Source of the DNA: Chitinophaga filiformis
Lineage (GTDB): Bacteria; Bacteroidota; Bacteroidia; Chitinophagales; Chitinophagaceae
Reading direction: 5' to 3'
NCBI RefSeq assembly: GCF_900102545.1
Contig: NZ_FNBN01000010.1
Location: 186,001 to 250,000 of the forward strand
Length of the DNA stretch: 64,000 bases
The position numbers were made by a program, and so were the translations under genes. The notes under the pieces are model-generated. The model ran no database searches, was not told the DNA's origin, and saw only the letters and a program-made list of their open reading frames with translations. Positions 1-64,000 of this stretch are shown one piece after another; the first letter of the stretch is position 1, and the number at the start of each line of letters is the position of its first letter.

Positions 1-1809
1 ATCGCCATCAGATGTATGCTGTAAAGCATACACCACCGCATCTATCTTATCTGCCTGTTTATCTGAATACTGATATTGAAACACGTATTCTGCCGTAGTT
101 TTGTTCTCTTTCCGCTCACAGACAAGTGTCCTGTCGCCATCAAAATTCACCAGGGTGGGCTTTTGATCCGCCGGGAAACTGAAAGTCGCCTGGTTATTGT
201 CCACCCATACTTTATGCCGCTGCTTTTGTCCTCCGGTATATACATCTATGTATACAGGTAATTTAAAAATACTCCCTGTCTGTTGTGTCTGACTAACCGT
301 TACCATCACCTCCTTCTTCACGTCATTATAACTGTAATTAATATCCAGCACAGGATGTCCAGGATTATAAAACCATTGGTTCCAGAACCAGTTCAGGTCT
401 TGTCCGGTTACCTCCTCAAATGCTTCCCTCAGGTCACTGGCCTCTACCGATTGAAAACTGTACCGCTTGAGGTAAAGTTTCACCGCCTGGAAGAATGCAT
501 CATCTCCAACATAATTCCGCAAAAGATGCAACACACATGCACCCTTGTTATAGCTGACAGCATCAAACAACGATTCCCTATACCGGTAATAGTGCCTCGC
601 CAGTGCTTTCTTACTGTTCCTGGGATCTTCTGTATATTTCGATAATAATTTATAGATATCCTGCTCCGCGACTTCTTTCCCGTAAACATGCTCTTTCCAT
701 AAATATTCGCTGTAAGTAGCAAAGGCCTCACTTAAAAATAAATTACTCCAGCTTTCAGGCGTTACAAGATCCCCCAACCATTGATGCGCGATCTCATGCA
801 CTATCACATCTTCATCTGCCGTCTCATCGGTAAGCTGACGCTCATTTTTCAACATATTATCCGTGAAGAGAACCGCTGTCGTATTTTCCATGCCTGCTGC
901 ACCAAACTGATGACCAGTTATCAGGCTTAATTTACTCCATGGATATTCCATTCCAAACTTCTCGGAAAAGAATTCCATGATTGCAGGCGTACGTCCGAAT
1001 ATCCTGTTGGCAGTACTTTCATACGCTGTTGGAATATAATAGCTGACAGGGATATTCTTATACTTATCCGTTATCAGTTTAAAATCCCCTGCACCAATGA
1101 AGAACAAAAAAGGTGCATGCGGCTGTTCCATTTTCCAGCGGTCGGTCCTTGTGCCATCAGGGTTATCCTGCTTGCCGGCGAGGGTACCGTTTGAAAGAGA
1201 AACGAATTTCGCCGGTACTGTCAATGCTATTTCAGTGGTTGCCCGCTGATTGGGACGATCTATCACAGGCGCCCAATAACTGGTATACTCTGTCTGACCA
1301 TGCGTCCAGCATTGTGCCGGCACCTCTTTATCCTTCCCATCCGGATTAATAAAATGTAACCCTTTGTAAGCTGGTTCTACTGACGCATTATCAGTACGTT
1401 CTTCGTTATCTCGCGCCTTGTAAGCAATGTACACCTGATACTTCTCATTCCCTGCATACAGCTTGTTTAAACGAATATACAATCGCGCACTGTCCTTATA
1501 GATATATTTCAAGGGAGTAATATCACCCTTGTCACTAACGATCCCTACTTTTTCAATAACCATCTTCTTAGCATCCAGACACAAAGAATCCGTTGGATAA
1601 AAATGAGGCTTTAAGGTGATCCATGCTTTTCCCGCCATACTGCGGCTTACAAAGTCAGGTTTCAGCTCCAGCCTTACGTGAACAAGATCATTGATACGTG
1701 CTTCACTTCCCCTGAACTGTTGTTTCCAAAGTGTATCAGTTGTCGCAGATACTTGTGCGGTCACAGGAAGATAACAGCTCATCCATAAGACAAACAGAAA
1801 GTTTTTCAT
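1..1809 (-). CDS. M1 family zinc aminopeptidase, 3'-truncated by window edge
   Basis: The reverse strand is open for 603 codons from the ATG at 1809 to the window edge, so the C-terminus is missing. Residues 1-19 are a signal peptide (MKNFLFVLWMSCYLPVTAQ), so the enzyme is exported, probably to the periplasm or surface. Gluzincin hallmarks are present: substrate-binding GAAGMEN at about 303-309, zinc motif HEIAHQW with H338, E339 and H342, the third ligand E361 exactly 18 residues later (in LSEAF), and a downstream YNKGA segment where M1 enzymes carry the transition-state tyrosine. The family removes N-terminal amino acids from peptides. It lies 118 nt after the receptor gene in the same direction. 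Nothing ties it to the peptide synthetase cluster, so it may be an ordinary neighbour, although peptide turnover or self-protection is conceivable. The family call is firm; the role is open. Confidence 0.93.
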   Translation of the reverse strand, partial: MKNFLFVLWMSCYLPVTAQVSATTDTLWKQQFRGSEARINDLVHVRLELKPDFVSRSMAGKAWITLKPHFYPTDSLCLDAKKMVIEKVGIVSDKGDITPLKYIYKDSARLYIRLNKLYAGNEKYQVYIAYKARDNEERTDNASVEPAYKGLHFINPDGKDKEVPAQCWTHGQTEYTSYWAPVIDRPNQRATTEIALTVPAKFVSLSNGTLAGKQDNPDGTRTDRWKMEQPHAPFLFFIGAGDFKLITDKYKNIPVSYYIPTAYESTANRIFGRTPAIMEFFSEKFGMEYPWSKLSLITGHQFGAAGMENTTAVLFTDNMLKNERQLTDETADEDVIVHEIAHQWLGDLVTPESWSNLFLSEAFATYSEYLWKEHVYGKEVAEQDIYKLLSKYTEDPRNSKKALARHYYRYRESLFDAVSYNKGACVLHLLRNYVGDDAFFQAVKLYLKRYSFQSVEASDLREAFEEVTGQDLNWFWNQWFYNPGHPVLDINYSYNDVKKEVMVTVSQTQQTGSIFKLPVYIDVYTGGQKQRHKVWVDNNQATFSFPADQKPTLVNFDGDRTLVCERKENKTTAEYVFQYQYSDKQADKIDAVVYALQHTSDGD

Positions 1810-1869
1810 AAACTCAGTATTAAACATGATTTGGGATAAAATGATCAGATGGTAGTAATGGGCAACACA

Positions 1870-1899
1870 AGTCCCCCCGGCAACAGGATTGCCTGGACT
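1870..1899 (-). terminator. Imperfect hairpin after the receptor gene
   Basis: On the minus strand, 28 nt after the receptor stop codon, AGTCC-A-GGCAA pairs with TTGCC-GGGG-GGACT around a 5-nt loop. This gives two 5-bp stem blocks with an asymmetric internal bulge. No clear T-tract follows, so it is only a candidate terminator or mRNA-stability element in the 118-nt gap before the aminopeptidase gene. I see no convincing promoter for the aminopeptidase in the rest of the gap. Confidence 0.25.
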
Positions 1900-1927
1900 G
1901 TTCCTTAAAAGATAAAAAGATGGAAAA

Positions 1928-4372
1928 TCAGTTACTGCGCTGTGCCCTTCTTGTCTCTTCCTCAACGTTGCTGTTCCGGCTCTTCACGGCCTTCACCTCC
2001 TTACGGCCAAAACGGTAAGTAAAGGTTACCCTGACTACACGGGTCTCATTCTTTTGCTTGATAGAATAGTTGACTGCCGGGATAACACTTCTTAAATGCT
2101 GTTCCTGTGTATTCAGGATATCGCTGAGGGCAACTTTGAGGTTAGCTCTTTTCTGTAACAGAGAATAGTTAATGCCCATATCCATATAAAACTGGGGCTT
2201 AAAGAACTCAACGGTGCCATATACAAAGGGCGATTTATAATCAGCCACCAGCTCTGCCTGTATCCGCTTACTGATGACGAAAGAGTTAGCACTATTCACA
2301 AAAAGCCCTTTTTTACCGATATCAAGCGGACTCCCTAATAATTCAGGTGTTTTATACTTCAGGTAAAAGATGGTAATATCATTACTCATTGTCCACCACT
2401 TTGCAATCTGGACCGGTATTCCAAAATTGAGGTTCAGCTCCAGCTCCTTTGCCAGGTTCTGGTTAGTCTGATACAGGATCTTGTTAATAGTATCTGTTAG
2501 CAATACGGGGGTGATCACATCATTGGTCCTGCTTGCAGCAAGAGTAGCAGAATAAGTATCCTTCAACACATAAGACAGCGAGGCCTGATCAGAATACTGT
2601 GGATTCAGGAAAGGATTTCCTTCCCTAAGGGTATACCTGTCCACGAAATAAATAAATGGATTCAGGTCTTCATAATTAGGCCGGTTAATTCTTCTGCCAT
2701 AAGAAAAAGTCAGTTCATGGTCCTTACCCAGCTTCTGTCCGATATACAATGTCGGGAACAGGTTGAGATAGTCCCTGCTCACTACCTTCGACAAGGTGAT
2801 GGAATTGCCTTTAGAATGTGTCTTCTCAACCCTCAGGCCTGCCTGAATTTTGGTATTCTTAAATTCCTTATTGAGGTTAAGATAACCCGCATACACATTC
2901 TCATCATACACAAACCGGTTGCTTCTGTTGGTTGGCGTCCATGCATTATTGACCAGCGAATCTGCGACCAGATTATTATCTGTCCTTACCAGGGCTGCCT
3001 TTACACCCAGTTCCATACGGAGGCCATTGATAAAAGGATGGACATAATCCGCCTTTGCTGAACGCACTTCTATACTGGCAGGCGTTGTATTTTGCAGGAA
3101 GAAAGAATCGATCTTCCGCTTTGACACATATTCTTCAGTATGATTATCATAATGGAACAGGTCTTTGTTATTGAATTTCGAATAATCCAGGTCTACGGTT
3201 AACTCGCGCCCGAGGGAATCGAACCTTGTCTTATAATTGAGATTGAACGCATAATTTCTGAAACGGGATTGTCCGTCAGACAGGTCAGTGATAAGAGTAT
3301 CCCTGGATGCAGGATCACGGAACATAAAAGTAGTGGCGCCACCCTTCGTCTTCGTATTGTTGGCATACCCGGTGAACATAAACCCTACCGTACTTTTGGG
3401 GCTGATACTATAGTCTATACCTGTTTTGAAATTGTTATTCGACAATTCCCTGATCGTTCTGCTGTTCTGTAAAAAATACGTAGTTTCCTCAGCAGTCTCG
3501 TTCGCACGATTTACATTCATATCCCTGTTCCGCTTATTATAGAGATAGTTATAAGTAGCGAAAAAGCTAACCTTTTTATTCCGGTAATTAAAAGAAATAC
3601 CAGTATTGCCTTTATAATAATTACCGTAACCACTTCCCACAATAAGAGAACCACTAACGCCATATGATTTATTCTTCTTCAGTTTAATATTGATAATACC
3701 GGAAGATCCCGTAGCATCATACTTCGCAGAAGGGTTGGTAATAATCTCAACAGACTGGATGTTGCTGCCATCGGTAGCCCTTAACATATTTGCCAGATCG
3801 GAAGGCGCCAGGTAGGTAGACTTACCGTCGATCAGCACATTGACGCCCTGTTTACCTTTCAGGCGGATCAGCCCCTCATTATCCACTGACACGCCGGGAG
3901 CACGACCGATCACTTCCAATGCAGAGTTACCGGCTGCAAGAGGACTATTTTCAACATTCAATATGATCCGGTCCAGCTTCCGCTCTATCAGTGGTTTCTG
4001 TGCGATCACAGTCACTCCGGACAATTCCCGCTGCAATACTGCAGACTTTAATGTCATTCCCGTATGTGTTGGATTTCCTTCCGATATCATCAACACATCA
4101 GAAACAATCTTACGCATGCCGCCTTCCATGACAGCTATATAATAATTACCATAGGGAACATTCTCAAACTGAAAATGCCCTGTTTCATCAGTAACACCAA
4201 TCTTCGAAATAGAAGAATCTTTGGCAAGTAGGAGACTCAGATCAACATTATTACGTTTATTCGCCTTTTCGTCAACCAAAATCCCGGATATTTCACCCCT
4301 GTTAATATTCTGGGCTGTCAGACGGGTAACAAACAGAAAAAACAAACAAAAGAAGGTCAACGATTTGGTCAT
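1928..4372 (-). CDS. TonB-dependent-receptor-like outer membrane beta-barrel protein
   Basis: This is an 814-residue outer-membrane protein. Residues 1-20 form a signal peptide ending LTAQ. Residues about 25-105 are a carboxypeptidase-regulatory-like (transthyretin-type) beta-sandwich with the typical TDETGHFQFENVPYGNYY repeat. Residues about 115-230 are plug-like, containing LEVIGRAPGVSVDNEG, VLIDGKSTYL and SVEIITNPSAKYDATGSSGI. The rest is rich in alternating aromatic and polar strands typical of the Bacteroidota outer-membrane beta-barrel family (OMP_b-brl_3). The last barrel strand, VTFTYRFG, is followed by a charged tail of about 25 residues, which is unusual because barrels normally end at the last strand. 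It follows the hydroxylase gene after 220 nt and a hairpin, so it probably has its own promoter. I infer a role in uptake of the cluster's product or its metal complex, or in resistance to it; the ligand cannot be read from the sequence. Confidence 0.88.
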   Translation of the reverse strand: MTKSLTFFCLFFLFVTRLTAQNINRGEISGILVDEKANKRNNVDLSLLLAKDSSISKIGVTDETGHFQFENVPYGNYYIAVMEGGMRKIVSDVLMISEGNPTHTGMTLKSAVLQRELSGVTVIAQKPLIERKLDRIILNVENSPLAAGNSALEVIGRAPGVSVDNEGLIRLKGKQGVNVLIDGKSTYLAPSDLANMLRATDGSNIQSVEIITNPSAKYDATGSSGIINIKLKKNKSYGVSGSLIVGSGYGNYYKGNTGISFNYRNKKVSFFATYNYLYNKRNRDMNVNRANETAEETTYFLQNSRTIRELSNNNFKTGIDYSISPKSTVGFMFTGYANNTKTKGGATTFMFRDPASRDTLITDLSDGQSRFRNYAFNLNYKTRFDSLGRELTVDLDYSKFNNKDLFHYDNHTEEYVSKRKIDSFFLQNTTPASIEVRSAKADYVHPFINGLRMELGVKAALVRTDNNLVADSLVNNAWTPTNRSNRFVYDENVYAGYLNLNKEFKNTKIQAGLRVEKTHSKGNSITLSKVVSRDYLNLFPTLYIGQKLGKDHELTFSYGRRINRPNYEDLNPFIYFVDRYTLREGNPFLNPQYSDQASLSYVLKDTYSATLAASRTNDVITPVLLTDTINKILYQTNQNLAKELELNLNFGIPVQIAKWWTMSNDITIFYLKYKTPELLGSPLDIGKKGLFVNSANSFVISKRIQAELVADYKSPFVYGTVEFFKPQFYMDMGINYSLLQKRANLKVALSDILNTQEQHLRSVIPAVNYSIKQKNETRVVRVTFTYRFGRKEVKAVKSRNSNVEEETRRAQRSN

Positions 4373-4551
4373 ATAAAATGGTTTATAAGGATTCGGACGC
4401 TATCCATCAGATTGTCCACTCACGCTTAGATTTCAATCAGGGTCTTGTCTTGTAATATATAATTTTTAATGCACCCGTTTCTCCCTTGCCCTAAAATCCG
4501 ACATTTCTCCGGCGATCCGCTGCATCAATACAGGGAAAAACAATGTACAAT

Positions 4552-4586
4552 TCCCTGCTCCCCGTCTGTAACCGCAGGAGCAGGGA
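4552..4586 (-). terminator. Strong hairpin at the 3' end of the biosynthetic operon
   Basis: A 10-bp perfect inverted repeat, TCCCTGCTCC / GGAGCAGGGA, with a 15-nt loop begins 6 nt after the stop codon of the CmlA-like gene. In the minus direction it is followed by AATTGTACATTGTTTTTCC, a broken T-tract. In the plus direction the second arm runs into ACCTTTTTT, so the element looks bidirectional on paper. I read it as the end of the NRPS-exporter-hydroxylase transcript. The 220-nt gap between this gene and the receptor also has an AT-rich patch near 4455-4475, but I could not match a Bacteroidota promoter consensus with confidence. Confidence 0.55.
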
Positions 4587-4592
4587 CCTTTT

Positions 4593-6215
4593 TTACAGCG
4601 CTGTAGCGTTTTCTTTCACTTTACTATATAATATCTCCTTTTCGCCAAATAAACGCTCTGCAATAACGCCTACACCAGCGCAATATTCAACGAGTTTATT
4701 GGATTGTACAATCGGGTGTGACTCAGGCGTATATTTTATGCTGCTGATAAATTCCAGCCAGGGTTCCTGTCCCATTGCATATACATACATCTCAGAAGGA
4801 TGGAATATCTCTACCAGCGCCCTGCCCTGTTCAAAATCTGATCCGGCAAAGCGACGTGTCTGATCCATATCCCTGTTCAATTCTTTGGTCATAAGCGGGC
4901 CATATAACCAGGTCAGCGGAGCGCCCTCACATTCCATTCCCAGGAATATTACATCCACGTCGCCTACTGCATCATGAATGTGCTTATATAGTTCTGACGA
5001 TACATTGCAGGAATCTGCCATAAACAACATCGTAAAAGCGCCCAGCTTTACATGGTGGCAGATCTTTGTCTGGATGTTCAGGTCACCATGTTCGCCGATA
5101 AACGGAAGCCCGGTGATACTGCAATCATGGAAACGGATGGTTTGCATATCCTCGATCTCGATCACATTATTAAACCCAATCGAATTGAACATATAGCGAA
5201 GGTTTGGATCCTGCAAGGAACCGCTAGATGTACGGGGTACCACGATGTTGCCGATCTTATGCCTCAATGGCAGCAGGGTTTCAAACAAGATATGGTCCTG
5301 GTGGTTATGAGTGATCAGCACATAATCGATATGCTCAGGGAGATCCATATCAGAGAAGCGGTCTACTTCCTGGGGATAACCATAATAGCTCACCACCGGA
5401 TCGATCAGGATGCTTACATCCTTCGTCTCAACCAGGATGCAGGCGTGCCCGAAATAACGCATCCTTACCTTATTGCCCGTGTAAGGTTTATATGGCTGAG
5501 GAGGTGTATCTGTGAAGAAAGTAGAGAACAATGGCATATCCTCTTCTTTCACACCCAACAACTTCGCAATTTCTGATACAGAGCCAGCCTCGCGCTTCAT
5601 CCTGGACAATTTATCAATCGCACTATCTTTAAAAGGAATATCCAGATGAATTACGCCGGGCTCGTTCAGACGAGGGGTACTTAATACAAAAGGACGCTCG
5701 TCATTATTTGTAATACTGATAGCAATACTCTGCGCTGAAGGCTTATAATATTTACTCTTATACAACAGCGATTCAAAGATCCTATAGGCAGGCTGGTTAT
5801 TGAGGTCGTACACCAGTTCTACATACCCTTTCAGTATTTCAGGGATCTCTCTGTACAATGGTTGCAGGGTAAATCCCTTCGCTTTGGTTATCAGCAATTG
5901 ATCCAACTCCTTCAGGGCATCTGAAAGCTCCACCAGTTCTTTGTGTTCAGTTAGTGTCCTATCGCGTAATGCCTTCACTTCGTCCACTCTTCCACCACCC
6001 AGATCCATGAACGGGCCCCCACGCATTTTAGGGTTCTTCACGGCAGCCGCATGTATCTGAGGCGCCTGTATATACGAGTTCATGATCTTAAGATGCCTGC
6101 CGGTAATGTTCATGGCAGCTGTTGCTGGCGAAATCAAATGGCTCCAGGCATACCAGCGGTCAAACAGGGGTTCCAGGATCACATTTGGCAACAAATACAT
6201 TGGATTCTCATTCAT
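4593..6215 (-). CDS. CmlA-like di-iron beta-hydroxylase (metallo-beta-lactamase fold), NRPS tailoring enzyme
   Basis: A 540-residue protein with an N-terminal domain (1-245, including GRHLKIMNSYIQAP and YVELVYDLNNQPAYR) joined to a metallo-beta-lactamase-fold domain (250-540). Visible metal-ligand candidates are H303-N-H305-Q-D307-H308, E375 in GEHGDL, D401 in FMADSC, E428 in GMECEG and H472 in FHPSE. The length and two-domain layout match CmlA, the di-iron monooxygenase that beta-hydroxylates p-aminophenylalanine while it is bound to a carrier domain in chloramphenicol biosynthesis. The candidate ligands fall, as I recall the CmlA structure, at nearly the same positions. Plain MBL hydrolases lack this N-terminal domain. 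By analogy it would hydroxylate the beta-carbon of a carrier-bound amino acid; the two Phe modules are the natural candidates, but that is inference. It starts 34 nt after the exporter gene and is the last gene of the apparent operon. Confidence 0.82.
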   Translation of the reverse strand: MNENPMYLLPNVILEPLFDRWYAWSHLISPATAAMNITGRHLKIMNSYIQAPQIHAAAVKNPKMRGGPFMDLGGGRVDEVKALRDRTLTEHKELVELSDALKELDQLLITKAKGFTLQPLYREIPEILKGYVELVYDLNNQPAYRIFESLLYKSKYYKPSAQSIAISITNNDERPFVLSTPRLNEPGVIHLDIPFKDSAIDKLSRMKREAGSVSEIAKLLGVKEEDMPLFSTFFTDTPPQPYKPYTGNKVRMRYFGHACILVETKDVSILIDPVVSYYGYPQEVDRFSDMDLPEHIDYVLITHNHQDHILFETLLPLRHKIGNIVVPRTSSGSLQDPNLRYMFNSIGFNNVIEIEDMQTIRFHDCSITGLPFIGEHGDLNIQTKICHHVKLGAFTMLFMADSCNVSSELYKHIHDAVGDVDVIFLGMECEGAPLTWLYGPLMTKELNRDMDQTRRFAGSDFEQGRALVEIFHPSEMYVYAMGQEPWLEFISSIKYTPESHPIVQSNKLVEYCAGVGVIAERLFGEKEILYSKVKENATAL

Positions 6216-6249
6216 AGACTTCAGTATTTAAAAATGAATATTTACTTTA

Positions 6250-7911
6250 TTAAATGGTTTGTAACAATGGTTCTTCCCTGATGATCTGTATTTCTGTTAC
6301 CTTCCCGTAATCAAAACGGACAAGGCGGTTACAACAGTGGTAATATTGATCATCATGGGTGATGGCGATGACTGTTTTCCCTTTACGCTGCAGCTCGGGC
6401 AATAACTGATCGTAAAAGAACCTCCTGTAAGCAGGGTCCTGGTCCGCCGCCCATTCGTCCAGTACCAGCACAGGCTTGTCTTCCAGTAGTGCCATGATCA
6501 GTGCCAGTCTTTTCTGTTGTCCTTTGGATAAATGTGGGCTGATCGTATTATTTTCAAACCGGGCTTTTTCACTCAGGTCAAGCTGTCGTAATAAGATCTG
6601 CAGGAACTGGTTTTCCGGACGTATATCATAGTCATTATAATTCTCTGTAAATAGATAAGGGCTGGCAAATACAGCTGCGATAAGCTGTCTGGTAGCTGCA
6701 CTATCGCCAGCAGGTAAAAGCGCTCCGTTCAGATAAATGCTACCTGCATGTGGTGCATATAGGCCAGTGAGGATGTTGACAAAAGTGGTCTTTCCACTAC
6801 CATTCCCGCCTTTGATAAAAACGATCTCTCCCCTTTGAATATCAAGGTTCAAAGGCCCCAGGCCAAAGGAGACATCACTTTTTGCATCCTTATAGGCATA
6901 CGTGACGTTACGGAAAGAAATAGAGGAGAATTCTTTTTGTCCCTGTATCATGCCTTCTTCTGCCCATGCATTATCCGGCAACTGATTATTAACGATCCGG
7001 TTAAACTCTGTCAACCTTTTCAAGGCTATCCGCACATTCGTATAAGTGGGTATCAGGGTGACGAGTATCGCTACCGGACCTATCATGTACAGGATAGTGA
7101 TAAGAAAAGCGCTGATCAGTTTCGCGTCTGTTTTGACTACCAGGGGAATGGCAAACAGTATTACACCTATTACAATGTACCAGCTATAGGTACCTATCAG
7201 CTCATTGGTGGCATACCTGATGCTGGACTTTTTAGTGAGTGCCCTGGCTTCAGAACGGTTCTTTAAAAAGAACCGGGAATAAATGTTCCTTGTCCTGATA
7301 ACATCGGTTTTGATCTCCTTAAACCCCATTAACAGATCGCCCAGGTAACGATAATAATGGTTCTGTAAACTACGAACCTCATTCAGGTCTTTCTCGATCT
7401 TCCTGTTCCTGATCAGATAAAATATAAGTAGGGACACCATTAATCCCATGATAAGTAATGCCCCCGCCCATGAAATATAAAACAGGTATACAAAACAACA
7501 GCACATCGTAATGGCTGCATTAATAGCATTCATTGATACTTCAGGAAGGTTCACTAGTGTACGTACATCATTTACTGCCGTGATGATCCGTTCATTCCCC
7601 AGCTTTACAACATCAGGATAAGCGGCACGCTGTACCTTTTGCAGGATATTCAGCTCAAAGTCAAAATTAACCTGTGTAGTAAGTTTGATCATCTGTACCT
7701 GAAAGACCCTGCTACAGACCGCAGACAAAAGGACGAGCAAAAGGAAACCTGCCCATTCATATTGCTGGAATGCAAAAGTATGACTACCACTGATTGCGTT
7801 ATTGATGAGCAACAGTAATCCTATATTCAATAAAGCGTTGATGATTCCCAGCAATGCGATAGAAATATAGAAGAACTTGGATCGCTTGAAAAGCAACTTA
7901 AAAAACTCCAT
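6250..7911 (-). CDS. Cyclic peptide export ABC transporter (PvdE/SyrD type), fused permease-ATPase
   Basis: A 553-residue half-transporter. About six membrane segments lie within residues 12-300 (for example 15-38, 53-68, 130-150, 151-167, 243-260 and 268-295). The ATPase domain spans about 328-545. Walker A is GGNGSGKTT (368-376), the ABC signature LSKGQQKR (461-468), Walker B VLVLDEW (481-487), and H519 is the switch histidine in ITHDD. The usual Q-loop glutamine is absent (VFASPYLF), which I recall as normal for the SyrD/PvdE cyclic-peptide exporter family. These proteins move nonribosomal peptides or their precursors across the inner membrane to the periplasm. It sits 20 nt after the thioesterase gene and 34 nt before the hydroxylase, so it is very likely cotranscribed. 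Proposed role: secretion of the finished peptide. The family call is strong. Confidence 0.92.
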   Translation of the reverse strand: MEFFKLLFKRSKFFYISIALLGIINALLNIGLLLLINNAISGSHTFAFQQYEWAGFLLLVLLSAVCSRVFQVQMIKLTTQVNFDFELNILQKVQRAAYPDVVKLGNERIITAVNDVRTLVNLPEVSMNAINAAITMCCCFVYLFYISWAGALLIMGLMVSLLIFYLIRNRKIEKDLNEVRSLQNHYYRYLGDLLMGFKEIKTDVIRTRNIYSRFFLKNRSEARALTKKSSIRYATNELIGTYSWYIVIGVILFAIPLVVKTDAKLISAFLITILYMIGPVAILVTLIPTYTNVRIALKRLTEFNRIVNNQLPDNAWAEEGMIQGQKEFSSISFRNVTYAYKDAKSDVSFGLGPLNLDIQRGEIVFIKGGNGSGKTTFVNILTGLYAPHAGSIYLNGALLPAGDSAATRQLIAAVFASPYLFTENYNDYDIRPENQFLQILLRQLDLSEKARFENNTISPHLSKGQQKRLALIMALLEDKPVLVLDEWAADQDPAYRRFFYDQLLPELQRKGKTVIAITHDDQYYHCCNRLVRFDYGKVTEIQIIREEPLLQTI

Positions 7912-7931
7912 TACCGAAATGATTTTAAGGA

Positions 7932-8633
7932 TTAAATCTCCGAAAGCACTATTCCCAGTTCATGCGTGATCTGTCTCATGATCTCCCGCTCATGCTGAAA
8001 AATGAAAAAATGATTGCCTGGCAGTTTTCTGATCTTTACAGCTGCTGTTGTTTCCTGCTTCCAGCCTTCCAGGTCATCATCTGTCATGTTTTCTTCTGTA
8101 CCCACTATTACTGAAATCGGAACAGACAGCGGGGCTACCGGGTTATACACAAATGTTTCCACTGCTTTAAAATCGGACCTGAGGATCGGTTCAAAATATT
8201 CCATAAATGTGCGGTCCTTGACTATTCCATCCGGTAAGCCACCCAGGTCTTCGATTTTTTTCCAGAATTCGTCTGCGGGCAACTGATGGGTAGTCCTGTC
8301 TTTTTTTAGTGTAACAGGTGCACGGCAACCTGTAAGAAAGAGATGACGGGGTGGATGGTAGCCCTCCTGTTGAATGCGATGCGCTACCAGATAGACCAGC
8401 AAGGCTCCCATACTATGTCCATATAAAGAATAGCTCTTATTCAGATCACTTTTTATCTGCCGCATAATATCTTCTACCATTAAATGAAGGTCATCTATGA
8501 GAGGTTCCATGATCCTGGCACCTCTCCCCGGCAATTCTAATGGTACGAGGTGCACACCGGGAGGCACGTATGGCTGATATCCTCTGAAGGAATGTTTACT
8601 TCCCCCTGCAAACGGGAAACAAAAAATGGTCAT
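7932..8633 (-). CDS. Type II thioesterase (alpha/beta hydrolase), NRPS editing or release
   Basis: A 233-residue stand-alone thioesterase beginning MTIFCFPFAGG, the usual N-terminus of GrsT/SrfTEII-type enzymes. I chose the ATG at 8633, 13 nt after the stop of the last NRPS. The frame stays open upstream to another start at 8765, but that would add 44 residues lying inside the NRPS gene that match nothing in the family. The nucleophile is S74 in YGHSMGA and the catalytic histidine is H208 in GNHFF. The expected acid lies near VGTEENMTDD, where the common Asp position is Glu/Asn, so the acid is unclear. Type II enzymes clear misloaded or stalled carrier domains. As no thioesterase domain is fused to any NRPS seen here, this protein might also help release the product, although the terminal condensation domain is an alternative. 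Confidence 0.9.
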   Translation of the reverse strand: MTIFCFPFAGGSKHSFRGYQPYVPPGVHLVPLELPGRGARIMEPLIDDLHLMVEDIMRQIKSDLNKSYSLYGHSMGALLVYLVAHRIQQEGYHPPRHLFLTGCRAPVTLKKDRTTHQLPADEFWKKIEDLGGLPDGIVKDRTFMEYFEPILRSDFKAVETFVYNPVAPLSVPISVIVGTEENMTDDDLEGWKQETTAAVKIRKLPGNHFFIFQHEREIMRQITHELGIVLSEI

Positions 8634-8646
8634 GCTTATAAAGTGT

Positions 8647-11600
8647 TCAGGTAAGTGGAATAATAACTGTGTCGGGGTGATGTACCAGCTGCTGTAAGAG
8701 GATAATATATCCTTCCGTAAAAGTCTGAATATAGCTGCTGTCATACTTTTCCGGCCAGTATTCACAATTGATCACCAGCCCGTTCTTAAACAGGTCGCAT
8801 TTCATATTCAGCTCAAACTGCGGAGCGGCATTGCCTGTATGCTGTCCTATCTTTTCAGCAGGGAATTCATTATTCGTTGTCAGGTCCAGGTTCCTCAGAT
8901 GCAGCAATACTTTACCGATCGCAGATAGTGGCAGGTCCAGCTTGTCCAGTAGCTGCTCGAAGGGATAGAGATGGTCACCTGACTCCTGTGCCACCGCCCT
9001 TGTCTTATTCACCAGCTCTCCAAAGGTGATGCCTGGCGTGATGGCTACAGGTATCAGCATGATCTCAACCAGGTATCCCATCATGCCTGTCAGTTCTTCA
9101 CGTTGGCGGTAAGATACAGGAGCGCCGATCACCAGTTGTTGTTCGTTGGTAAAACGCGCTAACCAGGCAAATAAAGCGGCAGTCAATACATTGAAATATC
9201 CACTGTTTAAAGATGCCGCTAATGTAGTCAGCGTCTGCCAGTCTGCAGCTGGCAGTAAGGAAGTATACATACTGCCTGTAAACGGCCGGGCAGTGCTTAC
9301 CTTCCCGAAGATGAAGTTCTTTTGTACAGTGGTCAGCGGTACAAAATGCTGGTCCATTGTTGTCTCCATCTCCTTACGATACCCTCTATGGCTATTGATA
9401 TAAGGGTACAATTGTTGTTGCCAGTATGATGTCAACGCCTCTCCTTCTTCCTGTAAGCGTTTATTTTGCCATGCGCAATAATCCTTCAATTGTATCCTGC
9501 CTTTTTCCTGCCTGATCTGTATACCCTGCTCCAACTGCTCATAGATGGTATTAAAATCATCTGACAGTATCTGCAATGATCCGCCGTCGCCAATGGCATG
9601 CTGCACAGATAATATGATCGTGTATAATGCTTCACTCATCCTTACCAGTGCTATCTTCCACAGGTATGGCCGGTGGAGGTCAAATGGATGATCGCGATAT
9701 TCAGCAAACAGCTCATCCAGCAGCGCATCCCTGTTTTCCATATTGACAAAATCAAGGTACGTAACCGGCAAAGGGTCAGCAGCAGCATGCGCCACCTGGT
9801 AAAGATCGCCATCCTCAAAAACGAAGCTTGTCCGCAAAGCTTCATGCCTGCGCATCAATTCCCGTACTGTTTCTGCAAACAATCCAGCATCTATGTGCTG
9901 TAATGTGAAAGACCCGGTTACATTATAGGGTCTGGGCGACCATGCAAACTGGATCCTGGTATAAATCTTCTTCTGGCGGTTATCGGCCATATACCTGGAT
10001 TGCTCTTCAACGGGAGCAATCGCATCTGCTAACCTGTTCTTTCCATGCTGTCTGATAACGACAGCCAGCTGGCGGATGGTTGGAGCCATAAACACATCCA
10101 TCAGTTTGAGCTTTACTTTGAATTGACGCTCTACCAGCGACAGCATCCTGAAAGCCTTGAGAGAATGGCCGCCGATCAGGAAGAAGTTATCATTGATCCC
10201 GAAGCCATCATGCTTTAATATCTCCTTCCACATCTGCTGAAGTATCTGCACGACCTCGTCTTTCGTATCCAGTGTATCATTAAACGTTTTCAATTTCGCA
10301 GGAGCGGTCTTTTTTAAAGACGCCCTGACATTATCACCTCCTTTTCCAAGATTAACTAAAGTGCCGTCTGTTTTCCAGTATGCCAGCTCGCCGGTAGGCA
10401 TCCATTGTTCACTATCGGCAGCCCTGGCATATAGATTACCTCTTACCCCCATTGGAAGTAACTGCATATATCCGTCTGCTACCCTGTGACTATTTGCAAC
10501 AGCTGCCGCCTCCTCAAAGGCGGCGATCCTTTGCTGTTCATCCTGCATTAATATCGGGAATGCATATAAAGGCACGGAAGGATCTGCAATAACAGCCTGC
10601 AGCAGATTTTCAAAGTGACGAACAAAGGCTTCCATCCATTCAGCCCTGAACAGATCAGCATCATACTGGAATTCCGCCCTGACACCTACTGCTTCTTCTG
10701 TAAAATTCACCAGCAGGTCTACCTGGCTTACGTCTGCACCTACATGGTAAGACTGTATTTCAACACCTTGTTCTACCGGTTCCTGCTGCAAAGTGATATC
10801 CGCATTCTGCAATACAACCATTACATCGTACAGGGGATTCTGGTTGACCTTTCTTTCTATATTCAGCCCTTCCAGTATTTGTTCCACCGGACATACCTGG
10901 TGCTCAAATGCATCCATGGTACTTTCCTTCACTTTCTGTAACAGGTCCAGGAAACTCTCATTTCCCGAAAACTTTGTACGGATCAGCACATTATGGACAA
11001 AAAGGCCAATCAGCTCTTCAGTATCAGGATGATCCCTGCCTGCTACCGGTGTACCTATCACCATATCTTCCCTGCCTGTATATCTGAAAAGCAGTGCCTT
11101 CATGACAGACAACAGCGTCATAAACAGAGAAGCGCCATTTTTAAGAGCCAGCTGGTGGATGCGGGTAGTAGTGGGCTTGTCGATCAGTATTGCAACAGTT
11201 CTGCCACGATACAATCTCCGCTCCCCCCTCTCGATATCTGATAAAAAGTTGAGTGGTGGCGGAAGTTCCCGGAAACAATTCATCCAGTATTCCATATGCC
11301 GGCCCATCTTATCCAGGGAGATCTGCTCATAAAGCCAGGCGATATAATCTCTATACTGTATTGGTAATGGCTTTCGCTTTACCATCCCTTTTTCCTTTAA
11401 TAGGGAATAATTACCCAGCAACTCTGACATGAGTATTTCAAGTGACCATCCATCCGAAATGATATGATGAATGTTCATCAAAAAGAGGAATCGCGTATCA
11501 GTCACCTGCCATAAAGCTGCCGTGATCAATGGATCACTATCCAGGCGGAAAGGTTGCATAGCCGCTTCTTTTGCGATCATTTGCAGATAGGCATCCTTTT

Positions 11601-14388
11601 CCGGAATGTCATGCCGCAGATCTTCAAAATGCATTTGATTAGTACATGCCTCAACCGGGCACACCTGCTGCCAGGGCTCTCCGTCTATGATCACAATATT
11701 CGTACGCAGGGTTTCATGACGCTCTACCACCATGCGAAAAGCCTTTGCAAATATGACCGGATCAATATCATCCACAAAAACAGCTCGTGGAATGTTAAAA
11801 GAGCTCAATTGCCCATCATTCAGATAATCTTCGATCCAGATAGCTTTCTGGGATGGCGATAATTCGTATAATGTAGTTTCAGCTACCTGTGTTATCGGCA
11901 TATACTCTTTTCTCTCCAGGTTGCGCAACAACGAGGCAAGTGTTCTGATAGTAGGATGGTCGAATACATGCCTGATCGTAATGTCCAGGTGAAGGCGTTT
12001 GTATACCTGGTAAACCAAACGCGTCGCTTTTAGAGAATCTCCACCGATGGCAAAGAAATTGTCAAGTACGCCAATTGTCTTCTTTTTCAGCACATCCTGC
12101 CAGATCTCCAGCAACGTATGTTCCTGCGGTGTAGCAGGCGGCGCGAATGAGTTATCCTGCCCATTTATCTGCAAAGGATCGGGTAATGCCTTCCGATCAA
12201 TCTTACCATTGGGTGTAAGCGGGAAACGTTGCAGCACAATGATTGTGGCCGGGATCATAAACTCCGGCAGCATCGCCGACAACTGCATCCTGAGCAATGA
12301 CGATTCCAGCAGGTCCTCCCCGGTAACATAAGCCACCAGAAATTGCTTGCCTTCCTCATCTTTACAGGCAATCACCAGCGCCACCTTTACACCTTCACAT
12401 TTACTTAAGGCGGCTTCTACCTCCCCCAGTTCGATCCGGTATCCCCTGATCTTCACCTGGTGATCCTTTCTTCCCATATAGGTGATATTCCCATCCTCTT
12501 CCCACCTACCAAGATCTCCTGTTCTGTACATCCGCTTTCCAGGATAAAAAGGGTTCTGTACAAACTTTTCTTTCGTCAGTGCTTCACGGAACAGATACCC
12601 GTCTGCAAGACCATCTCCGGAAATGCATATCTCCCCAACCACACCATGTGGCAACAAACGGCCATGGTCGTCCAGCATATAAATATCCGTATTAGCGACA
12701 GGTCTTCCGATCGAGATGCTTTTATCTGAAGAGCGAAGCCTGTATACAGTGGTATATGTAGTGTCTTCGGAAGGCCCGTACAGATTGCGGACCTCCAGGC
12801 GATCACAGTCCAGTTTCTCTTTAATGAATAAGGGCAATGGTTCTCCGGCCATATTAACAGCCACTACCGTATCAAAAGCAACATCTGCATGCAGCAATTC
12901 AACGATCACAGAAGGTACAGTATTCAGCAGTATCTTATCATCCTGTTGCAAATAATCGGGTATCTGCAGCGAGGAATCGAGTATACGTACCGTTTTTCCT
13001 GCCGCCAGTGTAAAGAACAGCTCAAAGACAGAGAGATCAAAACAATAGGAAGTACCCGCAAAGGTGATCTCAAATGGTGTGCTGCCAAATTCATGCAAAG
13101 CCCATTCAATAAATACAGCCGCATTATAATGCGTGATCATGACACCTTTCGGCTCGCCGGTACTACCGGAAGTATAAATAATGTATGCCAGGTTATCCGG
13201 CATTATATGAGAAGTGCCTGCAGATGGTGTACGTGCGCGGATAATATCTTTTAGCACTTCAAGAGATTGTACTTTACAGGAAAGAGCTGGCCTGCCTGCT
13301 GTTTCCCGCTCTCCGGCAATAAGCAGCACGGGCCTGGAATCGTTAAGGATGTAATTGACACGCTGAGCAGGATAATCCGGATCAATAGGTACATAACATG
13401 CGCCCGATCTTAAGATACCCAATAGTATCACGGGCATCCATTCTGAACGCTTCATCAGCACGCCTACCCTATCCCCTGCTTTTACGGCATGCTCTTCTCT
13501 CAGCCAGCATGCTACATTATCTGAATAATGATCCAGTTCTTCGTTTGTCAAATGCTGCTCCTCATATACAATTGCCACCTTGTGCGGATACATCCGCAAT
13601 TGCTTTATGATAAAGTCCGGAATGTTATTAAAGGCTGGCTGCACAGTGCTTGCATGTGCCATTGCCAGCAAATAGGCTGTTTCTTCCGGCCGTAATGCGA
13701 TCAGGTTATTTAATGTTTCCCGGGGATCAGACAACATCTTCTCCAGCAGGAACACCCATTGCTGCAGAAACCCCTGCATAAACCTGTCTGTATGGCCGTT
13801 ATCACCCGATACTTCAATATGAAAACCTTCATCCTCTCTATATACCCTGAAAATATTAGATACACCTGTGATGTCTGCCTGATGATTAAAGGCATCCAGC
13901 ACCAATCCGATGTTCCATATTTTAAGGGCATCTGCAGCATGCTGCCGGGTGGTCTGACCCAGCACATCCTGCATATTTTCTACTTTGAAATCCAACGCAC
14001 TGTAAAGCTCTTCTTTACACATGGTCAACAGGTCGCTTAATTTACTCTCAGGCGCGGCGACGAGCTTCAACAGACATAAGCCATCCACATCACCCGACTC
14101 CTCTTCCAGTATACAGGAAGAAGTGGATACGATCAGCGTTTCCTGCGACATATAACACCTGCCGGTCACATACAATCCTGCCAGCATCACCAGAAATATG
14201 GCGGCAGGATCTTTTCTTGATACTTTATCAATTTGCAGGGACAGCTCCGGGCTTAGCTGGCAATGATAAGTTTTTACGGGGCCATTGCCCTGTTTTCCTC
14301 CGGTAAAAACAACCCCGGCTTCTTCCAGTTCAGAGAATTTCGAAAGCCAGTATTCCCTGGCCTGTTCAATTTGCAATTGTAATTCCAT
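8647..14388 (-). CDS. NRPS G: half-C, A (Ala-like), T, C, vestigial A, T, terminal C
   Basis: A 1913-residue final synthetase. Order: C-terminal lobe only of a condensation domain (about 1-235); A domain (about 255-755) with code DLFNNALTYK, which I recall as an Ala code; T domain with IGGDSLKA (about 770-835); full C domain with HHIISDG (about 850-1280); a short A-domain remnant (about 1300-1370) retaining PTGELAYWKTDGT, recognisable as core A6-A8 but without ATP- or substrate-binding motifs; T domain with IGGHSLKA (about 1375-1445); and a terminal C domain with QHAIGDG (Q1596, catalytic-position H1597). No thioesterase domain is attached, so release may use the terminal C domain, the neighbouring thioesterase, or both. 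The last T domain must be loaded by another A domain, or the chain simply passes through it. The half-C is redundant with the complete C domain that ends protein F. The gene starts 15 nt after the methyltransferase-like gene. Confidence 0.93.
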   Translation of the reverse strand: MELQLQIEQAREYWLSKFSELEEAGVVFTGGKQGNGPVKTYHCQLSPELSLQIDKVSRKDPAAIFLVMLAGLYVTGRCYMSQETLIVSTSSCILEEESGDVDGLCLLKLVAAPESKLSDLLTMCKEELYSALDFKVENMQDVLGQTTRQHAADALKIWNIGLVLDAFNHQADITGVSNIFRVYREDEGFHIEVSGDNGHTDRFMQGFLQQWVFLLEKMLSDPRETLNNLIALRPEETAYLLAMAHASTVQPAFNNIPDFIIKQLRMYPHKVAIVYEEQHLTNEELDHYSDNVACWLREEHAVKAGDRVGVLMKRSEWMPVILLGILRSGACYVPIDPDYPAQRVNYILNDSRPVLLIAGERETAGRPALSCKVQSLEVLKDIIRARTPSAGTSHIMPDNLAYIIYTSGSTGEPKGVMITHYNAAVFIEWALHEFGSTPFEITFAGTSYCFDLSVFELFFTLAAGKTVRILDSSLQIPDYLQQDDKILLNTVPSVIVELLHADVAFDTVVAVNMAGEPLPLFIKEKLDCDRLEVRNLYGPSEDTTYTTVYRLRSSDKSISIGRPVANTDIYMLDDHGRLLPHGVVGEICISGDGLADGYLFREALTKEKFVQNPFYPGKRMYRTGDLGRWEEDGNITYMGRKDHQVKIRGYRIELGEVEAALSKCEGVKVALVIACKDEEGKQFLVAYVTGEDLLESSLLRMQLSAMLPEFMIPATIIVLQRFPLTPNGKIDRKALPDPLQINGQDNSFAPPATPQEHTLLEIWQDVLKKKTIGVLDNFFAIGGDSLKATRLVYQVYKRLHLDITIRHVFDHPTIRTLASLLRNLERKEYMPITQVAETTLYELSPSQKAIWIEDYLNDGQLSSFNIPRAVFVDDIDPVIFAKAFRMVVERHETLRTNIVIIDGEPWQQVCPVEACTNQMHFEDLRHDIPEKDAYLQMIAKEAAMQPFRLDSDPLITAALWQVTDTRFLFLMNIHHIISDGWSLEILMSELLGNYSLLKEKGMVKRKPLPIQYRDYIAWLYEQISLDKMGRHMEYWMNCFRELPPPLNFLSDIERGERRLYRGRTVAILIDKPTTTRIHQLALKNGASLFMTLLSVMKALLFRYTGREDMVIGTPVAGRDHPDTEELIGLFVHNVLIRTKFSGNESFLDLLQKVKESTMDAFEHQVCPVEQILEGLNIERKVNQNPLYDVMVVLQNADITLQQEPVEQGVEIQSYHVGADVSQVDLLVNFTEEAVGVRAEFQYDADLFRAEWMEAFVRHFENLLQAVIADPSVPLYAFPILMQDEQQRIAAFEEAAAVANSHRVADGYMQLLPMGVRGNLYARAADSEQWMPTGELAYWKTDGTLVNLGKGGDNVRASLKKTAPAKLKTFNDTLDTKDEVVQILQQMWKEILKHDGFGINDNFFLIGGHSLKAFRMLSLVERQFKVKLKLMDVFMAPTIRQLAVVIRQHGKNRLADAIAPVEEQSRYMADNRQKKIYTRIQFAWSPRPYNVTGSFTLQHIDAGLFAETVRELMRRHEALRTSFVFEDGDLYQVAHAAADPLPVTYLDFVNMENRDALLDELFAEYRDHPFDLHRPYLWKIALVRMSEALYTIILSVQHAIGDGGSLQILSDDFNTIYEQLEQGIQIRQEKGRIQLKDYCAWQNKRLQEEGEALTSYWQQQLYPYINSHRGYRKEMETTMDQHFVPLTTVQKNFIFGKVSTARPFTGSMYTSLLPAADWQTLTTLAASLNSGYFNVLTAALFAWLARFTNEQQLVIGAPVSYRQREELTGMMGYLVEIMLIPVAITPGITFGELVNKTRAVAQESGDHLYPFEQLLDKLDLPLSAIGKVLLHLRNLDLTTNNEFPAEKIGQHTGNAAPQFELNMKCDLFKNGLVINCEYWPEKYDSSYIQTFTEGYIILLQQLVHHPDTVIIPLT
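10279..10491 (-). other. Vestigial adenylation domain inside NRPS G
   Basis: Between the C domain and second T domain of NRPS G, about 70 residues (about 1300-1370) remain where an A domain of about 500 residues should be. MGVRGNLY matches the GxxGEL/CV stretch, PTGELAYWKTDGTLVNLG matches core YRTGDLxxWxxDGxxxxxG, and KGGDNVRASL matches the GRxDxQVKIRG region. Motifs A1-A5, including the YTSGSTG loop, and the A10 lysine segment are gone. The reading frame is intact, so this is an in-frame internal deletion rather than a frameshift. Confidence 0.72.
13684..14388 (-). other. Orphan C-terminal lobe of a condensation domain at the start of NRPS G
   Basis: Residues 1-235 of NRPS G start at REYWLSKFSEL, the point where the second lobe of a normal C domain begins, and run to its usual end (FLQQWVFLLEKML) before the A domain. 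The first lobe and its HHxxxDG motif are absent. The preceding gene, the methyltransferase-like ORF, does not supply them. A complete C domain ends protein F, so chemistry need not depend on this lobe. It may be a relic, a structural cap for the A domain, or a platform for a partner enzyme. Confidence 0.7.
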
Positions 14389-14403
14389 ACCTACAGGCTT
14401 AGA

Positions 14404-15312
14404 TCAAAAGTTGGAGAAAATGGTCATTGAGAAGAAAGAGTGCTCGTTAACAGTCGTAACCGGCACCTGGAAAGACTCCCTCTTGCTGAAGAAGGCAGAT
14501 TTCCCTACACATTCATAATAGACTTCAAGGAAGATCAATACTATCCTCACCTGATGTTGCTTTGCAAAGCTTTCCAGGCGATTGAAAAAGGCAACAGCTA
14601 TATTTTCGTCAAAAGGAAGCCAGAAGTATAATACCATGTCTTTTTCCGGAAAATCAAATTCGAGCGCATTAACACATTGTGAGGTAATATCACGGCATTG
14701 CATTTCCGGAGGCTGATAGACTGCTATATTAGACAAGGCGATGTTATGCAGATGCGCGGATAGTTCTATTCCGATGATCCTGTGAAACGGATGATCTGCT
14801 GCCTGCAGGAGGACTCTTCCCATTCCGCTGCCAACGTCTATAAATACAAAGTCACTAAAACGAACACCATATTTTGCCAGCTTTGCCAGCGCTATCTTTA
14901 CTGCTACAACGGGGCTTGGGTTATAACGATTGGCCCCTTCATATCTTTCAACACTGACTTCTTCGGGCAGCTCATACTGGCTTAAGATAGCACTGGTAAG
15001 GGTCTGGTACTTCCCGTCAAAATCATCCCTGTTCTCCCGTTCCATCATTTTCCGATCGATGGGATTATTGATCCTTCCCAACAGGAAACCTATCAGCCAT
15101 TCATAATCCACGGATGCAGTCTGCATATAGTGACCAATGATCCTTTGGAGATTACTACCTATGACCGGGTCCATACTACTGACCGCCTTATTGCAGGTAT
15201 CCAGTAATAATGAGATCCTGTCTGCAGGCGCTGTTATTTCATAATAGCGATCATGCACCTTTTCCAGTGCTGTCAGCAAACTGAGGTGAATATCTCTTTC
15301 CGTATTTATCAT
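14404..15312 (-). CDS. Class I SAM-dependent methyltransferase-like protein within the NRPS operon
   Basis: A 302-residue protein with a helical N-terminal part (about 1-125) and a Rossmann-like domain. Motif I is VFIDVGSGMGRVLL (156-169), the acidic residue ending strand 2 is E183 in IGIELS, and a motif IV-like DMVLYFWLPFDEN lies near 224-236. This is a class I SAM methyltransferase fold of the large uncharacterised group that also resembles DOT1-type proteins; the methyl acceptor cannot be told. It lies 13 nt after NRPS F and 15 nt before NRPS G, in the middle of a module split between those proteins, so its product very likely acts on the growing peptide or on the residue loaded by NRPS G. 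N-, O- or C-methylation are all possible, and loss of activity cannot be excluded. Confidence 0.78.
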   Translation of the reverse strand: MINTERDIHLSLLTALEKVHDRYYEITAPADRISLLLDTCNKAVSSMDPVIGSNLQRIIGHYMQTASVDYEWLIGFLLGRINNPIDRKMMERENRDDFDGKYQTLTSAILSQYELPEEVSVERYEGANRYNPSPVVAVKIALAKLAKYGVRFSDFVFIDVGSGMGRVLLQAADHPFHRIIGIELSAHLHNIALSNIAVYQPPEMQCRDITSQCVNALEFDFPEKDMVLYFWLPFDENIAVAFFNRLESFAKQHQVRIVLIFLEVYYECVGKSAFFSKRESFQVPVTTVNEHSFFSMTIFSNF

Positions 15313-15325
15313 AACATTATAAGCA

Positions 15326-18300
15326 TTAATTGAGGTCGAAAAACAGGTCCTTCCTTGCTTTTTCCCTGATAGCTTTTCCCATGATGGATTGCTTCAGTGA
15401 GAGTAAAGTCTCATGGCCGGCTTCAGGGAGAGTCAACATTATCTTCTTCAGATATTCCTGCATCAAATGGATACGGGACTCATTAAACAGCGTAGAGGCA
15501 TACTCGATGGACACAGTAATACCCTGCGCATCTTTCGTGAAGATGAAGGAGATATCATATTTACTGACAGCATACCCGGCATCCAGTTCTGTTAATACCA
15601 GTTCCTGTCCCTGTCCGTCTGGTATGTCGTTGCTATGTTGTAATGTCACCATTACATCAAATACAGGAGAATGCCCCGGAGGCACAGGCGCGGCAAGATC
15701 TTCCACCAGTTGATCAAACGGGTATAACTGGTAACGGAAACTATCCAGCACTGCTTTCTTTACATCAGCCAGCAACTGATCAAAAGTATTCTCCGCGGCT
15801 CCGCCCACCCGAACAGGCAGGATATTGACCATGAACCCGAGTACATGCTCGAGGTCAATATGATTTCTTCCTGCCACCGGGGAACCTGTTACGATATCAG
15901 TTTGTCCGGTATAAAAATATAAGAGCAGTTGTACGATCGCCCTTACTCCCATAAACATGGTAATATCTTTTTCCTTTAACCAGGCATCTACTGCGCGGCT
16001 AGCATCCTCTTCCAGCCGGAAAGACATCCATTTTCCTTCAGAAGAACGCTCTGCCGGACGCGGATGGTCCAAAGGTAATTGCAGGCGGGGTACACCTGTT
16101 TTGAAGACGTCCATCCAGAATTTCCGGTGTTCCTTTAACAGGGCTCCTCCCAGCTGTTTATTTTGCCAGGCTGCATACTCTTTATATTGTACGCGAAGCG
16201 GTGCATGACTTGTCTCCATACCATTACAGTAAGCAGTATAAGCATCCAGCAGCTCGCGTACAAAGATGTCCATAGACCAGCCATCCATGATGATGTGATG
16301 GAAGTTTAATACTAGTACATGATCTTCTTTTCCCAACTGCAGGATCTTAAAATAGAAGAGCGGTCCTTCTTCCATATCGAATACCCGGCTTCCCTCGCGG
16401 GAAGCGATCGCCTTAGCTGTTTTCAGTGGCTGGTCACTATCAGACAGGTCCTCAAAATGCGTCACTGGCTGGAAGTATCCCGGAGCCTGGACCACTTGTA
16501 CAGGTTCATTTTCCACCTTGTGGATAACCGTACGCAGCACTTCATGTCTTTTCACCATATAAGCAAATGCCTTTTCGAGGGCAAACCTGTTCACGGCGCT
16601 TGCAATACGATAAGCATGGGGAATGTTGTAGGCAGTACTGTCTTTCTCCAGCTGTTGTAATATCCAAAGCCTTTTCTGGGCGTGTGAGATGGGATAGTAT
16701 GGCTGCTCTGGTAATACGTTGATATTCTCAAATCCCCCCTGCTGCATTTTGCGAATAAATGCTATCTGTTGTTTTAACACAGGATGCTCAAATACATCTT
16801 TCAGGTCCATATAAATGGAAAACTGCTTTTGCACCCTCGATATCAATTGGATCACTTTTAAAGAGTGCCCCCCCATATGGAAAAAATGCTGCTGACTGCT
16901 GACAACTGGAACACCCAGGATCTCACTCCAGATGGCAGCCAGTTCCTTTTCATCCTGATCTGTTATTGTTTCCTGCTGACCGGTGGGCTGACCTGTTTCC
17001 GGCAGCAGCTTTTTATCCAGCTTTCCATTATTGTTCAGGGGTATCTTTTCGATCCAGGTGAAGAAGGAAGGGATCATATAATCAGGCAGCACAGCAGCCA
17101 GTTCCTCTCTTATTAAAAATTCGCTGACAGGTTCTGGCGCCACATAATAAGCTTTCAACACGGTAGTACCTGTAGTGTGGTCCTTATCTGTAATAACCAC
17201 CGCATCCTGAAGTATCTCCAGGGCTTTCAGCTTATTAATGACCTCTCCCACTTCTACCCGGTGGCCACGGATCTTTACCTGTGCATCCTTTCGTCCCAGG
17301 AATTCAAGTTGATGATCTTCATTCCATCTGCCATAATCTCCTGTACGATATAGTTTTTCACCATCTTCAAAAGGAGATGGTACAAAGCGGACATCCGTTA
17401 ATTCCTGGTTATACAGATATCCTTTTGAAATTCCTTTTCCGCTCACGCATATTTCTCCCGGCATACCTTCAGGTACCAGGCGGAGATGATTATCGAGGAT
17501 ATATATGCTGGTGTTAAGCAAAGCATTGCCTATTGGTACGATGTGGCTCACCTTCTTTCCTGCCGCAAGCTCATAGGCGCTGATACACACGGAATATTCG
17601 GAAGGACCGTAGGCATTAAAATACCTGAATTGTACAGCGTACTTCATTACGTCTTCCGGATAGGCTTCCTCTCCTGCCGTGATCAGAATGCGTAAAGTTG
17701 TGGCCTCGTGGATCGCTATGCTTTTTACATATACCGGCGGTAATGTAGCGATGGTCACCTGCTGCTGGTTAATATATCTGATAAATTCAACGGCGTTGTT
17801 GATCTTATCTTTTGTGATCAGCTCCAACGTAGCGCCGGATAACAATGCCATAGTGATCTCCCACACGGAAGCATCAAAAGATAATGAAGCAAATTGCAGG
17901 ATATGATCATCCGGGCCCGGGCTAAACAATTCCATTTGTGACCTGAACATGTTTACCTGCCCTTCATGGGTGATCATGACGCCATTAGGCTTGCCGGTAG
18001 AACCGGAAGTATAAATGATATAAGAAAGATCCTGAGGAGCACTTACCACAGGAAGATTATCGGTCTTCGCTTCCCATTCATTCAGCTCTATATCAATAGC
18101 TACCAGTGACCGATGATAATATTCCATCACCGTGAATAATGCTGAAGAATCAGTGATCAACAGGTTTACATCTGTATGCGCTAATATATCGCGGATACGT
18201 TGTGCAGGATAGCCCACGTCAATGGGAACATATACACCTCCGGCTTTCAGTATGGCCAGTATACTGATAACAGACCATTCAGACCGTTCTATTATCAAAG

Positions 18301-19855
18301 CTACCAGGTCTCCTTTTTTCAATCCATATTTATGTTGTAAGGTATGCGCCGCAATATTTGCCTTTTCATTTAGCTCGCTGTATGTCAGTACACCTTTATC
18401 CCATCTTACTGCAGGCTGCGCAGGTACTTTAGTCACCATACTTTCAAACATGGTAACAAAGGTGGCGGGTTCCGGAACCATACTCAGGGTACCTTTCCCT
18501 ATTCGCAGTAATTCCGCCTTTTCTTTGTCCGTCAATATTTCCAATTGTCCGGTATGCACATCCGGCTCATGACTAATCTGTTCAAGGATAGTAGTGAAAT
18601 GAGCAGCCAGTTTTTTGATATATGGAGCGGGATAGGCAAAACTGTTATACCGGAATTTAAACATCAACGCTTTTCCCGGTACGATCACCAGGCTCAGATC
18701 ATAATTGGAATGCTCATAGATATTGATATTTTCCACCTGGAAGGAATGAGCATCTGTGGCCTGTTGCTGTAATACGATCCCTTCAATCTGTTCTTCAATG
18801 GGATAGTTTTCAAAAACGAGCAGATGATCTATCAGCTGGTTACCCATTGGGGTTAATGACTGAATATCTGCCAGCTGGCTAAAGTGATAGTTAATGCCTG
18901 CTACGCCATCACCATGCACCTGCGCTGCGATTGCCGCAAAGGTATCATTGCTGTCAAATTTTACCCGTACAGGTATCGCATTGATAAATAGGCCTATCAT
19001 GGTCTCAATTCCGGCAATGCCTGGAGGTCTGCCGGAAACGATCGTACCAAAGACGACATCCCCGGTATTATTATACCTGCCCAGCAATACACCCCAGGCA
19101 GTCTGTATCAACGCGTTCAATGTCACGCCTAATTTCCCGGTATATTGTACCAGGCGATCTGTTAGTTGCCTATCCAGTATTACGATCTCCTCCTGCTGTA
19201 AAAAACCTGGCTGTTTTCCCTGTTTCTTTAGCGGCGTGGCTGTTTCAAAACCTTCCAGATATTGATTCCAGTATTCCAGGGCCCGTTGACTGTTCTGCTC
19301 TTCCAACCATTGTATATACCGTCTGTATGGAGTGACCGGCGGCAGGTTATGTCTGCTCTTTCCCAGCAAACTATGATAAATAGCCAGCAATTCATGGATC
19401 AGGATACTCATACACCATCCATCCATCAGGATATGATGAAAGCTCCAGATCATCTCATATTGCTGGTCCTGCAGTCTTAACAAGGCTACCCTCATCAGCA
19501 CATCCTTCCTGAGATCAAATCCTCTGGCCTGGTCTAACTGCCTGAAATGACGAATATGGTCCAGCTGTTCTTCATGAGATAATGATCGGAGGTCTTCCTG
19601 GTTAAACTCGATCTGCCTTTCACGTAACACCAGCTGAACGGGCTTCTTGAGATCATCGTAGTTAAAAGCAGTACGCAGGATATCGTGCCGCCTGAATAGC
19701 TCATTAAAAGCTTCTTCTACCAGGGCCGGCTCCAGATAGCCTTCCAGGTTGTAGGAAAATTGTAACAGGTATACGCTGGCAGCCTCTTCGCGAAGGCTGT
19801 GGTATAAGATACCGTTTTGTAACGGTGACAATGGATATACATCAACGATGCTCAT
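15326..19855 (-). CDS. NRPS F: C (DCL), A (Phe), T, C
   Basis: A 1509-residue synthetase. The first C domain (about 1-430, HHILMDG) starts directly at MSIVDVYPLSPLQNGILYH. This is the DCL type expected after the epimerisation domain that ends protein E, and its first residues look like an acceptor COM docking segment. The A domain (about 455-955) has YTSGSTGKPNG and code DAWTIAAVCK, essentially the GrsA/TycA Phe code, so L-Phe is predicted. The T domain carries HMGGHSLK (about 970-1035). A second C domain (about 1050-1480, HHIIMDG) ends the protein with a short charged tail. That C domain has no A domain of its own; it must work with the A domain of NRPS G, with the methyltransferase gene lying between. 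The gene lies 26 nt after NRPS E. Confidence 0.95.
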   Translation of the reverse strand: MSIVDVYPLSPLQNGILYHSLREEAASVYLLQFSYNLEGYLEPALVEEAFNELFRRHDILRTAFNYDDLKKPVQLVLRERQIEFNQEDLRSLSHEEQLDHIRHFRQLDQARGFDLRKDVLMRVALLRLQDQQYEMIWSFHHILMDGWCMSILIHELLAIYHSLLGKSRHNLPPVTPYRRYIQWLEEQNSQRALEYWNQYLEGFETATPLKKQGKQPGFLQQEEIVILDRQLTDRLVQYTGKLGVTLNALIQTAWGVLLGRYNNTGDVVFGTIVSGRPPGIAGIETMIGLFINAIPVRVKFDSNDTFAAIAAQVHGDGVAGINYHFSQLADIQSLTPMGNQLIDHLLVFENYPIEEQIEGIVLQQQATDAHSFQVENINIYEHSNYDLSLVIVPGKALMFKFRYNSFAYPAPYIKKLAAHFTTILEQISHEPDVHTGQLEILTDKEKAELLRIGKGTLSMVPEPATFVTMFESMVTKVPAQPAVRWDKGVLTYSELNEKANIAAHTLQHKYGLKKGDLVALIIERSEWSVISILAILKAGGVYVPIDVGYPAQRIRDILAHTDVNLLITDSSALFTVMEYYHRSLVAIDIELNEWEAKTDNLPVVSAPQDLSYIIYTSGSTGKPNGVMITHEGQVNMFRSQMELFSPGPDDHILQFASLSFDASVWEITMALLSGATLELITKDKINNAVEFIRYINQQQVTIATLPPVYVKSIAIHEATTLRILITAGEEAYPEDVMKYAVQFRYFNAYGPSEYSVCISAYELAAGKKVSHIVPIGNALLNTSIYILDNHLRLVPEGMPGEICVSGKGISKGYLYNQELTDVRFVPSPFEDGEKLYRTGDYGRWNEDHQLEFLGRKDAQVKIRGHRVEVGEVINKLKALEILQDAVVITDKDHTTGTTVLKAYYVAPEPVSEFLIREELAAVLPDYMIPSFFTWIEKIPLNNNGKLDKKLLPETGQPTGQQETITDQDEKELAAIWSEILGVPVVSSQQHFFHMGGHSLKVIQLISRVQKQFSIYMDLKDVFEHPVLKQQIAFIRKMQQGGFENINVLPEQPYYPISHAQKRLWILQQLEKDSTAYNIPHAYRIASAVNRFALEKAFAYMVKRHEVLRTVIHKVENEPVQVVQAPGYFQPVTHFEDLSDSDQPLKTAKAIASREGSRVFDMEEGPLFYFKILQLGKEDHVLVLNFHHIIMDGWSMDIFVRELLDAYTAYCNGMETSHAPLRVQYKEYAAWQNKQLGGALLKEHRKFWMDVFKTGVPRLQLPLDHPRPAERSSEGKWMSFRLEEDASRAVDAWLKEKDITMFMGVRAIVQLLLYFYTGQTDIVTGSPVAGRNHIDLEHVLGFMVNILPVRVGGAAENTFDQLLADVKKAVLDSFRYQLYPFDQLVEDLAAPVPPGHSPVFDVMVTLQHSNDIPDGQGQELVLTELDAGYAVSKYDISFIFTKDAQGITVSIEYASTLFNESRIHLMQEYLKKIMLTLPEAGHETLLSLKQSIMGKAIREKARKDLFFDLN

Positions 19856-19881
19856 TAGGGAGAATATTTTTAAGATCTGAG

Positions 19882-22800
19882 TTAATGCAGGCCTTTGCTA
19901 AGAAGGTCCAGCTCATTCATAGACAAGCCTTTCAGGGTCATATCACTTGGAGTAGCTACCTGTTCCCTGTCTGCGCAATAGGCAACAATGTCCTTTAAAC
20001 CATCAGCTATCGCTATCTCCAGCTGGCGGATCGATTCATGCGTAAATAATCCGGAATGATAGGCGAGATTGAAAGACAAGCTGCCATCCTTAATGAAAGA
20101 AGATATGGAAAGGTGGAAGTCCCATTCCCTGTCATTACTGAAGTTTGGTCCTTCCTCACCTGTTATCTCAAACAGCTCAAGGGAGGCCACTTCATCAAAC
20201 TGGCCAAGGTAATTATAACTGATAGCAGGATAACCTCCCGGCAATGCTCCCGGCGTAAGATATCTGAGCACGCCATAACCGATTCCTTTCGCAGGCACAC
20301 TCCGCAGCGACTCTTTAGTATGAATGATCGCATTCCTGATATCATCCCCGATGGTGATCATCAACGGGTAAAGAGAAGTGAACCATCCTACTGTACGTCC
20401 TACATCAATACCGGGAACGATCTGTTCCCTGCCATGCCCTTCCATAGATAAAAGCAGGGGGGCCGTGCCGAACACCTTTTTCATGGCTAAGGCAAAACCT
20501 GCCATTATCAGGTCATTCGCTTCTGTCTGGAATGCAGCATTGGCCGCTCCGGTTAAAGCGGTGGTAGTATCTCTGTCCAGGATAAACCGATGCTGGTGAA
20601 GTTCATCCAACCGGTATTTCCTGCGCTCGCCATTAAACTGTGAAGCAATGTGCGACCAGTATGCCTTTTCCTGTAACAATGCGGAGTTATCAGCATATTG
20701 TAATAATGACGTTGCCCAGTGGAGGTAAGAATGGGTCTTAGGCGGCAATACAGGCTCCTCTCCTTCCTTCAGCTGAAGACATAAGGTATGAATATCTTCC
20801 AGCAGGATACGCCAGGATACGCCATCTACTATGAGGTGATGCATGACGATCAACAACCGGTCGCCGTCTGACATATGGAACAAAACAGGTTTCATCAGGG
20901 GGCCTGTTTCCAGGTTGAGCGATCGTTGATAATGCGCTGACCACATTGCCAGATCATCCTGCGGCGTTATACTGCCACTAAGATCATGCTCCTGCCAGAA
21001 CAGTGCGAGCTCGGGCCCCTGATTCTGCTGGATCCATTTACCGTTCTGCAACGTGAAGGTCATTCGTAATGCATCATGATGGACCTGCAATCTTCTTAGG
21101 ACCTCCTTCAAAATATCAGGAGCTACCTTCTCCTTAAAGCGTAGTGTGACAGACTGGTTAAAGTGATGCACCGGCCCGCCGTTCTCAAAGAACCAATGCT
21201 GAATATGGGTTAAAGGTAGTTCTCCGCTTACTGCCGACTGATCTGCCTGTTGTCTGTCTTTCTTCAAAGTAGTTGCCAATTGCGACAGCACAGGATATTG
21301 TAAAATATCGCGGGCGGTCGTGCCATATCCCATCCTGTGAAGACGGGCTGCTATCTGCATAGCCTTGATGGAATCGCCACCTACCTGATAAAAATTATCA
21401 TCAGCGCTGACAGGACTGGTCCTTCCCAATACCTTCTCCCATATTTCTGCGAGCAAAATTTCTTCTGTAGTGACAGGCAATGTGCGCGTATCAGCATGTG
21501 TTTTTTCCTGCACGGTTGGCAATCCCTTCTTATCTATCTTACCATTAGGTGTGAGCGGGAATTTATCCAGCCTGATCATGTTTGCAGGAACCATATATGC
21601 AGGCAAGGCATCCTGGAGATATTTAAACAACAGCTCATCTTTTACAACAGGAGATGCCACAAAATAACCAACCAGGTATTTATCCTCACCTGAGGTACCG
21701 GTAGTAACAAAGGCTTCTGTTACACCTGGGTATTGCCGGATCGTATTCAGGATCTCTCCTGTCTCAATACGGTGGCCCCTTATCTTCACCTGGTCATCTA
21801 CCCTTCCCAGGAATTCAAGGTTTCCGTCAGGCAACCAGCGCCCTACATCTCCTGTACGATATAAACGCCTGCCGTCGACAGTGATGAACTTTTTGGCGGT
21901 TAGTTCTTCACGACCCCAGTAACCTGTTCCCACACCATCACCTTCTACGCAAATCTCGCCGGTAACGCCGGCAGGTAATACGCGGTGATGCTGGTCCATG
22001 ATATATACACGGGTGTTGCCTATCGGCGCTCCGATAGGAACACGGGGTCTGTTTTCGTCTTCGGGCGACACTTTGTACATAGACACACATACAGAACACT
22101 CTGAAGGACCATAAGCATTCCAACAATCCATAGTGGCACTATAGGCAGTGAGATCCCTGACACGTGCTTCCTCACCTGCTGTGATCAGTACCCGTATCCC
22201 TTTCAGGGCCGTTTCCGGCAGCACAGAAAGATAGACCGGCGGTAAGGTCATGACCGTCACCTGCTGTGCTGAAATATAATCAGCAAAGCGACGGGGATCT
22301 TCGATCACTGCTTTGTCCGCCATTACCAGGGAGGCTCCGGAAAGGAGCGCCATCATACATTCCCATACAGAGGCATCAAAAGAAAGAGAGGCAAACTGCA
22401 ATATCCTGTCATCAGGTGATATTTTAAAATAATGCCGCTGACTGACCACCATGTTGACAGCACCCCGATGATGGATCATTACGCCATTAGGGACTCCGGT
22501 AGATCCCGATGTATATATGATATAAGCCAGATCATCGGCCTGTACATGGATACCGGTGGCAGGTTCATTCGACTGGATGAGCTCCTGCACAGATAACAGC
22601 TCGCATGCAGGTAATTCTTCTTTCAGATCGCTTAAGAGGTATTGCATCCCTGTGTCAGAGATAATACTCATCTTCCGTTGGAGTGGATATGCAGGATCAA
22701 TAGGTACATACACCGCCCCTGCTTTCAGGATGCCCAAAATAGCAATCGGCATGTATATTGACCTGTCAGTCATCACACCCACCGGCATTCCTTTGCTAAC

Positions 22801-25800
22801 CTGCTTATGTTGCAGCAGATAAGCAGCAACTTTACTGGCAGCATCATTCAGCTGATTATAGGTAAGCCGGGCGGTTTCACTGATAACAGCAACAGCATCC
22901 GGATAAGCAGTTACCATCTGCCGGAACTCCTCTAAAATCGTTGATTCTCTATTATAGGGCAAATGAACATATAGCGATGCCTGTTCTTTTAGCGTAAGCC
23001 CTAACAACCTACTGAGCGGCTGTTCGGGATCTGCCGCGATCGCTCCCAGTAATGAGGAAAAATGCCTGGAAAGCTGTTCTACCAGTGCGCTGTCATAATA
23101 CTGCTGATTATATCCGAACTGCACCGAAATGGTTTCTCCCGGTGTGATGATCAGATAAAAATTATAATGGCTACGTTCTTCGTATTCCAGATTGTCTATA
23201 GTAAACTGCCATACTCCTTTATCGCGCTCGTTGATAGTGGCTACCTGCTCATCTACCTTTTCCGCCAGCGGATAATTTTCAAAGACCATGATATGATCCA
23301 GTAATTGTGTACCTGCATCTGATACCCGCTGGATATCTGCAAGCTGGCAGTAATGATAGGGGGCGTTGGCTACCTGTTGTACCTGCATTTGATACAGCAG
23401 GTCTGAAAATGTCTGATCATCTTCAAAACGAACCCTTACAGGGATCGTGTTTACAAAAAGGCCGACCATCGATTCAATACCCGGTATCACCTCCGGTCTT
23501 CCGGAAACAACGGCGCCGAACACCACATCTTCACGGTTATTATAAAGACCTAACAACAACCCCCATACTGATTGCAGCAGTACGTTCTGTGTAACACCTT
23601 TTCCGGCAGCAATTGTATGCAGCGTCTTTGTCAGCTGCTCAGGAATATGCAAGCTTACCTTACCTTCTTCATACTGTGTAGTTAATACCTGCTTCCAGGC
23701 AGGCAGTGTAGCCAGTTCAGTATATCCTGACAGGTATTTGCGCCAATGCGCCAGCGAAGCCGCCTTATCCTGTTTTTCCAGATACAGGATATAATCCCTG
23801 TAAGGAGTTACTGCATTGAGGTCAGGTGTTACCCCCTGTAAAAGAGCATTATAATGCTCAAAGAATTCATTGATGAGAATAGCTGAACACCAACCATCCA
23901 TCAGGATATGATGATAACTCCATACAATATCAAACTCACTGTCAGATAATTTGAACACCGTCATCCGCATCAAAACATCTTTATCCAGCCTGAAGCCCCG
24001 CGATTTATCGGATGCCCTGTATGCATCCACATATGATCGCTGCGCAGCCGGCTCACTGTCTGACAGATCAATAAATTTAAAGAAAGGCTTCCTGTTTTTC
24101 AGCACGATCTGAAGCGGCGTATCCGTAAGGTTTTCTGAGAATGCCGTCCGCAGTATATCATGTCGCACAAATAGCCCCTGTAAGCTTTTCTCCACAAACT
24201 TTTCCTGCAACTGCCCCTTTAAAGAATAATATACCTGACGGTAATAGGCATCTTCTGTCTGCACGCCTGCCAGGAATAGCATACCTGCCTGCAGCGGCGA
24301 CAATGGATATATATCTTCAATATCCATTTCTTTTGTCAGTTTCTCCAGCAACGCTTCCGGTATATCTTTAAAGGTCAGGTCGCAGGGCGTCAATATCCGT
24401 TTTTGCTGTTGCAGACAGTTGCTGATCACTTCCAGCAGAGATGTTTTGTAAGCCTGGATAAGGGTATCTATTGTAGCAGCATCATATTCCTTTACATTAT
24501 ACTCTATGGAAAGTTGCAACTTTTTATTGATGACAATGCCACCAACATCAAGGGAATAAAATGCGTTCCAGCTTTCATCCGTATTACGCCCATGATCTTC
24601 TTCGGCCAGCGCCAATCCGGGCTTAAACTCTCCCAGGTAGTTAAAACTGATGACAGGTTGCTGTTGCGTATGTAATGCCTGTTGTGTAGCCTCGTCTCCC
24701 AGGTATTTCAATATTCCGTACCTGATCCCTTTCTGTGGCACACGATGCAGGGATTCCTTTACATGTATGATCTTCCTGGAAAGTGTATCTGCCCGTGAAA
24801 TATCCAGTAGCACCGGGTACACATTGGTGAACCATCCGATGGTACGGGTGATATCTACCTCTTCGCCGAATATCTCTTCTCTGCCATGACCTTCCAGCGC
24901 AACAAGGCATTTGCGGATATTGAATGTTTTCTCCAGTGCGCAGCTCAGCGCCGTCAACAGGATATCATTCACCTCAGTACCAAATGCATTGGGTACCTTC
25001 TCTAATAACTGTACCGTTGTAGCTTCATCCAGCTCAAAAGTATCCGCCCCTCTATCTGCCAATGTATTAGACACAATCTCATGATCCCTGGGCAAAGAAG
25101 GCAATGGCTGTTCAGTCAGCGATAGCCAGTATTTCAACTCCTGCCTGCAATCATCTGTTTGTGCATAGGCATGTAACTTTTCTGCCCATAATTTATAAGC
25201 ATCTGTCTTTAATGGCAAGGCAAGGGATTGTCCTTTTTCATATTGCTCATATAAAGACTGAATATCTTCACTCAATATTCTCCAGGATATACCATCCATC
25301 ACCAGGTGATGTACAATGATCAACAACCTGTCGCCATCCGGCAGTTGGAACAGCACCACCTTCATCAGCGGGCCATGTTCCAGGTCAATAGATGCCTGCA
25401 ACTGATCGGCGATAAGGGCCATATCCTGCAATGGTTCAGCGGCTGTAAGAAGATCAATCCTGGTAATATCCGGTAGCAGCTCAGGGCCTTTATTCTCCGC
25501 AATCCAATGACCGGCAACATTCTGTCTGAACGTGATGCGAAGTGCATCATGATGTGTCTGAATAATAGCAAAGACATCACGCAACCCTTGTTCTGACCAC
25601 CGGTGCCCGGCTTTGAAGAGGACACTCTGATTGTAATGCTGCATTTGCAAATAACCAGACGCCAGGAAGCGCTGCTGAATAGGCGTCAATGGCATCACAC
25701 CCTGTACAGGCAATTGCGAAGCTGTTCTGGCAATCTCCTTTACATACCTCGCCAGATCGATCAGCACAGGATTTTCAAAGATCTCTTTTACACCTATCCT

Positions 25801-28800
25801 GAATCCGGCGCGGCTCATCCTGGAAGCCACCTGGATCGCTTTGATAGAGTCGCCGCCCACTGAAAAGAAATTAGCAAGCGTGCTGACCTCCGCATGTCCC
25901 AATACCTCTTTCCATACTTCCACCAGCTTTTCTTCTATCAGTGTTCTGGCCGCCTGCATGACAATCTTCTTTGCACCTCCCGGCAACGGCAACAACCGTC
26001 TGTCTATCTTTCCGTTTGCTGTTAACGGGAACTCCTCCACCTGTATAAAAGTGGCCGGTATCATATAGTCCGGCAATGTGTCCTTCAGATAGTCCCTCAG
26101 GATATCCTCCGTAAGGGGAATACTCTCCTGATAATAAGCCACCAGGGAATATTGCTCTTCCTGTTTCAAAGCAATCACCAGCGCATTCCGGATAGCTTCA
26201 TGTCTTAGTAGTACCGCCTCTATATCGTCTGTTTCCACACGGTATCCACGAATCTTCACCTGGTTATCCCGGCGGCCTACAAACACGACTTCACCACCTT
26301 CTGTATAATATCCCAGGTCGCCGGTCCGGTATAAACGTTCTCCTTCTCCCCATGGAGCCCTTACAAATTTCTGCTGTGTCAATGCTTCCTGATGCAGGTA
26401 ACCGATGGCTAAACCAGTTCCCGCTACGCAGATCTCTCCTGTGATCCCCACCGGCAGGTGTTGCAACCCCGAATCGAGTATAAATACCTTGTTATCCGCT
26501 ATCGGCCGGCCTAAGACAGGACGCTCTTTATCGTACACACCGGCCAGCGTACCAATGGTTGTTTCAGTAGGCCCATAATGGTTCACCACCTTACATTGAG
26601 GGAATGCCTGCAATAAGGTATGAATATCATCCGGACGGATACTTTCACCGCCGGTAATAATGAGCCGTAAACTCATCCGGGGAGCCTCTTCGCCAAATGC
26701 AGGATCATTCACCAGTACATCGAGATGCGAAGGCGTCAGTTTGAGGAAAGTGACATTTTCATCTATGAGCAATTGCACAAATTCTTCCCGGTCAAAATAG
26801 TCACCTCCTTTACCTATTACCAAAGAGGCCCCAGTTGTGAGCGCGCCCCACAAACTGGTATAGCCAAGGTCAAAGGCAATAGAAGACAGCATCAGCGTAC
26901 TGTCGCCCAAACCTGTATCAAATATCGTTTTAAACCAGCTCACATAGGCCGCAAGGGCACGATAAGGGATGGTGACTCCCTTAGGCTTGCCTGTAGAACC
27001 GGATGTATAAATTACATAAACAGGATCTTCCGGAGTTTGCATGAGGACAAGGTTATCCTTCTCCTGCGGCAGATCACCCCATTGAATATCGGTAATGAAA
27101 AGCTGACCACTGTAATAATCCAGGCTGAACATATAGTTCGATTCCGTAATCAGCAATACGGGCGACGCATCTTCGAGGATAAGTGCTTTCCTTCTATCGG
27201 GGAAAGACACTTCTATAGGCAGCCATGCAGCACCGGCTTTCATAATCGCCAATAAGCTGATGATCATTTTTTCAGAACGCTCCATCATTACGCCCACCAG
27301 ATCACCAGGTTTAATCTGCAGTTGCTGGCGCATGTAATGCGCTAGCTGATTCGCCTGTTCATTCAATGATTGATAAGAGAGACGCGTTCCTTTATAAATA
27401 ACCGCTGCCTCATCCGGATGCAGTTTTGCCTGCTCTTCTATCATTTCATGCACCAGCAAACCAACATTGGTAACAGGTACCGGAGGAACAGAAAATCTCA
27501 TGATCCTTTCCAGTTCCTGCGCCGTCAGATATGGTACAAAGCGTAATGGCTGATCAGGCATTTTTACCACCGCCTGCAACAACTGCTCAAAATGCGCTGT
27601 CATCCTCCGCATCCTGTGTTCACTAAACAGGTCTGTGTTGTAAAGGACCGTCATTTCTATGCCTCCATCATGCGATGCAAAGAAGAAGGTAAGATCAAAC
27701 TTTGCCAGCTTGGTTTTCTTGCTATAGTCATTCACCCGGATGTCTTCCAGCAACGCCACAGCATCTTCGCCTGTATCCGTATCCTGCATGGTGATCGCAA
27801 TATCAAAAAGCGGATTCCGGCTCAGGTCCCTTTCCAGCTTCAGATCATCCACGATCATATCGAAGGGATAAACCTGGTGGGCAAATCCATCCAAAGTAGT
27901 GCCCTTCACTGTATTCAACAGCGCAATAAAACTATCATCCCCATTAAACCTATTGCGCAATGGCAGCATGTTGACAAAGAACCCTATCTGGTCTTCCAGC
28001 TCAGGGTGATCCCTATCCGACACCGATGCCCCCGTCACTATATCTTCCTGTCCGGTATATTTATACAGCAAAGCATTCACTGCGCTGATCATCAACATAA
28101 ACATCGTAGCATCAGCCTTTCTTCCCAATTGCTCCAGTCCCAGTTTGAGTTCCCTGCTTAGCCGGCTGTTTACCGTTGCCCCATTGTATGTTTTTCGTGA
28201 AGGTCTTACCGCGTCTGTCTGAAGTTCCAACACAGGAACGCCGTCTGCAAACCGGGACATCCAGTAATCCTTATGAGCATGATATGGCTCCCCGGATAAT
28301 GCAGCCAGCTGCCATGCACTATAATCTTTATAATGTATTCTCAACGGCGCCAGATCCGGTTCCTTACCGGCAAGATAAGCCCTGTAAACAGTCAGTACTT
28401 CCCGTATAATAATATCAAGGGACCATCCATCAGAAATAATATGATGCATGGTAAAGATGAAAATATACCGCTGATCTTCCATCTGAATCAGCCGTGCATA
28501 CATTAAAGGCGCTGTGTCAAGCCGGAAAGGGCGCCAGGCCTCCTGATCTACCAGCTTTGACGCCACGGCCTCTTTATCGGCCACCGTACGCAGGTCTGTC
28601 AGCTCCACCCTGAAAGGGAAATTGGCAACGGGATGTACAACCTGCTTGGGTACACCATCAACGGTAATAAAAGTTGTCCGTAATATTTCGTGCCGTTGAA
28701 TAAGATAGCGGAACGCCTTGTCGAACAATGTATCGTCAATATCACCTATCAGTTCAAAAGATTCAGGAATATTATACGCACCAGTGGTATGGATCTGCTC

Positions 28801-31800
28801 TGACAGCCAGATCCTGCGCTGCGCATGAGATACATCATAATATTCCTGTACAGGAACGGGATGTATGGAAGTATATGCATGAATATGCTGGTCTTTTAAT
28901 AATGCCGCCTGCTTTTGAATAGTCGCATTGATAAATATATCCTTTAGGTCCAGGCGACAACCCATTTCTTTATAAATAGCAGAAATCAACCTGACCGCTT
29001 TTAATGAATGACCACCGATATCAAAGAAGTTGGCAGTCACAGATATACGGTCAAGGCGCAATATTTCCCGCCATAATTTCAACAATTGTTTTTCTCTCTC
29101 ATTCGACGGTGCGACCAGTTGTTCCTCTGCCAGGTATTGCTGATCATGGATGGTTTGCCTTAATTGCTTACGGTCTACTTTACCATTGTCGGTCAATGGC
29201 ATTTCATTCAGCACAAGAAACCGGGAAGGTACCATGAAGGCGGGTACCTGTTGTTCGAGCCATGATTTGATGGTAGTGGTATCAGGATTTTCTGCTTCCG
29301 GTGCAGCCACTATAAAAGCAACCAGGTCCGTGTTCTGTTGCTCATCGATTATATCCAGCACGATCACCTGTTTTATGGCCGGATGCCGGAGCAACAGCAC
29401 TTCCACTTCTCCCAGCTCTACTCTCTGGCCCCTGATCTTCACCTGGTGGTCTTTCCTGCCAATGAATTCAAGATTGCCGTCAGGCAGCCAATATCCCAGA
29501 TCTCCTGTACAATACATCATTTGACCGACGGATGTAAAAGGATCTTTATGAAATACCGCCGCTGTCTTTTGCGGTTCATTGAGATAACCACCGCCGACAG
29601 CGATACCTGCCACACAGATCTCTCCTATCTGTCCTACAGGACATAACCTGTGATATTTATCGAGTATATAGATACGGCAATTATCTACCGGCCTACCAAT
29701 GCTGATCTTATCATCAAAGGTGGCTGCACTGACCACATTCATTGTTACATCATCCGAAGCTTCTGCAGGTCCATAAGCGTTGGCTACTTTCACGCGGGGA
29801 TAATACCTGAACCATTCCTTTACCAGTAAAGGGCGGATGGCTTCTCCACATAAGATCAGGTATTTCAGGGCAGGGAAAAAGTTCTCATCAGGATATTGCG
29901 CCAGCTCCTGGAGGATAGCTGTCAGGTAAGACGGCACCCATTGTAGTACTGTCACCTGGTCCTTTTGCATTTCTCTCAGTAAGGCAGCAGGGTTATGGAT
30001 CAATGACTGTGGATAGATCACTGTCTTCGCGCCGGTGAGTACACCTGTAATTAACTGCCATACGGAAATATCAAAACTTACCGGTGCTGTTTGTGCCACT
30101 ACACTATTTTCATCTATTTCAAACCGGCGGATCATAATCTGACAATGGTTGACCATACCAATGTGCAGATTCAGTGCACCTTTGGGTTTTCCGGTAGAAC
30201 CAGAGGTATAAATAATAAAACTGGTATCGTCCGGCAGGAGCTTTACCGCTGGCTTTATAGCAGGATGATGGCTATATTCATCCGTTCCGGCAAGCCTTAG
30301 GTTGCCAACTGAAGACGATGTAGCCCGATCCAGCAATAATATGGTTTGCAGTTCAGTAGCTGCAGCCACACTTTCCCAGAAAGCGGGCCATTCGCTGATA
30401 TTAGCTGAGCGGGTGATCAGTATACCTGCCCGGGTATCTGTCAACAGGTCAATCATGCGTTTTAAAGGATAAGCAGGATCGAGTAACATAAATGCACCAC
30501 CTGCTTTGAAAATGGCTATTATGCTTACCAGTGTATCGATAGAACGCTCAAATAATAATGGAACGAAATCGCCCTTCTTTAACCCCTGCGCCAGCAGCCA
30601 TTGGGCCAGCTGGTCAGACAAGGCATCGAGCTGGCTGTATGTCAGCGTTTCTGTTCCACACTGTATCGCGATATGATGTGGTGTTTGCTTTACCTGTTCT
30701 TCAAAGTATTCAACATAGCTTTTATCGGGGACAGGTGCATGTTGACCAGAGCCATTAAATCCATAGATCAATTGTTCCTTTTCCTCAGCTGTTAAATGCT
30801 CCAGGGCATATAAAGGAGATGCCGGCTGGCTGACAATAGCGGCTAACAATTGATGATAATGGCTGAACATGTTTGTAATGCGCCAATCATCAAAGATATC
30901 TGTGTTATAAATGATGCTGACATCAAAAATTGCCCCTTTCCTTACCACGTCGATAGATAGATCAAACTGCGCGGTATCCGTATTACCAGGAATAGCATGA
31001 ATGTCCATAGTATCAGTATCAGACATCCCCGCATCAATACTGGTAGCATCGGCAGGCACGGTTATCATGACATCAAACAAGGGAGAACGGCTCAGGTCTC
31101 TTTTTAGGGAGAGGTCATCTACCAATCGGTCAAATGGATACTCCTGGTATGTGCTGGCATCGAGGATTGTTTCTTTTACCTGGTGCAGCAGGGCTGAGAA
31201 AGGCGCTTCAGCACTAATCTTTGTACGTAAGGCCAGGGTGTTCATATAAAGCCCTATCTGTCCATTCATATCTTCACTGGTGCGATTAGCAACTGGTGTA
31301 CCAATGACGATATCTTCCTGCCCGGTATACTTAAAGAATAAAGCTTTAAAAGAGGCAACAAAGAACATGAACCAGGATACCCGTTCCTGCCTTGTCAGTT
31401 CCTGTAATTTAGCCGAGAGAGAGGCATCCAGTGAGAACCATTGTTGCCGGCCACTGGCTGTCATAATAGGTGGCCGTGGCCTGTCTGCCGGCAGATCCAG
31501 CACAGGTGCTCCTCCGGAGAAACGGTTATTCCAGTAAGCACCTGCAGCACTCAATTTCCCCGCACTCAACAGCTGTTGTTGCCAGATTGTAAAATCCCTG
31601 TACTGAATGGTCAATGGAGGAAGTGTATGCTGTGTACCATTTACATGGTTATTATAATAGAAAAGCAGTTCCTTCAATAAAGTTTCAATAGACCATCCAT
31701 CAGAAATGATATGGTGCATATTGAGCAGGAAATAAAATTGCTGCTCTCCGGTCTTCACCAACTTACTTGTCAGTAATGGCCCCTGCTCCAGCGGAAAGAC

Positions 31801-32325
31801 GGTAAGTCCTTCCTGTTGCAGGATATTTTCCGCAGCAGCGTTTATATCCTTTGCCTGGCACAGATCAATATAGTCAAAACGGAATGCCGTAGTAACAGAA
31901 CCAAGCACCCGTTGCCGGAGTTCCCCATTCCATTCAACGAACACCGTCCGCAGGCTCTCATGCCGTTCCACAACCCGTCTGAATGCCTGCTCAAAAGCGA
32001 CAGGTTCGACGTGAGAACGGATGATATATGTCATGGGGATATTATACGCCCTGTTATTATCTCCAAACTGGTTTAGTACCCACATCCTGCGCTGCGCGTC
32101 TGATGCCGGATAATGATCCTGCTCTTCAGTGATCGTTACTCCATCCTTTTCCTCAAAGGCATCGGGATATTTCTCCAGATAGGCAATCAGTTCATTCCTG
32201 TGATTTTTGATCTCTGCCAGCAATACTTCAGAAACGGTATTTTTTGGCGCTACCAGCCGCAGTTTATCATCCTGCAGCATGACCTTCACCTGTTGCTTTT
32301 TCAAGTCAGCAATAAGCCTTTCCAT
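19882..32325 (-). CDS. NRPS E: docking, C-A-T (Dab-like), C-A-T-E (D-Asp), C-A-T-E (D-Phe)
   Basis: About 4147 residues. The ATG at 32325 is preferred over a TTG one codon upstream. Residues 1-50 (MERLIADLKKQQVKV...) resemble the TubC N-terminal docking domain. Module 1: C (HHIISDG), A with code DIWQICADDK (Dab-like, uncertain), T IGGHSLKA. Module 2: C (HHIISDG), A with DLTKIGHIGK (Asp), T VGGDSIKA, E with HHLVMDG and EGHGREE. Module 3: DCL-type C (YPLSPLQAGMLF, HHILMDG), A with DAWTIAAVCK (Phe), T VGGDSIKA, E with HHLIVDG, EGHGREQ and YNYLGQF. The C-terminal tail TPSDMTLKGLSMNELDLLSK resembles a donor COM segment that would meet the N-terminus of NRPS F. Predicted contribution: Dab-like, D-Asp, D-Phe. 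It lies 39 nt after NRPS D. Confidence 0.95.
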   Translation of the reverse strand: MERLIADLKKQQVKVMLQDDKLRLVAPKNTVSEVLLAEIKNHRNELIAYLEKYPDAFEEKDGVTITEEQDHYPASDAQRRMWVLNQFGDNNRAYNIPMTYIIRSHVEPVAFEQAFRRVVERHESLRTVFVEWNGELRQRVLGSVTTAFRFDYIDLCQAKDINAAAENILQQEGLTVFPLEQGPLLTSKLVKTGEQQFYFLLNMHHIISDGWSIETLLKELLFYYNNHVNGTQHTLPPLTIQYRDFTIWQQQLLSAGKLSAAGAYWNNRFSGGAPVLDLPADRPRPPIMTASGRQQWFSLDASLSAKLQELTRQERVSWFMFFVASFKALFFKYTGQEDIVIGTPVANRTSEDMNGQIGLYMNTLALRTKISAEAPFSALLHQVKETILDASTYQEYPFDRLVDDLSLKRDLSRSPLFDVMITVPADATSIDAGMSDTDTMDIHAIPGNTDTAQFDLSIDVVRKGAIFDVSIIYNTDIFDDWRITNMFSHYHQLLAAIVSQPASPLYALEHLTAEEKEQLIYGFNGSGQHAPVPDKSYVEYFEEQVKQTPHHIAIQCGTETLTYSQLDALSDQLAQWLLAQGLKKGDFVPLLFERSIDTLVSIIAIFKAGGAFMLLDPAYPLKRMIDLLTDTRAGILITRSANISEWPAFWESVAAATELQTILLLDRATSSSVGNLRLAGTDEYSHHPAIKPAVKLLPDDTSFIIYTSGSTGKPKGALNLHIGMVNHCQIMIRRFEIDENSVVAQTAPVSFDISVWQLITGVLTGAKTVIYPQSLIHNPAALLREMQKDQVTVLQWVPSYLTAILQELAQYPDENFFPALKYLILCGEAIRPLLVKEWFRYYPRVKVANAYGPAEASDDVTMNVVSAATFDDKISIGRPVDNCRIYILDKYHRLCPVGQIGEICVAGIAVGGGYLNEPQKTAAVFHKDPFTSVGQMMYCTGDLGYWLPDGNLEFIGRKDHQVKIRGQRVELGEVEVLLLRHPAIKQVIVLDIIDEQQNTDLVAFIVAAPEAENPDTTTIKSWLEQQVPAFMVPSRFLVLNEMPLTDNGKVDRKQLRQTIHDQQYLAEEQLVAPSNEREKQLLKLWREILRLDRISVTANFFDIGGHSLKAVRLISAIYKEMGCRLDLKDIFINATIQKQAALLKDQHIHAYTSIHPVPVQEYYDVSHAQRRIWLSEQIHTTGAYNIPESFELIGDIDDTLFDKAFRYLIQRHEILRTTFITVDGVPKQVVHPVANFPFRVELTDLRTVADKEAVASKLVDQEAWRPFRLDTAPLMYARLIQMEDQRYIFIFTMHHIISDGWSLDIIIREVLTVYRAYLAGKEPDLAPLRIHYKDYSAWQLAALSGEPYHAHKDYWMSRFADGVPVLELQTDAVRPSRKTYNGATVNSRLSRELKLGLEQLGRKADATMFMLMISAVNALLYKYTGQEDIVTGASVSDRDHPELEDQIGFFVNMLPLRNRFNGDDSFIALLNTVKGTTLDGFAHQVYPFDMIVDDLKLERDLSRNPLFDIAITMQDTDTGEDAVALLEDIRVNDYSKKTKLAKFDLTFFFASHDGGIEMTVLYNTDLFSEHRMRRMTAHFEQLLQAVVKMPDQPLRFVPYLTAQELERIMRFSVPPVPVTNVGLLVHEMIEEQAKLHPDEAAVIYKGTRLSYQSLNEQANQLAHYMRQQLQIKPGDLVGVMMERSEKMIISLLAIMKAGAAWLPIEVSFPDRRKALILEDASPVLLITESNYMFSLDYYSGQLFITDIQWGDLPQEKDNLVLMQTPEDPVYVIYTSGSTGKPKGVTIPYRALAAYVSWFKTIFDTGLGDSTLMLSSIAFDLGYTSLWGALTTGASLVIGKGGDYFDREEFVQLLIDENVTFLKLTPSHLDVLVNDPAFGEEAPRMSLRLIITGGESIRPDDIHTLLQAFPQCKVVNHYGPTETTIGTLAGVYDKERPVLGRPIADNKVFILDSGLQHLPVGITGEICVAGTGLAIGYLHQEALTQQKFVRAPWGEGERLYRTGDLGYYTEGGEVVFVGRRDNQVKIRGYRVETDDIEAVLLRHEAIRNALVIALKQEEQYSLVAYYQESIPLTEDILRDYLKDTLPDYMIPATFIQVEEFPLTANGKIDRRLLPLPGGAKKIVMQAARTLIEEKLVEVWKEVLGHAEVSTLANFFSVGGDSIKAIQVASRMSRAGFRIGVKEIFENPVLIDLARYVKEIARTASQLPVQGVMPLTPIQQRFLASGYLQMQHYNQSVLFKAGHRWSEQGLRDVFAIIQTHHDALRITFRQNVAGHWIAENKGPELLPDITRIDLLTAAEPLQDMALIADQLQASIDLEHGPLMKVVLFQLPDGDRLLIIVHHLVMDGISWRILSEDIQSLYEQYEKGQSLALPLKTDAYKLWAEKLHAYAQTDDCRQELKYWLSLTEQPLPSLPRDHEIVSNTLADRGADTFELDEATTVQLLEKVPNAFGTEVNDILLTALSCALEKTFNIRKCLVALEGHGREEIFGEEVDITRTIGWFTNVYPVLLDISRADTLSRKIIHVKESLHRVPQKGIRYGILKYLGDEATQQALHTQQQPVISFNYLGEFKPGLALAEEDHGRNTDESWNAFYSLDVGGIVINKKLQLSIEYNVKEYDAATIDTLIQAYKTSLLEVISNCLQQQKRILTPCDLTFKDIPEALLEKLTKEMDIEDIYPLSPLQAGMLFLAGVQTEDAYYRQVYYSLKGQLQEKFVEKSLQGLFVRHDILRTAFSENLTDTPLQIVLKNRKPFFKFIDLSDSEPAAQRSYVDAYRASDKSRGFRLDKDVLMRMTVFKLSDSEFDIVWSYHHILMDGWCSAILINEFFEHYNALLQGVTPDLNAVTPYRDYILYLEKQDKAASLAHWRKYLSGYTELATLPAWKQVLTTQYEEGKVSLHIPEQLTKTLHTIAAGKGVTQNVLLQSVWGLLLGLYNNREDVVFGAVVSGRPEVIPGIESMVGLFVNTIPVRVRFEDDQTFSDLLYQMQVQQVANAPYHYCQLADIQRVSDAGTQLLDHIMVFENYPLAEKVDEQVATINERDKGVWQFTIDNLEYEERSHYNFYLIITPGETISVQFGYNQQYYDSALVEQLSRHFSSLLGAIAADPEQPLSRLLGLTLKEQASLYVHLPYNRESTILEEFRQMVTAYPDAVAVISETARLTYNQLNDAASKVAAYLLQHKQVSKGMPVGVMTDRSIYMPIAILGILKAGAVYVPIDPAYPLQRKMSIISDTGMQYLLSDLKEELPACELLSVQELIQSNEPATGIHVQADDLAYIIYTSGSTGVPNGVMIHHRGAVNMVVSQRHYFKISPDDRILQFASLSFDASVWECMMALLSGASLVMADKAVIEDPRRFADYISAQQVTVMTLPPVYLSVLPETALKGIRVLITAGEEARVRDLTAYSATMDCWNAYGPSECSVCVSMYKVSPEDENRPRVPIGAPIGNTRVYIMDQHHRVLPAGVTGEICVEGDGVGTGYWGREELTAKKFITVDGRRLYRTGDVGRWLPDGNLEFLGRVDDQVKIRGHRIETGEILNTIRQYPGVTEAFVTTGTSGEDKYLVGYFVASPVVKDELLFKYLQDALPAYMVPANMIRLDKFPLTPNGKIDKKGLPTVQEKTHADTRTLPVTTEEILLAEIWEKVLGRTSPVSADDNFYQVGGDSIKAMQIAARLHRMGYGTTARDILQYPVLSQLATTLKKDRQQADQSAVSGELPLTHIQHWFFENGGPVHHFNQSVTLRFKEKVAPDILKEVLRRLQVHHDALRMTFTLQNGKWIQQNQGPELALFWQEHDLSGSITPQDDLAMWSAHYQRSLNLETGPLMKPVLFHMSDGDRLLIVMHHLIVDGVSWRILLEDIHTLCLQLKEGEEPVLPPKTHSYLHWATSLLQYADNSALLQEKAYWSHIASQFNGERRKYRLDELHQHRFILDRDTTTALTGAANAAFQTEANDLIMAGFALAMKKVFGTAPLLLSMEGHGREQIVPGIDVGRTVGWFTSLYPLMITIGDDIRNAIIHTKESLRSVPAKGIGYGVLRYLTPGALPGGYPAISYNYLGQFDEVASLELFEITGEEGPNFSNDREWDFHLSISSFIKDGSLSFNLAYHSGLFTHESIRQLEIAIADGLKDIVAYCADREQVATPSDMTLKGLSMNELDLLSKGLH

Positions 32326-32364
32326 CAATAATACTTTTAAATGTTTTGTATCAGATAATGTTGG

Positions 32365-35300
32365 TTACAGGAAGAACTCTTCTACTTCCTGCTCTCCCCT
32401 GGCAGCAGTTGCAACAGGCGCCTCAGATTGTAGCTGATCCATCAGCATCGCCAGCTGGCAGATATTCGGTTGCCCAAAGAACTTTCTCAGATCAATATGA
32501 AGACCCGTCATTTTCACAATACGTGCAATGATCTGTGTGGCTTTTAATGAATGGCCACCAATATCAAAGAAATCGTCGTGTATACCGATAGGCCGTATAC
32601 CCAACACATCCTCCCAGATACCTGCCAGCAATTGCTCGGTGGCAGTGACAGGTGGTACATATTGCTTTAGGGGAGCCATTTCCGGGGCCGGCAATCTGGA
32701 AAGATCTACCTTGCCATTTACGTTCAGTGGCACTTCGGCAATAACAGCCACCGCAGCCGGGATCATATGGAATGGCAGTCTTTCAGCCAAGGCCTGTTTC
32801 AGATCAGGGGCAGGCATACCTGGCTCCATTACGAGCCATGCGACCAGTGCTTTTTCTATCCCCGCACCCTGCACCGCCACAGTTACATGCTGTATACCCG
32901 GCAACTGTTTAATGGCATATTCAATCTCTCCGGGCTCAATACGGAATCCTCTTATTTTCACCTGCCGGTCTATCCTTCCTCTGAAAATAACATCCCCTGT
33001 CGGGCTCCATCTCCCTTTATCTCCGGTCTTATAAAGACGCATGCCCTGGTGTACAATAAATTTCTCTTTTGTCAGTTCGTCCCGCTTCAGGTAAGCAGCA
33101 GCCAGCCCGGCCCCTCCCAGATAGATCTCTCCATCGACGCCCACAGGCACTGGTCTGAGCCCTTTATCAAAAATGAATACGGATGTATTGGAAACAGGTT
33201 TCCCAATGGTAACAGGTTGTGAAACATCAGTCATCGCACAAATGGTGGAATAAACTGTATTTTCTGTAGGCCCATATACATTATAAAGCACAAATTGAGG
33301 TCCTGCTTCTGCTAAACATTTCCGGACATGCCATACAGAGGCTTCTTCTCCGCCAAAGATGATCCAGTCCATTGTACGACCTATGGCTGGCGCATGTTCT
33401 ATCAGCAGGTTGAATAAAGCTGTTGGAATAAACATAGTTTCGATACGCTGTTGTTTGATATACTCTTCCAGCGCGGCTATTGACAGCAGAAGATCTTTAG
33501 ATACGATATGCAAAGTACCGCCATGCAGCAGGGTATCGTAAATACTGTCAACAGAACCATCAAACCCAAAGCTGGAAGCAAGCAATGCCTGTTTTCCATA
33601 CACTGTTCTCGGCACAACGTTGCCTGTTACCAAACGCACTACACCACGATGAGGTACCATTACCCCTTTGGGGATGCCTGTTGATCCGGAAGTGTAAATG
33701 ATATATGCGATATCATCTGCGGTTACATCACAAACACCATTATCATCAGGGTAGGTTTCCGAAGCAGCCAGCAATGCTGCAACGGAAAGGGTCCCCTCCT
33801 TATCCCCATCAATGATCTGCAATACAGCACCTGCGTCTTCCATGATAAACCGGACATTCTCATCAGGATAAGCAGGGTCTATCGGCACATACGTGCCGCC
33901 TGCTTTCAATACTGCCAGGATACAGGCCAGCATATTTTCACCCGGCTGCATGCGTAGCAATATGCGATCCTGCACTTTTGCGCCGAATGTTGTTCTCAGC
34001 GCCCTGGCCATCTTATTGGTAAGACTGTTCAGCATGCGATAACTCAATGTCCTGTCTTCACAAACTACTGCTGTAGCCTCAGGGTATTGATTGGCAGTCG
34101 CTTCAAACAGCGAATGGATACTGGCAGTGGAAGGGTATGGGAAAGGCGTATTACCCGAAAATGATTCGAGGATGGTCATCTCCCTGGGAGATAAATAATT
34201 AATGTCCTGTAATGGAATATGCGTGTTCGCCGCCACAGACAAAAACAGTTGCTTAAGGTGCGATATCATATTCCTTATCCTGTCGTCATGGAATAAACCA
34301 GTATTGTATTGCAGCTCCAATTGCAGCTGTTCATCTGTTGCAGAGAAATTAAAGGAGAGATGATACTTGCTTAAATTGGAAGGCAGCTCAAACGGTTCAA
34401 TATGGATATCGCCAGGAACAGCGGTATGATTGTTTGTAAACAGGGAGTGTTGCAGGGAAATAATCACATCAAACACGGGCGAATGAAAATTATTCCGGGG
34501 CTGGTCCAGCTCTTCCACCAGCCGGTCGAATGGATAGACCTGGTGATCGAAGGCTTCCAGTATATTAAACCTGACCTTCTCCAGCAATGCGGAGAAGGTA
34601 TCTTCATCACCGATCTTCGTACGGATAGGAAGCATATTCACAAAGAAGCCGATCATAGATTCAAGCTCCGCTTTATCACGTCCCGAAACGGGAATACCAA
34701 TGATCAGGTCCTGTTGCCCTGTATAGTAGTATAACAACGCCTTCACCGCCGTTACCAGGGTCATGAAAAGAGACGCCTGGTGCTCTTCTCCCAGTTTGTG
34801 CAGGATCTCAGATTCCTGTTGGCTAAAGAGGATCTTCACTGTCCTGCCTTCAGATGATTGTTCTTTAGAGAGCGAAACATCTGTCGGTAATTCCAGCAAC
34901 GGTAATTCACCTTCCAGCTTTTGAAGCCAGAAATTACGGTGATCCTGCATATGAGATTCCCGCAACTGCAGGTTCTGCCATGCGGCATATTCCTTATACT
35001 GTATCGGTAAAGGATCAAGGTTGGCAGGTATGCCTGTAACGAAGGAAAGATAAAGGCTTCTCAGTTCGTGGATCATTATTTCCATTGACCATCCATCAGA
35101 AACGATATGGTGCATGGAAATGATCAGCAGGCTTTTCTGCTGTTGCAACTGCACCAGTTGTACCCGGAATAAAGGGCCCTTCTCCAGGTGGAAGGAAGTA
35201 TTCATTGCTTCCTCCAGTATCCGGATAGCGGCAGCTTCTTTATGTTCGACAGTCAGCAGATCATTGTAACCGATATTGAAATTGAAAGTATCTACAGGAT

Positions 35301-38300
35301 GTATCTGCTGATAAAGGATATCATCTTCCATCAGGAAGGTTGTGCGCAGGCTTTCATGCCGTGCAATCAGACCGGCAAAAGCCTTTTCCAGTGCAGGCTT
35401 ATGCAGCTCGCCATGGATGTATACAGGTGCAGTGATATTATATGCTGTACTTCCTTTCCCCAACCGGTCCATGAACCACAAACGTTGCTGGCCATTGGAT
35501 ACTTCGTAATAATCTGATTCAGGTAATAAAGGAATAGCCTGTACGCTGGTATTATCTATCTGCTGAATCACAGTAGCTAATCTGGCAATAGTAGGTTGAT
35601 CGAACACTACCCGGATATCCACTTTCACACCCAGTTCCCTGGCGATCTTCGAGATCACCATCACTACCTTCAGCGAATGTCCCCCCAGCTGGAAAAAGTT
35701 ATCATTCACGCCGATATGCTTTACATCCAATACTTCTTCCCAGATCGCTACCAGCCTTTCTTCCAGCAGTGATGAAGGCGCTACATAACCACCAGATGCA
35801 CCTCCATGTGGCTCAGGTGAAGGAAGGGCTGCTTTATCCACCTTACCGTTCACCGTAAGCGGCAGATGATGCAGGGCGATAAAACGGGAAGGCAGCATAT
35901 AATCCGGCACCCTGGCCTGTAATTGCTGCATAAGGCTTTCTTCAGCTTCTACCCCTTTCCAAACCACATAGGCTACCAGCATCTTTTCGCCCTTGCTGTC
36001 TTCTGCCACGATCACCGTACTGGCCTGCACGGCTTCACATTCATCTATCAACTGCTGAACCTCTCCGGGCTCTATACGATGCCCACGTATCTTTACCTGA
36101 TCATCCATCCTGCCCATATAAGCGAGATCGCCATCAGGCAGCCATTTTCCTTTATCTCCTGTACGATAGATGCGTTGCCCCGTATAAGTACTGATAGTAA
36201 ACTTAAGACCGTCATCTTCCGGCTGGTGCAAATAACCCTTTCCGACGCCCGGACCAGCTATCGTTATTTCACCGGGAATTCCGGGAGGTTGCAATCTGCC
36301 ATACTGATCCAGTATGAATACCTGCGTTCCTTCAATAGGTTTGCCAATAGTAATACCGGAAGGATAGAATGGAATCTCCGACACTGTACAGCCTACCGTA
36401 GTTTCTGTTGGACCATACTCATTGAAGATGCGAACAGCCGGATTGATATTGCGCAGGATCCGTATCTGCTCTATGGTAAGCGCCTCACCTCCTACGATCA
36501 CATGGCTCACATCTGTGCGCTGTATATTCAGGAAAGGCAACAGGTTAATATGAGAGGGGGTTAATTTTACAGCCCTGATATTACTTCCCTGGTCAAATAT
36601 CTCGTGCAAGATATCACCGGTCTCATTCCCTCCCATGATATAAAGCGTATCTCCCCTCATTAAGGTTGAGAATATACTGGTAAGGGTAAGATCAAACCCT
36701 ACTGCGGTAAAGAATGGGAATGAGAACCCGCTGCTATTATAGAAATAATACTGATTGGCCCATCCCAGGTAATAATTAAAATTCCCCCTGGTAATGGCGA
36801 CTCCTTTAGGCTTTCCTGTGGATCCAGAGGTAAAGATCACATAGGCCAGGTCTGCTGGCGTAACTGCTACCTGAGGATTGGTATCATCTGTATCCAGATC
36901 TGCCATTTGTACATCCAGGGCTATCAGATGGCCACTGAAGACTCCCATCGCGCGGAACATCTCATTCATATCTGTGATCAGCACTACAGCTGCTGTCTCC
37001 TGCAACATATAACTGATACGATCCTCAGGCAATACAGGGTCAATTGGCAGGAAAGCTGCTCCCGCTTTCAATATACCCAGCATAGCGATCACCGTCCATT
37101 CTGAACGCGCCATCCATATGGCCACACATTGTCCTGGTTGTATACCTGCTTTGATCAGGTAATTGGCCAGACGGTTAGCTTGTGCATTGCACTCCTGATA
37201 ACTCAACTGATGCTGACGGATACTAAATGCCGGTAAGTCGGGAGCATACAGGACCTGTTCTTCGAAACAGGCGATCAGGTCTTTTTCAGCAGCAATTAAA
37301 CCGGCGGGTGCCTCCAACAACTGCTGGCGTTCCGTAACATCTGTCAGTTCAATATCACCAGCTCCCAGGCTATGGTCTTTCATCAGCTGGTCCAGGATCA
37401 GGGTAAACCTGCCGGCAATATCGCTGATGAAAGCAGGGTCATAGACATGTTCATTGTAGGAAAAATGAGCCGTCAGCTGACGACCGGGAACAAAGGTGAT
37501 ATACAGATCGTAGGTTGTTTCTTCCTGATTGGAAGACAACGCTATTGATAGATCTGTATCAGCATTGGTTTCTTCAAACGGGAAGTTCTCAAACCCTATG
37601 AAATGATCAAACAATACTTTCCCAGGTCCCGCAGCAGCCTGAATATCTGCCAACTGGGAATACTGGTACATCTGTGATTGCGCCTGTTCATATTGCACCT
37701 GGCGACACAGTTCCATCAGCGACCGGTTCCCTTTCACCTGCACCCTTACAGGGATCACATTAATAAATAATCCTACGATCCTCTCTACATCTTCTATTTC
37801 AGGTGGCCTGCCGGAAACAACCACACCAAATACGACGTCTTCCTGCAAGGAATAACGTCCCAATAAAGTAGCCCAGGCTACCTGCACCACGCTGTTCAAT
37901 GTCAGCTGTTCGTTAGCTGCCAGTGCTGCCAGTGCCGTCGTTTTTTCAGCTGATAGCTGTATGGTGTGCTGTGCTTTTTTATAAGCATGCCCCTTTTTCT
38001 TTTTCCCGGGTAATGTAGCCAATGAATCATATCCGGAAAGATATTCCTGCCAGTATTTGTCCGCGCCTGTTTTATCTTTCTCCATGATCCAGCGGATATA
38101 CTTACCATAAGGTACAGCTGTATGCGCTGTCACTTCCTTCGTGCCGTACAGTTCCATAAACTCATTGGCCAGTATGGAAGATGACCATCCATCCATGATA
38201 ATATGATGATAACTCCAGTTGATCTCATACAGTTCTTCTGCCAGCTTCAATACGCTTACCCGCATCAGCACATCATGCACGAGGTCAAATCCTCTTTCTT

Positions 38301-41300
38301 TATCTGCATAGCGGAGGGATGCTGCTGCAGCCTCCACATCTGTCTCTGCTGAAAGATCAGTATATACAAAATCAACTTTCCTTTCTTTGAGAATGACCAT
38401 TACCGGTTGTCCGACAGTTTCATCCTCAAAAAGCGCCCGCAATATCTCATGGCGCAGGAATAGCAGATCAAATACCTGCTGCACTTTTGAAGGCACTAGT
38501 CGTCCCTTCAACCGATAGCTTTGCTGCCGGAAGTATGCATCATCTGACCGCGAGGATTGCTTACTATGGAAAAACAATCCTGCCTGTAACGGAGAAAGTG
38601 GTAAAACATCATCAACAGGATACCGCTGTTCAAGCGAGTGAATAATATGGTCAGCGAGCCCCGTCAGTGTGTACTTATAGGCTACCGTTGCAGGCTTATT
38701 ACAGGCATGTGCAATATCCAGCAATACTAATCTGATCTCTTCTCCAATACGTTGAATGGCTTTCCTGCTGAAACGGGCCATATCATAATTGAATTCGACC
38801 GTCAGCTGCGCACCACTCAGCACTGATGTAATATTCAACGGGAAGGCGCCCTGGTTTTCCGGATCACTTTCCATACCTCTTTCCTCTTCAGCAAATTGGA
38901 ATGGACCATCATCCTCACCGGTATGGAATTGTCCCAGGTAGTTGAAGCAAACCTGCGGTACATTATTCAGGGGTTGATTGTCCAGGTATTTCAGGATACC
39001 ATATCCCACACCTCCGGAAGGGACCTGCGCTAAAGTATGTTTAGTTGCCTTTAAAAGTGCGATAGGATCTGTTCCCTTTTCTGCATCGAGTACCAATGGA
39101 TAAATACTGGTGAACCAGCCTATTGTTCTGGAAATATCCATCCCCGGTATAATATCTATACGACCATGCCCTTCCACTGCCAGCGCTACTTTTTTCATAT
39201 CGTATACCAACGAAAGACCTTTGGATACAGCAGCCAGCAAGGCTTCATTCATCGTAGCGTCACAGCGTTCATGCAATCCGGTGCGTAATAATTCTGTCAC
39301 AGTAGTATCCAGTGTAAAACTGAGACTATCTCTCTCTACAGATCCATCACCAGCCTTCAATGGAATCCCGGCAACACTTGCTGCTTCATCCTGTGCCTGC
39401 CAGTAGGAAAGCTCTTCCTTCACCACGGGAGCTGTTGCATATTGTTGTAAGGCTGCAGACCATTGCAGCCAGGCATTGGATGGCGTGCCTAATGTCATCT
39501 GATCTTTTCTCTCACTTTGTGCTATCAGCGTAGCCATATCCTCCAGGAAGATGCGCCATGATACGCCATCTGTAATTAAATGATGCATCACGATCAACAA
39601 ACGATCCGCATCTGCCATTCGGAATAATCCCACACGCAACAGAGGGCCTGTAGTAATATCAAAAGATGCCTGTAGGGCATTCGCATGTTTTCTTAATTCA
39701 GCAAAGGGATATGCTACTTCCCGAAGATCAGTTTCCTCCAACGTAAAAGGAGCATACTGTCCTGATACCACCTGCATCCATTGCTGGTCTTCTTTACGAA
39801 AAGTGACCCTGAATACATCATGATGTGTGGTAATAGTATCAAGTACCGCTTTTATAAGCCCTGTTTCAAACCGTCCCTTTAAAAGCACCGACTGATTAAA
39901 ATGATGTACATTTTTGAGCGTTCCATGTAACAACCATGATTGTACAGGAGTAAGACCAGCAGCTGCAACGGTCTCATAAGATGTCATATTTTCAGATTGT
40001 CCCACAGCTGTATTTTTAATCAGCTGTTCCAGCTCTGGATATCTGAACACATCAAAGACCCTGATAGCAATACCTTCTTTCAACAGTTTTGATACGAGCT
40101 GGATAGCCTTTATAGAATCGCCGCCCTTACGCAGGAAATTATCACGAAGGGATACAGGATCATAACGCAACACTTCTTTCCATGCTTTGGCAAAAATAAG
40201 TTCACGTGGAGAGGAAGGTTCTGATATGGCGCTTCCTTCCTGTACCTGCAGTCGAGGATCAGGTAGTTGTTTCCTGTCTATCTTGCCATTGGGTGTCATT
40301 GGAAACTGCGCAAGATGGATCAATACAGCAGGGATCATATAAGCGGGAAGAAAGCGTTCCAACTGTTGCCGGAGACTGACCGCCTGCAGCTCCTGTCCTG
40401 TGTAATAGGCAGCCACGTGATCACTGCCATCATGTTTGTAAGTGATCACTAAAGCATTGCCGATACCGGGTATTCTCTTCAACACCTGCTCTATTTCCTG
40501 CAGCTCCACTCTATATCCCCTGATCTTTACCTGGTGATCTTTTCTTCCTGTGAATACAATATTTCCATCGTGTTGCCAGCGTGCAAGATCACCCGTTTTG
40601 TACAGGCGCAGGCCTGGCACCAGCGGATGAGTAATAAATTTCTCTGCTGTTAAATCAGGAGCGCCAATGTATCCTTTGGCCACACCGGCGCCAGCTACAC
40701 AAAGCTCTCCCTGCACACCAGCCGGCACTACATTACCAGCTTCATCCAGTATATATACCTGGTTGTTGGTAATGGGTCTTCCTATTACAGGAAAATCTCG
40801 GAAATGGCTAACACTGGTGGCATCAATGCGTGTAAAAACAGTGCCAATGGTTGTTTCAGTAGGACCATAGTGATTTACGAAAATGCAATCAGGATGGGCA
40901 GATAAATATTTTTCAGGGAAAGCAGGAGATAGCATTTCTCCACCGGAAACAATCAGGCGCAGGGAAAATCCCGCTACTACCTTCTCAAATTCAGGATGGT
41001 TCACTATCAATCCAAGATGGGAAGGCGTTAGCTTTATATAAGTGATCCGATTTTCTGTAATAGCGTCTGCCAGCGTTTCCAGGCTCCACTGCTCTGAATC
41101 CGACAATATGTACATTTTTGCACCTGCATACAGGGAAGACCACAAAGTAGTATAGACCAGGTCAAAAGCAATGGAAGAGAAAATAAGTGTGCTGTCATTC
41201 GCATTGATGGAAAATTCGCGTACAAGCCACTGCAGGTAATTTGCAAGATTAGCATGTGTAACCTCTACTCCTTTGGGTTTGCCGGTGGTACCGGAAGTAT

Positions 41301-43059
41301 AGATACTATAGCATACCATCTCCGGAGATACTATTATCCCGGGGGTAGTAGTAGCATATTTTGCTGCTGCCGCCAGCAAGGCAGCAGGGGTTGTTACAAC
41401 AGTGTGGTCACTGGTATGAGCCTGAGCAGTGATTAGCAATTTTGCATGACTATCTTCAATGATATACTGTAAACGCTCTCCAGGTAATGTCATATCTGCC
41501 GGCACATAACTGCCACCAGCTTTCAGGATACCCATTAATACCACCATCATATCCGCACTACGTGGTAACTGTACGACAACCTTATCACCGGGTTGTAAGC
41601 CATGGCTTTCTACCAGACAATGTGCCAGCTGATTGGCCTGCCCATCCAGCTGCTGATAAGTGAGGGTAGTATCTTCATACACAACAGCTATTCCTTGAGG
41701 GCGCTCTTTTACCTGTGCCATCCATGCCTCCGGCAAAGTCTTTTCAACAGGTACACCGCTTAGTTCTTTACTAAAATGATGTACAATAGTCTCATACTCT
41801 CCGGGGAAAATATCCTGTGCTTGAGCTACGGTAGTTATACGACCACTCACTACACCAGACAACAGCTCTTTCAGGGAATCCACCAGTGCATGTACATTCA
41901 CTGAAGGCACATTCTCAGGCTCATAATAGCACACCAGTGAAAGACGATCTGTACCTTGCTGACAATTCAATGCCAGTAAATTCCTGTCAGCATAACTATA
42001 TGTATCACCTATACGATACTTTGTACGCCACGCAACAGGTATCCATGTCCGCCCATCTGTAAAGCCAAAACCAGCTTTCGTAAAGGAATACGCTCCTTTC
42101 AACAGGGAGGTAACTTCATCAGGTGCATACATATCCTGCCATTGCCTTATTTCTTCCAGTTTACCGGCCAGTAAGCCGATCACTTCCAACACAGACTGTT
42201 CCCGGCTGATAGCTACCCGTAGCGGCAATATCTGCGCAAAAGGACCACTGATCTTTTCAAACGCTTCATAACTCCGGCAACTTTCTATCTTCCCCAGATC
42301 AGGATCAGCATGGGCCGTATACCTGCCCAGCAACAAATACCAGCATGCCAGTAATACCTCTTCAGTCTGCAACTGTTGCTGATCACAAAAGGCATGCAGT
42401 TCCTGCAATAAACTGCCGGTAATGCCTGTTGTATATGTAGCCGGATGAACAGGTGGTTGATGCAGCGTATTGGCCTGAAAAACATATCGCTGCTGCTGAA
42501 TGTCATTATCTTTCCAGAAAGCACGTGCATCTTCATCACCTTCTTCCAGCAACTGATTGTGCCATTCCGAATATTGGATATATGATGCTACGTTATCCGT
42601 AGCAATGTCTTCCCCGGTCTCATACCACGCAATCAGTTCTTCGACAATATGCTGTAGTGTGATCAGATCTCCGGACATGGCTGATATACCCAATACCAGG
42701 ACAGATTGCCCGTTTTCTGCTAATAACAGCGTTGCCGCTATTGTTGCTTTGCCGGCAACAATTTCCCGGATAGCAGTACTTACTGCTTCATCAAGTGCTG
42801 TAACCGATCTTATTTCCAGGATAAGCTGCATTTCCTCCGCCACCTGCTGACAGGCAAACGCTACATAGGGGCTGCTGACAAATGCTGTCCGGAAAATATC
42901 ATGCCGTGATACAATGCGGTTCAGGGCTGTGGCCCAACGTGCTTTATCTGGTGTACCAGACAGGTAGATACTACATGCATGGCCCATTCCTTCCTGTCCG
43001 GCGGCAGCCAACGTCATTAGCCTCCTTTGTAAAGGAGAAACTTGAAATATATTTTCCAT
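32365..43059 (-). CDS. NRPS D: interface domain, A-T-E (beta-OH-D-Asp), C-A-T (Asn), C-A-T (Ile-like)
   Basis: A 3564-residue synthetase. Residues 1-420 are a condensation-fold domain whose HHxxxDG motif reads SAMSGDL (126-132), so it should not catalyse condensation. It fits the interface domains that accompany TauD-type beta-hydroxylases in siderophore NRPSs. The A domain that follows (about 445-940) has code DLTKVGHIGK, the textbook Asp code. Its T domain (KGGDSIKA) is followed by an E domain (HHLITDG, EGHGR, FNYLGQF). Module 2 has a DCL-type C (LPLSPLQAGLFFHS, HHIIMDG), A with DLTKIGEVGK (Asn) and T LGGHSLKV. Module 3 has C (HHIVSDG), A with DGDFIGVVYK (nearest to Ile codes but with Asp at position 239) and T IGGHSLKA. 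The protein ends after the T domain, for transfer to NRPS E. It lies 19 nt after NRPS C, whose C-terminal hydroxylase it should partner. Confidence 0.95.
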   Translation of the reverse strand: MENIFQVSPLQRRLMTLAAAGQEGMGHACSIYLSGTPDKARWATALNRIVSRHDIFRTAFVSSPYVAFACQQVAEEMQLILEIRSVTALDEAVSTAIREIVAGKATIAATLLLAENGQSVLVLGISAMSGDLITLQHIVEELIAWYETGEDIATDNVASYIQYSEWHNQLLEEGDEDARAFWKDNDIQQQRYVFQANTLHQPPVHPATYTTGITGSLLQELHAFCDQQQLQTEEVLLACWYLLLGRYTAHADPDLGKIESCRSYEAFEKISGPFAQILPLRVAISREQSVLEVIGLLAGKLEEIRQWQDMYAPDEVTSLLKGAYSFTKAGFGFTDGRTWIPVAWRTKYRIGDTYSYADRNLLALNCQQGTDRLSLVCYYEPENVPSVNVHALVDSLKELLSGVVSGRITTVAQAQDIFPGEYETIVHHFSKELSGVPVEKTLPEAWMAQVKERPQGIAVVYEDTTLTYQQLDGQANQLAHCLVESHGLQPGDKVVVQLPRSADMMVVLMGILKAGGSYVPADMTLPGERLQYIIEDSHAKLLITAQAHTSDHTVVTTPAALLAAAAKYATTTPGIIVSPEMVCYSIYTSGTTGKPKGVEVTHANLANYLQWLVREFSINANDSTLIFSSIAFDLVYTTLWSSLYAGAKMYILSDSEQWSLETLADAITENRITYIKLTPSHLGLIVNHPEFEKVVAGFSLRLIVSGGEMLSPAFPEKYLSAHPDCIFVNHYGPTETTIGTVFTRIDATSVSHFRDFPVIGRPITNNQVYILDEAGNVVPAGVQGELCVAGAGVAKGYIGAPDLTAEKFITHPLVPGLRLYKTGDLARWQHDGNIVFTGRKDHQVKIRGYRVELQEIEQVLKRIPGIGNALVITYKHDGSDHVAAYYTGQELQAVSLRQQLERFLPAYMIPAVLIHLAQFPMTPNGKIDRKQLPDPRLQVQEGSAISEPSSPRELIFAKAWKEVLRYDPVSLRDNFLRKGGDSIKAIQLVSKLLKEGIAIRVFDVFRYPELEQLIKNTAVGQSENMTSYETVAAAGLTPVQSWLLHGTLKNVHHFNQSVLLKGRFETGLIKAVLDTITTHHDVFRVTFRKEDQQWMQVVSGQYAPFTLEETDLREVAYPFAELRKHANALQASFDITTGPLLRVGLFRMADADRLLIVMHHLITDGVSWRIFLEDMATLIAQSERKDQMTLGTPSNAWLQWSAALQQYATAPVVKEELSYWQAQDEAASVAGIPLKAGDGSVERDSLSFTLDTTVTELLRTGLHERCDATMNEALLAAVSKGLSLVYDMKKVALAVEGHGRIDIIPGMDISRTIGWFTSIYPLVLDAEKGTDPIALLKATKHTLAQVPSGGVGYGILKYLDNQPLNNVPQVCFNYLGQFHTGEDDGPFQFAEEERGMESDPENQGAFPLNITSVLSGAQLTVEFNYDMARFSRKAIQRIGEEIRLVLLDIAHACNKPATVAYKYTLTGLADHIIHSLEQRYPVDDVLPLSPLQAGLFFHSKQSSRSDDAYFRQQSYRLKGRLVPSKVQQVFDLLFLRHEILRALFEDETVGQPVMVILKERKVDFVYTDLSAETDVEAAAASLRYADKERGFDLVHDVLMRVSVLKLAEELYEINWSYHHIIMDGWSSSILANEFMELYGTKEVTAHTAVPYGKYIRWIMEKDKTGADKYWQEYLSGYDSLATLPGKKKKGHAYKKAQHTIQLSAEKTTALAALAANEQLTLNSVVQVAWATLLGRYSLQEDVVFGVVVSGRPPEIEDVERIVGLFINVIPVRVQVKGNRSLMELCRQVQYEQAQSQMYQYSQLADIQAAAGPGKVLFDHFIGFENFPFEETNADTDLSIALSSNQEETTYDLYITFVPGRQLTAHFSYNEHVYDPAFISDIAGRFTLILDQLMKDHSLGAGDIELTDVTERQQLLEAPAGLIAAEKDLIACFEEQVLYAPDLPAFSIRQHQLSYQECNAQANRLANYLIKAGIQPGQCVAIWMARSEWTVIAMLGILKAGAAFLPIDPVLPEDRISYMLQETAAVVLITDMNEMFRAMGVFSGHLIALDVQMADLDTDDTNPQVAVTPADLAYVIFTSGSTGKPKGVAITRGNFNYYLGWANQYYFYNSSGFSFPFFTAVGFDLTLTSIFSTLMRGDTLYIMGGNETGDILHEIFDQGSNIRAVKLTPSHINLLPFLNIQRTDVSHVIVGGEALTIEQIRILRNINPAVRIFNEYGPTETTVGCTVSEIPFYPSGITIGKPIEGTQVFILDQYGRLQPPGIPGEITIAGPGVGKGYLHQPEDDGLKFTISTYTGQRIYRTGDKGKWLPDGDLAYMGRMDDQVKIRGHRIEPGEVQQLIDECEAVQASTVIVAEDSKGEKMLVAYVVWKGVEAEESLMQQLQARVPDYMLPSRFIALHHLPLTVNGKVDKAALPSPEPHGGASGGYVAPSSLLEERLVAIWEEVLDVKHIGVNDNFFQLGGHSLKVVMVISKIARELGVKVDIRVVFDQPTIARLATVIQQIDNTSVQAIPLLPESDYYEVSNGQQRLWFMDRLGKGSTAYNITAPVYIHGELHKPALEKAFAGLIARHESLRTTFLMEDDILYQQIHPVDTFNFNIGYNDLLTVEHKEAAAIRILEEAMNTSFHLEKGPLFRVQLVQLQQQKSLLIISMHHIVSDGWSMEIMIHELRSLYLSFVTGIPANLDPLPIQYKEYAAWQNLQLRESHMQDHRNFWLQKLEGELPLLELPTDVSLSKEQSSEGRTVKILFSQQESEILHKLGEEHQASLFMTLVTAVKALLYYYTGQQDLIIGIPVSGRDKAELESMIGFFVNMLPIRTKIGDEDTFSALLEKVRFNILEAFDHQVYPFDRLVEELDQPRNNFHSPVFDVIISLQHSLFTNNHTAVPGDIHIEPFELPSNLSKYHLSFNFSATDEQLQLELQYNTGLFHDDRIRNMISHLKQLFLSVAANTHIPLQDINYLSPREMTILESFSGNTPFPYPSTASIHSLFEATANQYPEATAVVCEDRTLSYRMLNSLTNKMARALRTTFGAKVQDRILLRMQPGENMLACILAVLKAGGTYVPIDPAYPDENVRFIMEDAGAVLQIIDGDKEGTLSVAALLAASETYPDDNGVCDVTADDIAYIIYTSGSTGIPKGVMVPHRGVVRLVTGNVVPRTVYGKQALLASSFGFDGSVDSIYDTLLHGGTLHIVSKDLLLSIAALEEYIKQQRIETMFIPTALFNLLIEHAPAIGRTMDWIIFGGEEASVWHVRKCLAEAGPQFVLYNVYGPTENTVYSTICAMTDVSQPVTIGKPVSNTSVFIFDKGLRPVPVGVDGEIYLGGAGLAAAYLKRDELTKEKFIVHQGMRLYKTGDKGRWSPTGDVIFRGRIDRQVKIRGFRIEPGEIEYAIKQLPGIQHVTVAVQGAGIEKALVAWLVMEPGMPAPDLKQALAERLPFHMIPAAVAVIAEVPLNVNGKVDLSRLPAPEMAPLKQYVPPVTATEQLLAGIWEDVLGIRPIGIHDDFFDIGGHSLKATQIIARIVKMTGLHIDLRKFFGQPNICQLAMLMDQLQSEAPVATAARGEQEVEEFFL
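41800..43059 (-). other. Interface-type (non-catalytic) condensation domain of NRPS D
   Basis: Residues 1-420 of NRPS D keep both lobes of a C domain (opening QVSPLQRRLMTLAA, then SRHDIFRTAF) but have SAMSGDL instead of HHxxxDG, losing both histidines. Published work on siderophore aspartyl beta-hydroxylases defined an interface domain of this kind, proposed to hold the hydroxylase against the carrier-bound Asp. Here it directly precedes an Asp-coded A domain and directly follows, across a gene boundary, a TauD domain. The assignment rests on this context and the lost motif. Confidence 0.78.
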
Positions 43060-43078
43060 AGATCTGTTCTGTGAAGGA

Positions 43079-44107
43079 TTACGCTATAGGGGTAGACTGT
43101 GGGTTAAACATGGCAACCGCTATCTTTCTGTTGCCTTTATAAGGGTTACGACCGTGCGCCATTAACATGTTGTCCAGTAGCAATGCATCTCCCTTCTCCC
43201 AGGGAAACGAGATCTTCGCTGCTTCAAACGCTGACACGATTTCCTGTATGGTAGCTGCTTCTACCGGCTCGCCATTCCCATAATAGGTATTGAACGGTAA
43301 TTCTCCGGCGGCCGATAACACCTCATACATGGATGACTCTATCATATGCTCATTATAAAAAAAGCAATGATTGAACCATACTTCTTCCTGTGTAAGCGGA
43401 TGCTGTTGCACAGCTGGCAATGTCCATTCTGTATGTAAATGATCATCGCTTTTCCATTCGTATGCGATCTTATTGGCAATAAAATGCTGCGCTGCTTTTT
43501 CTTTCTCATTGGTCTGGAACACCTGTTGCCAGGAAAGTCCTACTCCCGGCCGCATGTTCCGCACATATTTTACACCGTTGGCCCTGAACTTACGGCGTGT
43601 TTCTTCACTTAATAACTTCCATACCTGCCTCACGTCTGCTACCGGCGTTTCACCTCCTTCTTCAGAAGGTATGAGACAACAGAACATAATATGCAAAGGC
43701 CATTGAAAAGAATAAGACAGTTCATTGTGCATATGTATCACCTGATCACTCGGATGATCTGTAGAGGTATATAATGCACCTGTCAGCGCACTTCTGGGAG
43801 AGGTCTGGTCAAAATAGCGCAGCTGTTGTCCGCTAAAACTATCAGCAGTTTCCTGCACCCGCTCATTGGTGTCTACATTAAACCCTCTGAATAATATACC
43901 GCCATATTCAGCCAGCCACTTATCTACAGTTGCTCTGTTACTATCCAGCCACCTTGGAAGATTCACGCCCGGCATAGCTGCTGTTACCAGCTTCAGGCCA
44001 CCACCATTTCCAGGGATCACAGACTCGCGGATGATGCTTTTTTCTGCAGCAGGCTGCGTCTGAATGTTAAAGAATTTTTCAAGATTCTTTTTCTTGGTTT
44101 CATTCCT
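43079..44107 (-). other. TauD/SyrP-type Fe(II)/2OG beta-hydroxylase domain fused to NRPS C
   Basis: The C-terminal 340 residues or so of NRPS C show the HxE...H facial triad (H1721, E1723, H1912) and R1921 for 2-oxoglutarate. GGILFRGFNV is the typical TauD/TfdA opening, and WEKGDALLLDNMLMAHGR the typical closing strand. An acidic second ligand Glu rather than Asp is common in SyrP-like enzymes. C-terminal fusion to an NRPS is the arrangement reported for the interface-associated aspartyl hydroxylase subtype, which as I recall gives L-threo beta-hydroxyaspartate before any epimerisation. Confidence 0.88.
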
Positions 44108-47100
44108 GTTCATTGTAGTTAATTTTTTATGCGCTGCCACCAGCATATCTGTGATCAAATGGATCTCACTATCGGGCTGATGAACAAAATGATGGATCAA
44201 CTGACCCAGGTCGTCTGTCATTGAGCTGGCCGTTTGTGGCCTGAAAAGTCCTTTATTGAATGACAGCACTACGCCGATGGCGCCGGCCGTATCTTCCCAT
44301 GCATGTATCCAGCAATCAGATTTTACAGTGCCGGCACCGTCTGTATAGGGAAGTACCGTGTAGTCGCCTTGTTCATACACCTGCTCCACATCTCCATGCC
44401 CAATGGTATTCAACCAGGTAAATCCTACATCAAACAATGGCAGGCGGTTCTCATATCGCTCATATTGCAGTTTGCTGAGCAGGAGGTCAAAAGGGTAATC
44501 CTGGTGATCAAATGCATTCAGCGTATTTTGTTTCACCTGTTCCAGCAATTCCCTGAAGGATATATTAGCATCTAATTGTACACGTAGGGCCAGAGTATTC
44601 ATATAACACCCGATCTGATCTTCCAGCTGCAAATGGTTCCGCGCCGCTACGGGTGAGCCTATGACCAGGTCTGTTTGCCCTGTATATCTGTATAAGAAAA
44701 CATAGATAGCGGACAACAATATCATATAGGTACTGGAACCTGTGGCGGTTGCCAGCATCTTTATTTTCTCTGCTGTTACCAGGTCCAGCTCCAGCTTGAA
44801 ATCTATTGCCTCAAATGTCTTTTTCTCTGCCCGGGGAAAGTCTATGGGAAGTTCCAGCATTGGTACAGGTCCGGCAAATTGCCGCAGCCAGTATTGCAGT
44901 TGTTCTGCCGCTATAGTACTACGGAGGAACGATTGTTGCCATACCGCATAATCTTTATACTGTAAGGAAAGTGGCGACAGGGAAGGCGCTTCCCCTTTCC
45001 TGAAGTGATCATATAATAACACGAGCTCATTCAGGAAAATATCTTCTGACCATCCATCTGAAATAATATGGTGCGATACCATCAGTAGCAGGTATTGTGT
45101 GGCTGTTACGGGCAAAATATCCACACGCAACAACACTCCTTTCTCCAGGTCAAATGGTTGCCATACAATATCATTCACGGTAATAGCCTCACCTATTGCA
45201 TGTACGCTGAAATATGGCGCCACTTCCGCCATGGGGATCACCTGCTGATAGGGAATACCGTCCAGTTCAAAGAAGCGTGTCCTGAGTATTTCATGCCGGT
45301 CGATAATAGTGAACAATGCCTTTTCTAAAGCAGCAGTATCCAGTTGTCCGTTAAATACATACTTCATCGGCATGTTATACGCCATACTGTTCTCATATAG
45401 TCTTTCCGAGATCCAGATGCGTTGCTGGGCATTTGACAGCGGATAATAAGTAGCTTCCGGTGCAGGTTGCAGCGCAGGCAGCTTTTCCACAACAGACGCT
45501 TCGATCAGTGCCGCCTGCTGCCGGATGGTAGGGTTAATAAAGATATCTTTCAATGCCAGTCTCACTCCGAGGTCATGATAGATCCTGGAAGTCATCTGTA
45601 TTGCTTTCAGCGAATGGCCTCCGCTCTCAAAAAAGTTGGAGTGTACACCGATAGCTTCCTTGTTAAGCACCTGTTTCCATATCTTTTGCAACTGCATTTC
45701 CAGGTGTCCTTCCGGCAGGGCCAGCACTTCTGTTGCTGTGATCTCATCAAGTCCGGGCAGGGCTTTTCTATCTACTTTGTCACTCAATCCTGTAGGGAAC
45801 TGTTCCATCACTACATATACCGGCGGCACCATATGGTCTGGCAGTTTCTCTGCCAGGTATTGCCTGATGATTTCGATGAGCTGCCGCTCGCTCATCTCCT
45901 GATCTGCCGGGAGCAGATAAGCAACTAATTTCTTTTCTCCCTCTTTTCCCGGTTGCAGCAATACGACGGCATCCTTTACAAAATCATGCTCCCTGCATAC
46001 GCTTTCAATTTCTGCTACTTCTACTCTGAAACCCCGGATCTTTACCTGCTGGTCTATCCTTCCACCAAATTCCAGATTCCCATCCGGCAGCCATCTTCCC
46101 AGATCTCCTGTACGATATATCCTGTCGCCCGCAGTTCCTTCAAAAGGGTTCGGCACAAATACTTCTTTCGTTTTTTCCGGCAGGTTCCAATACCCCACGC
46201 CTACACCTACACCGGATACACATATTTCACCATGATATCCAAAAGGTACCAGCTGCAGCTGTTTATCTACCAGGAATATATTCAGGTTGATAAAAGGTCT
46301 GCCAATAGGGACTTTTGTTATGCCCGTCCGCAATGGTTCATAAATGAGCAAATGTGTAATATCATCAGAGGCTTCTGTAGGGCCATATGCATTCAGTACA
46401 TTGACATGCGGATATAATCTTTTCCAGCCATTTACCGCGTCTACAGTCACTTCTTCTCCTGACAACATCATCCATTGCATATGCTGTAGCGGAGGACGGC
46501 TGTCTGGATAACGCTCCATGAAAGAAAGCAGCTGGCTAAAGTAAGACGGTACAAACTCTGTCATGGTCACTGCCTGCTGATCTAATATCTGCAACAGGCG
46601 ATCATACACCTGCAAATCTTCCTTATCCACAATCACACAGGCGCCTCCCAACATCCAGGGAGCAACGAATTGCCATACTGATATATCAGAAGAGATATTG
46701 GCGCTTTGCAGGAAACGGAAGCCATCTGGTAATGACAGCGCATGGAACTCATTCATCATATGGTTCAGCGCCCCGTTATGTCGCAGGATGGCCCCTTTTG
46801 GCTTTCCGGTAGTGCCAGATGTATAGATCATATATGCCCAGTCTTCCGGAGTGGAAGGGCCATCCACATTTGAGGTGGACATCTGGCGCCATGCTGATTT
46901 ATCGAATATGGGATAAGGTAATACCGTTGTCCATTCATCCATAAGGATCAGCACTTCCAGTTGAATCTGTTCAAAACAAGGCAACTCCCGTTGCAAAAGT
47001 GCTGAATTGGTGATGACTGCAAAAGGGGTAGCATCTTTCAGCAACAGCTGTATGCGGGACGAAGGGTTACCATGATCAACGGGTACATACACGCCCCCTG

Positions 47101-48889
47101 CCTTGTAAATGGCCATCATGGCTATTGCCAGCTGCGCACCCCTTTCGAGGAATACGCCCACAAACTGCCCTTTTTGGATCCCCTGCTGTACGAGCTGGTG
47201 AGCCACCTGATTGGCCTGTTCATTCAACGTGGCAAAATCCAGTACGCTAGCCCCGTGTATTACCGCTGGCCGCTGTGGATGCCTGGCTGCCTGTTCTTCA
47301 AACAGGCCATGCATAGTATGATTACAATTGATAGTTTCCTGTTGCTCATTCAGGATGTGTAACAATAGCCGCCGCTCTTCGGCGCCTATATAATTCAACA
47401 CATTAATATGCACGGATGGCTGTAAGGTCACACTATCCATCAATCCCTGCAAATGCCCTATCATACGATGGATACGGTCGGCCATGAACAGGTCTGTATT
47501 ATATTCTACCAATACTTTCAATACATTGCCCGATAAGGTAAAATCAAAAGACAGATCAAACTGGCTGGTCCTGTCTTCTATCACCAGGGCAGCCACTTCA
47601 AGATCAGTATTGACCGGCGTTCTATCTGAAAGATAACTACCCTCCTGGTAATTGATCATAACATCAAAAACGGGCGAACGGCTTACATCCCGGTGTACAC
47701 TTACCTCTTCTACCAGCTTATCAAAAGGATACAGCTGGTGCTCATAAGCTGCCAGTACATTATCCCGGGTCTGTTCCAGCAGAGAGAAGAATGAATCTTC
47801 TCCGGAAACCCTGGTACGCAATACCACTGTATTGACATAAAAACCTAGCTGCCGCTCAAACGCATTGTCCGGCCTTCCGGCAATAGGCGTTCCTACAATA
47901 ATGTCCTGTTGTCCGGTATACCTGTGGAAAAGTGTGTTGATCAGCGCCATAATGCCCATAAACACAGAAGCTTGTTTTCCTTTCACCATGTCGGAGAATG
48001 CGCTCACCACAGCTACGGGAAACTCATACTGTATATGCTGTCCATTATACGTTTGTATCACAGGTCTTGGCAGATCTGTAGGTATATTCAATACGGGCAA
48101 TTCGCCATGTAGCGTATCCAGCCAATATTGGCGGTGTTGCTCCATCCTACCTGCTTCAGATAAGGCATTCAGCCACACTGCGTATTCTTTGTATTGTACA
48201 GCCGGCATCTCAGTCACCGCCATATCTCCGTTATAGTAGCGGATCAACTCCTCCATTAAGACTTCTACTGACCATCCATCGCTGATAACATGATGCATCA
48301 CCAGCATAAAATAATAGTCCCCACCCTCTCTCTTCCACATTCCTACCCGGAAGAGTTGTCCTTCACTTAATTGGAAAGGTTGCTCCTTAAAAGCCTGTAT
48401 TTCGGCTATCAGCGCTTCTTCCGTGACAGCCACGTCTTTAAAAGAAAAGTAATGCACTGCTTCAGGAAGGATACGCTGTCTTGGCTCGTTATCCTTAACG
48501 ATGAGACAAGTGCGCATGACTTCATGTTTCTCTGTCAACCTACGCAGTGCTGTTTCGAACCGGCTCAGATCAATAACACCTGAGAAGCGATAAGCGACAG
48601 AAACATGATAGGCGGCTGATGCGCCGATCAATTGTTGTAATACCCAAAGCCGTTTCTGTGAGGGAGAACAGGGGTAATCTGTTTGTTCCTCCAATGGTTT
48701 TACCGGGATCTTCTTATCCGCATGCTTCAGGTACAGGATCACCTCTTCCCTCCTCTCCTTCAATATTCCCAGCAATGTTTCATCCGGTACATGTCCGTCG
48801 GGAAATACTACCTGCAATCGGTCTTCGGCTGTTAGCCGGATATAGGTATCATCATCCTTCAAGCGGTTGATCAATTGTGCTATTCTCAT
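43079..48889 (-). CDS. NRPS C: docking, C-A-T (Dab), C, fused TauD/SyrP-type aspartyl beta-hydroxylase
   Basis: A 1936-residue synthetase. Residues 1-55 (MRIAQLINRLKDDDTYIRL...) look like a TubC-type N-terminal docking domain. C1 (about 70-500) has HHVISDG. The A domain (about 525-1025) has YTSGTTGKPKG and code DIWEMSADDK, close to the 2,4-diaminobutyrate code DIWELTADDK. The T domain (about 1040-1105) reads ESGGHSLKA. C2 (about 1115-1550) has HHIISDG and no A domain after it. Residues about 1595-1936 form an Fe(II)/2-oxoglutarate dioxygenase of the TauD family with iron ligands H1721, E1723 (MHNELSY) and H1912 (MAHGRNP) and 2OG-binding R1921. The chain is then handed to NRPS D, which starts with an interface domain and an Asp-loading A domain, so Asp is the predicted hydroxylation substrate. 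The start overlaps the stop of NRPS B by 4 nt (ATGA), implying translational coupling. Confidence 0.95.
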   Translation of the reverse strand: MRIAQLINRLKDDDTYIRLTAEDRLQVVFPDGHVPDETLLGILKERREEVILYLKHADKKIPVKPLEEQTDYPCSPSQKRLWVLQQLIGASAAYHVSVAYRFSGVIDLSRFETALRRLTEKHEVMRTCLIVKDNEPRQRILPEAVHYFSFKDVAVTEEALIAEIQAFKEQPFQLSEGQLFRVGMWKREGGDYYFMLVMHHVISDGWSVEVLMEELIRYYNGDMAVTEMPAVQYKEYAVWLNALSEAGRMEQHRQYWLDTLHGELPVLNIPTDLPRPVIQTYNGQHIQYEFPVAVVSAFSDMVKGKQASVFMGIMALINTLFHRYTGQQDIIVGTPIAGRPDNAFERQLGFYVNTVVLRTRVSGEDSFFSLLEQTRDNVLAAYEHQLYPFDKLVEEVSVHRDVSRSPVFDVMINYQEGSYLSDRTPVNTDLEVAALVIEDRTSQFDLSFDFTLSGNVLKVLVEYNTDLFMADRIHRMIGHLQGLMDSVTLQPSVHINVLNYIGAEERRLLLHILNEQQETINCNHTMHGLFEEQAARHPQRPAVIHGASVLDFATLNEQANQVAHQLVQQGIQKGQFVGVFLERGAQLAIAMMAIYKAGGVYVPVDHGNPSSRIQLLLKDATPFAVITNSALLQRELPCFEQIQLEVLILMDEWTTVLPYPIFDKSAWRQMSTSNVDGPSTPEDWAYMIYTSGTTGKPKGAILRHNGALNHMMNEFHALSLPDGFRFLQSANISSDISVWQFVAPWMLGGACVIVDKEDLQVYDRLLQILDQQAVTMTEFVPSYFSQLLSFMERYPDSRPPLQHMQWMMLSGEEVTVDAVNGWKRLYPHVNVLNAYGPTEASDDITHLLIYEPLRTGITKVPIGRPFINLNIFLVDKQLQLVPFGYHGEICVSGVGVGVGYWNLPEKTKEVFVPNPFEGTAGDRIYRTGDLGRWLPDGNLEFGGRIDQQVKIRGFRVEVAEIESVCREHDFVKDAVVLLQPGKEGEKKLVAYLLPADQEMSERQLIEIIRQYLAEKLPDHMVPPVYVVMEQFPTGLSDKVDRKALPGLDEITATEVLALPEGHLEMQLQKIWKQVLNKEAIGVHSNFFESGGHSLKAIQMTSRIYHDLGVRLALKDIFINPTIRQQAALIEASVVEKLPALQPAPEATYYPLSNAQQRIWISERLYENSMAYNMPMKYVFNGQLDTAALEKALFTIIDRHEILRTRFFELDGIPYQQVIPMAEVAPYFSVHAIGEAITVNDIVWQPFDLEKGVLLRVDILPVTATQYLLLMVSHHIISDGWSEDIFLNELVLLYDHFRKGEAPSLSPLSLQYKDYAVWQQSFLRSTIAAEQLQYWLRQFAGPVPMLELPIDFPRAEKKTFEAIDFKLELDLVTAEKIKMLATATGSSTYMILLSAIYVFLYRYTGQTDLVIGSPVAARNHLQLEDQIGCYMNTLALRVQLDANISFRELLEQVKQNTLNAFDHQDYPFDLLLSKLQYERYENRLPLFDVGFTWLNTIGHGDVEQVYEQGDYTVLPYTDGAGTVKSDCWIHAWEDTAGAIGVVLSFNKGLFRPQTASSMTDDLGQLIHHFVHQPDSEIHLITDMLVAAHKKLTTMNRNETKKKNLEKFFNIQTQPAAEKSIIRESVIPGNGGGLKLVTAAMPGVNLPRWLDSNRATVDKWLAEYGGILFRGFNVDTNERVQETADSFSGQQLRYFDQTSPRSALTGALYTSTDHPSDQVIHMHNELSYSFQWPLHIMFCCLIPSEEGGETPVADVRQVWKLLSEETRRKFRANGVKYVRNMRPGVGLSWQQVFQTNEKEKAAQHFIANKIAYEWKSDDHLHTEWTLPAVQQHPLTQEEVWFNHCFFYNEHMIESSMYEVLSAAGELPFNTYYGNGEPVEAATIQEIVSAFEAAKISFPWEKGDALLLDNMLMAHGRNPYKGNRKIAVAMFNPQSTPIA

Positions 48890-51800
48890 AGATCGATCAC
48901 TTTTAACTCAGCAGATACCCGTTTCCTTTTACCTAATTCTTCTGCCAGTAATTCAATGGTGGGATTTTTAAAGATATCGCGAATTGAGACCGCTTCCACG
49001 CCCTGCATGGTCATCCTGGAAATGGTCAGAGAAGCTTTCAGTGAATGCCCTCCCAGCTCAAAGAAGTTGTCGGCAATACCGATTGGACGAATACCCAATA
49101 CCTCTTCCCAGATACCTGCCAGCAGGGTTTCAGTCTCGTTGCGTGGAGGCACATAATTGCCAGCTGTATGTATGACCGGATCAGGCAATAGTTTCCTGTC
49201 GATCTTCCCATTGGAAGTAAGCGGGAATTTCTCCATAAAGAAGAAGTGCTCTGGCACCATAAAGTGAGGCAACAGGCCACTCAGGTATTTTTTAAGTATG
49301 GTGGCTTCCAGGCCGTCACCTGCCTTCGCAATTACATAGGCTACCAGTACTTTTTCTTTCAGGTCTGTAACAAACACATTTACGACAGCATTCGCCACCT
49401 GTGGGTGCTGCAGGAGTACCTGTTCTATCTCGGCGGGCTCTATACGATGTCCCCTGATCTTCACCTGCTCGTCCTTCCTGCCTGCAAAGACCACCGTTCC
49501 ATCTGCCTGCCAATAACCTATATCACCACTTGCATATGCTCTTTCAGGATGTGGCAGATAAAGCGTTACAAACTTTTCTGCCGTCAGCACCGGCTGCCGG
49601 AAATATCCCCTGGCCAATCCTTCGCCAGCCAGATATATTTCTCCTGGAACGCCTACCGGCACAGGCTGGCGATATGGGTCCAGGATATATACCTGCGTTT
49701 CGTTGATCGGATAACCTAATGGAATATCTGTTTCGTATTCATGTCTGACTGGCAGACAAAGTGAGAAGGTTGTGTTCTCTGTAGGACCATAACCATTAAT
49801 GATCTGTAATGATCCCGGTACAGTGGATCTGTATAAGCGGTTAACATGCGCAGGTGAAAGCTTTTCACCACCCACCAGTATATACTGCAAACCATTAAAT
49901 ATAGTAACATCCAGATCTACCAGCTGATTGAACCAGGAAGCCGTGAACCACATTGTATTGATGCTATTGGCATGAATATATTGTTTCAATATACCGGCAT
50001 CCATTAGCTCATCATGAGACAGCAGATGTAATGTACCTCCATTCAGCAAGGCTCCCCACATCTCAAAAGTGGTGGCATCGAAAGACACGGCGCCTGTCAT
50101 TAATATCCTGGTATCTTTCCCTAACTGTACATAATTTGGTTCATTCACCAGCCTGACAATACTCCTGTGTTCTACCATCACACCTTTGGGAACACCCGTT
50201 GTTCCCGAGGTATACATGATATAGGCCAGGTCGGTCGCCTTTACATCGACAGCAGGTAGGGCATGCGCTGAAGTAAGATCCTGATTCACTGCAATGACGT
50301 CCAGCCCCACGAAGTTACCGGCCTGTCGTATATCTTCTGCGACGATAATAGAAGCTCCACACTCCCTGATCATGACCTGTTGTCTGTCGGCAGGATAAGC
50401 CGGATCTACAGGCACATAACAACCGCCCGCCTTTAGTATAGCCAGTACACCGATTACCATCTCCGCAGTATACGCCGCCAGTAATACTACCGGTACATCC
50501 CGTCCTACGCCTTTCTCTACCAGTAAGGCAGCCAGTTGATCTGATCTTTTATGCAGTTCAGCATAGCTCAGTTGTTGCGTACCGCTTATTACAGCGATAG
50601 CATCCCCGGATAGTTTCGCCTGCTGGCGGAATAGGGAAACTACTGTCTCCTGCCGGCCCTCATCAGAACCCGTCAGGTTAAATAGGCGCTGTACCTGTTC
50701 TGTTTCTACAGGAGCGATGATATCGATGTTACGGATCACCTCCTGCGGATAGCCCACCAAACGTTTCAGCAAATTCACATAGTAAGTTTCCAGTCGCTTC
50801 AATTCATCAGAAGAATACAGCCCATCCAGGTAATGAAAGGAAATACATATCTCATCATAGTATTGTACAAGGCAATCAAACCAGGTGTTATTCAGTCCAA
50901 ACCCTTTAGAAAGGGAGCCAGCCTGTATACCTTCTGCAGCCTGCTCATATACATGGAAATTGAGGTAACCGAAGAACACATCGAACAGTGAATTCAGGGC
51001 ACTGGATCGCTCGCCTGTTGCTGCGACAATATCCGTCAGTGGTAGCCTGTCCACTCCCTGTTGTGCATCCAGGGATGTTTTGACCATATCCAGGACTTCA
51101 CGTGCATAATAGATCCTGTCAAAACTCGTACGGAAAGGGACCGTATTCAGGAAACAACCCAGTATTTTTACAGCATCTTCCAATTCAGGTCTGCCGTGGG
51201 TCAGTAAGCCTATAGTCAGGTCCTGTTTACCGGTAGTAAGCTGCAGCATGCACAAATAAGCTGCAAGGCAGATATGCTTTAAATTCATATCATTTTCCTG
51301 TGCAAATCGCAGCATGGCTGCCTGCAGGTCTTTATCCACATAAAAATAGTGGCTGCTCTTCGAGATCGCTCCGGTGTCTTTTACCTTTTTGCTCAATGGC
51401 AATGGCAATCTTTCGTATCCTTCCAATAAACCAGCCCAGTATTGTTTTACGGAAGGTGCATGTTTATATCTCCATTGATCGGCAACATAATCTTTGTAAG
51501 TACATTTTAACGGTGTAAGCGCAACTGGTACTCCTTCTTTCAATCCCTGACAGAGCTGGCTGAATTCTGTCAGGAATACCGCATCACTCCATCCATCCAT
51601 AATAGCGTGATGACAGGCAAGCATGATGGCATATACAGCAGATGATATCTGAAATACCGCAGCACGCCATAGACCTGGTGTGGTCAGCTCAAAACCTATT
51701 CGCCTGTCTTCCTCCATATATTCCTGCAGGTAATTTTCCTGTTGCTCCTTGTTCAGATGTGACAGGTCTTCAAAATGAAGCTTACTATCAATATCCACCT

Positions 51801-54800
51801 CCTTATAAAGCAGGGTGGCAGGGCCTTCAAATCCGTTCAGGTAAAAACCGGTGCGTAATATGTTATGTCGTTGTGCCAGCTGCCGGAAAGTATCCTCTAT
51901 CCTGCTCCATTGAAAATCAGCGTCAACGATCTCAAATACAATCTGGTTATTGTACAGCCTGCGATCCACCATATAGTGAAAGAACATACCCGCCTGAATA
52001 TCGCTCATCGGGTACAGGTCTTCCACATTTTCATCCAGCTTCCAGCCAGTTTCCGTTTGCAGTTGTCGTTCTTTCCATCCGGCAATTGCATCCCGCGCTA
52101 CTGTCAGGGAAGGAATATCTACGGCCTCTCCGGATTGCCGGCTGATAAAGGAGGCCAGCAATCCTACTGTCTGATTGGCAAAGATGTTATTGATCACCAA
52201 CCCCAGGTTCATCTCCTTATTGATCATACTCACCAGCGTAATGGCCTTAATGGAATCGCCTCCCAATGAGAAGAAATTATCATTCAAACCTATGTTGTCT
52301 TTCTTCAGGACCGACCGCCAGATGGCTGCCAGTGATTGCTCCAGGGGGCTCATTTCCTGCTCATCTCCGCCAGCATTGGATGGTTGCTCTTCAGGTAATG
52401 GCAACAGCTTCCTGTCTACCTTACCATTCAGATTCAATGGCATTTCTTCCAGCCATATAAAGTACTGCGGGATCATATATGCAGGCAGTGACTGCTCCAT
52501 AAAACGGGCTATGTCTGCAGTTGAAGGTTTAGGCGCATTGTTATCTTCCAATGTATAATAAGCACACAGGAATTTTTCACCGGGGTTGCTTTCATCTGCA
52601 ATAGCCAGCACAGCTCCCTCTTTTACTGCCGGATGTTTTAAGAGTACCTTCTCTACTCCTAAAGGCTCAATCCTGAATCCCCTGATCTTTACCTGATCAT
52701 CCTTTCTTCCCCTGAACGCGAGGTTCCCATCAGGCAACCACGCTACCAGGTCCCCACTTCTGTATATCTTACCTTCTCCAAAAGGATTATCTACAAAGGC
52801 TGCAACAGTCAGCTCTTCCTGCCCCCAATATCCTTTTGCGACGCTATCCCCCGCAATACACAATTCGCCTGTGACTCCTACAGGTACAGGTTGCAGCAGG
52901 TCGTTCAGCACATATAACTGTGTATTATAGAGCGGCTGACCAATAGGCACGACACCGTATGTAGTTTCCAGCGATACCATAGGATCACTGATAAAATAAC
53001 TGGCTACTACAGTGGCTTCTGTTGGTCCATATGCATTGACATATTGTACACGGCTCTTCCATTTCTTTTCCAGTTCAAGATTGCTGGCAGAACCACCGGT
53101 AAACAGCACACGCAGGCTGTGTAAATTTGCAGGCTCAAGGTGCTGCGCATACACGGGAGGCAATAGCGTCATGGTGATCCCTTTCTCATTCAGGTATTGT
53201 TCAAAACGGCCATAATCCTGTATCACGCCCTCAGGTACGATATATAGTGCAGCACCTGTAAGCAAAGCGGTAAACACTTCAAATACAGAAGCATCAAAAC
53301 TCAGGGTGGCAAATTGCAATACCCGATCCTCGGCACTGATATTAAAGCTATACTTATTGTTCGCTACCAGGTTTTGTAATCCCTGATGAACTACCATTAC
53401 ACCCTTAGACTGGCCGGTAGTAGCAGAAGTATAAATAATATAAGCCAGATCATCCGGGATGTTCACATTTTCGGGATTGCCGGTATCGCCGGAAAAAATA
53501 TCCGGATCATCAGTCATCACCCAGTCAATACCAAAGAAATCAGCATTGTCGAATATTCTCAGGAAGGCATCATTCATAGTGGCCAGTACAATACCTGCGC
53601 CACAATCCTTTAAGATATAATGGATCCTTTCAGGAGGATATCGGCTATCCACAGGTACATAACAGGCGCCTGCCTTCAGGATAGCCAGGCTGCCAATCAC
53701 CATTTCAACAGACCGGCTCATGAGCAAGGCTACCGGTTGATTACGCTGTACACCTTTACTTCTCAGCAGGTGTGCCAGCTGGTTAGCTTTGCTATTCAGC
53801 TGTGTATAAGTAAGCACTTCCTCATCACTGCTCACAGCGATATGATCCGGATAAAGCGATACCTGCCGTTCAAATACTTCCTGTATTGTCTTGTCCTTTT
53901 CATAGGGTAGTGTCCTGTTGTTCAGTTCATGTAACAGGAAATTGGTTTCCTGCGGTTGCAATACATTGATCTTTCCAAGCAGTGTTCCAGGCGCAGCTAC
54001 TACTTCGCGGGCTATCTGCTGATAATGTCCCGCCATTCTTAAAATAGTTTCCAATCTGAAAAGATCGGTACTGTATTCAAACGTAAAATGTAATTGACCA
54101 TCCCGCTCAAAACCGTCCATGTGCAGGTCCAGCCGCGAAGAAGCAAGCCCTTCCTGATGATAGGGTAATATCTCTATTTCAGGCAATACTACAGATTCCA
54201 GCTTATCCATATTCTGGAATCCCATGGAAATATCAAAGATGGGGTTCCTGGAAGTTTCTCTGGATATATTCAGGTCCTGTACCAGCATATCAAACTGGTA
54301 ATCCTGATTTTCCAATGCAGCAGCAAATGTTTCGTGTACCTGTTTTAAAAAGACATCAAAAGGCAGGTCATCCGCAGGGAATGATTTAATGACCAGTTTA
54401 TTAATGAACATACCTGTGATCTCCTGCAATTCCGGACGGGTCCTGTTAGCCGTATCAGAAGCGATGATCAGCTCCTTCTCTCCGGAATAACGATACAGTA
54501 ATACCTTGAAAAGACTGAACAGTACCGAGTATAAGGTAACATTACCGGCAATAGCCAGTTTATTAAGAGAGGTAGTAAGCTCCTTATCCAGGCTGAATGC
54601 ATAATAATCGCCCCTGAAAGATTTGACACCCGGGCGGGGAAAATCTGTAGGCAGATCAAGCACCTGTAAATGTCCACCGAACCTGTTCATCCAGTATTTC
54701 CTTTGCTGCTCAAACCATGAAGTATGGAGCTGTTCCTGTTGCCATACAGCGTAGTCTTTATATTGTATTGACAGTGGTTGCAGCTCTTCACCAGCATACA

Positions 54801-55386
54801 GGGCAATTAATTCTTTATTGAGTAGCAGCTCTGATGTACCATCCGAAACAATGTGATGTTTATCCTGTAACAACAGGTGTATCGTTCCTTCCTGTGATGC
54901 AATCTTTACCAGTTTTATCCTGACCAGTGGCGCGCGGGAAAGATCAAAAGGCCGGATAAAATCTTTTATCATTGCTTCAATCTCTTTACCGCCGGACTGC
55001 CAACCTTCCCGGACCTCATACTCCATGCGGAAAGAGGATACATCATTTATCTTTTGTACCACCTGCCCATCTATTACATGAAAGGAAGTACGCAATGATT
55101 CATGGCGCTCAACTAAACTCAAAAAGGCATTTTCGAGCCGTGCTACATCCAGTATTCCCTTCAGCATCAATACCACCGGCATATTGTAAACAGTGGTTTG
55201 CGGTTCAATACTGAACATGGTATACATGCGCTTCTGCGCTGAAGACAATGGATAGTAAGGCTGTGCGGGAGCTACAGATATACGCCCTACATCCTGGCCC
55301 TGTACACCTTTCTGGCGGAGCTTCTCTTTTATTTTTTCCCGTTGCTCAGCAGTAAGTTGCTGTAATTCGTTGAAAATATTTTTCAT
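48886..55386 (-). CDS. NRPS B: C-A-T (aliphatic), C-A-T (Val)
   Basis: A 2166-residue bimodular synthetase. A charged helical stretch (1-40, including LTAEQREKIKEKLRQKG) precedes C1 (about 45-480, KHHIVSDGTS). A1 (about 505-1000) has code DAFLFGAVVK, a hydrophobic pocket suggesting Leu, Ile or Val. Its phosphate-binding loop reads YTSATTGQSKG rather than YTSGSTGxPKG. T1 is LGGDSIKA, a form usually seen before E domains, yet no E domain follows. C2 (about 1115-1540, HHAIMDGWS) opens with EDLYPMSDIQAGMFFHYM and is a divergent type nearer to DCL than LCL domains. A2 (about 1560-2050) has code DAFWLGGTFK, one residue from the classic Val code DAFWIGGTFK. T2 is LGGHSLKA and ends the protein. The gene lies 45 nt after NRPS A and overlaps NRPS C by 4 nt. 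Predicted contribution: aliphatic residue, then Val. Confidence 0.95.
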   Translation of the reverse strand: MKNIFNELQQLTAEQREKIKEKLRQKGVQGQDVGRISVAPAQPYYPLSSAQKRMYTMFSIEPQTTVYNMPVVLMLKGILDVARLENAFLSLVERHESLRTSFHVIDGQVVQKINDVSSFRMEYEVREGWQSGGKEIEAMIKDFIRPFDLSRAPLVRIKLVKIASQEGTIHLLLQDKHHIVSDGTSELLLNKELIALYAGEELQPLSIQYKDYAVWQQEQLHTSWFEQQRKYWMNRFGGHLQVLDLPTDFPRPGVKSFRGDYYAFSLDKELTTSLNKLAIAGNVTLYSVLFSLFKVLLYRYSGEKELIIASDTANRTRPELQEITGMFINKLVIKSFPADDLPFDVFLKQVHETFAAALENQDYQFDMLVQDLNISRETSRNPIFDISMGFQNMDKLESVVLPEIEILPYHQEGLASSRLDLHMDGFERDGQLHFTFEYSTDLFRLETILRMAGHYQQIAREVVAAPGTLLGKINVLQPQETNFLLHELNNRTLPYEKDKTIQEVFERQVSLYPDHIAVSSDEEVLTYTQLNSKANQLAHLLRSKGVQRNQPVALLMSRSVEMVIGSLAILKAGACYVPVDSRYPPERIHYILKDCGAGIVLATMNDAFLRIFDNADFFGIDWVMTDDPDIFSGDTGNPENVNIPDDLAYIIYTSATTGQSKGVMVVHQGLQNLVANNKYSFNISAEDRVLQFATLSFDASVFEVFTALLTGAALYIVPEGVIQDYGRFEQYLNEKGITMTLLPPVYAQHLEPANLHSLRVLFTGGSASNLELEKKWKSRVQYVNAYGPTEATVVASYFISDPMVSLETTYGVVPIGQPLYNTQLYVLNDLLQPVPVGVTGELCIAGDSVAKGYWGQEELTVAAFVDNPFGEGKIYRSGDLVAWLPDGNLAFRGRKDDQVKIRGFRIEPLGVEKVLLKHPAVKEGAVLAIADESNPGEKFLCAYYTLEDNNAPKPSTADIARFMEQSLPAYMIPQYFIWLEEMPLNLNGKVDRKLLPLPEEQPSNAGGDEQEMSPLEQSLAAIWRSVLKKDNIGLNDNFFSLGGDSIKAITLVSMINKEMNLGLVINNIFANQTVGLLASFISRQSGEAVDIPSLTVARDAIAGWKERQLQTETGWKLDENVEDLYPMSDIQAGMFFHYMVDRRLYNNQIVFEIVDADFQWSRIEDTFRQLAQRHNILRTGFYLNGFEGPATLLYKEVDIDSKLHFEDLSHLNKEQQENYLQEYMEEDRRIGFELTTPGLWRAAVFQISSAVYAIMLACHHAIMDGWSDAVFLTEFSQLCQGLKEGVPVALTPLKCTYKDYVADQWRYKHAPSVKQYWAGLLEGYERLPLPLSKKVKDTGAISKSSHYFYVDKDLQAAMLRFAQENDMNLKHICLAAYLCMLQLTTGKQDLTIGLLTHGRPELEDAVKILGCFLNTVPFRTSFDRIYYAREVLDMVKTSLDAQQGVDRLPLTDIVAATGERSSALNSLFDVFFGYLNFHVYEQAAEGIQAGSLSKGFGLNNTWFDCLVQYYDEICISFHYLDGLYSSDELKRLETYYVNLLKRLVGYPQEVIRNIDIIAPVETEQVQRLFNLTGSDEGRQETVVSLFRQQAKLSGDAIAVISGTQQLSYAELHKRSDQLAALLVEKGVGRDVPVVLLAAYTAEMVIGVLAILKAGGCYVPVDPAYPADRQQVMIRECGASIIVAEDIRQAGNFVGLDVIAVNQDLTSAHALPAVDVKATDLAYIMYTSGTTGVPKGVMVEHRSIVRLVNEPNYVQLGKDTRILMTGAVSFDATTFEMWGALLNGGTLHLLSHDELMDAGILKQYIHANSINTMWFTASWFNQLVDLDVTIFNGLQYILVGGEKLSPAHVNRLYRSTVPGSLQIINGYGPTENTTFSLCLPVRHEYETDIPLGYPINETQVYILDPYRQPVPVGVPGEIYLAGEGLARGYFRQPVLTAEKFVTLYLPHPERAYASGDIGYWQADGTVVFAGRKDEQVKIRGHRIEPAEIEQVLLQHPQVANAVVNVFVTDLKEKVLVAYVIAKAGDGLEATILKKYLSGLLPHFMVPEHFFFMEKFPLTSNGKIDRKLLPDPVIHTAGNYVPPRNETETLLAGIWEEVLGIRPIGIADNFFELGGHSLKASLTISRMTMQGVEAVSIRDIFKNPTIELLAEELGKRKRVSAELKVIDL

Positions 55387-55431
55387 TACCTGATTGTATC
55401 AATGAAGAATAAATTGCTCGTTGTTTATGAT

Positions 55432-58400
55432 TTATGCCTGATCACCGGCGCCGTCTTCCAGTGCTTCCTCGAATAATTCCTTCTGCTCTTCATAGAACCT
55501 GATCACATGCTGACTAAGCTCCCGTATCACCGGGCTGGCAATAAACGTTCTCATTTTAATATCGGTGAAACATTGCTCGTTGATCAATGCAAGCAACTGC
55601 ACTGCCTTCAGTGAGTTTCCACCTATTTCAAAGAAGTTGTCCGTAACGCCAAAGGGAACTCCTTTCAGCACATCCGTCCATAGCGTATACAGCGTTGACT
55701 CCACTTCATTGGCAGGAAGCACGATCTCCTGACCCGACTGCAACCCTGCGGTTTCAGGTAGTGGCAAACGCTTCTTATCTACTTTTTTGTTGGAGGTCAC
55801 AGGAATAGCATCCAGCCGGATGAAATATTGAGGTACCATGTAATGGGGCAGTTTATCCTGCAGAAAATTACGGAGTGCAGACACAGTAGGCGATTCAACA
55901 GTGTTGTCATCTGCAACATAGTACGCGCATATATATTTTTCCGCTGTGTTACCCGGAGTAGCATGTACCACTGCTACTGCGCTTTTCACAGACGGGTATT
56001 GCAACAGGTTATTAACAATCTCTGACAACTCGATCCTGAATCCACGTACCTTGACCTGATCGTCCCTTCTGCCGCCAAACACTACATTCCCATCCGGTGT
56101 CCACCTGGCAATGTCGCCACTCTTGTATACACGTTTCATTTCCCCACCGATCATGATATTGATAAACCGCTCAGCAGTCAGCACCGGCTTATTACGGTAT
56201 CCTATTCCCACACCATCTCCTCCTACGTACAGTTCGCCCCATACATTGACAGGTACCTGCTGCTGCTGCTCATCCAGGATATAATAGAAGATATTGGGCA
56301 AAGAACGGCCAATAGGCGTAATTCCGATGATAGGTGTATCCTGTTCATAGCCGGAACAATCTATCGTCGTTTCTGTAATGCCATAACTATTAAGAACACG
56401 TAAACGGGAAGACAGGAACCGCTTCCGGAGATAAATATATTTCTCCGCAGGCAAAGCATCTGCACAGGAAACCATCACCCGGAGGAAGGAGATATCAAGA
56501 GAATGTTTATCAATATGACTGAACAGGTTCGTAATTACCGCTGGCGTTGATTCAATGTAGGTAACCTGATGTTTTTGCATGACCGAATAAAGCTCTCCCC
56601 AGTCAAGGTTCCTGGTATCAGCTATCACCAGTGTACCGCCATTGGGCAATGCCCTGCACAAGTCGCCGGTAAACACATCAAAAGCAATGCTGGCCAGCGA
56701 TAACACGACCGTCCTTTGCTTATCCAGGTCAAATTTCCACCGCCAGCCATAAGTAATATTGACCAGGTTACGGTGTGCGATCATCACACCTTTCGGCTGT
56801 CCGGTGGAACCGGAGGTATAAATAGTATACGCTAATTGTTGCGGGTGAATATCTGTTGCTACCGGATCAGGAGAATAACGACTCATTATAACCGGCAACT
56901 GATCTACAGGGATCACAAGGATATTTTCTTTCACAACATCCGGGGAATCTGTGATCATCATTGTGGCAGCAGCATCTTCCAGCATATAAGCTACCCTTTC
57001 AGGTGGATAGGCAGGATCGATGGGTAGATAAGAGGCTCCTGCTTTCAGTATACCCAGCATAGCTACAACCACCTCCACCGAACGGTTGAGCCATATGGCC
57101 ACTGTTGCTTCTTTTTGTATGCCCTGCTCCTGCAGATAATGAGCGAGCTGATTGGACTGTTCTTCCAGTTGCCTGAAGGAGATTCCCCTGTCATTAAAGA
57201 GGACAGCCATTCTATCAGGATGTTGTACACCCTGCTCTCTGATCATATCCAGGATAGAATTTGTTTGAGGGAACACCACTTTTTCTCCGCTGAACGTGGT
57301 CAGCATGACATGATCGGCAACTGTCAGTAACTGCATGTTACCTACTAAACATTGTTGATCCTGAATGACTGATTGCAACAATGTGATGTAATGGTTTACC
57401 AGTTGTTCTATACGGGCCGCTTCAAAAAGAGCCGTATTATATTCCACATCCAGTATAATGGTACCATTAATACGATCAGTGCTCAACGCAAAATTGAGAT
57501 CAAAGAAAGCCTTTGTCCTTTGAAATTTCACTTCTTCAATTGCAATACCATCCAGTTCCAGCGGCGTGGATGCAGGCATATCCTGCAAATCAAACATCAC
57601 TTCAAAGAGTGCATTGCGATCACCTGATCCACCCAATTGTTCCAGGACCATTTCAAAAGGCACATCCTGATGGGCATAAGCAATTGCGGCATGCCTGCTC
57701 AACTCCTGCAACAGTTGTTCAAAAGGCATATCAGGTTTTACCTGGCTCCTCAACACAATGGTATTGATAAAACAGCCTACCAGGGAAGAGACATCCTCCA
57801 GGTCGCGGTTAGCTACCGGAACACCTACAGCAATATCCTGCTTGCCTGTATATCGATGCAGTAATACCTTGAATACAGATAGCAGTGCAACAAACAGTGT
57901 CGTATTATAACCAGCTGCCAATTGCCTGATACGAGTGGTTATTTCGGGGTTAATAACGGCCCTGTAAGTATTACCGTTGTATTCATTTACGGCAGGCCGG
58001 ATATGATCTGCAGGCATTTCCAGCGGACCAATATCTTTCAGTTCCTCCTTCCAGTGCTGCAATCGTTGCGCCAGTTCACCGGTCTCCATTTGCCGGCGTT
58101 GCCACAGGGCATAGTCAGCGTATTGTACTGGTAATAGTTCCAATTGCGCAGCGCCATCTTTATATAAGCGCCCGATCTCATCTCCCATCAGGTACACTGA
58201 CCATATATCAATAGCAATATGATGGAACGTGAGCAGGAAGAGGTGCTCCTGTGGATTTATCTTTAACAGGCTGCCGCGCACAGGCAGGTCTACTGAAAGA
58301 TCAAAGGCATTGTAAACAAACGCATGGATATATGTGTCCAGGTAGGCACTGTCACTAAAACGAATATCTTCTGTTATTGTTAGTTTCCATGATGCAGCAT

Positions 58401-61400
58401 CAACAATATGCTGAAAAGGTATACCATTCTTTTCACGGACCAGGGTACGTAATGCGCTATGTCTTTGTATAACGACAGACAAAGCATTTTCCAGTGCTGC
58501 AATATTAAGATCGCCTTTCAGTCGCAATACAACCGGTATATGATAGGTCGCTCCCTGTCCCCATTTATCCAGCAGCCAGAAACGTTCCTGGGAAAAGGAC
58601 AATGGCAAAGGCCCATGAGCAGCCGCTGCTACCAACTGTGTGGAATCCTTTTTCAGGGTGCCCATAAAGGTATCCAGCTGTGCAATGGTAGGGAAACGAA
58701 ATATATCCTTTACCGCCAGCACCACATTGTATTCCTTTCTGATAGCTGCGCTCAACTTGATGGCTAGTAATGAGTTTCCTCCCAGCCGGAAGAAATTATC
58801 ATGGATGCCCGGCTTATCTACAGATAACAATTGGCTCCAGAGACGTGCAAGCTGCTCCTGCGAAGGTGCTTCCGGCGGCGTATAGCTACCTTCTTCGCTG
58901 CCAACGCTGAAATCAGGATCAGGTAGTGCTTTCCTGTCGATCTTACCACTACTGCTGACAGGCATAACATCCAGTACAACATACATTACAGGTATCATAT
59001 AAGAAGGCAGCCACTGGCCTGCAAATACACTGAGGGATGTAGTGTCGGCAACACCATCGGTAGTGACATATGCTATTAGCCTGGCATTACCGGCATGATC
59101 CGTTTTCTTTACTACTATCGCCTGTCGGATGCCTGGTGCTTTTTCCAGTACGTGTTCTATTTCACCAGTTTCCACGCGGTACCCATTGATCTTAACCTGT
59201 TCATCTTTCCTGCCCAGGTATTCAATATTACCATCATTACTCCAGCGTGCCAGATCACCTGATCTGTATAAAATACCTTCACCAAAAGGATCCCGGGTAA
59301 AACGCGCCGCCGTTAGCGCAGGATTGTTCCAATAACCATTACTTACACCAGGGCCACCTATACATAGTTCCCCATAGACACCAGACGCCACCAGGCGATC
59401 ATTGGCATCAAGGATATAGACCTTCACATTAGGCAAAGGCTTGCCAATGTATACAGGTTTTCCTTCCTGATAATCTTCCAGTGCAAAGGCGGTGGTATAG
59501 ATGCTGGCTTCAGTAGGGCCATACAGATTAAATACCTTTTCTGCCCAGCCTCCGGCATGTATAGCCATAACCAGCTTCTCAGGGAAGGCTTCTCCTGCGA
59601 TCAATATATACCTGAGCAACCTGAAGGCTTCCTTATCTGTTTTCAGCGTATCAAAGAACAAGGTAAATAAGGAAGGCACAAAGCTGATATGTGTAATCTT
59701 CTTTCTTCGGATGGCTTCCAGCAAAAGGTGCAGCTCTTTTTCTTCTCCTTCCCGCAATATCGCCACCTTACTACCTCCGGGAATCCATCCAAAAAGCTCT
59801 GATACGGATACATCAAATGTATAGTTCGTTTTTAACAACCAGGTATCTTCTTCGCCTGACGGATAAAGCTCCTGCAATGCCCACAGGGTGTTCATCACCT
59901 GTTGATGTGTAATAGCCACACCCTTCGGTTCTCCCGTTGATCCTGATGTATAGATCATGTAGGCAAGACTTCCTGTTTGCGCGGGCACCTCTTCTCCTTC
60001 ATAGGTGGCTGCCAGCAATAATTCCGGGATAAGTACATCTGCTTCATTCTCGACAACTGTGACCAGATCTGCATCTGTCAACACTACTTTTACCGCTGCA
60101 TCCTGTAGTATGTAACTGATACGGTGTATCGGTAATGAAGGACTTAACGGCACATAAAATGCACCTGCCTTATGGATTGCCAGGATACTTATCAACAATA
60201 CTGATGAACGCTTCATAATGATCCCCACCGGCTGTCCGGGTGTTATCCCATGCGCAATAAGGGCTGCTGCCAATTGGTTCACCTTTCCGGAAAGTGTGGC
60301 GTAATCCAATGTTCCCTCATCAGCAATCACCGCTTTGCGACCAGGCACTAATGCCACCTGGTGCATGAACAGGTGATAAAGAGAAGGATGATAAGGATAC
60401 ACCAGCCGCTGTGACTGGAAGTCATTTAATAAGGTATTGTATTCAGCAGTAGTAATATAATCAAGGGAGGTAATGGTATCTGCTGCATGGTCCAGTGCAG
60501 CATCAAGTAATAACAGGTAATGATCCATCATCTGCCTGATACGCATTTCGCTGAACAAAGCCGTATCGTACTCTGTGTAGATACGGTAGTTACCTTCAAC
60601 TGTTTCTACATTCAGCAGCAGATCATACTTGCTGGTAGTAACAGGCATCTCAAAGGAAGACAATTGTTGATCAGGAAGCAATGCTTTATCCATGAGTTCA
60701 TTACCCGGCCAGGAACCAAACATGACATCAAACAAAGGAGAACGACTGCTATCCCGCTCTATCTTCAATATCTCCACCAGTTTATCGAATGGATAATCCT
60801 GGTGCCTGTAACTTTCAAGCAGGTGCGCTTTTTCCCTTTGTATAAGGGTATGAAAATTATCTTCTTCTGTGATATGTAGCAGAACAGGCAGTATGTTGAC
60901 AAAGAATCCGATCTGCTGATCCAATGCGCCCTGTTCCCTGCCGGAAACAGGCACCCCGATCACAATATCCGGCTGTGCTGTATACCGGTATAACAATAAG
61001 CGGAAAGCTGCCAGTAAAATAACAAACGGCGTTACCTCTTGTTGTTGTGAAAACCGCTGGAGCTTATCTGCCAGATCTGCTGGAAAAGATGTATAGATTG
61101 CATGCCCCTGGTATGCCTTTACTAAAGGTCTGGTATTGTCTGCCGGTAAGGCCACAGGTGTTACGCCCTTTTCAAATTCCCCTTCCCAATACCGTTGCGC
61201 AGCCAGCATTTTTTCCGACTGCATATTTTCCCTCATCCATACCGCATAATCTTTATACTGTAGTGAAAGCGGCTGGTGAAGCGGGGATTTCCCCGTAGCT
61301 ATATCTTTATACAGGGACAACAATGTATCTGTAAATACGTGCATTGACCATCCATCAGCGATGATATGGTGGAAGGTTAGCATACCAACTACACCACCTT

Positions 61401-64000
61401 CCACGTAGATAAGCAACAACCGCCATAGCGGCGACTGCTCAAGCACAAACGGACGTGCGGCGGCTGCAGCACAAAGTTCTTCCGGATGCGCAGAATACCA
61501 TACTTTCTCTACCGCCGGTTGAAAAGTACTTGCGTCCTGCACCTGCATATAAGGTGCGCCATCTATTTCAATAAATGAAGTACGCAGGATATCGTATTGC
61601 CTGGAAATAATGTCGAGCGCTTTGAACAACGCCGCCTCATCTAGTTTGCCGTTGATCTGAAAGGCCAGCGGAATATTATATGGCGCCTTTCCTTCTTCCA
61701 ACCGGTCAATGATCCATAATCGCTGCTGGGCGGGAGAAACAGGATAATAAGCCGCCGAAGGTGCTATAGGAATTGATAGAACAGGTACACCTGTTTGCTG
61801 ATCAATCCTGGCCGCCATGTCCTTCAGTACGGGGAAAGTAAATATATCGTTCAACTCAAGCTTTACCTGTAACTGCTGAATAATGACTGATAACAGGCGG
61901 ATAGCACTCAAGGAATGACCTCCACGGTCAAAGAAATGATCATGCAACCCTGCATGGTCTATCTTCAATACATCTTTCCACATTACAGCCAACGCTTTTT
62001 CCGTGGCCTTAACGGGTGCAATGTATTGTTGTATATCTTCCGGATCGGGCAATTTTGTTTTATCGATCTTACCAGCGGTATTCCTTGGAAAATGTTTCAC
62101 TACCACCCATTTTGAGGGCAGCATATAAGCTGGTAGTTGTGCCGACACGAAAGTTTTCACCACTTCCGGCGACTCTGCTGTTGTCATGCGCAGATAAGCC
62201 ACCAGCACAGGTACACCATCAGCACCATTATCGGCCGTTACATAAGCTTCAGCCACTCTGTTGTCTTTCAGAATAGCCAGCCTTACTTCTTCCGGCTCAA
62301 TACGGTATCCCCTGATCTTGACCTGCTGATCCATTCTCCCCAGGAATTCCAGCTCGCCCTGCTCATTCCATTTCACTTTATCGCCTGTACGATATAAGCG
62401 CCGCACACCGTTGATTTCAAGACTTACAAAAGCCTGTTCCGTAGCAGCTTTATTATTGATATATCCGGCTGCAATCCCCTGCCCCGCAATACACAATTCT
62501 CCTGCCATACCCAATGGCAACAAACTCCCTTCCCTATCCACGACAAACACACTATAGCCGGGTAATGCGCTGCCAATAGGTACTGAGGTCGTTACATGAT
62601 TTATCCGGTATCCGGTGGCGTTGATACATGTTTCCGTAGGCCCATACAGATTCATAAATACTGCTTCAGGCAATTGCTTCCGGATGTCGGCCGCCAGCCT
62701 GGAAGACAATACATCTCCACCACAAGAAATATATTGCAGGGGGACTGATGGCAATAACGGCAATAATGCTTCCCAGTAAAGTGGAGATGCATGCAGCACA
62801 TTGATATGGTGTTGCTGCAGATAATCTGCCAACTGAGGGATGTTACGATAATCAGGCGGTAAGTGCAACGTACCCTTGTATGCCAGCGGCAGGAATATTT
62901 CCTTGACGGCTGCATCAAAGGATAAGGAGGCATTCAATATATAATGTAATCCCGTTCCGAAGCCCATTTCATGTTGCAGGGATGCCAGCAGCTGACATAC
63001 CTGGACATGTGTAATAGCCACTCCTTTGGGATGACCAGTGGAACCGGAAGTATAGATAATGTAGGCGGCTGTATCAGCTGTCACTACCGGCAATGTTGTA
63101 TTTGACGGATACAGGTTTCTTTCCCCTTCCCACCATTCCATTTCCAACACCGGTATACCAGGAATGGATACGGGCACATTACTGATCGTCAATACAGCCT
63201 TTGCATCATGGATCATATAAGCGATCCGCTCTGCAGGATATGCTGTATCTATTGGCAGATAAGTGGCCCCTGCCTTTAAGATACCCAGTATGCTGATGAT
63301 TGCCCATTTATCATGTGTCATCAGCAGGGCCACCACATCACCCGGGCGAACACCTGCCACGCCTGATAAATAGCCAGCCAGCCTGTTGGCTTCTTCTGCC
63401 AGCTCTTTGTAAGTGATCTTATCCTCTTTATCTACCAGCACTATACCATGGGGGCGTTCCTCAACCGTCTGTTCAAACAGCTCATGTAACAGCTGGCCTT
63501 TCACAGGTATCTGCTGCGCTTCGCCGGATAATGCATAAAGGTGTGCAAGTTCTTCATCCGAAAGCATCGCACTTTGCAATACGGGTTTCCCCGGTTCATG
63601 TAGTAATGAAGATAATATCCGATCCAGGTGTAATGGCAACTGGTCCAGTAAATGCCCTGGCAGTATACCTTCCTGATAATATAGCTGCCATGGCTGATCC
63701 TTGAGTATCACCAGTGCCAGTGCTGCCCTTTCCGTACAGGAAGGAATATCATGCAGGCTATCATGTGCGATCCCCACCTGATAATGAGCCGTCCGCACAG
63801 GTAAACCATTCGCTTCAAACAGTTCATCCAGTTTCCCGGCGTTATAATCCTGGTGCTGCAGGGCTGTTTTAAACGCAAGGGATAAGCCATTGACCATTTC
63901 CCTGAAAACAGTATCCTTATGAATGTCAAACCGGAAATACAGCTGCTGTCCTTTCTCTGCCGGTACAGGCACCGGGCCACCCACCACAGGCGGCATGAAC
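55432..64000 (-). CDS. NRPS A (5'-partial): (C)-A-T, C-A-T, C-A-T (third Orn-like)
   Basis: At least 2854 residues are visible. The frame is open to the window edge and the first visible Met (63996) is internal, so the true start and most of the first C domain lie outside. Residues 1-155 are the last third of a C domain. A1 (about 165-660) has code DAKHICLINK, which I cannot assign; T1 is RGGHSLSA (S695). C2 has HHIIADG. A2 has code DVSSLALIYK, also unassigned; T2 is LGGNSLLA. C3 has HHIAIDIWS, with Ile where the motif normally ends in Gly. A3 has code DVGEVCSIDK, close to the Orn code DVGEIGSIDK. T3 is IGGNSLKA, followed by a short acidic tail. Whether the cut C domain is a lipo-initiating starter or a normal elongation domain cannot be decided here. 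The gene is the first of the visible operon. Confidence 0.93.
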   Translation of the reverse strand, partial: FMPPVVGGPVPVPAEKGQQLYFRFDIHKDTVFREMVNGLSLAFKTALQHQDYNAGKLDELFEANGLPVRTAHYQVGIAHDSLHDIPSCTERAALALVILKDQPWQLYYQEGILPGHLLDQLPLHLDRILSSLLHEPGKPVLQSAMLSDEELAHLYALSGEAQQIPVKGQLLHELFEQTVEERPHGIVLVDKEDKITYKELAEEANRLAGYLSGVAGVRPGDVVALLMTHDKWAIISILGILKAGATYLPIDTAYPAERIAYMIHDAKAVLTISNVPVSIPGIPVLEMEWWEGERNLYPSNTTLPVVTADTAAYIIYTSGSTGHPKGVAITHVQVCQLLASLQHEMGFGTGLHYILNASLSFDAAVKEIFLPLAYKGTLHLPPDYRNIPQLADYLQQHHINVLHASPLYWEALLPLLPSVPLQYISCGGDVLSSRLAADIRKQLPEAVFMNLYGPTETCINATGYRINHVTTSVPIGSALPGYSVFVVDREGSLLPLGMAGELCIAGQGIAAGYINNKAATEQAFVSLEINGVRRLYRTGDKVKWNEQGELEFLGRMDQQVKIRGYRIEPEEVRLAILKDNRVAEAYVTADNGADGVPVLVAYLRMTTAESPEVVKTFVSAQLPAYMLPSKWVVVKHFPRNTAGKIDKTKLPDPEDIQQYIAPVKATEKALAVMWKDVLKIDHAGLHDHFFDRGGHSLSAIRLLSVIIQQLQVKLELNDIFTFPVLKDMAARIDQQTGVPVLSIPIAPSAAYYPVSPAQQRLWIIDRLEEGKAPYNIPLAFQINGKLDEAALFKALDIISRQYDILRTSFIEIDGAPYMQVQDASTFQPAVEKVWYSAHPEELCAAAAARPFVLEQSPLWRLLLIYVEGGVVGMLTFHHIIADGWSMHVFTDTLLSLYKDIATGKSPLHQPLSLQYKDYAVWMRENMQSEKMLAAQRYWEGEFEKGVTPVALPADNTRPLVKAYQGHAIYTSFPADLADKLQRFSQQQEVTPFVILLAAFRLLLYRYTAQPDIVIGVPVSGREQGALDQQIGFFVNILPVLLHITEEDNFHTLIQREKAHLLESYRHQDYPFDKLVEILKIERDSSRSPLFDVMFGSWPGNELMDKALLPDQQLSSFEMPVTTSKYDLLLNVETVEGNYRIYTEYDTALFSEMRIRQMMDHYLLLLDAALDHAADTITSLDYITTAEYNTLLNDFQSQRLVYPYHPSLYHLFMHQVALVPGRKAVIADEGTLDYATLSGKVNQLAAALIAHGITPGQPVGIIMKRSSVLLISILAIHKAGAFYVPLSPSLPIHRISYILQDAAVKVVLTDADLVTVVENEADVLIPELLLAATYEGEEVPAQTGSLAYMIYTSGSTGEPKGVAITHQQVMNTLWALQELYPSGEEDTWLLKTNYTFDVSVSELFGWIPGGSKVAILREGEEKELHLLLEAIRRKKITHISFVPSLFTLFFDTLKTDKEAFRLLRYILIAGEAFPEKLVMAIHAGGWAEKVFNLYGPTEASIYTTAFALEDYQEGKPVYIGKPLPNVKVYILDANDRLVASGVYGELCIGGPGVSNGYWNNPALTAARFTRDPFGEGILYRSGDLARWSNDGNIEYLGRKDEQVKINGYRVETGEIEHVLEKAPGIRQAIVVKKTDHAGNARLIAYVTTDGVADTTSLSVFAGQWLPSYMIPVMYVVLDVMPVSSSGKIDRKALPDPDFSVGSEEGSYTPPEAPSQEQLARLWSQLLSVDKPGIHDNFFRLGGNSLLAIKLSAAIRKEYNVVLAVKDIFRFPTIAQLDTFMGTLKKDSTQLVAAAAHGPLPLSFSQERFWLLDKWGQGATYHIPVVLRLKGDLNIAALENALSVVIQRHSALRTLVREKNGIPFQHIVDAASWKLTITEDIRFSDSAYLDTYIHAFVYNAFDLSVDLPVRGSLLKINPQEHLFLLTFHHIAIDIWSVYLMGDEIGRLYKDGAAQLELLPVQYADYALWQRRQMETGELAQRLQHWKEELKDIGPLEMPADHIRPAVNEYNGNTYRAVINPEITTRIRQLAAGYNTTLFVALLSVFKVLLHRYTGKQDIAVGVPVANRDLEDVSSLVGCFINTIVLRSQVKPDMPFEQLLQELSRHAAIAYAHQDVPFEMVLEQLGGSGDRNALFEVMFDLQDMPASTPLELDGIAIEEVKFQRTKAFFDLNFALSTDRINGTIILDVEYNTALFEAARIEQLVNHYITLLQSVIQDQQCLVGNMQLLTVADHVMLTTFSGEKVVFPQTNSILDMIREQGVQHPDRMAVLFNDRGISFRQLEEQSNQLAHYLQEQGIQKEATVAIWLNRSVEVVVAMLGILKAGASYLPIDPAYPPERVAYMLEDAAATMMITDSPDVVKENILVIPVDQLPVIMSRYSPDPVATDIHPQQLAYTIYTSGSTGQPKGVMIAHRNLVNITYGWRWKFDLDKQRTVVLSLASIAFDVFTGDLCRALPNGGTLVIADTRNLDWGELYSVMQKHQVTYIESTPAVITNLFSHIDKHSLDISFLRVMVSCADALPAEKYIYLRKRFLSSRLRVLNSYGITETTIDCSGYEQDTPIIGITPIGRSLPNIFYYILDEQQQQVPVNVWGELYVGGDGVGIGYRNKPVLTAERFINIMIGGEMKRVYKSGDIARWTPDGNVVFGGRRDDQVKVRGFRIELSEIVNNLLQYPSVKSAVAVVHATPGNTAEKYICAYYVADDNTVESPTVSALRNFLQDKLPHYMVPQYFIRLDAIPVTSNKKVDKKRLPLPETAGLQSGQEIVLPANEVESTLYTLWTDVLKGVPFGVTDNFFEIGGNSLKAVQLLALINEQCFTDIKMRTFIASPVIRELSQHVIRFYEEQKELFEEALEDGAGDQA

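Follow-up and report, generated by a model that had tools for sequence, protein, structure and literature searches.

A predicted CmlA/FrsH-family di-iron beta-hydroxylase in a lipopeptide assembly-line cluster of Chitinophaga filiformis

In lipopeptide antibiotics, beta-hydroxy residues can serve as iron ligands, introduce bends into the ring and act as attachment points for cross-links. CmlA (PDB 4jo0, 5kik and 5kil) acts on L-p-aminophenylalanine in the chloramphenicol pathway, and FrsH (PDB 8a90) is the enzyme for Leu in FR900359 clusters, those of a plant symbiont and of Chromobacterium vaccinii; FrsH is reported to act on Leu-loaded FrsA and to accept Ile as well (PMC7794379). For two further CmlA-like enzymes that work with NRPSs, targets have been proposed: Phe for KasD of the kasumigamide pathway (PMC5061366) and Val for CrpA of Pedobacter, where deletion of crpA abolishes cryopeptins (PMC12181424). 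3-OH-Val is reported in (iso)pedopeptins (PMC7979671, PMC7947920). The most elaborate pattern is that of the chitinopeptins, which carry three beta-OH-Asp, one beta-OH-Phe and one beta-OH-Ile; these hydroxylations have been assigned to a CmlA-like metallo-beta-lactamase (MBL) gene and a separate thioester reductase-domain gene (PMC9248904). Whether such enzymes read the side chain or the carrier, once known, would make products predictable and the enzymes usable on other assembly lines. A CmlA-type gene is present in 42 of 79 Chitinophaga genomes, with six copies in one of them.

We analyzed a 64,000-nucleotide stretch of the Chitinophaga filiformis genome (hereafter, the window) that contains most of one such assembly line (Table 1). 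The 540-residue protein with a CmlA-type N-terminal domain that the earlier note on this DNA described is indeed encoded there: a Pfam profile search finds a complete PF18456 (CmlA_N) domain at residues 7 to 238 (E = 1.2e-95, 320 bits), followed by an MBL-type catalytic part (PF12706/PF13483, metallo-beta-lactamase superfamily). Its top relatives of solved structure by sequence are FrsH (480 bits, 42% identity) and CmlA (418 bits, ~38% identity), both of which also share its metal-site residues; FrsH resembles it further in being linked to an NRPS. A structure model of the hydroxylase, predicted from a 44-row alignment (pLDDT 87, pTM 0.90), matches FrsH with a TM score of 0.94 and CmlA with 0.89 but reaches only ~0.3 to 0.4 against plain MBL hydrolases (Foldseek). 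The genome of the source strain has a single full-length copy of this enzyme type.

Table 1. Features of the window, in window coordinates. Substrate names given with A-domain codes are those that we presume from the codes.
Feature	Coordinates	Strand	Details
Outer-membrane beta-barrel protein adjoining the hydroxylase	1928..4372	-	63% to C. qingshengii counterpart
CmlA/FrsH-family di-iron amino-acid beta-hydroxylase (predicted)	4593..6215	-	540 aa, CmlA_N + MBL-type domain
Cyclic-peptide ABC exporter	6250..7911	-	TIGR01194 "cyclic peptide export", 367 bits, cut-off 286
Type II thioesterase	7932..8765	-	PF00975, E = 1.9e-38
NRPS A17 (Ala-type code)-T-C-T-C (degenerate)	8647..14388	-	
Weak methyltransferase-like protein	14404..15312	-	52% to C. 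qingshengii counterpart
NRPS C-A16 (DAWTIAAVC, Phe)-T-C	15326..19855	-	L-Phe, candidate substrate
NRPS C-A13 (DIWQICADD)-T-C-A14 (DLTKIGHIG, Asp)-T-E-C-A15 (DAWTIAAVC, Phe)-T-E	19882..32328	-	
NRPS C-like (without HHxxxDG)-A10 (DLTKVGHIG, Asp)-T-E-C-A11 (DLTKIGEVG, Asn)-T-C-A12 (DGDFIGVVY)-T	32365..43059	-	
TauD (Fe/2-oxoglutarate) domain, end of C-A9-T-C protein	43082..44107	-	PF02668, E = 3.4e-45
NRPS C-A7 (DAFLFGAVV, aromatic-type)-T-C-A8 (DAFWLGGTF, Val)-T	48886..55386	-	Candidate substrates
NRPS A4-T-C-A5-T-C-A6 (DVGEVCSID, Orn)-T	55432..63996	-	Frame runs on to 64251, past the window

In an alignment of 85 rows (81 proteins from 80 loci, one of which has two copies, plus the Chitinophaga qingshengii orthologue, CmlA, FrsH and the window protein), H303, H305, D307 and H308 of the HNHQDH motif (residues 303 to 308), E375, H376, D401 and E428 are invariant. 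The HxHxDH, Glu, Asp and Glu metal-site residues of the window protein align with those of CmlA, for which an E377D variant is named in the title of one PDB entry, and we take H303, H305, D307, H308, E375, D401 and E428 to be the predicted metal site. The ligand list of the earlier note stands for the HNHQDH motif, E375, D401 and E428 (85/85 rows). It also included H472, whose column is unconserved (H in 17/85 rows and N in 44/85; CmlA has E there, FrsH G); therefore, this one of the listed ligands is wrong. Because of the CmlA_N domain, the FrsH and CmlA matches, the TM scores and the invariant residues, we regard as sound the prediction that the open reading frame encodes a real, well-conserved CmlA/FrsH-type enzyme with the metal site of the family. 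It adds a member to an already known enzyme family that is common among relatives.

The genes form a minus-strand run in which NRPS genes are followed by the type II thioesterase, the exporter and, as the last, the hydroxylase, with gaps of 20 to 34 bp or overlaps. The exporter stop lies 34 bp from the hydroxylase gene, a spacing from which we infer that the two are cotranscribed. The cluster extends beyond the window, to ~85.4 kb in window coordinates, and has 17 A domains by motif; epimerization (E) domains are found in modules 10, 14 and 15. Outside the codes named in Table 1, we take A1 (DTESIGTVC) and A2 (DVESIGTVC) to be Lys-like, A3 (DAQDIGVVN) to be Gln-like, A9 (DIWEMSADD) and A13 to specify Dab/Dap, A17 (DLFNNALTY) to specify Ala and, doubtfully, A12 to specify an aliphatic residue. 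The codes of A4 and A5 are DAKHSGLIN and DVSSLALIY.

The same cluster is found in C. qingshengii, split between two contigs (the end of one and the start of another; C27 and C29 of genome G437), and keeps the visible module order, the carbamoyltransferase, aminotransferase, Cupin_8 and TauD genes, the exporter and the hydroxylase, the last in the same thioesterase-exporter-hydroxylase order; it differs in being without the last NRPS gene (Ala...T-C) of the window cluster. The hydroxylase is the best conserved of the shared cluster proteins: it is 86% identical between the two species, compared with 50 to 66% for the others (exporter, 66%; outer-membrane protein, 63%; matching NRPS proteins, 50 to 59%). 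In a tree of the family, the window and C. qingshengii proteins pair with each other (support 100), Agaribacillus comes next (89) and the branches leading to CmlA and FrsH are long.

CmlA-type relatives number at least 456 in a scan of named genomes, from which near records of the window's own genome may be missing. Among the best 80 of these, all loci are of Bacteroidota by titles and tree (61 to 70% identity), A or C domains lie within 10 kb at 72 of the 80 loci, a type II thioesterase lies within 3 kb on the same strand at 45 and the exporter at 30. Across the phylum the gene is rare, with 4 of 395 evenly drawn genomes above the cut-off.

The window cluster combines two mechanistically unrelated predicted hydroxylases, as the earlier note had recognized: TauD (PF02668) differs from the CmlA-type enzyme in fold and chemistry. 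The TauD-bearing C-A9-T-C protein directly precedes the C-like domain without HHxxxDG and the Asp module A10, an arrangement that recurs in C. qingshengii and C. rupis. Such C-like "interface" domains accompany Asp beta-hydroxylases. The families IBH_Asp and TBH_Asp are named in PMC12971057, the accessible part of which is without interface-domain detail. It is reasonable, from this placement ahead of an Asp-coded module, that TauD is aimed at Asp10, and the earlier note's view on this point is retained. A Cupin_8/JmjC-type protein is encoded in the same gene run just past the window (64262 to 65149 in window coordinates, E = 3.9e-35) and is 67% identical in C. qingshengii; at 5 of the 80 loci (best 80 of at least 456 relatives), a relative of this protein is encoded within 3 kb of a CmlA-type gene. 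The cluster may have in it a third iron oxygenase, and therefore the line may use three iron-oxygenase families. Two more TauD genes of the source genome lie outside the cluster (contig C11, 393319 to 412893).

Clusters that combine both hydroxylase chemistries had been called uncommon, a view that the relatives do not support. TauD relatives (E <= 1e-30) are present in 32 of the 68 genomes that hold 79 of the 80 loci (the genome of locus L018 was left out), and 20 of the 68 have a TauD relative and a CmlA-type gene on one contig at most 60 kb apart, a nearness that proves neither a single cluster nor action on Asp. Because contigs are broken, 20/68 is a lower bound, and the pairing is therefore not rare in the phylum. 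We found no publication joining CmlA, TauD and nonribosomal within a partial coverage of the literature, which says little.

The chitinopeptin-type clusters are the closest comparison within the genus. Their CmlA-like genes (C. oryziterrae, locus L042, and three further genomes, G522, G479 and G539) belong, like that of the window, to lipopeptide NRPS clusters, and the proteins are ~66% identical to the window protein but form a separate clade. The C. oryziterrae cluster reads Dap-Val(MT)-Thr-x-Asp-Phe-Ile/Val-Ser-Lys-Dap-Leu-Asp-Leu-Asp-Ile-TE, its TE and MT being read from the sequence of stretches without domain assignment, and the other three read like it; G490 carries a longer relative, and the stretch examined in G521 has no NRPS domains. 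The window cluster does not match the chitinopeptin module order (Dap-NMeVal-Thr-...-Asp-Phe-...-Asp-Leu-Asp-Ile-TE) and differs from these clusters in having TauD, the Cupin_8/JmjC protein and a carbamoyltransferase and no TE that we could find. The modules of all four clusters end in Asp-Leu-Asp-Ile; in PMC9248904, by contrast, L-Leu is placed at position 13 of 14.

TauD is absent from the chitinopeptin-type clusters; where these genomes have TauD or P450 genes, the genes are on a different contig or at a distance of more than 50 kb (G521 left out), and ten open reading frames neighboring the C. oryziterrae cluster include no oxygenase. By exclusion, the CmlA-like enzyme likely makes all five chitinopeptin hydroxyls, those on Asp included, although enzymes encoded elsewhere may contribute and the published structures are of products of C. 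eiseniae and C. flava, whereas the clusters read here are those of C. oryziterrae, G522, G479 and G539. Thus, the CmlA-type family probably hydroxylates Asp too. The earlier note had reasoned that, with TauD acting on Asp, the CmlA-type enzyme is free for other residues. Since the four clusters, whose type of product contains beta-OH-Asp, have a CmlA-like enzyme as the only oxygenase found in the cluster, this exclusion argument is weak.

To look for substrate clues, we compared A-domain codes near CmlA genes with those of NRPS stretches that served as controls, drawn from ten of the genomes in this set. No enrichment of a code class survives correction for 16 classes: Asn codes make up 19/141 near CmlA genes versus 4/79 in controls (P = 0.065), and Ser and Dab/Dap codes are depleted (uncorrected P = 0.008 and 0.02). 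Phe-like codes stand at 12/141 versus 5/79; Phe, which the earlier note had named with an aliphatic residue as the most plausible target, has precedent in chitinopeptin and kasumigamide but shows no enrichment in the codes.

Carrier domains were compared in the four orthologous chitinopeptin-type clusters by setting the five types of module that presumably undergo hydroxylation against the ten others. At two positions past the active serine, G or S and D or E, respectively, are present in 20/20 T domains of the former and 0/40 of the latter; of the 3,003 ways to pick five modules, 4 do equally well, the true one counted, as do 4 of 252 when modules with an E domain are set aside. The mark occurs in 0 of 18 T domains of the window and in 3 of 157 near the CmlA genes of other relatives, a survey to which 15 of the 80 loci contributed no usable T domain and from which those at the edges of open reading frames were omitted. 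Two carriers, one in G490 and one in C. qingshengii, were unreadable. Because the mark is not general and is absent from the window, we rejected it as a predictor of substrate; it may be a docking mark confined to the chitinopeptin-type clade. Among the 11 comparable T domains, conservation after the active serine is highest in modules 14, 7 and 15 (84, 78 and 78%, versus 53 to 69% in the others), which is a hint only, because E domains, too, constrain modules 14 and 15.

The C domains were profiled after leaving out those of ~330 aa or less, and every T-donor C domain of the window comes out as LCL. The one that follows A7 sits beside the DCL group in a quick tree but is called LCL by cross-validated profiles (-95 and -92 in the two species), among the weakest of the T-donor cases (median, -244). 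Although module 7 has no E domain, this C domain, which takes residue 7 as donor, has the weakest LCL score of all T-donor C domains in the window.

We propose that the hydroxylase is, very probably, a di-iron monooxygenase of the CmlA/FrsH family that is dedicated to the assembly line of this lipopeptide; sequence and modeled structure show its family, fold, conserved metal-site residues, location beside the NRPS genes and conservation with the cluster in a second species. Family, fold and NRPS linkage likewise support the earlier note's assignment of a CmlA-family di-iron beta-hydroxylase serving this NRPS, as a predicted activity. A zinc hydrolase or a housekeeping MBL-fold protein carried in the operon would agree with the MBL-superfamily Pfam matches but is scarcely credible against the full CmlA_N domain, the fold match to FrsH and CmlA and the NRPS linkage. 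The predicted monooxygenase would bind aminoacyl-phosphopantetheinyl carrier domains in trans, activate O2 at its di-iron site and hydroxylate the beta carbon before condensation; less certainly, its targets may be picked by the carrier module and not by the side chain alone. We see an even chance that the targets include at least one L-aromatic residue, either Phe16 or the aromatic-type residue 7. Further targets could be Val8, residue 12, Asn11 and Asp14, with the fused TauD domain presumably serving Asp10. Val, Ile, Asn and Asp are possible targets as residue types, and several targets, including non-aromatic ones, have a probability of about one third.

How the work is shared with TauD can be read in several ways. 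Under a strict division of labor, TauD would act on Asp, and the CmlA-type enzyme only on a residue with an aromatic or aliphatic side chain, Phe being the likeliest, a plausible arrangement to which we give somewhat less than an even chance. The position of TauD directly ahead of A10 and the two Phe modules kept in C. qingshengii favor it, as do the proposal for KasD (PMC5061366) and the beta-OH-Phe of chitinopeptins (PMC9248904); it sits poorly with chitinopeptin-type clusters that give beta-OH-Asp without an in-cluster TauD and with the lack of Phe enrichment near CmlA genes; a further point against it is the epimerization domain that follows one of the two Phe modules. More tentatively, the enzyme may act on several unrelated residues, Asp included, chosen by carrier or module. 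The chitinopeptins, in which beta-OH groups sit on five residues belonging to three kinds (PMC9248904), provide the precedent: in the clusters examined, a single CmlA-like gene has neither TauD nor P450 genes nearby. But the window enzyme is just 66% identical to theirs and of a different clade, and hydroxylases may be encoded elsewhere in those genomes. In its full form, a single carrier-reading di-iron enzyme would beta-hydroxylate several unrelated residues including Asp, alongside TauD and Cupin_8/JmjC enzymes, with the choice of module written in the carriers; we hold this to be unlikely, and, if true, three iron-oxygenase families decorate one lipopeptide of ~17 residues. Decidedly more doubtful still is a route in which the enzyme hydroxylates Val8 or residue 12 on the way to a dehydro-residue, following the proposal made for CrpA and the cryopeptins (PMC12181424). 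The Val code at A8 and the 3-OH-Val described for (iso)pedopeptins are consistent with such a route; against it, we found no dehydration-type C domain, and the T-donor C domains of the window score as LCL.

In the last NRPS of the window, which ends A-T-C-T-C, the final C domain is degenerate and we found no TE domain; the C. qingshengii line likewise ends in a degenerate C domain. Upstream in the cluster, at 81156 to 85388 in window coordinates, are a NodU-type carbamoyltransferase gene and SbnA/SbnB-like diaminopropionate genes, and therefore the peptide may bear a carbamoyl group and have Dap among its residues.

Follow-up and report, generated by a model that had tools for sequence, protein, structure and literature searches.

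The junction between the NRPS proteins P0001 and P0002 is a real, well-supported interface-type junction, at which a protein ending in a TauD hydroxylase domain directly precedes a protein that opens with a non-catalytic C-fold domain and an A domain for Asp. It is likely that this is a beta-hydroxylation junction at which the docked TauD domain hydroxylates the Asp of P0002 and an epimerization (E) domain then inverts C2. The junction belongs to a known kind, of which the E domain is the one less common feature.

Organization of the junction

Most of the NRPS assembly line is encoded on the minus strand of the window, i.e. the whole stretch of 64,000 nucleotides that was analysed, and every gene and domain of the junction lies on that strand. 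P0001 (43079-48889) has the domain order C-A-T-C-TauD and P0002 (32365-43059) the order [C-fold]-A-T-E-C-A-T-C-A-T; the two genes are separated by a gap of 19 bp (43060..43078), in which no terminator-like site was found. As the original prediction had stated, P0001 ends in a C domain and a TauD domain. The C domain is of the active type (LCL type, 44156..45445, HHIISDGW); the TauD Fe(II)/2-oxoglutarate dioxygenase domain (43082..44089; Pfam PF02668, 1.1e-43) retains the residues HNE...H...R of the Fe(II)/2OG site (HxE...H...R), conserved in 63 of 63 aligned TauD domains. P0002 begins with a domain (41764..43059) in which HHxxxDG is replaced by SAMSGDL and which profiles, trees, an AU test and a C-fold model identify as an interface domain. 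It is followed by an A domain with the Asp code DLTKVGHIG(K) (40264..41721), a T domain of the GGDSI type (40015..40203), an E domain with its motifs HHLITDGVSW and EGHGR intact (38689..39951), and a C domain (37357..38601) that a tree places in the DCL clade. The replaced motif, the Asp code and the succession of T and E domains had likewise been read correctly; the range originally given, 41800-44107, covers the TauD and interface domains, whereas A-T-E follows outside that range, to about 38689.

The P0001 TauD domain is 66% identical to its orthologue in the orthologous cluster of genome G282. It shares with IbetaH_Asp enzymes the C-terminal fusion to an NRPS after a C domain, and groups with other interface-associated TauD domains in a genus-specific clade, apart from the two clades that have been characterised. 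Since the characterised proteobacterial clade does not include it, it is termed IbetaH-like here, not IbetaH_Asp.

Identity of the N-terminal domain of P0002

The N-terminal domain of P0002 was assigned to the Condensation superfamily by Pfam (Condensation) and by comparison of its model with PDB structures. It reads ISAMSGDLI where the active C domains of the window read, for example, MHHVISDGW, and it is positioned after the hydroxylase and before the A domain of the residue that would be hydroxylated. Against profiles built from 28 proteobacterial and 3 cyanobacterial interface domains it scores 151 and 159 bits, respectively, compared with 74 bits against LCL, 70 against DCL and 13 against E profiles, and the pattern is reversed for genuine C, DCL and E domains encoded in the window. 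A short motif tried as a general marker of interface domains (CR-x-YE, also in looser forms) held only in part and was rejected.

Placement in a phylogeny of C-domain subtypes had been proposed together with the prediction of an interface domain in place of an active LCL or DCL domain, and in the resulting trees the domain groups with interface domains instead of active LCL or DCL domains. In a 91-row tree it falls with interface and N-terminal degenerate domains (39 rows, SH-aLRT 94), all C and E domains being on the other side (52 rows); in a 63-row tree from which the longest branches were omitted, support for its place on the interface side is 96 (SH-aLRT). An AU test on the 63-row tree rejected placement of the domain and its orthologue on the C/E side at p=0.029, which is only moderately strong. 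The domain shares only 18-24% identity with its proteobacterial counterparts, so that long-branch attraction could inflate the grouping with them.

An AlphaFold2 model of the domain has a complete C-domain fold (pLDDT 77, pTM 0.77), and its tied best PDB matches are an X domain (6m7l; Z 33.6, 393 residues, 3.2 Å rmsd) and C domains. The X domain of glycopeptide NRPSs, likewise a C fold without catalytic function, is known to recruit an oxygenase, but its partners are P450s that cross-link a carrier-bound peptide in the last module. When the orthologous clusters are compared, this N-terminal domain of P0002 is the least conserved (41%; 49-66% in the other domains), as might be expected if it were a decayed, functionless C domain retained by chance. 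Such decay is nevertheless extremely improbable: the domain is full length with a predicted complete C-domain fold, it scores with interface profiles of distant phyla, and its G282 orthologue retains a very similar replaced motif (VSATAGDLA).

Distribution of the layout and context of the cluster

Pairs of an interface domain and an IbetaH_Asp enzyme in siderophore NRPSs were reportedly described by Reitz et al. in 2019. Among genome contigs retrieved with a TauD alignment and annotated plasmids, 73 reference loci have a TauD-ended protein directly before a protein that opens with a non-catalytic C-fold and an A domain. At these loci, as at the junction, an active C domain precedes TauD, which is either fused or encoded separately, and a T domain follows the A domain; because the loci were selected for TauD similarity, the count describes a regularity among fused TauD enzymes, not an NRPS-wide frequency. 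The reference organisms are mostly Proteobacteria (70/73 loci) and include Variovorax boronicumulans, Cupriavidus and many Pseudomonas; the A codes are DLTK[VI]GH[VI]G (Asp) in 70/73, with GEVG in two and one incomplete. In the genus of the window (79 genomes), a non-catalytic or half C-fold comes next at 21 of the best 30 TauD loci, the window's included, where TauD is either fused or a separate gene and the A codes are for Asp or Asn, or Gln-like for two half domains. A TauD directly before a non-catalytic C-fold-A protein was also seen in cyanobacteria, and the codes are mostly for Asp or Asn. Since it recurs at the 73 reference loci and at 21 of the best 30 TauD loci in the genus, the layout of the junction is not due to chance.

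For the hydroxylase and the interface domain to belong to separate proteins is the rule; this is the standard arrangement in Proteobacteria, and it occurs also in cyanobacteria, in the genus of the window and in potashchelin. The novelty that the original prediction attached to the split was therefore rejected on the survey of reference loci and the published potashchelin order (PMC7100376), while the interface identity, the Asp and the D residue of that interpretation are supported. In potashchelin, C-TauD of PtcB is followed by C-A(Asp) of PtcC, and L-threo-beta-OH-Asp was assigned in the adjacent module (PMC7100376). The junction described here resembles this pair and those of taiwachelin, cupriachelin and variochelin in having a C-TauD protein end before a non-catalytic C-fold-A(Asp)-T start. 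It differs from them in that P0002 has an E domain and two further modules, the reference I-A-T proteins being nearly all single-module and without E, and in that the P0001 TauD domain falls outside the characterised clade.

The cluster has a second Asp module in P0005 (24406..28839, minus strand; A code DLTKIGHIG, then T and E), and TauD enzymes in such clusters are often free-standing, so that TauD might act in trans on this Asp, or on the residue of P0001 itself, with the interface domain a structural remnant. This is improbable given that TauD lies directly before a non-catalytic C-fold-A protein, mostly for Asp or Asn, in Proteobacteria, cyanobacteria and the genus of the window, whereas the P0005 module is preceded by an ordinary, active C domain (MHHIISDGW) and has no interface domain. 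The same property makes the P0005 module an internal control for the idea that an interface domain marks which residue is to be hydroxylated.

A second hydroxylase in the cluster is possibly encoded by a CmlA-type diiron beta-hydroxylase gene (4593..6215, minus strand; PF18456 CmlA_N, 1.2e-95), which lies at one end of the cluster with genes of a type II thioesterase, a cyclic-peptide export ABC transporter and an outer-membrane barrel. CmlA-type enzymes are known for aromatic residues, and it is TauD, not CmlA, that is positionally tied to the interface module in unrelated clusters, making it very unlikely that the CmlA-type enzyme hydroxylates the Asp and that TauD has another role. In favour of that assignment are the presence of the gene in the cluster and the crediting of CmlA-like genes for Asp, Phe and Ile together in the chitinopeptin paper (PMC9248904).

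Beyond the window, the cluster continues with a further NRPS (C21:252615-265058), upstream of which are SbnA, SbnB-like, carbamoyltransferase and NusG-type genes. It is a lipopeptide-type cluster like those of the chitinopeptins (Chitinophaga lipopeptides), which are an instance of beta-OH-Asp made by Bacteroidota, and it has the accessory genes of that family (SbnA/SbnB, CmlA-type enzyme, ABC exporter; PMC9248904), the SbnB family score being just under the cut-off. Unlike the chitinopeptins, which have 14-16 modules with three Asp positions (PMC9248904), it has 17 A domains, the first, ligase-like one excluded, and two Asp modules. The solved chitinopeptin contains three (2S,3S)-beta-OH-Asp residues, and the paper makes no mention of TauD (PMC9248904).

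The genome of the window has a second NRPS/PKS cluster with two TauD genes (G000:C11:383000-422999), in which three proteins open with a degenerate C-fold before A domains of Asn, Asn and Asp code. Another assembly line (G308:C8:443471-524999) combines three TauD genes with three Asp modules, of which two carry a full interface domain and one a half domain, and several of its proteins begin directly with an A domain; it was considered as a chitinopeptin cluster and rejected, as its A codes seem not to fit the published composition.

Two further proteins of the window's cluster begin with the C-terminal half of a C domain. P0004 has such a half domain before A(DAKHSGLIN) (window 63751-64000 and C21:250001-252559); genes for a Cupin_8/JmjC oxygenase and for an aminotransferase are located upstream, and a C domain closes the preceding NRPS. 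This gene order is shared by G282, where the half domain is 42% identical. At window 13639-16696, an active C domain closes P0006; next come the methyltransferase-like gene P0008 and then P0007, whose A(DLFNNALTY) is preceded, at the start of the protein, by the C-terminal half of a C domain; G282 is without P0007, and there the end C domain of the P0006 counterpart lacks HHxxxDG (FDQMIADSH). P0007 also has a C domain followed by a segment in which no A domain was recognised, by a T domain and, at its end, by a C-like domain with VQHAIGDGG (window 8647-14388). Profile scores did not assign the half-length C-fold remnants of P0004 and P0007 to the interface family.

Epimerization and the predicted product

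In the proposed mechanism, the C domain at the end of P0001 would couple the upstream peptide to the Asp of the A-T-E module in P0002, and so serve as the condensing domain of that module. The non-catalytic interface domain of P0002 would receive the TauD domain of P0001 and bring it to the carrier-bound Asp, of which TauD would hydroxylate C3; the E domain would then invert C2, and the DCL domain would take the D residue. What is seen at the junction are the domain identities, the motifs kept or lost, the Asp code and the conserved gene order; we infer that TauD docks and hydroxylates the Asp, that this step comes before epimerization, and what the resulting stereochemistry is.

The E domain is the unusual part of the P0002 interface module. 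Of 73 interface modules at the reference loci, 72 showed no E domain: L007 runs on into a C domain, and the other 71 proteins consist of a single module. The sequence of the remaining one, L129, ends before the T domain. In the genus, the other TauD-adjacent interface modules that were read through are followed by an LCL domain, by the end of the protein or, once, by a DCL-type domain. The orthologous cluster of G282 keeps I-A(Asp)-T-E, and at C11:400421 in the genome of the window a weak interface-like domain with an Asn code is followed by T and E, with no adjacent TauD.

Because a functional-looking E domain and then a DCL domain follow the Asp module, a D residue is expected, in agreement with the configuration originally predicted, and the product at this position is most likely D-beta-hydroxyaspartate. 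It would be (2R,3S), D-erythro, if TauD is 3S-selective, a 3S hydroxylase followed by E giving D-erythro, and (2R,3R) if TauD is 3R-selective. The 3S selectivity is conditional, since the P0001 TauD domain lies in a genus-specific clade outside the characterised ones; it would be plausible if the chitinopeptin hydroxylases belong to the same clade, because chitinopeptins contain (2S,3S)-beta-OH-Asp. For most lipid siderophores the potashchelin paper lists L-erythro, L-threo and D-threo, and D-erythro is not among them (2020, PMC7100376). The P0002 module resembles modules with TbetaH_Asp and E (bokeelamide BkaM, and the D-threo-beta-OH-Asp of other siderophores) in combining TauD and E for Asp, but there TbetaH is free-standing, the products are (2R,3R) or, in bokeelamide, L-erythro, and their description includes no interface domain. 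Bokeelamide, which keeps L-erythro despite its E domain, shows that E can be silent in a beta-OH-Asp module.

As the synthetase also has a C domain at a protein end, a tailoring gene and a C-fold remnant before A in succession for a JmjC/Cupin_8 oxygenase and for a methyltransferase-like protein, interface-like junctions may be a general point of entry for tailoring enzymes. The full combination, in which such junctions generally admit tailoring enzymes and interface-guided 3S hydroxylation followed by E yields D-erythro-(2R,3S)-beta-hydroxyaspartate, is put forward only tentatively and is rather unlikely to hold as a whole.

Thus, the hydroxylase-interface layout known from siderophores of Proteobacteria occurs frequently in the genus of the window. 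With an interface module that has an E domain and an Asp module without an interface domain in the same synthetase, this cluster is a clean test case for a possible role of the interface domain in selecting the Asp to be hydroxylated and in setting its stereochemistry.
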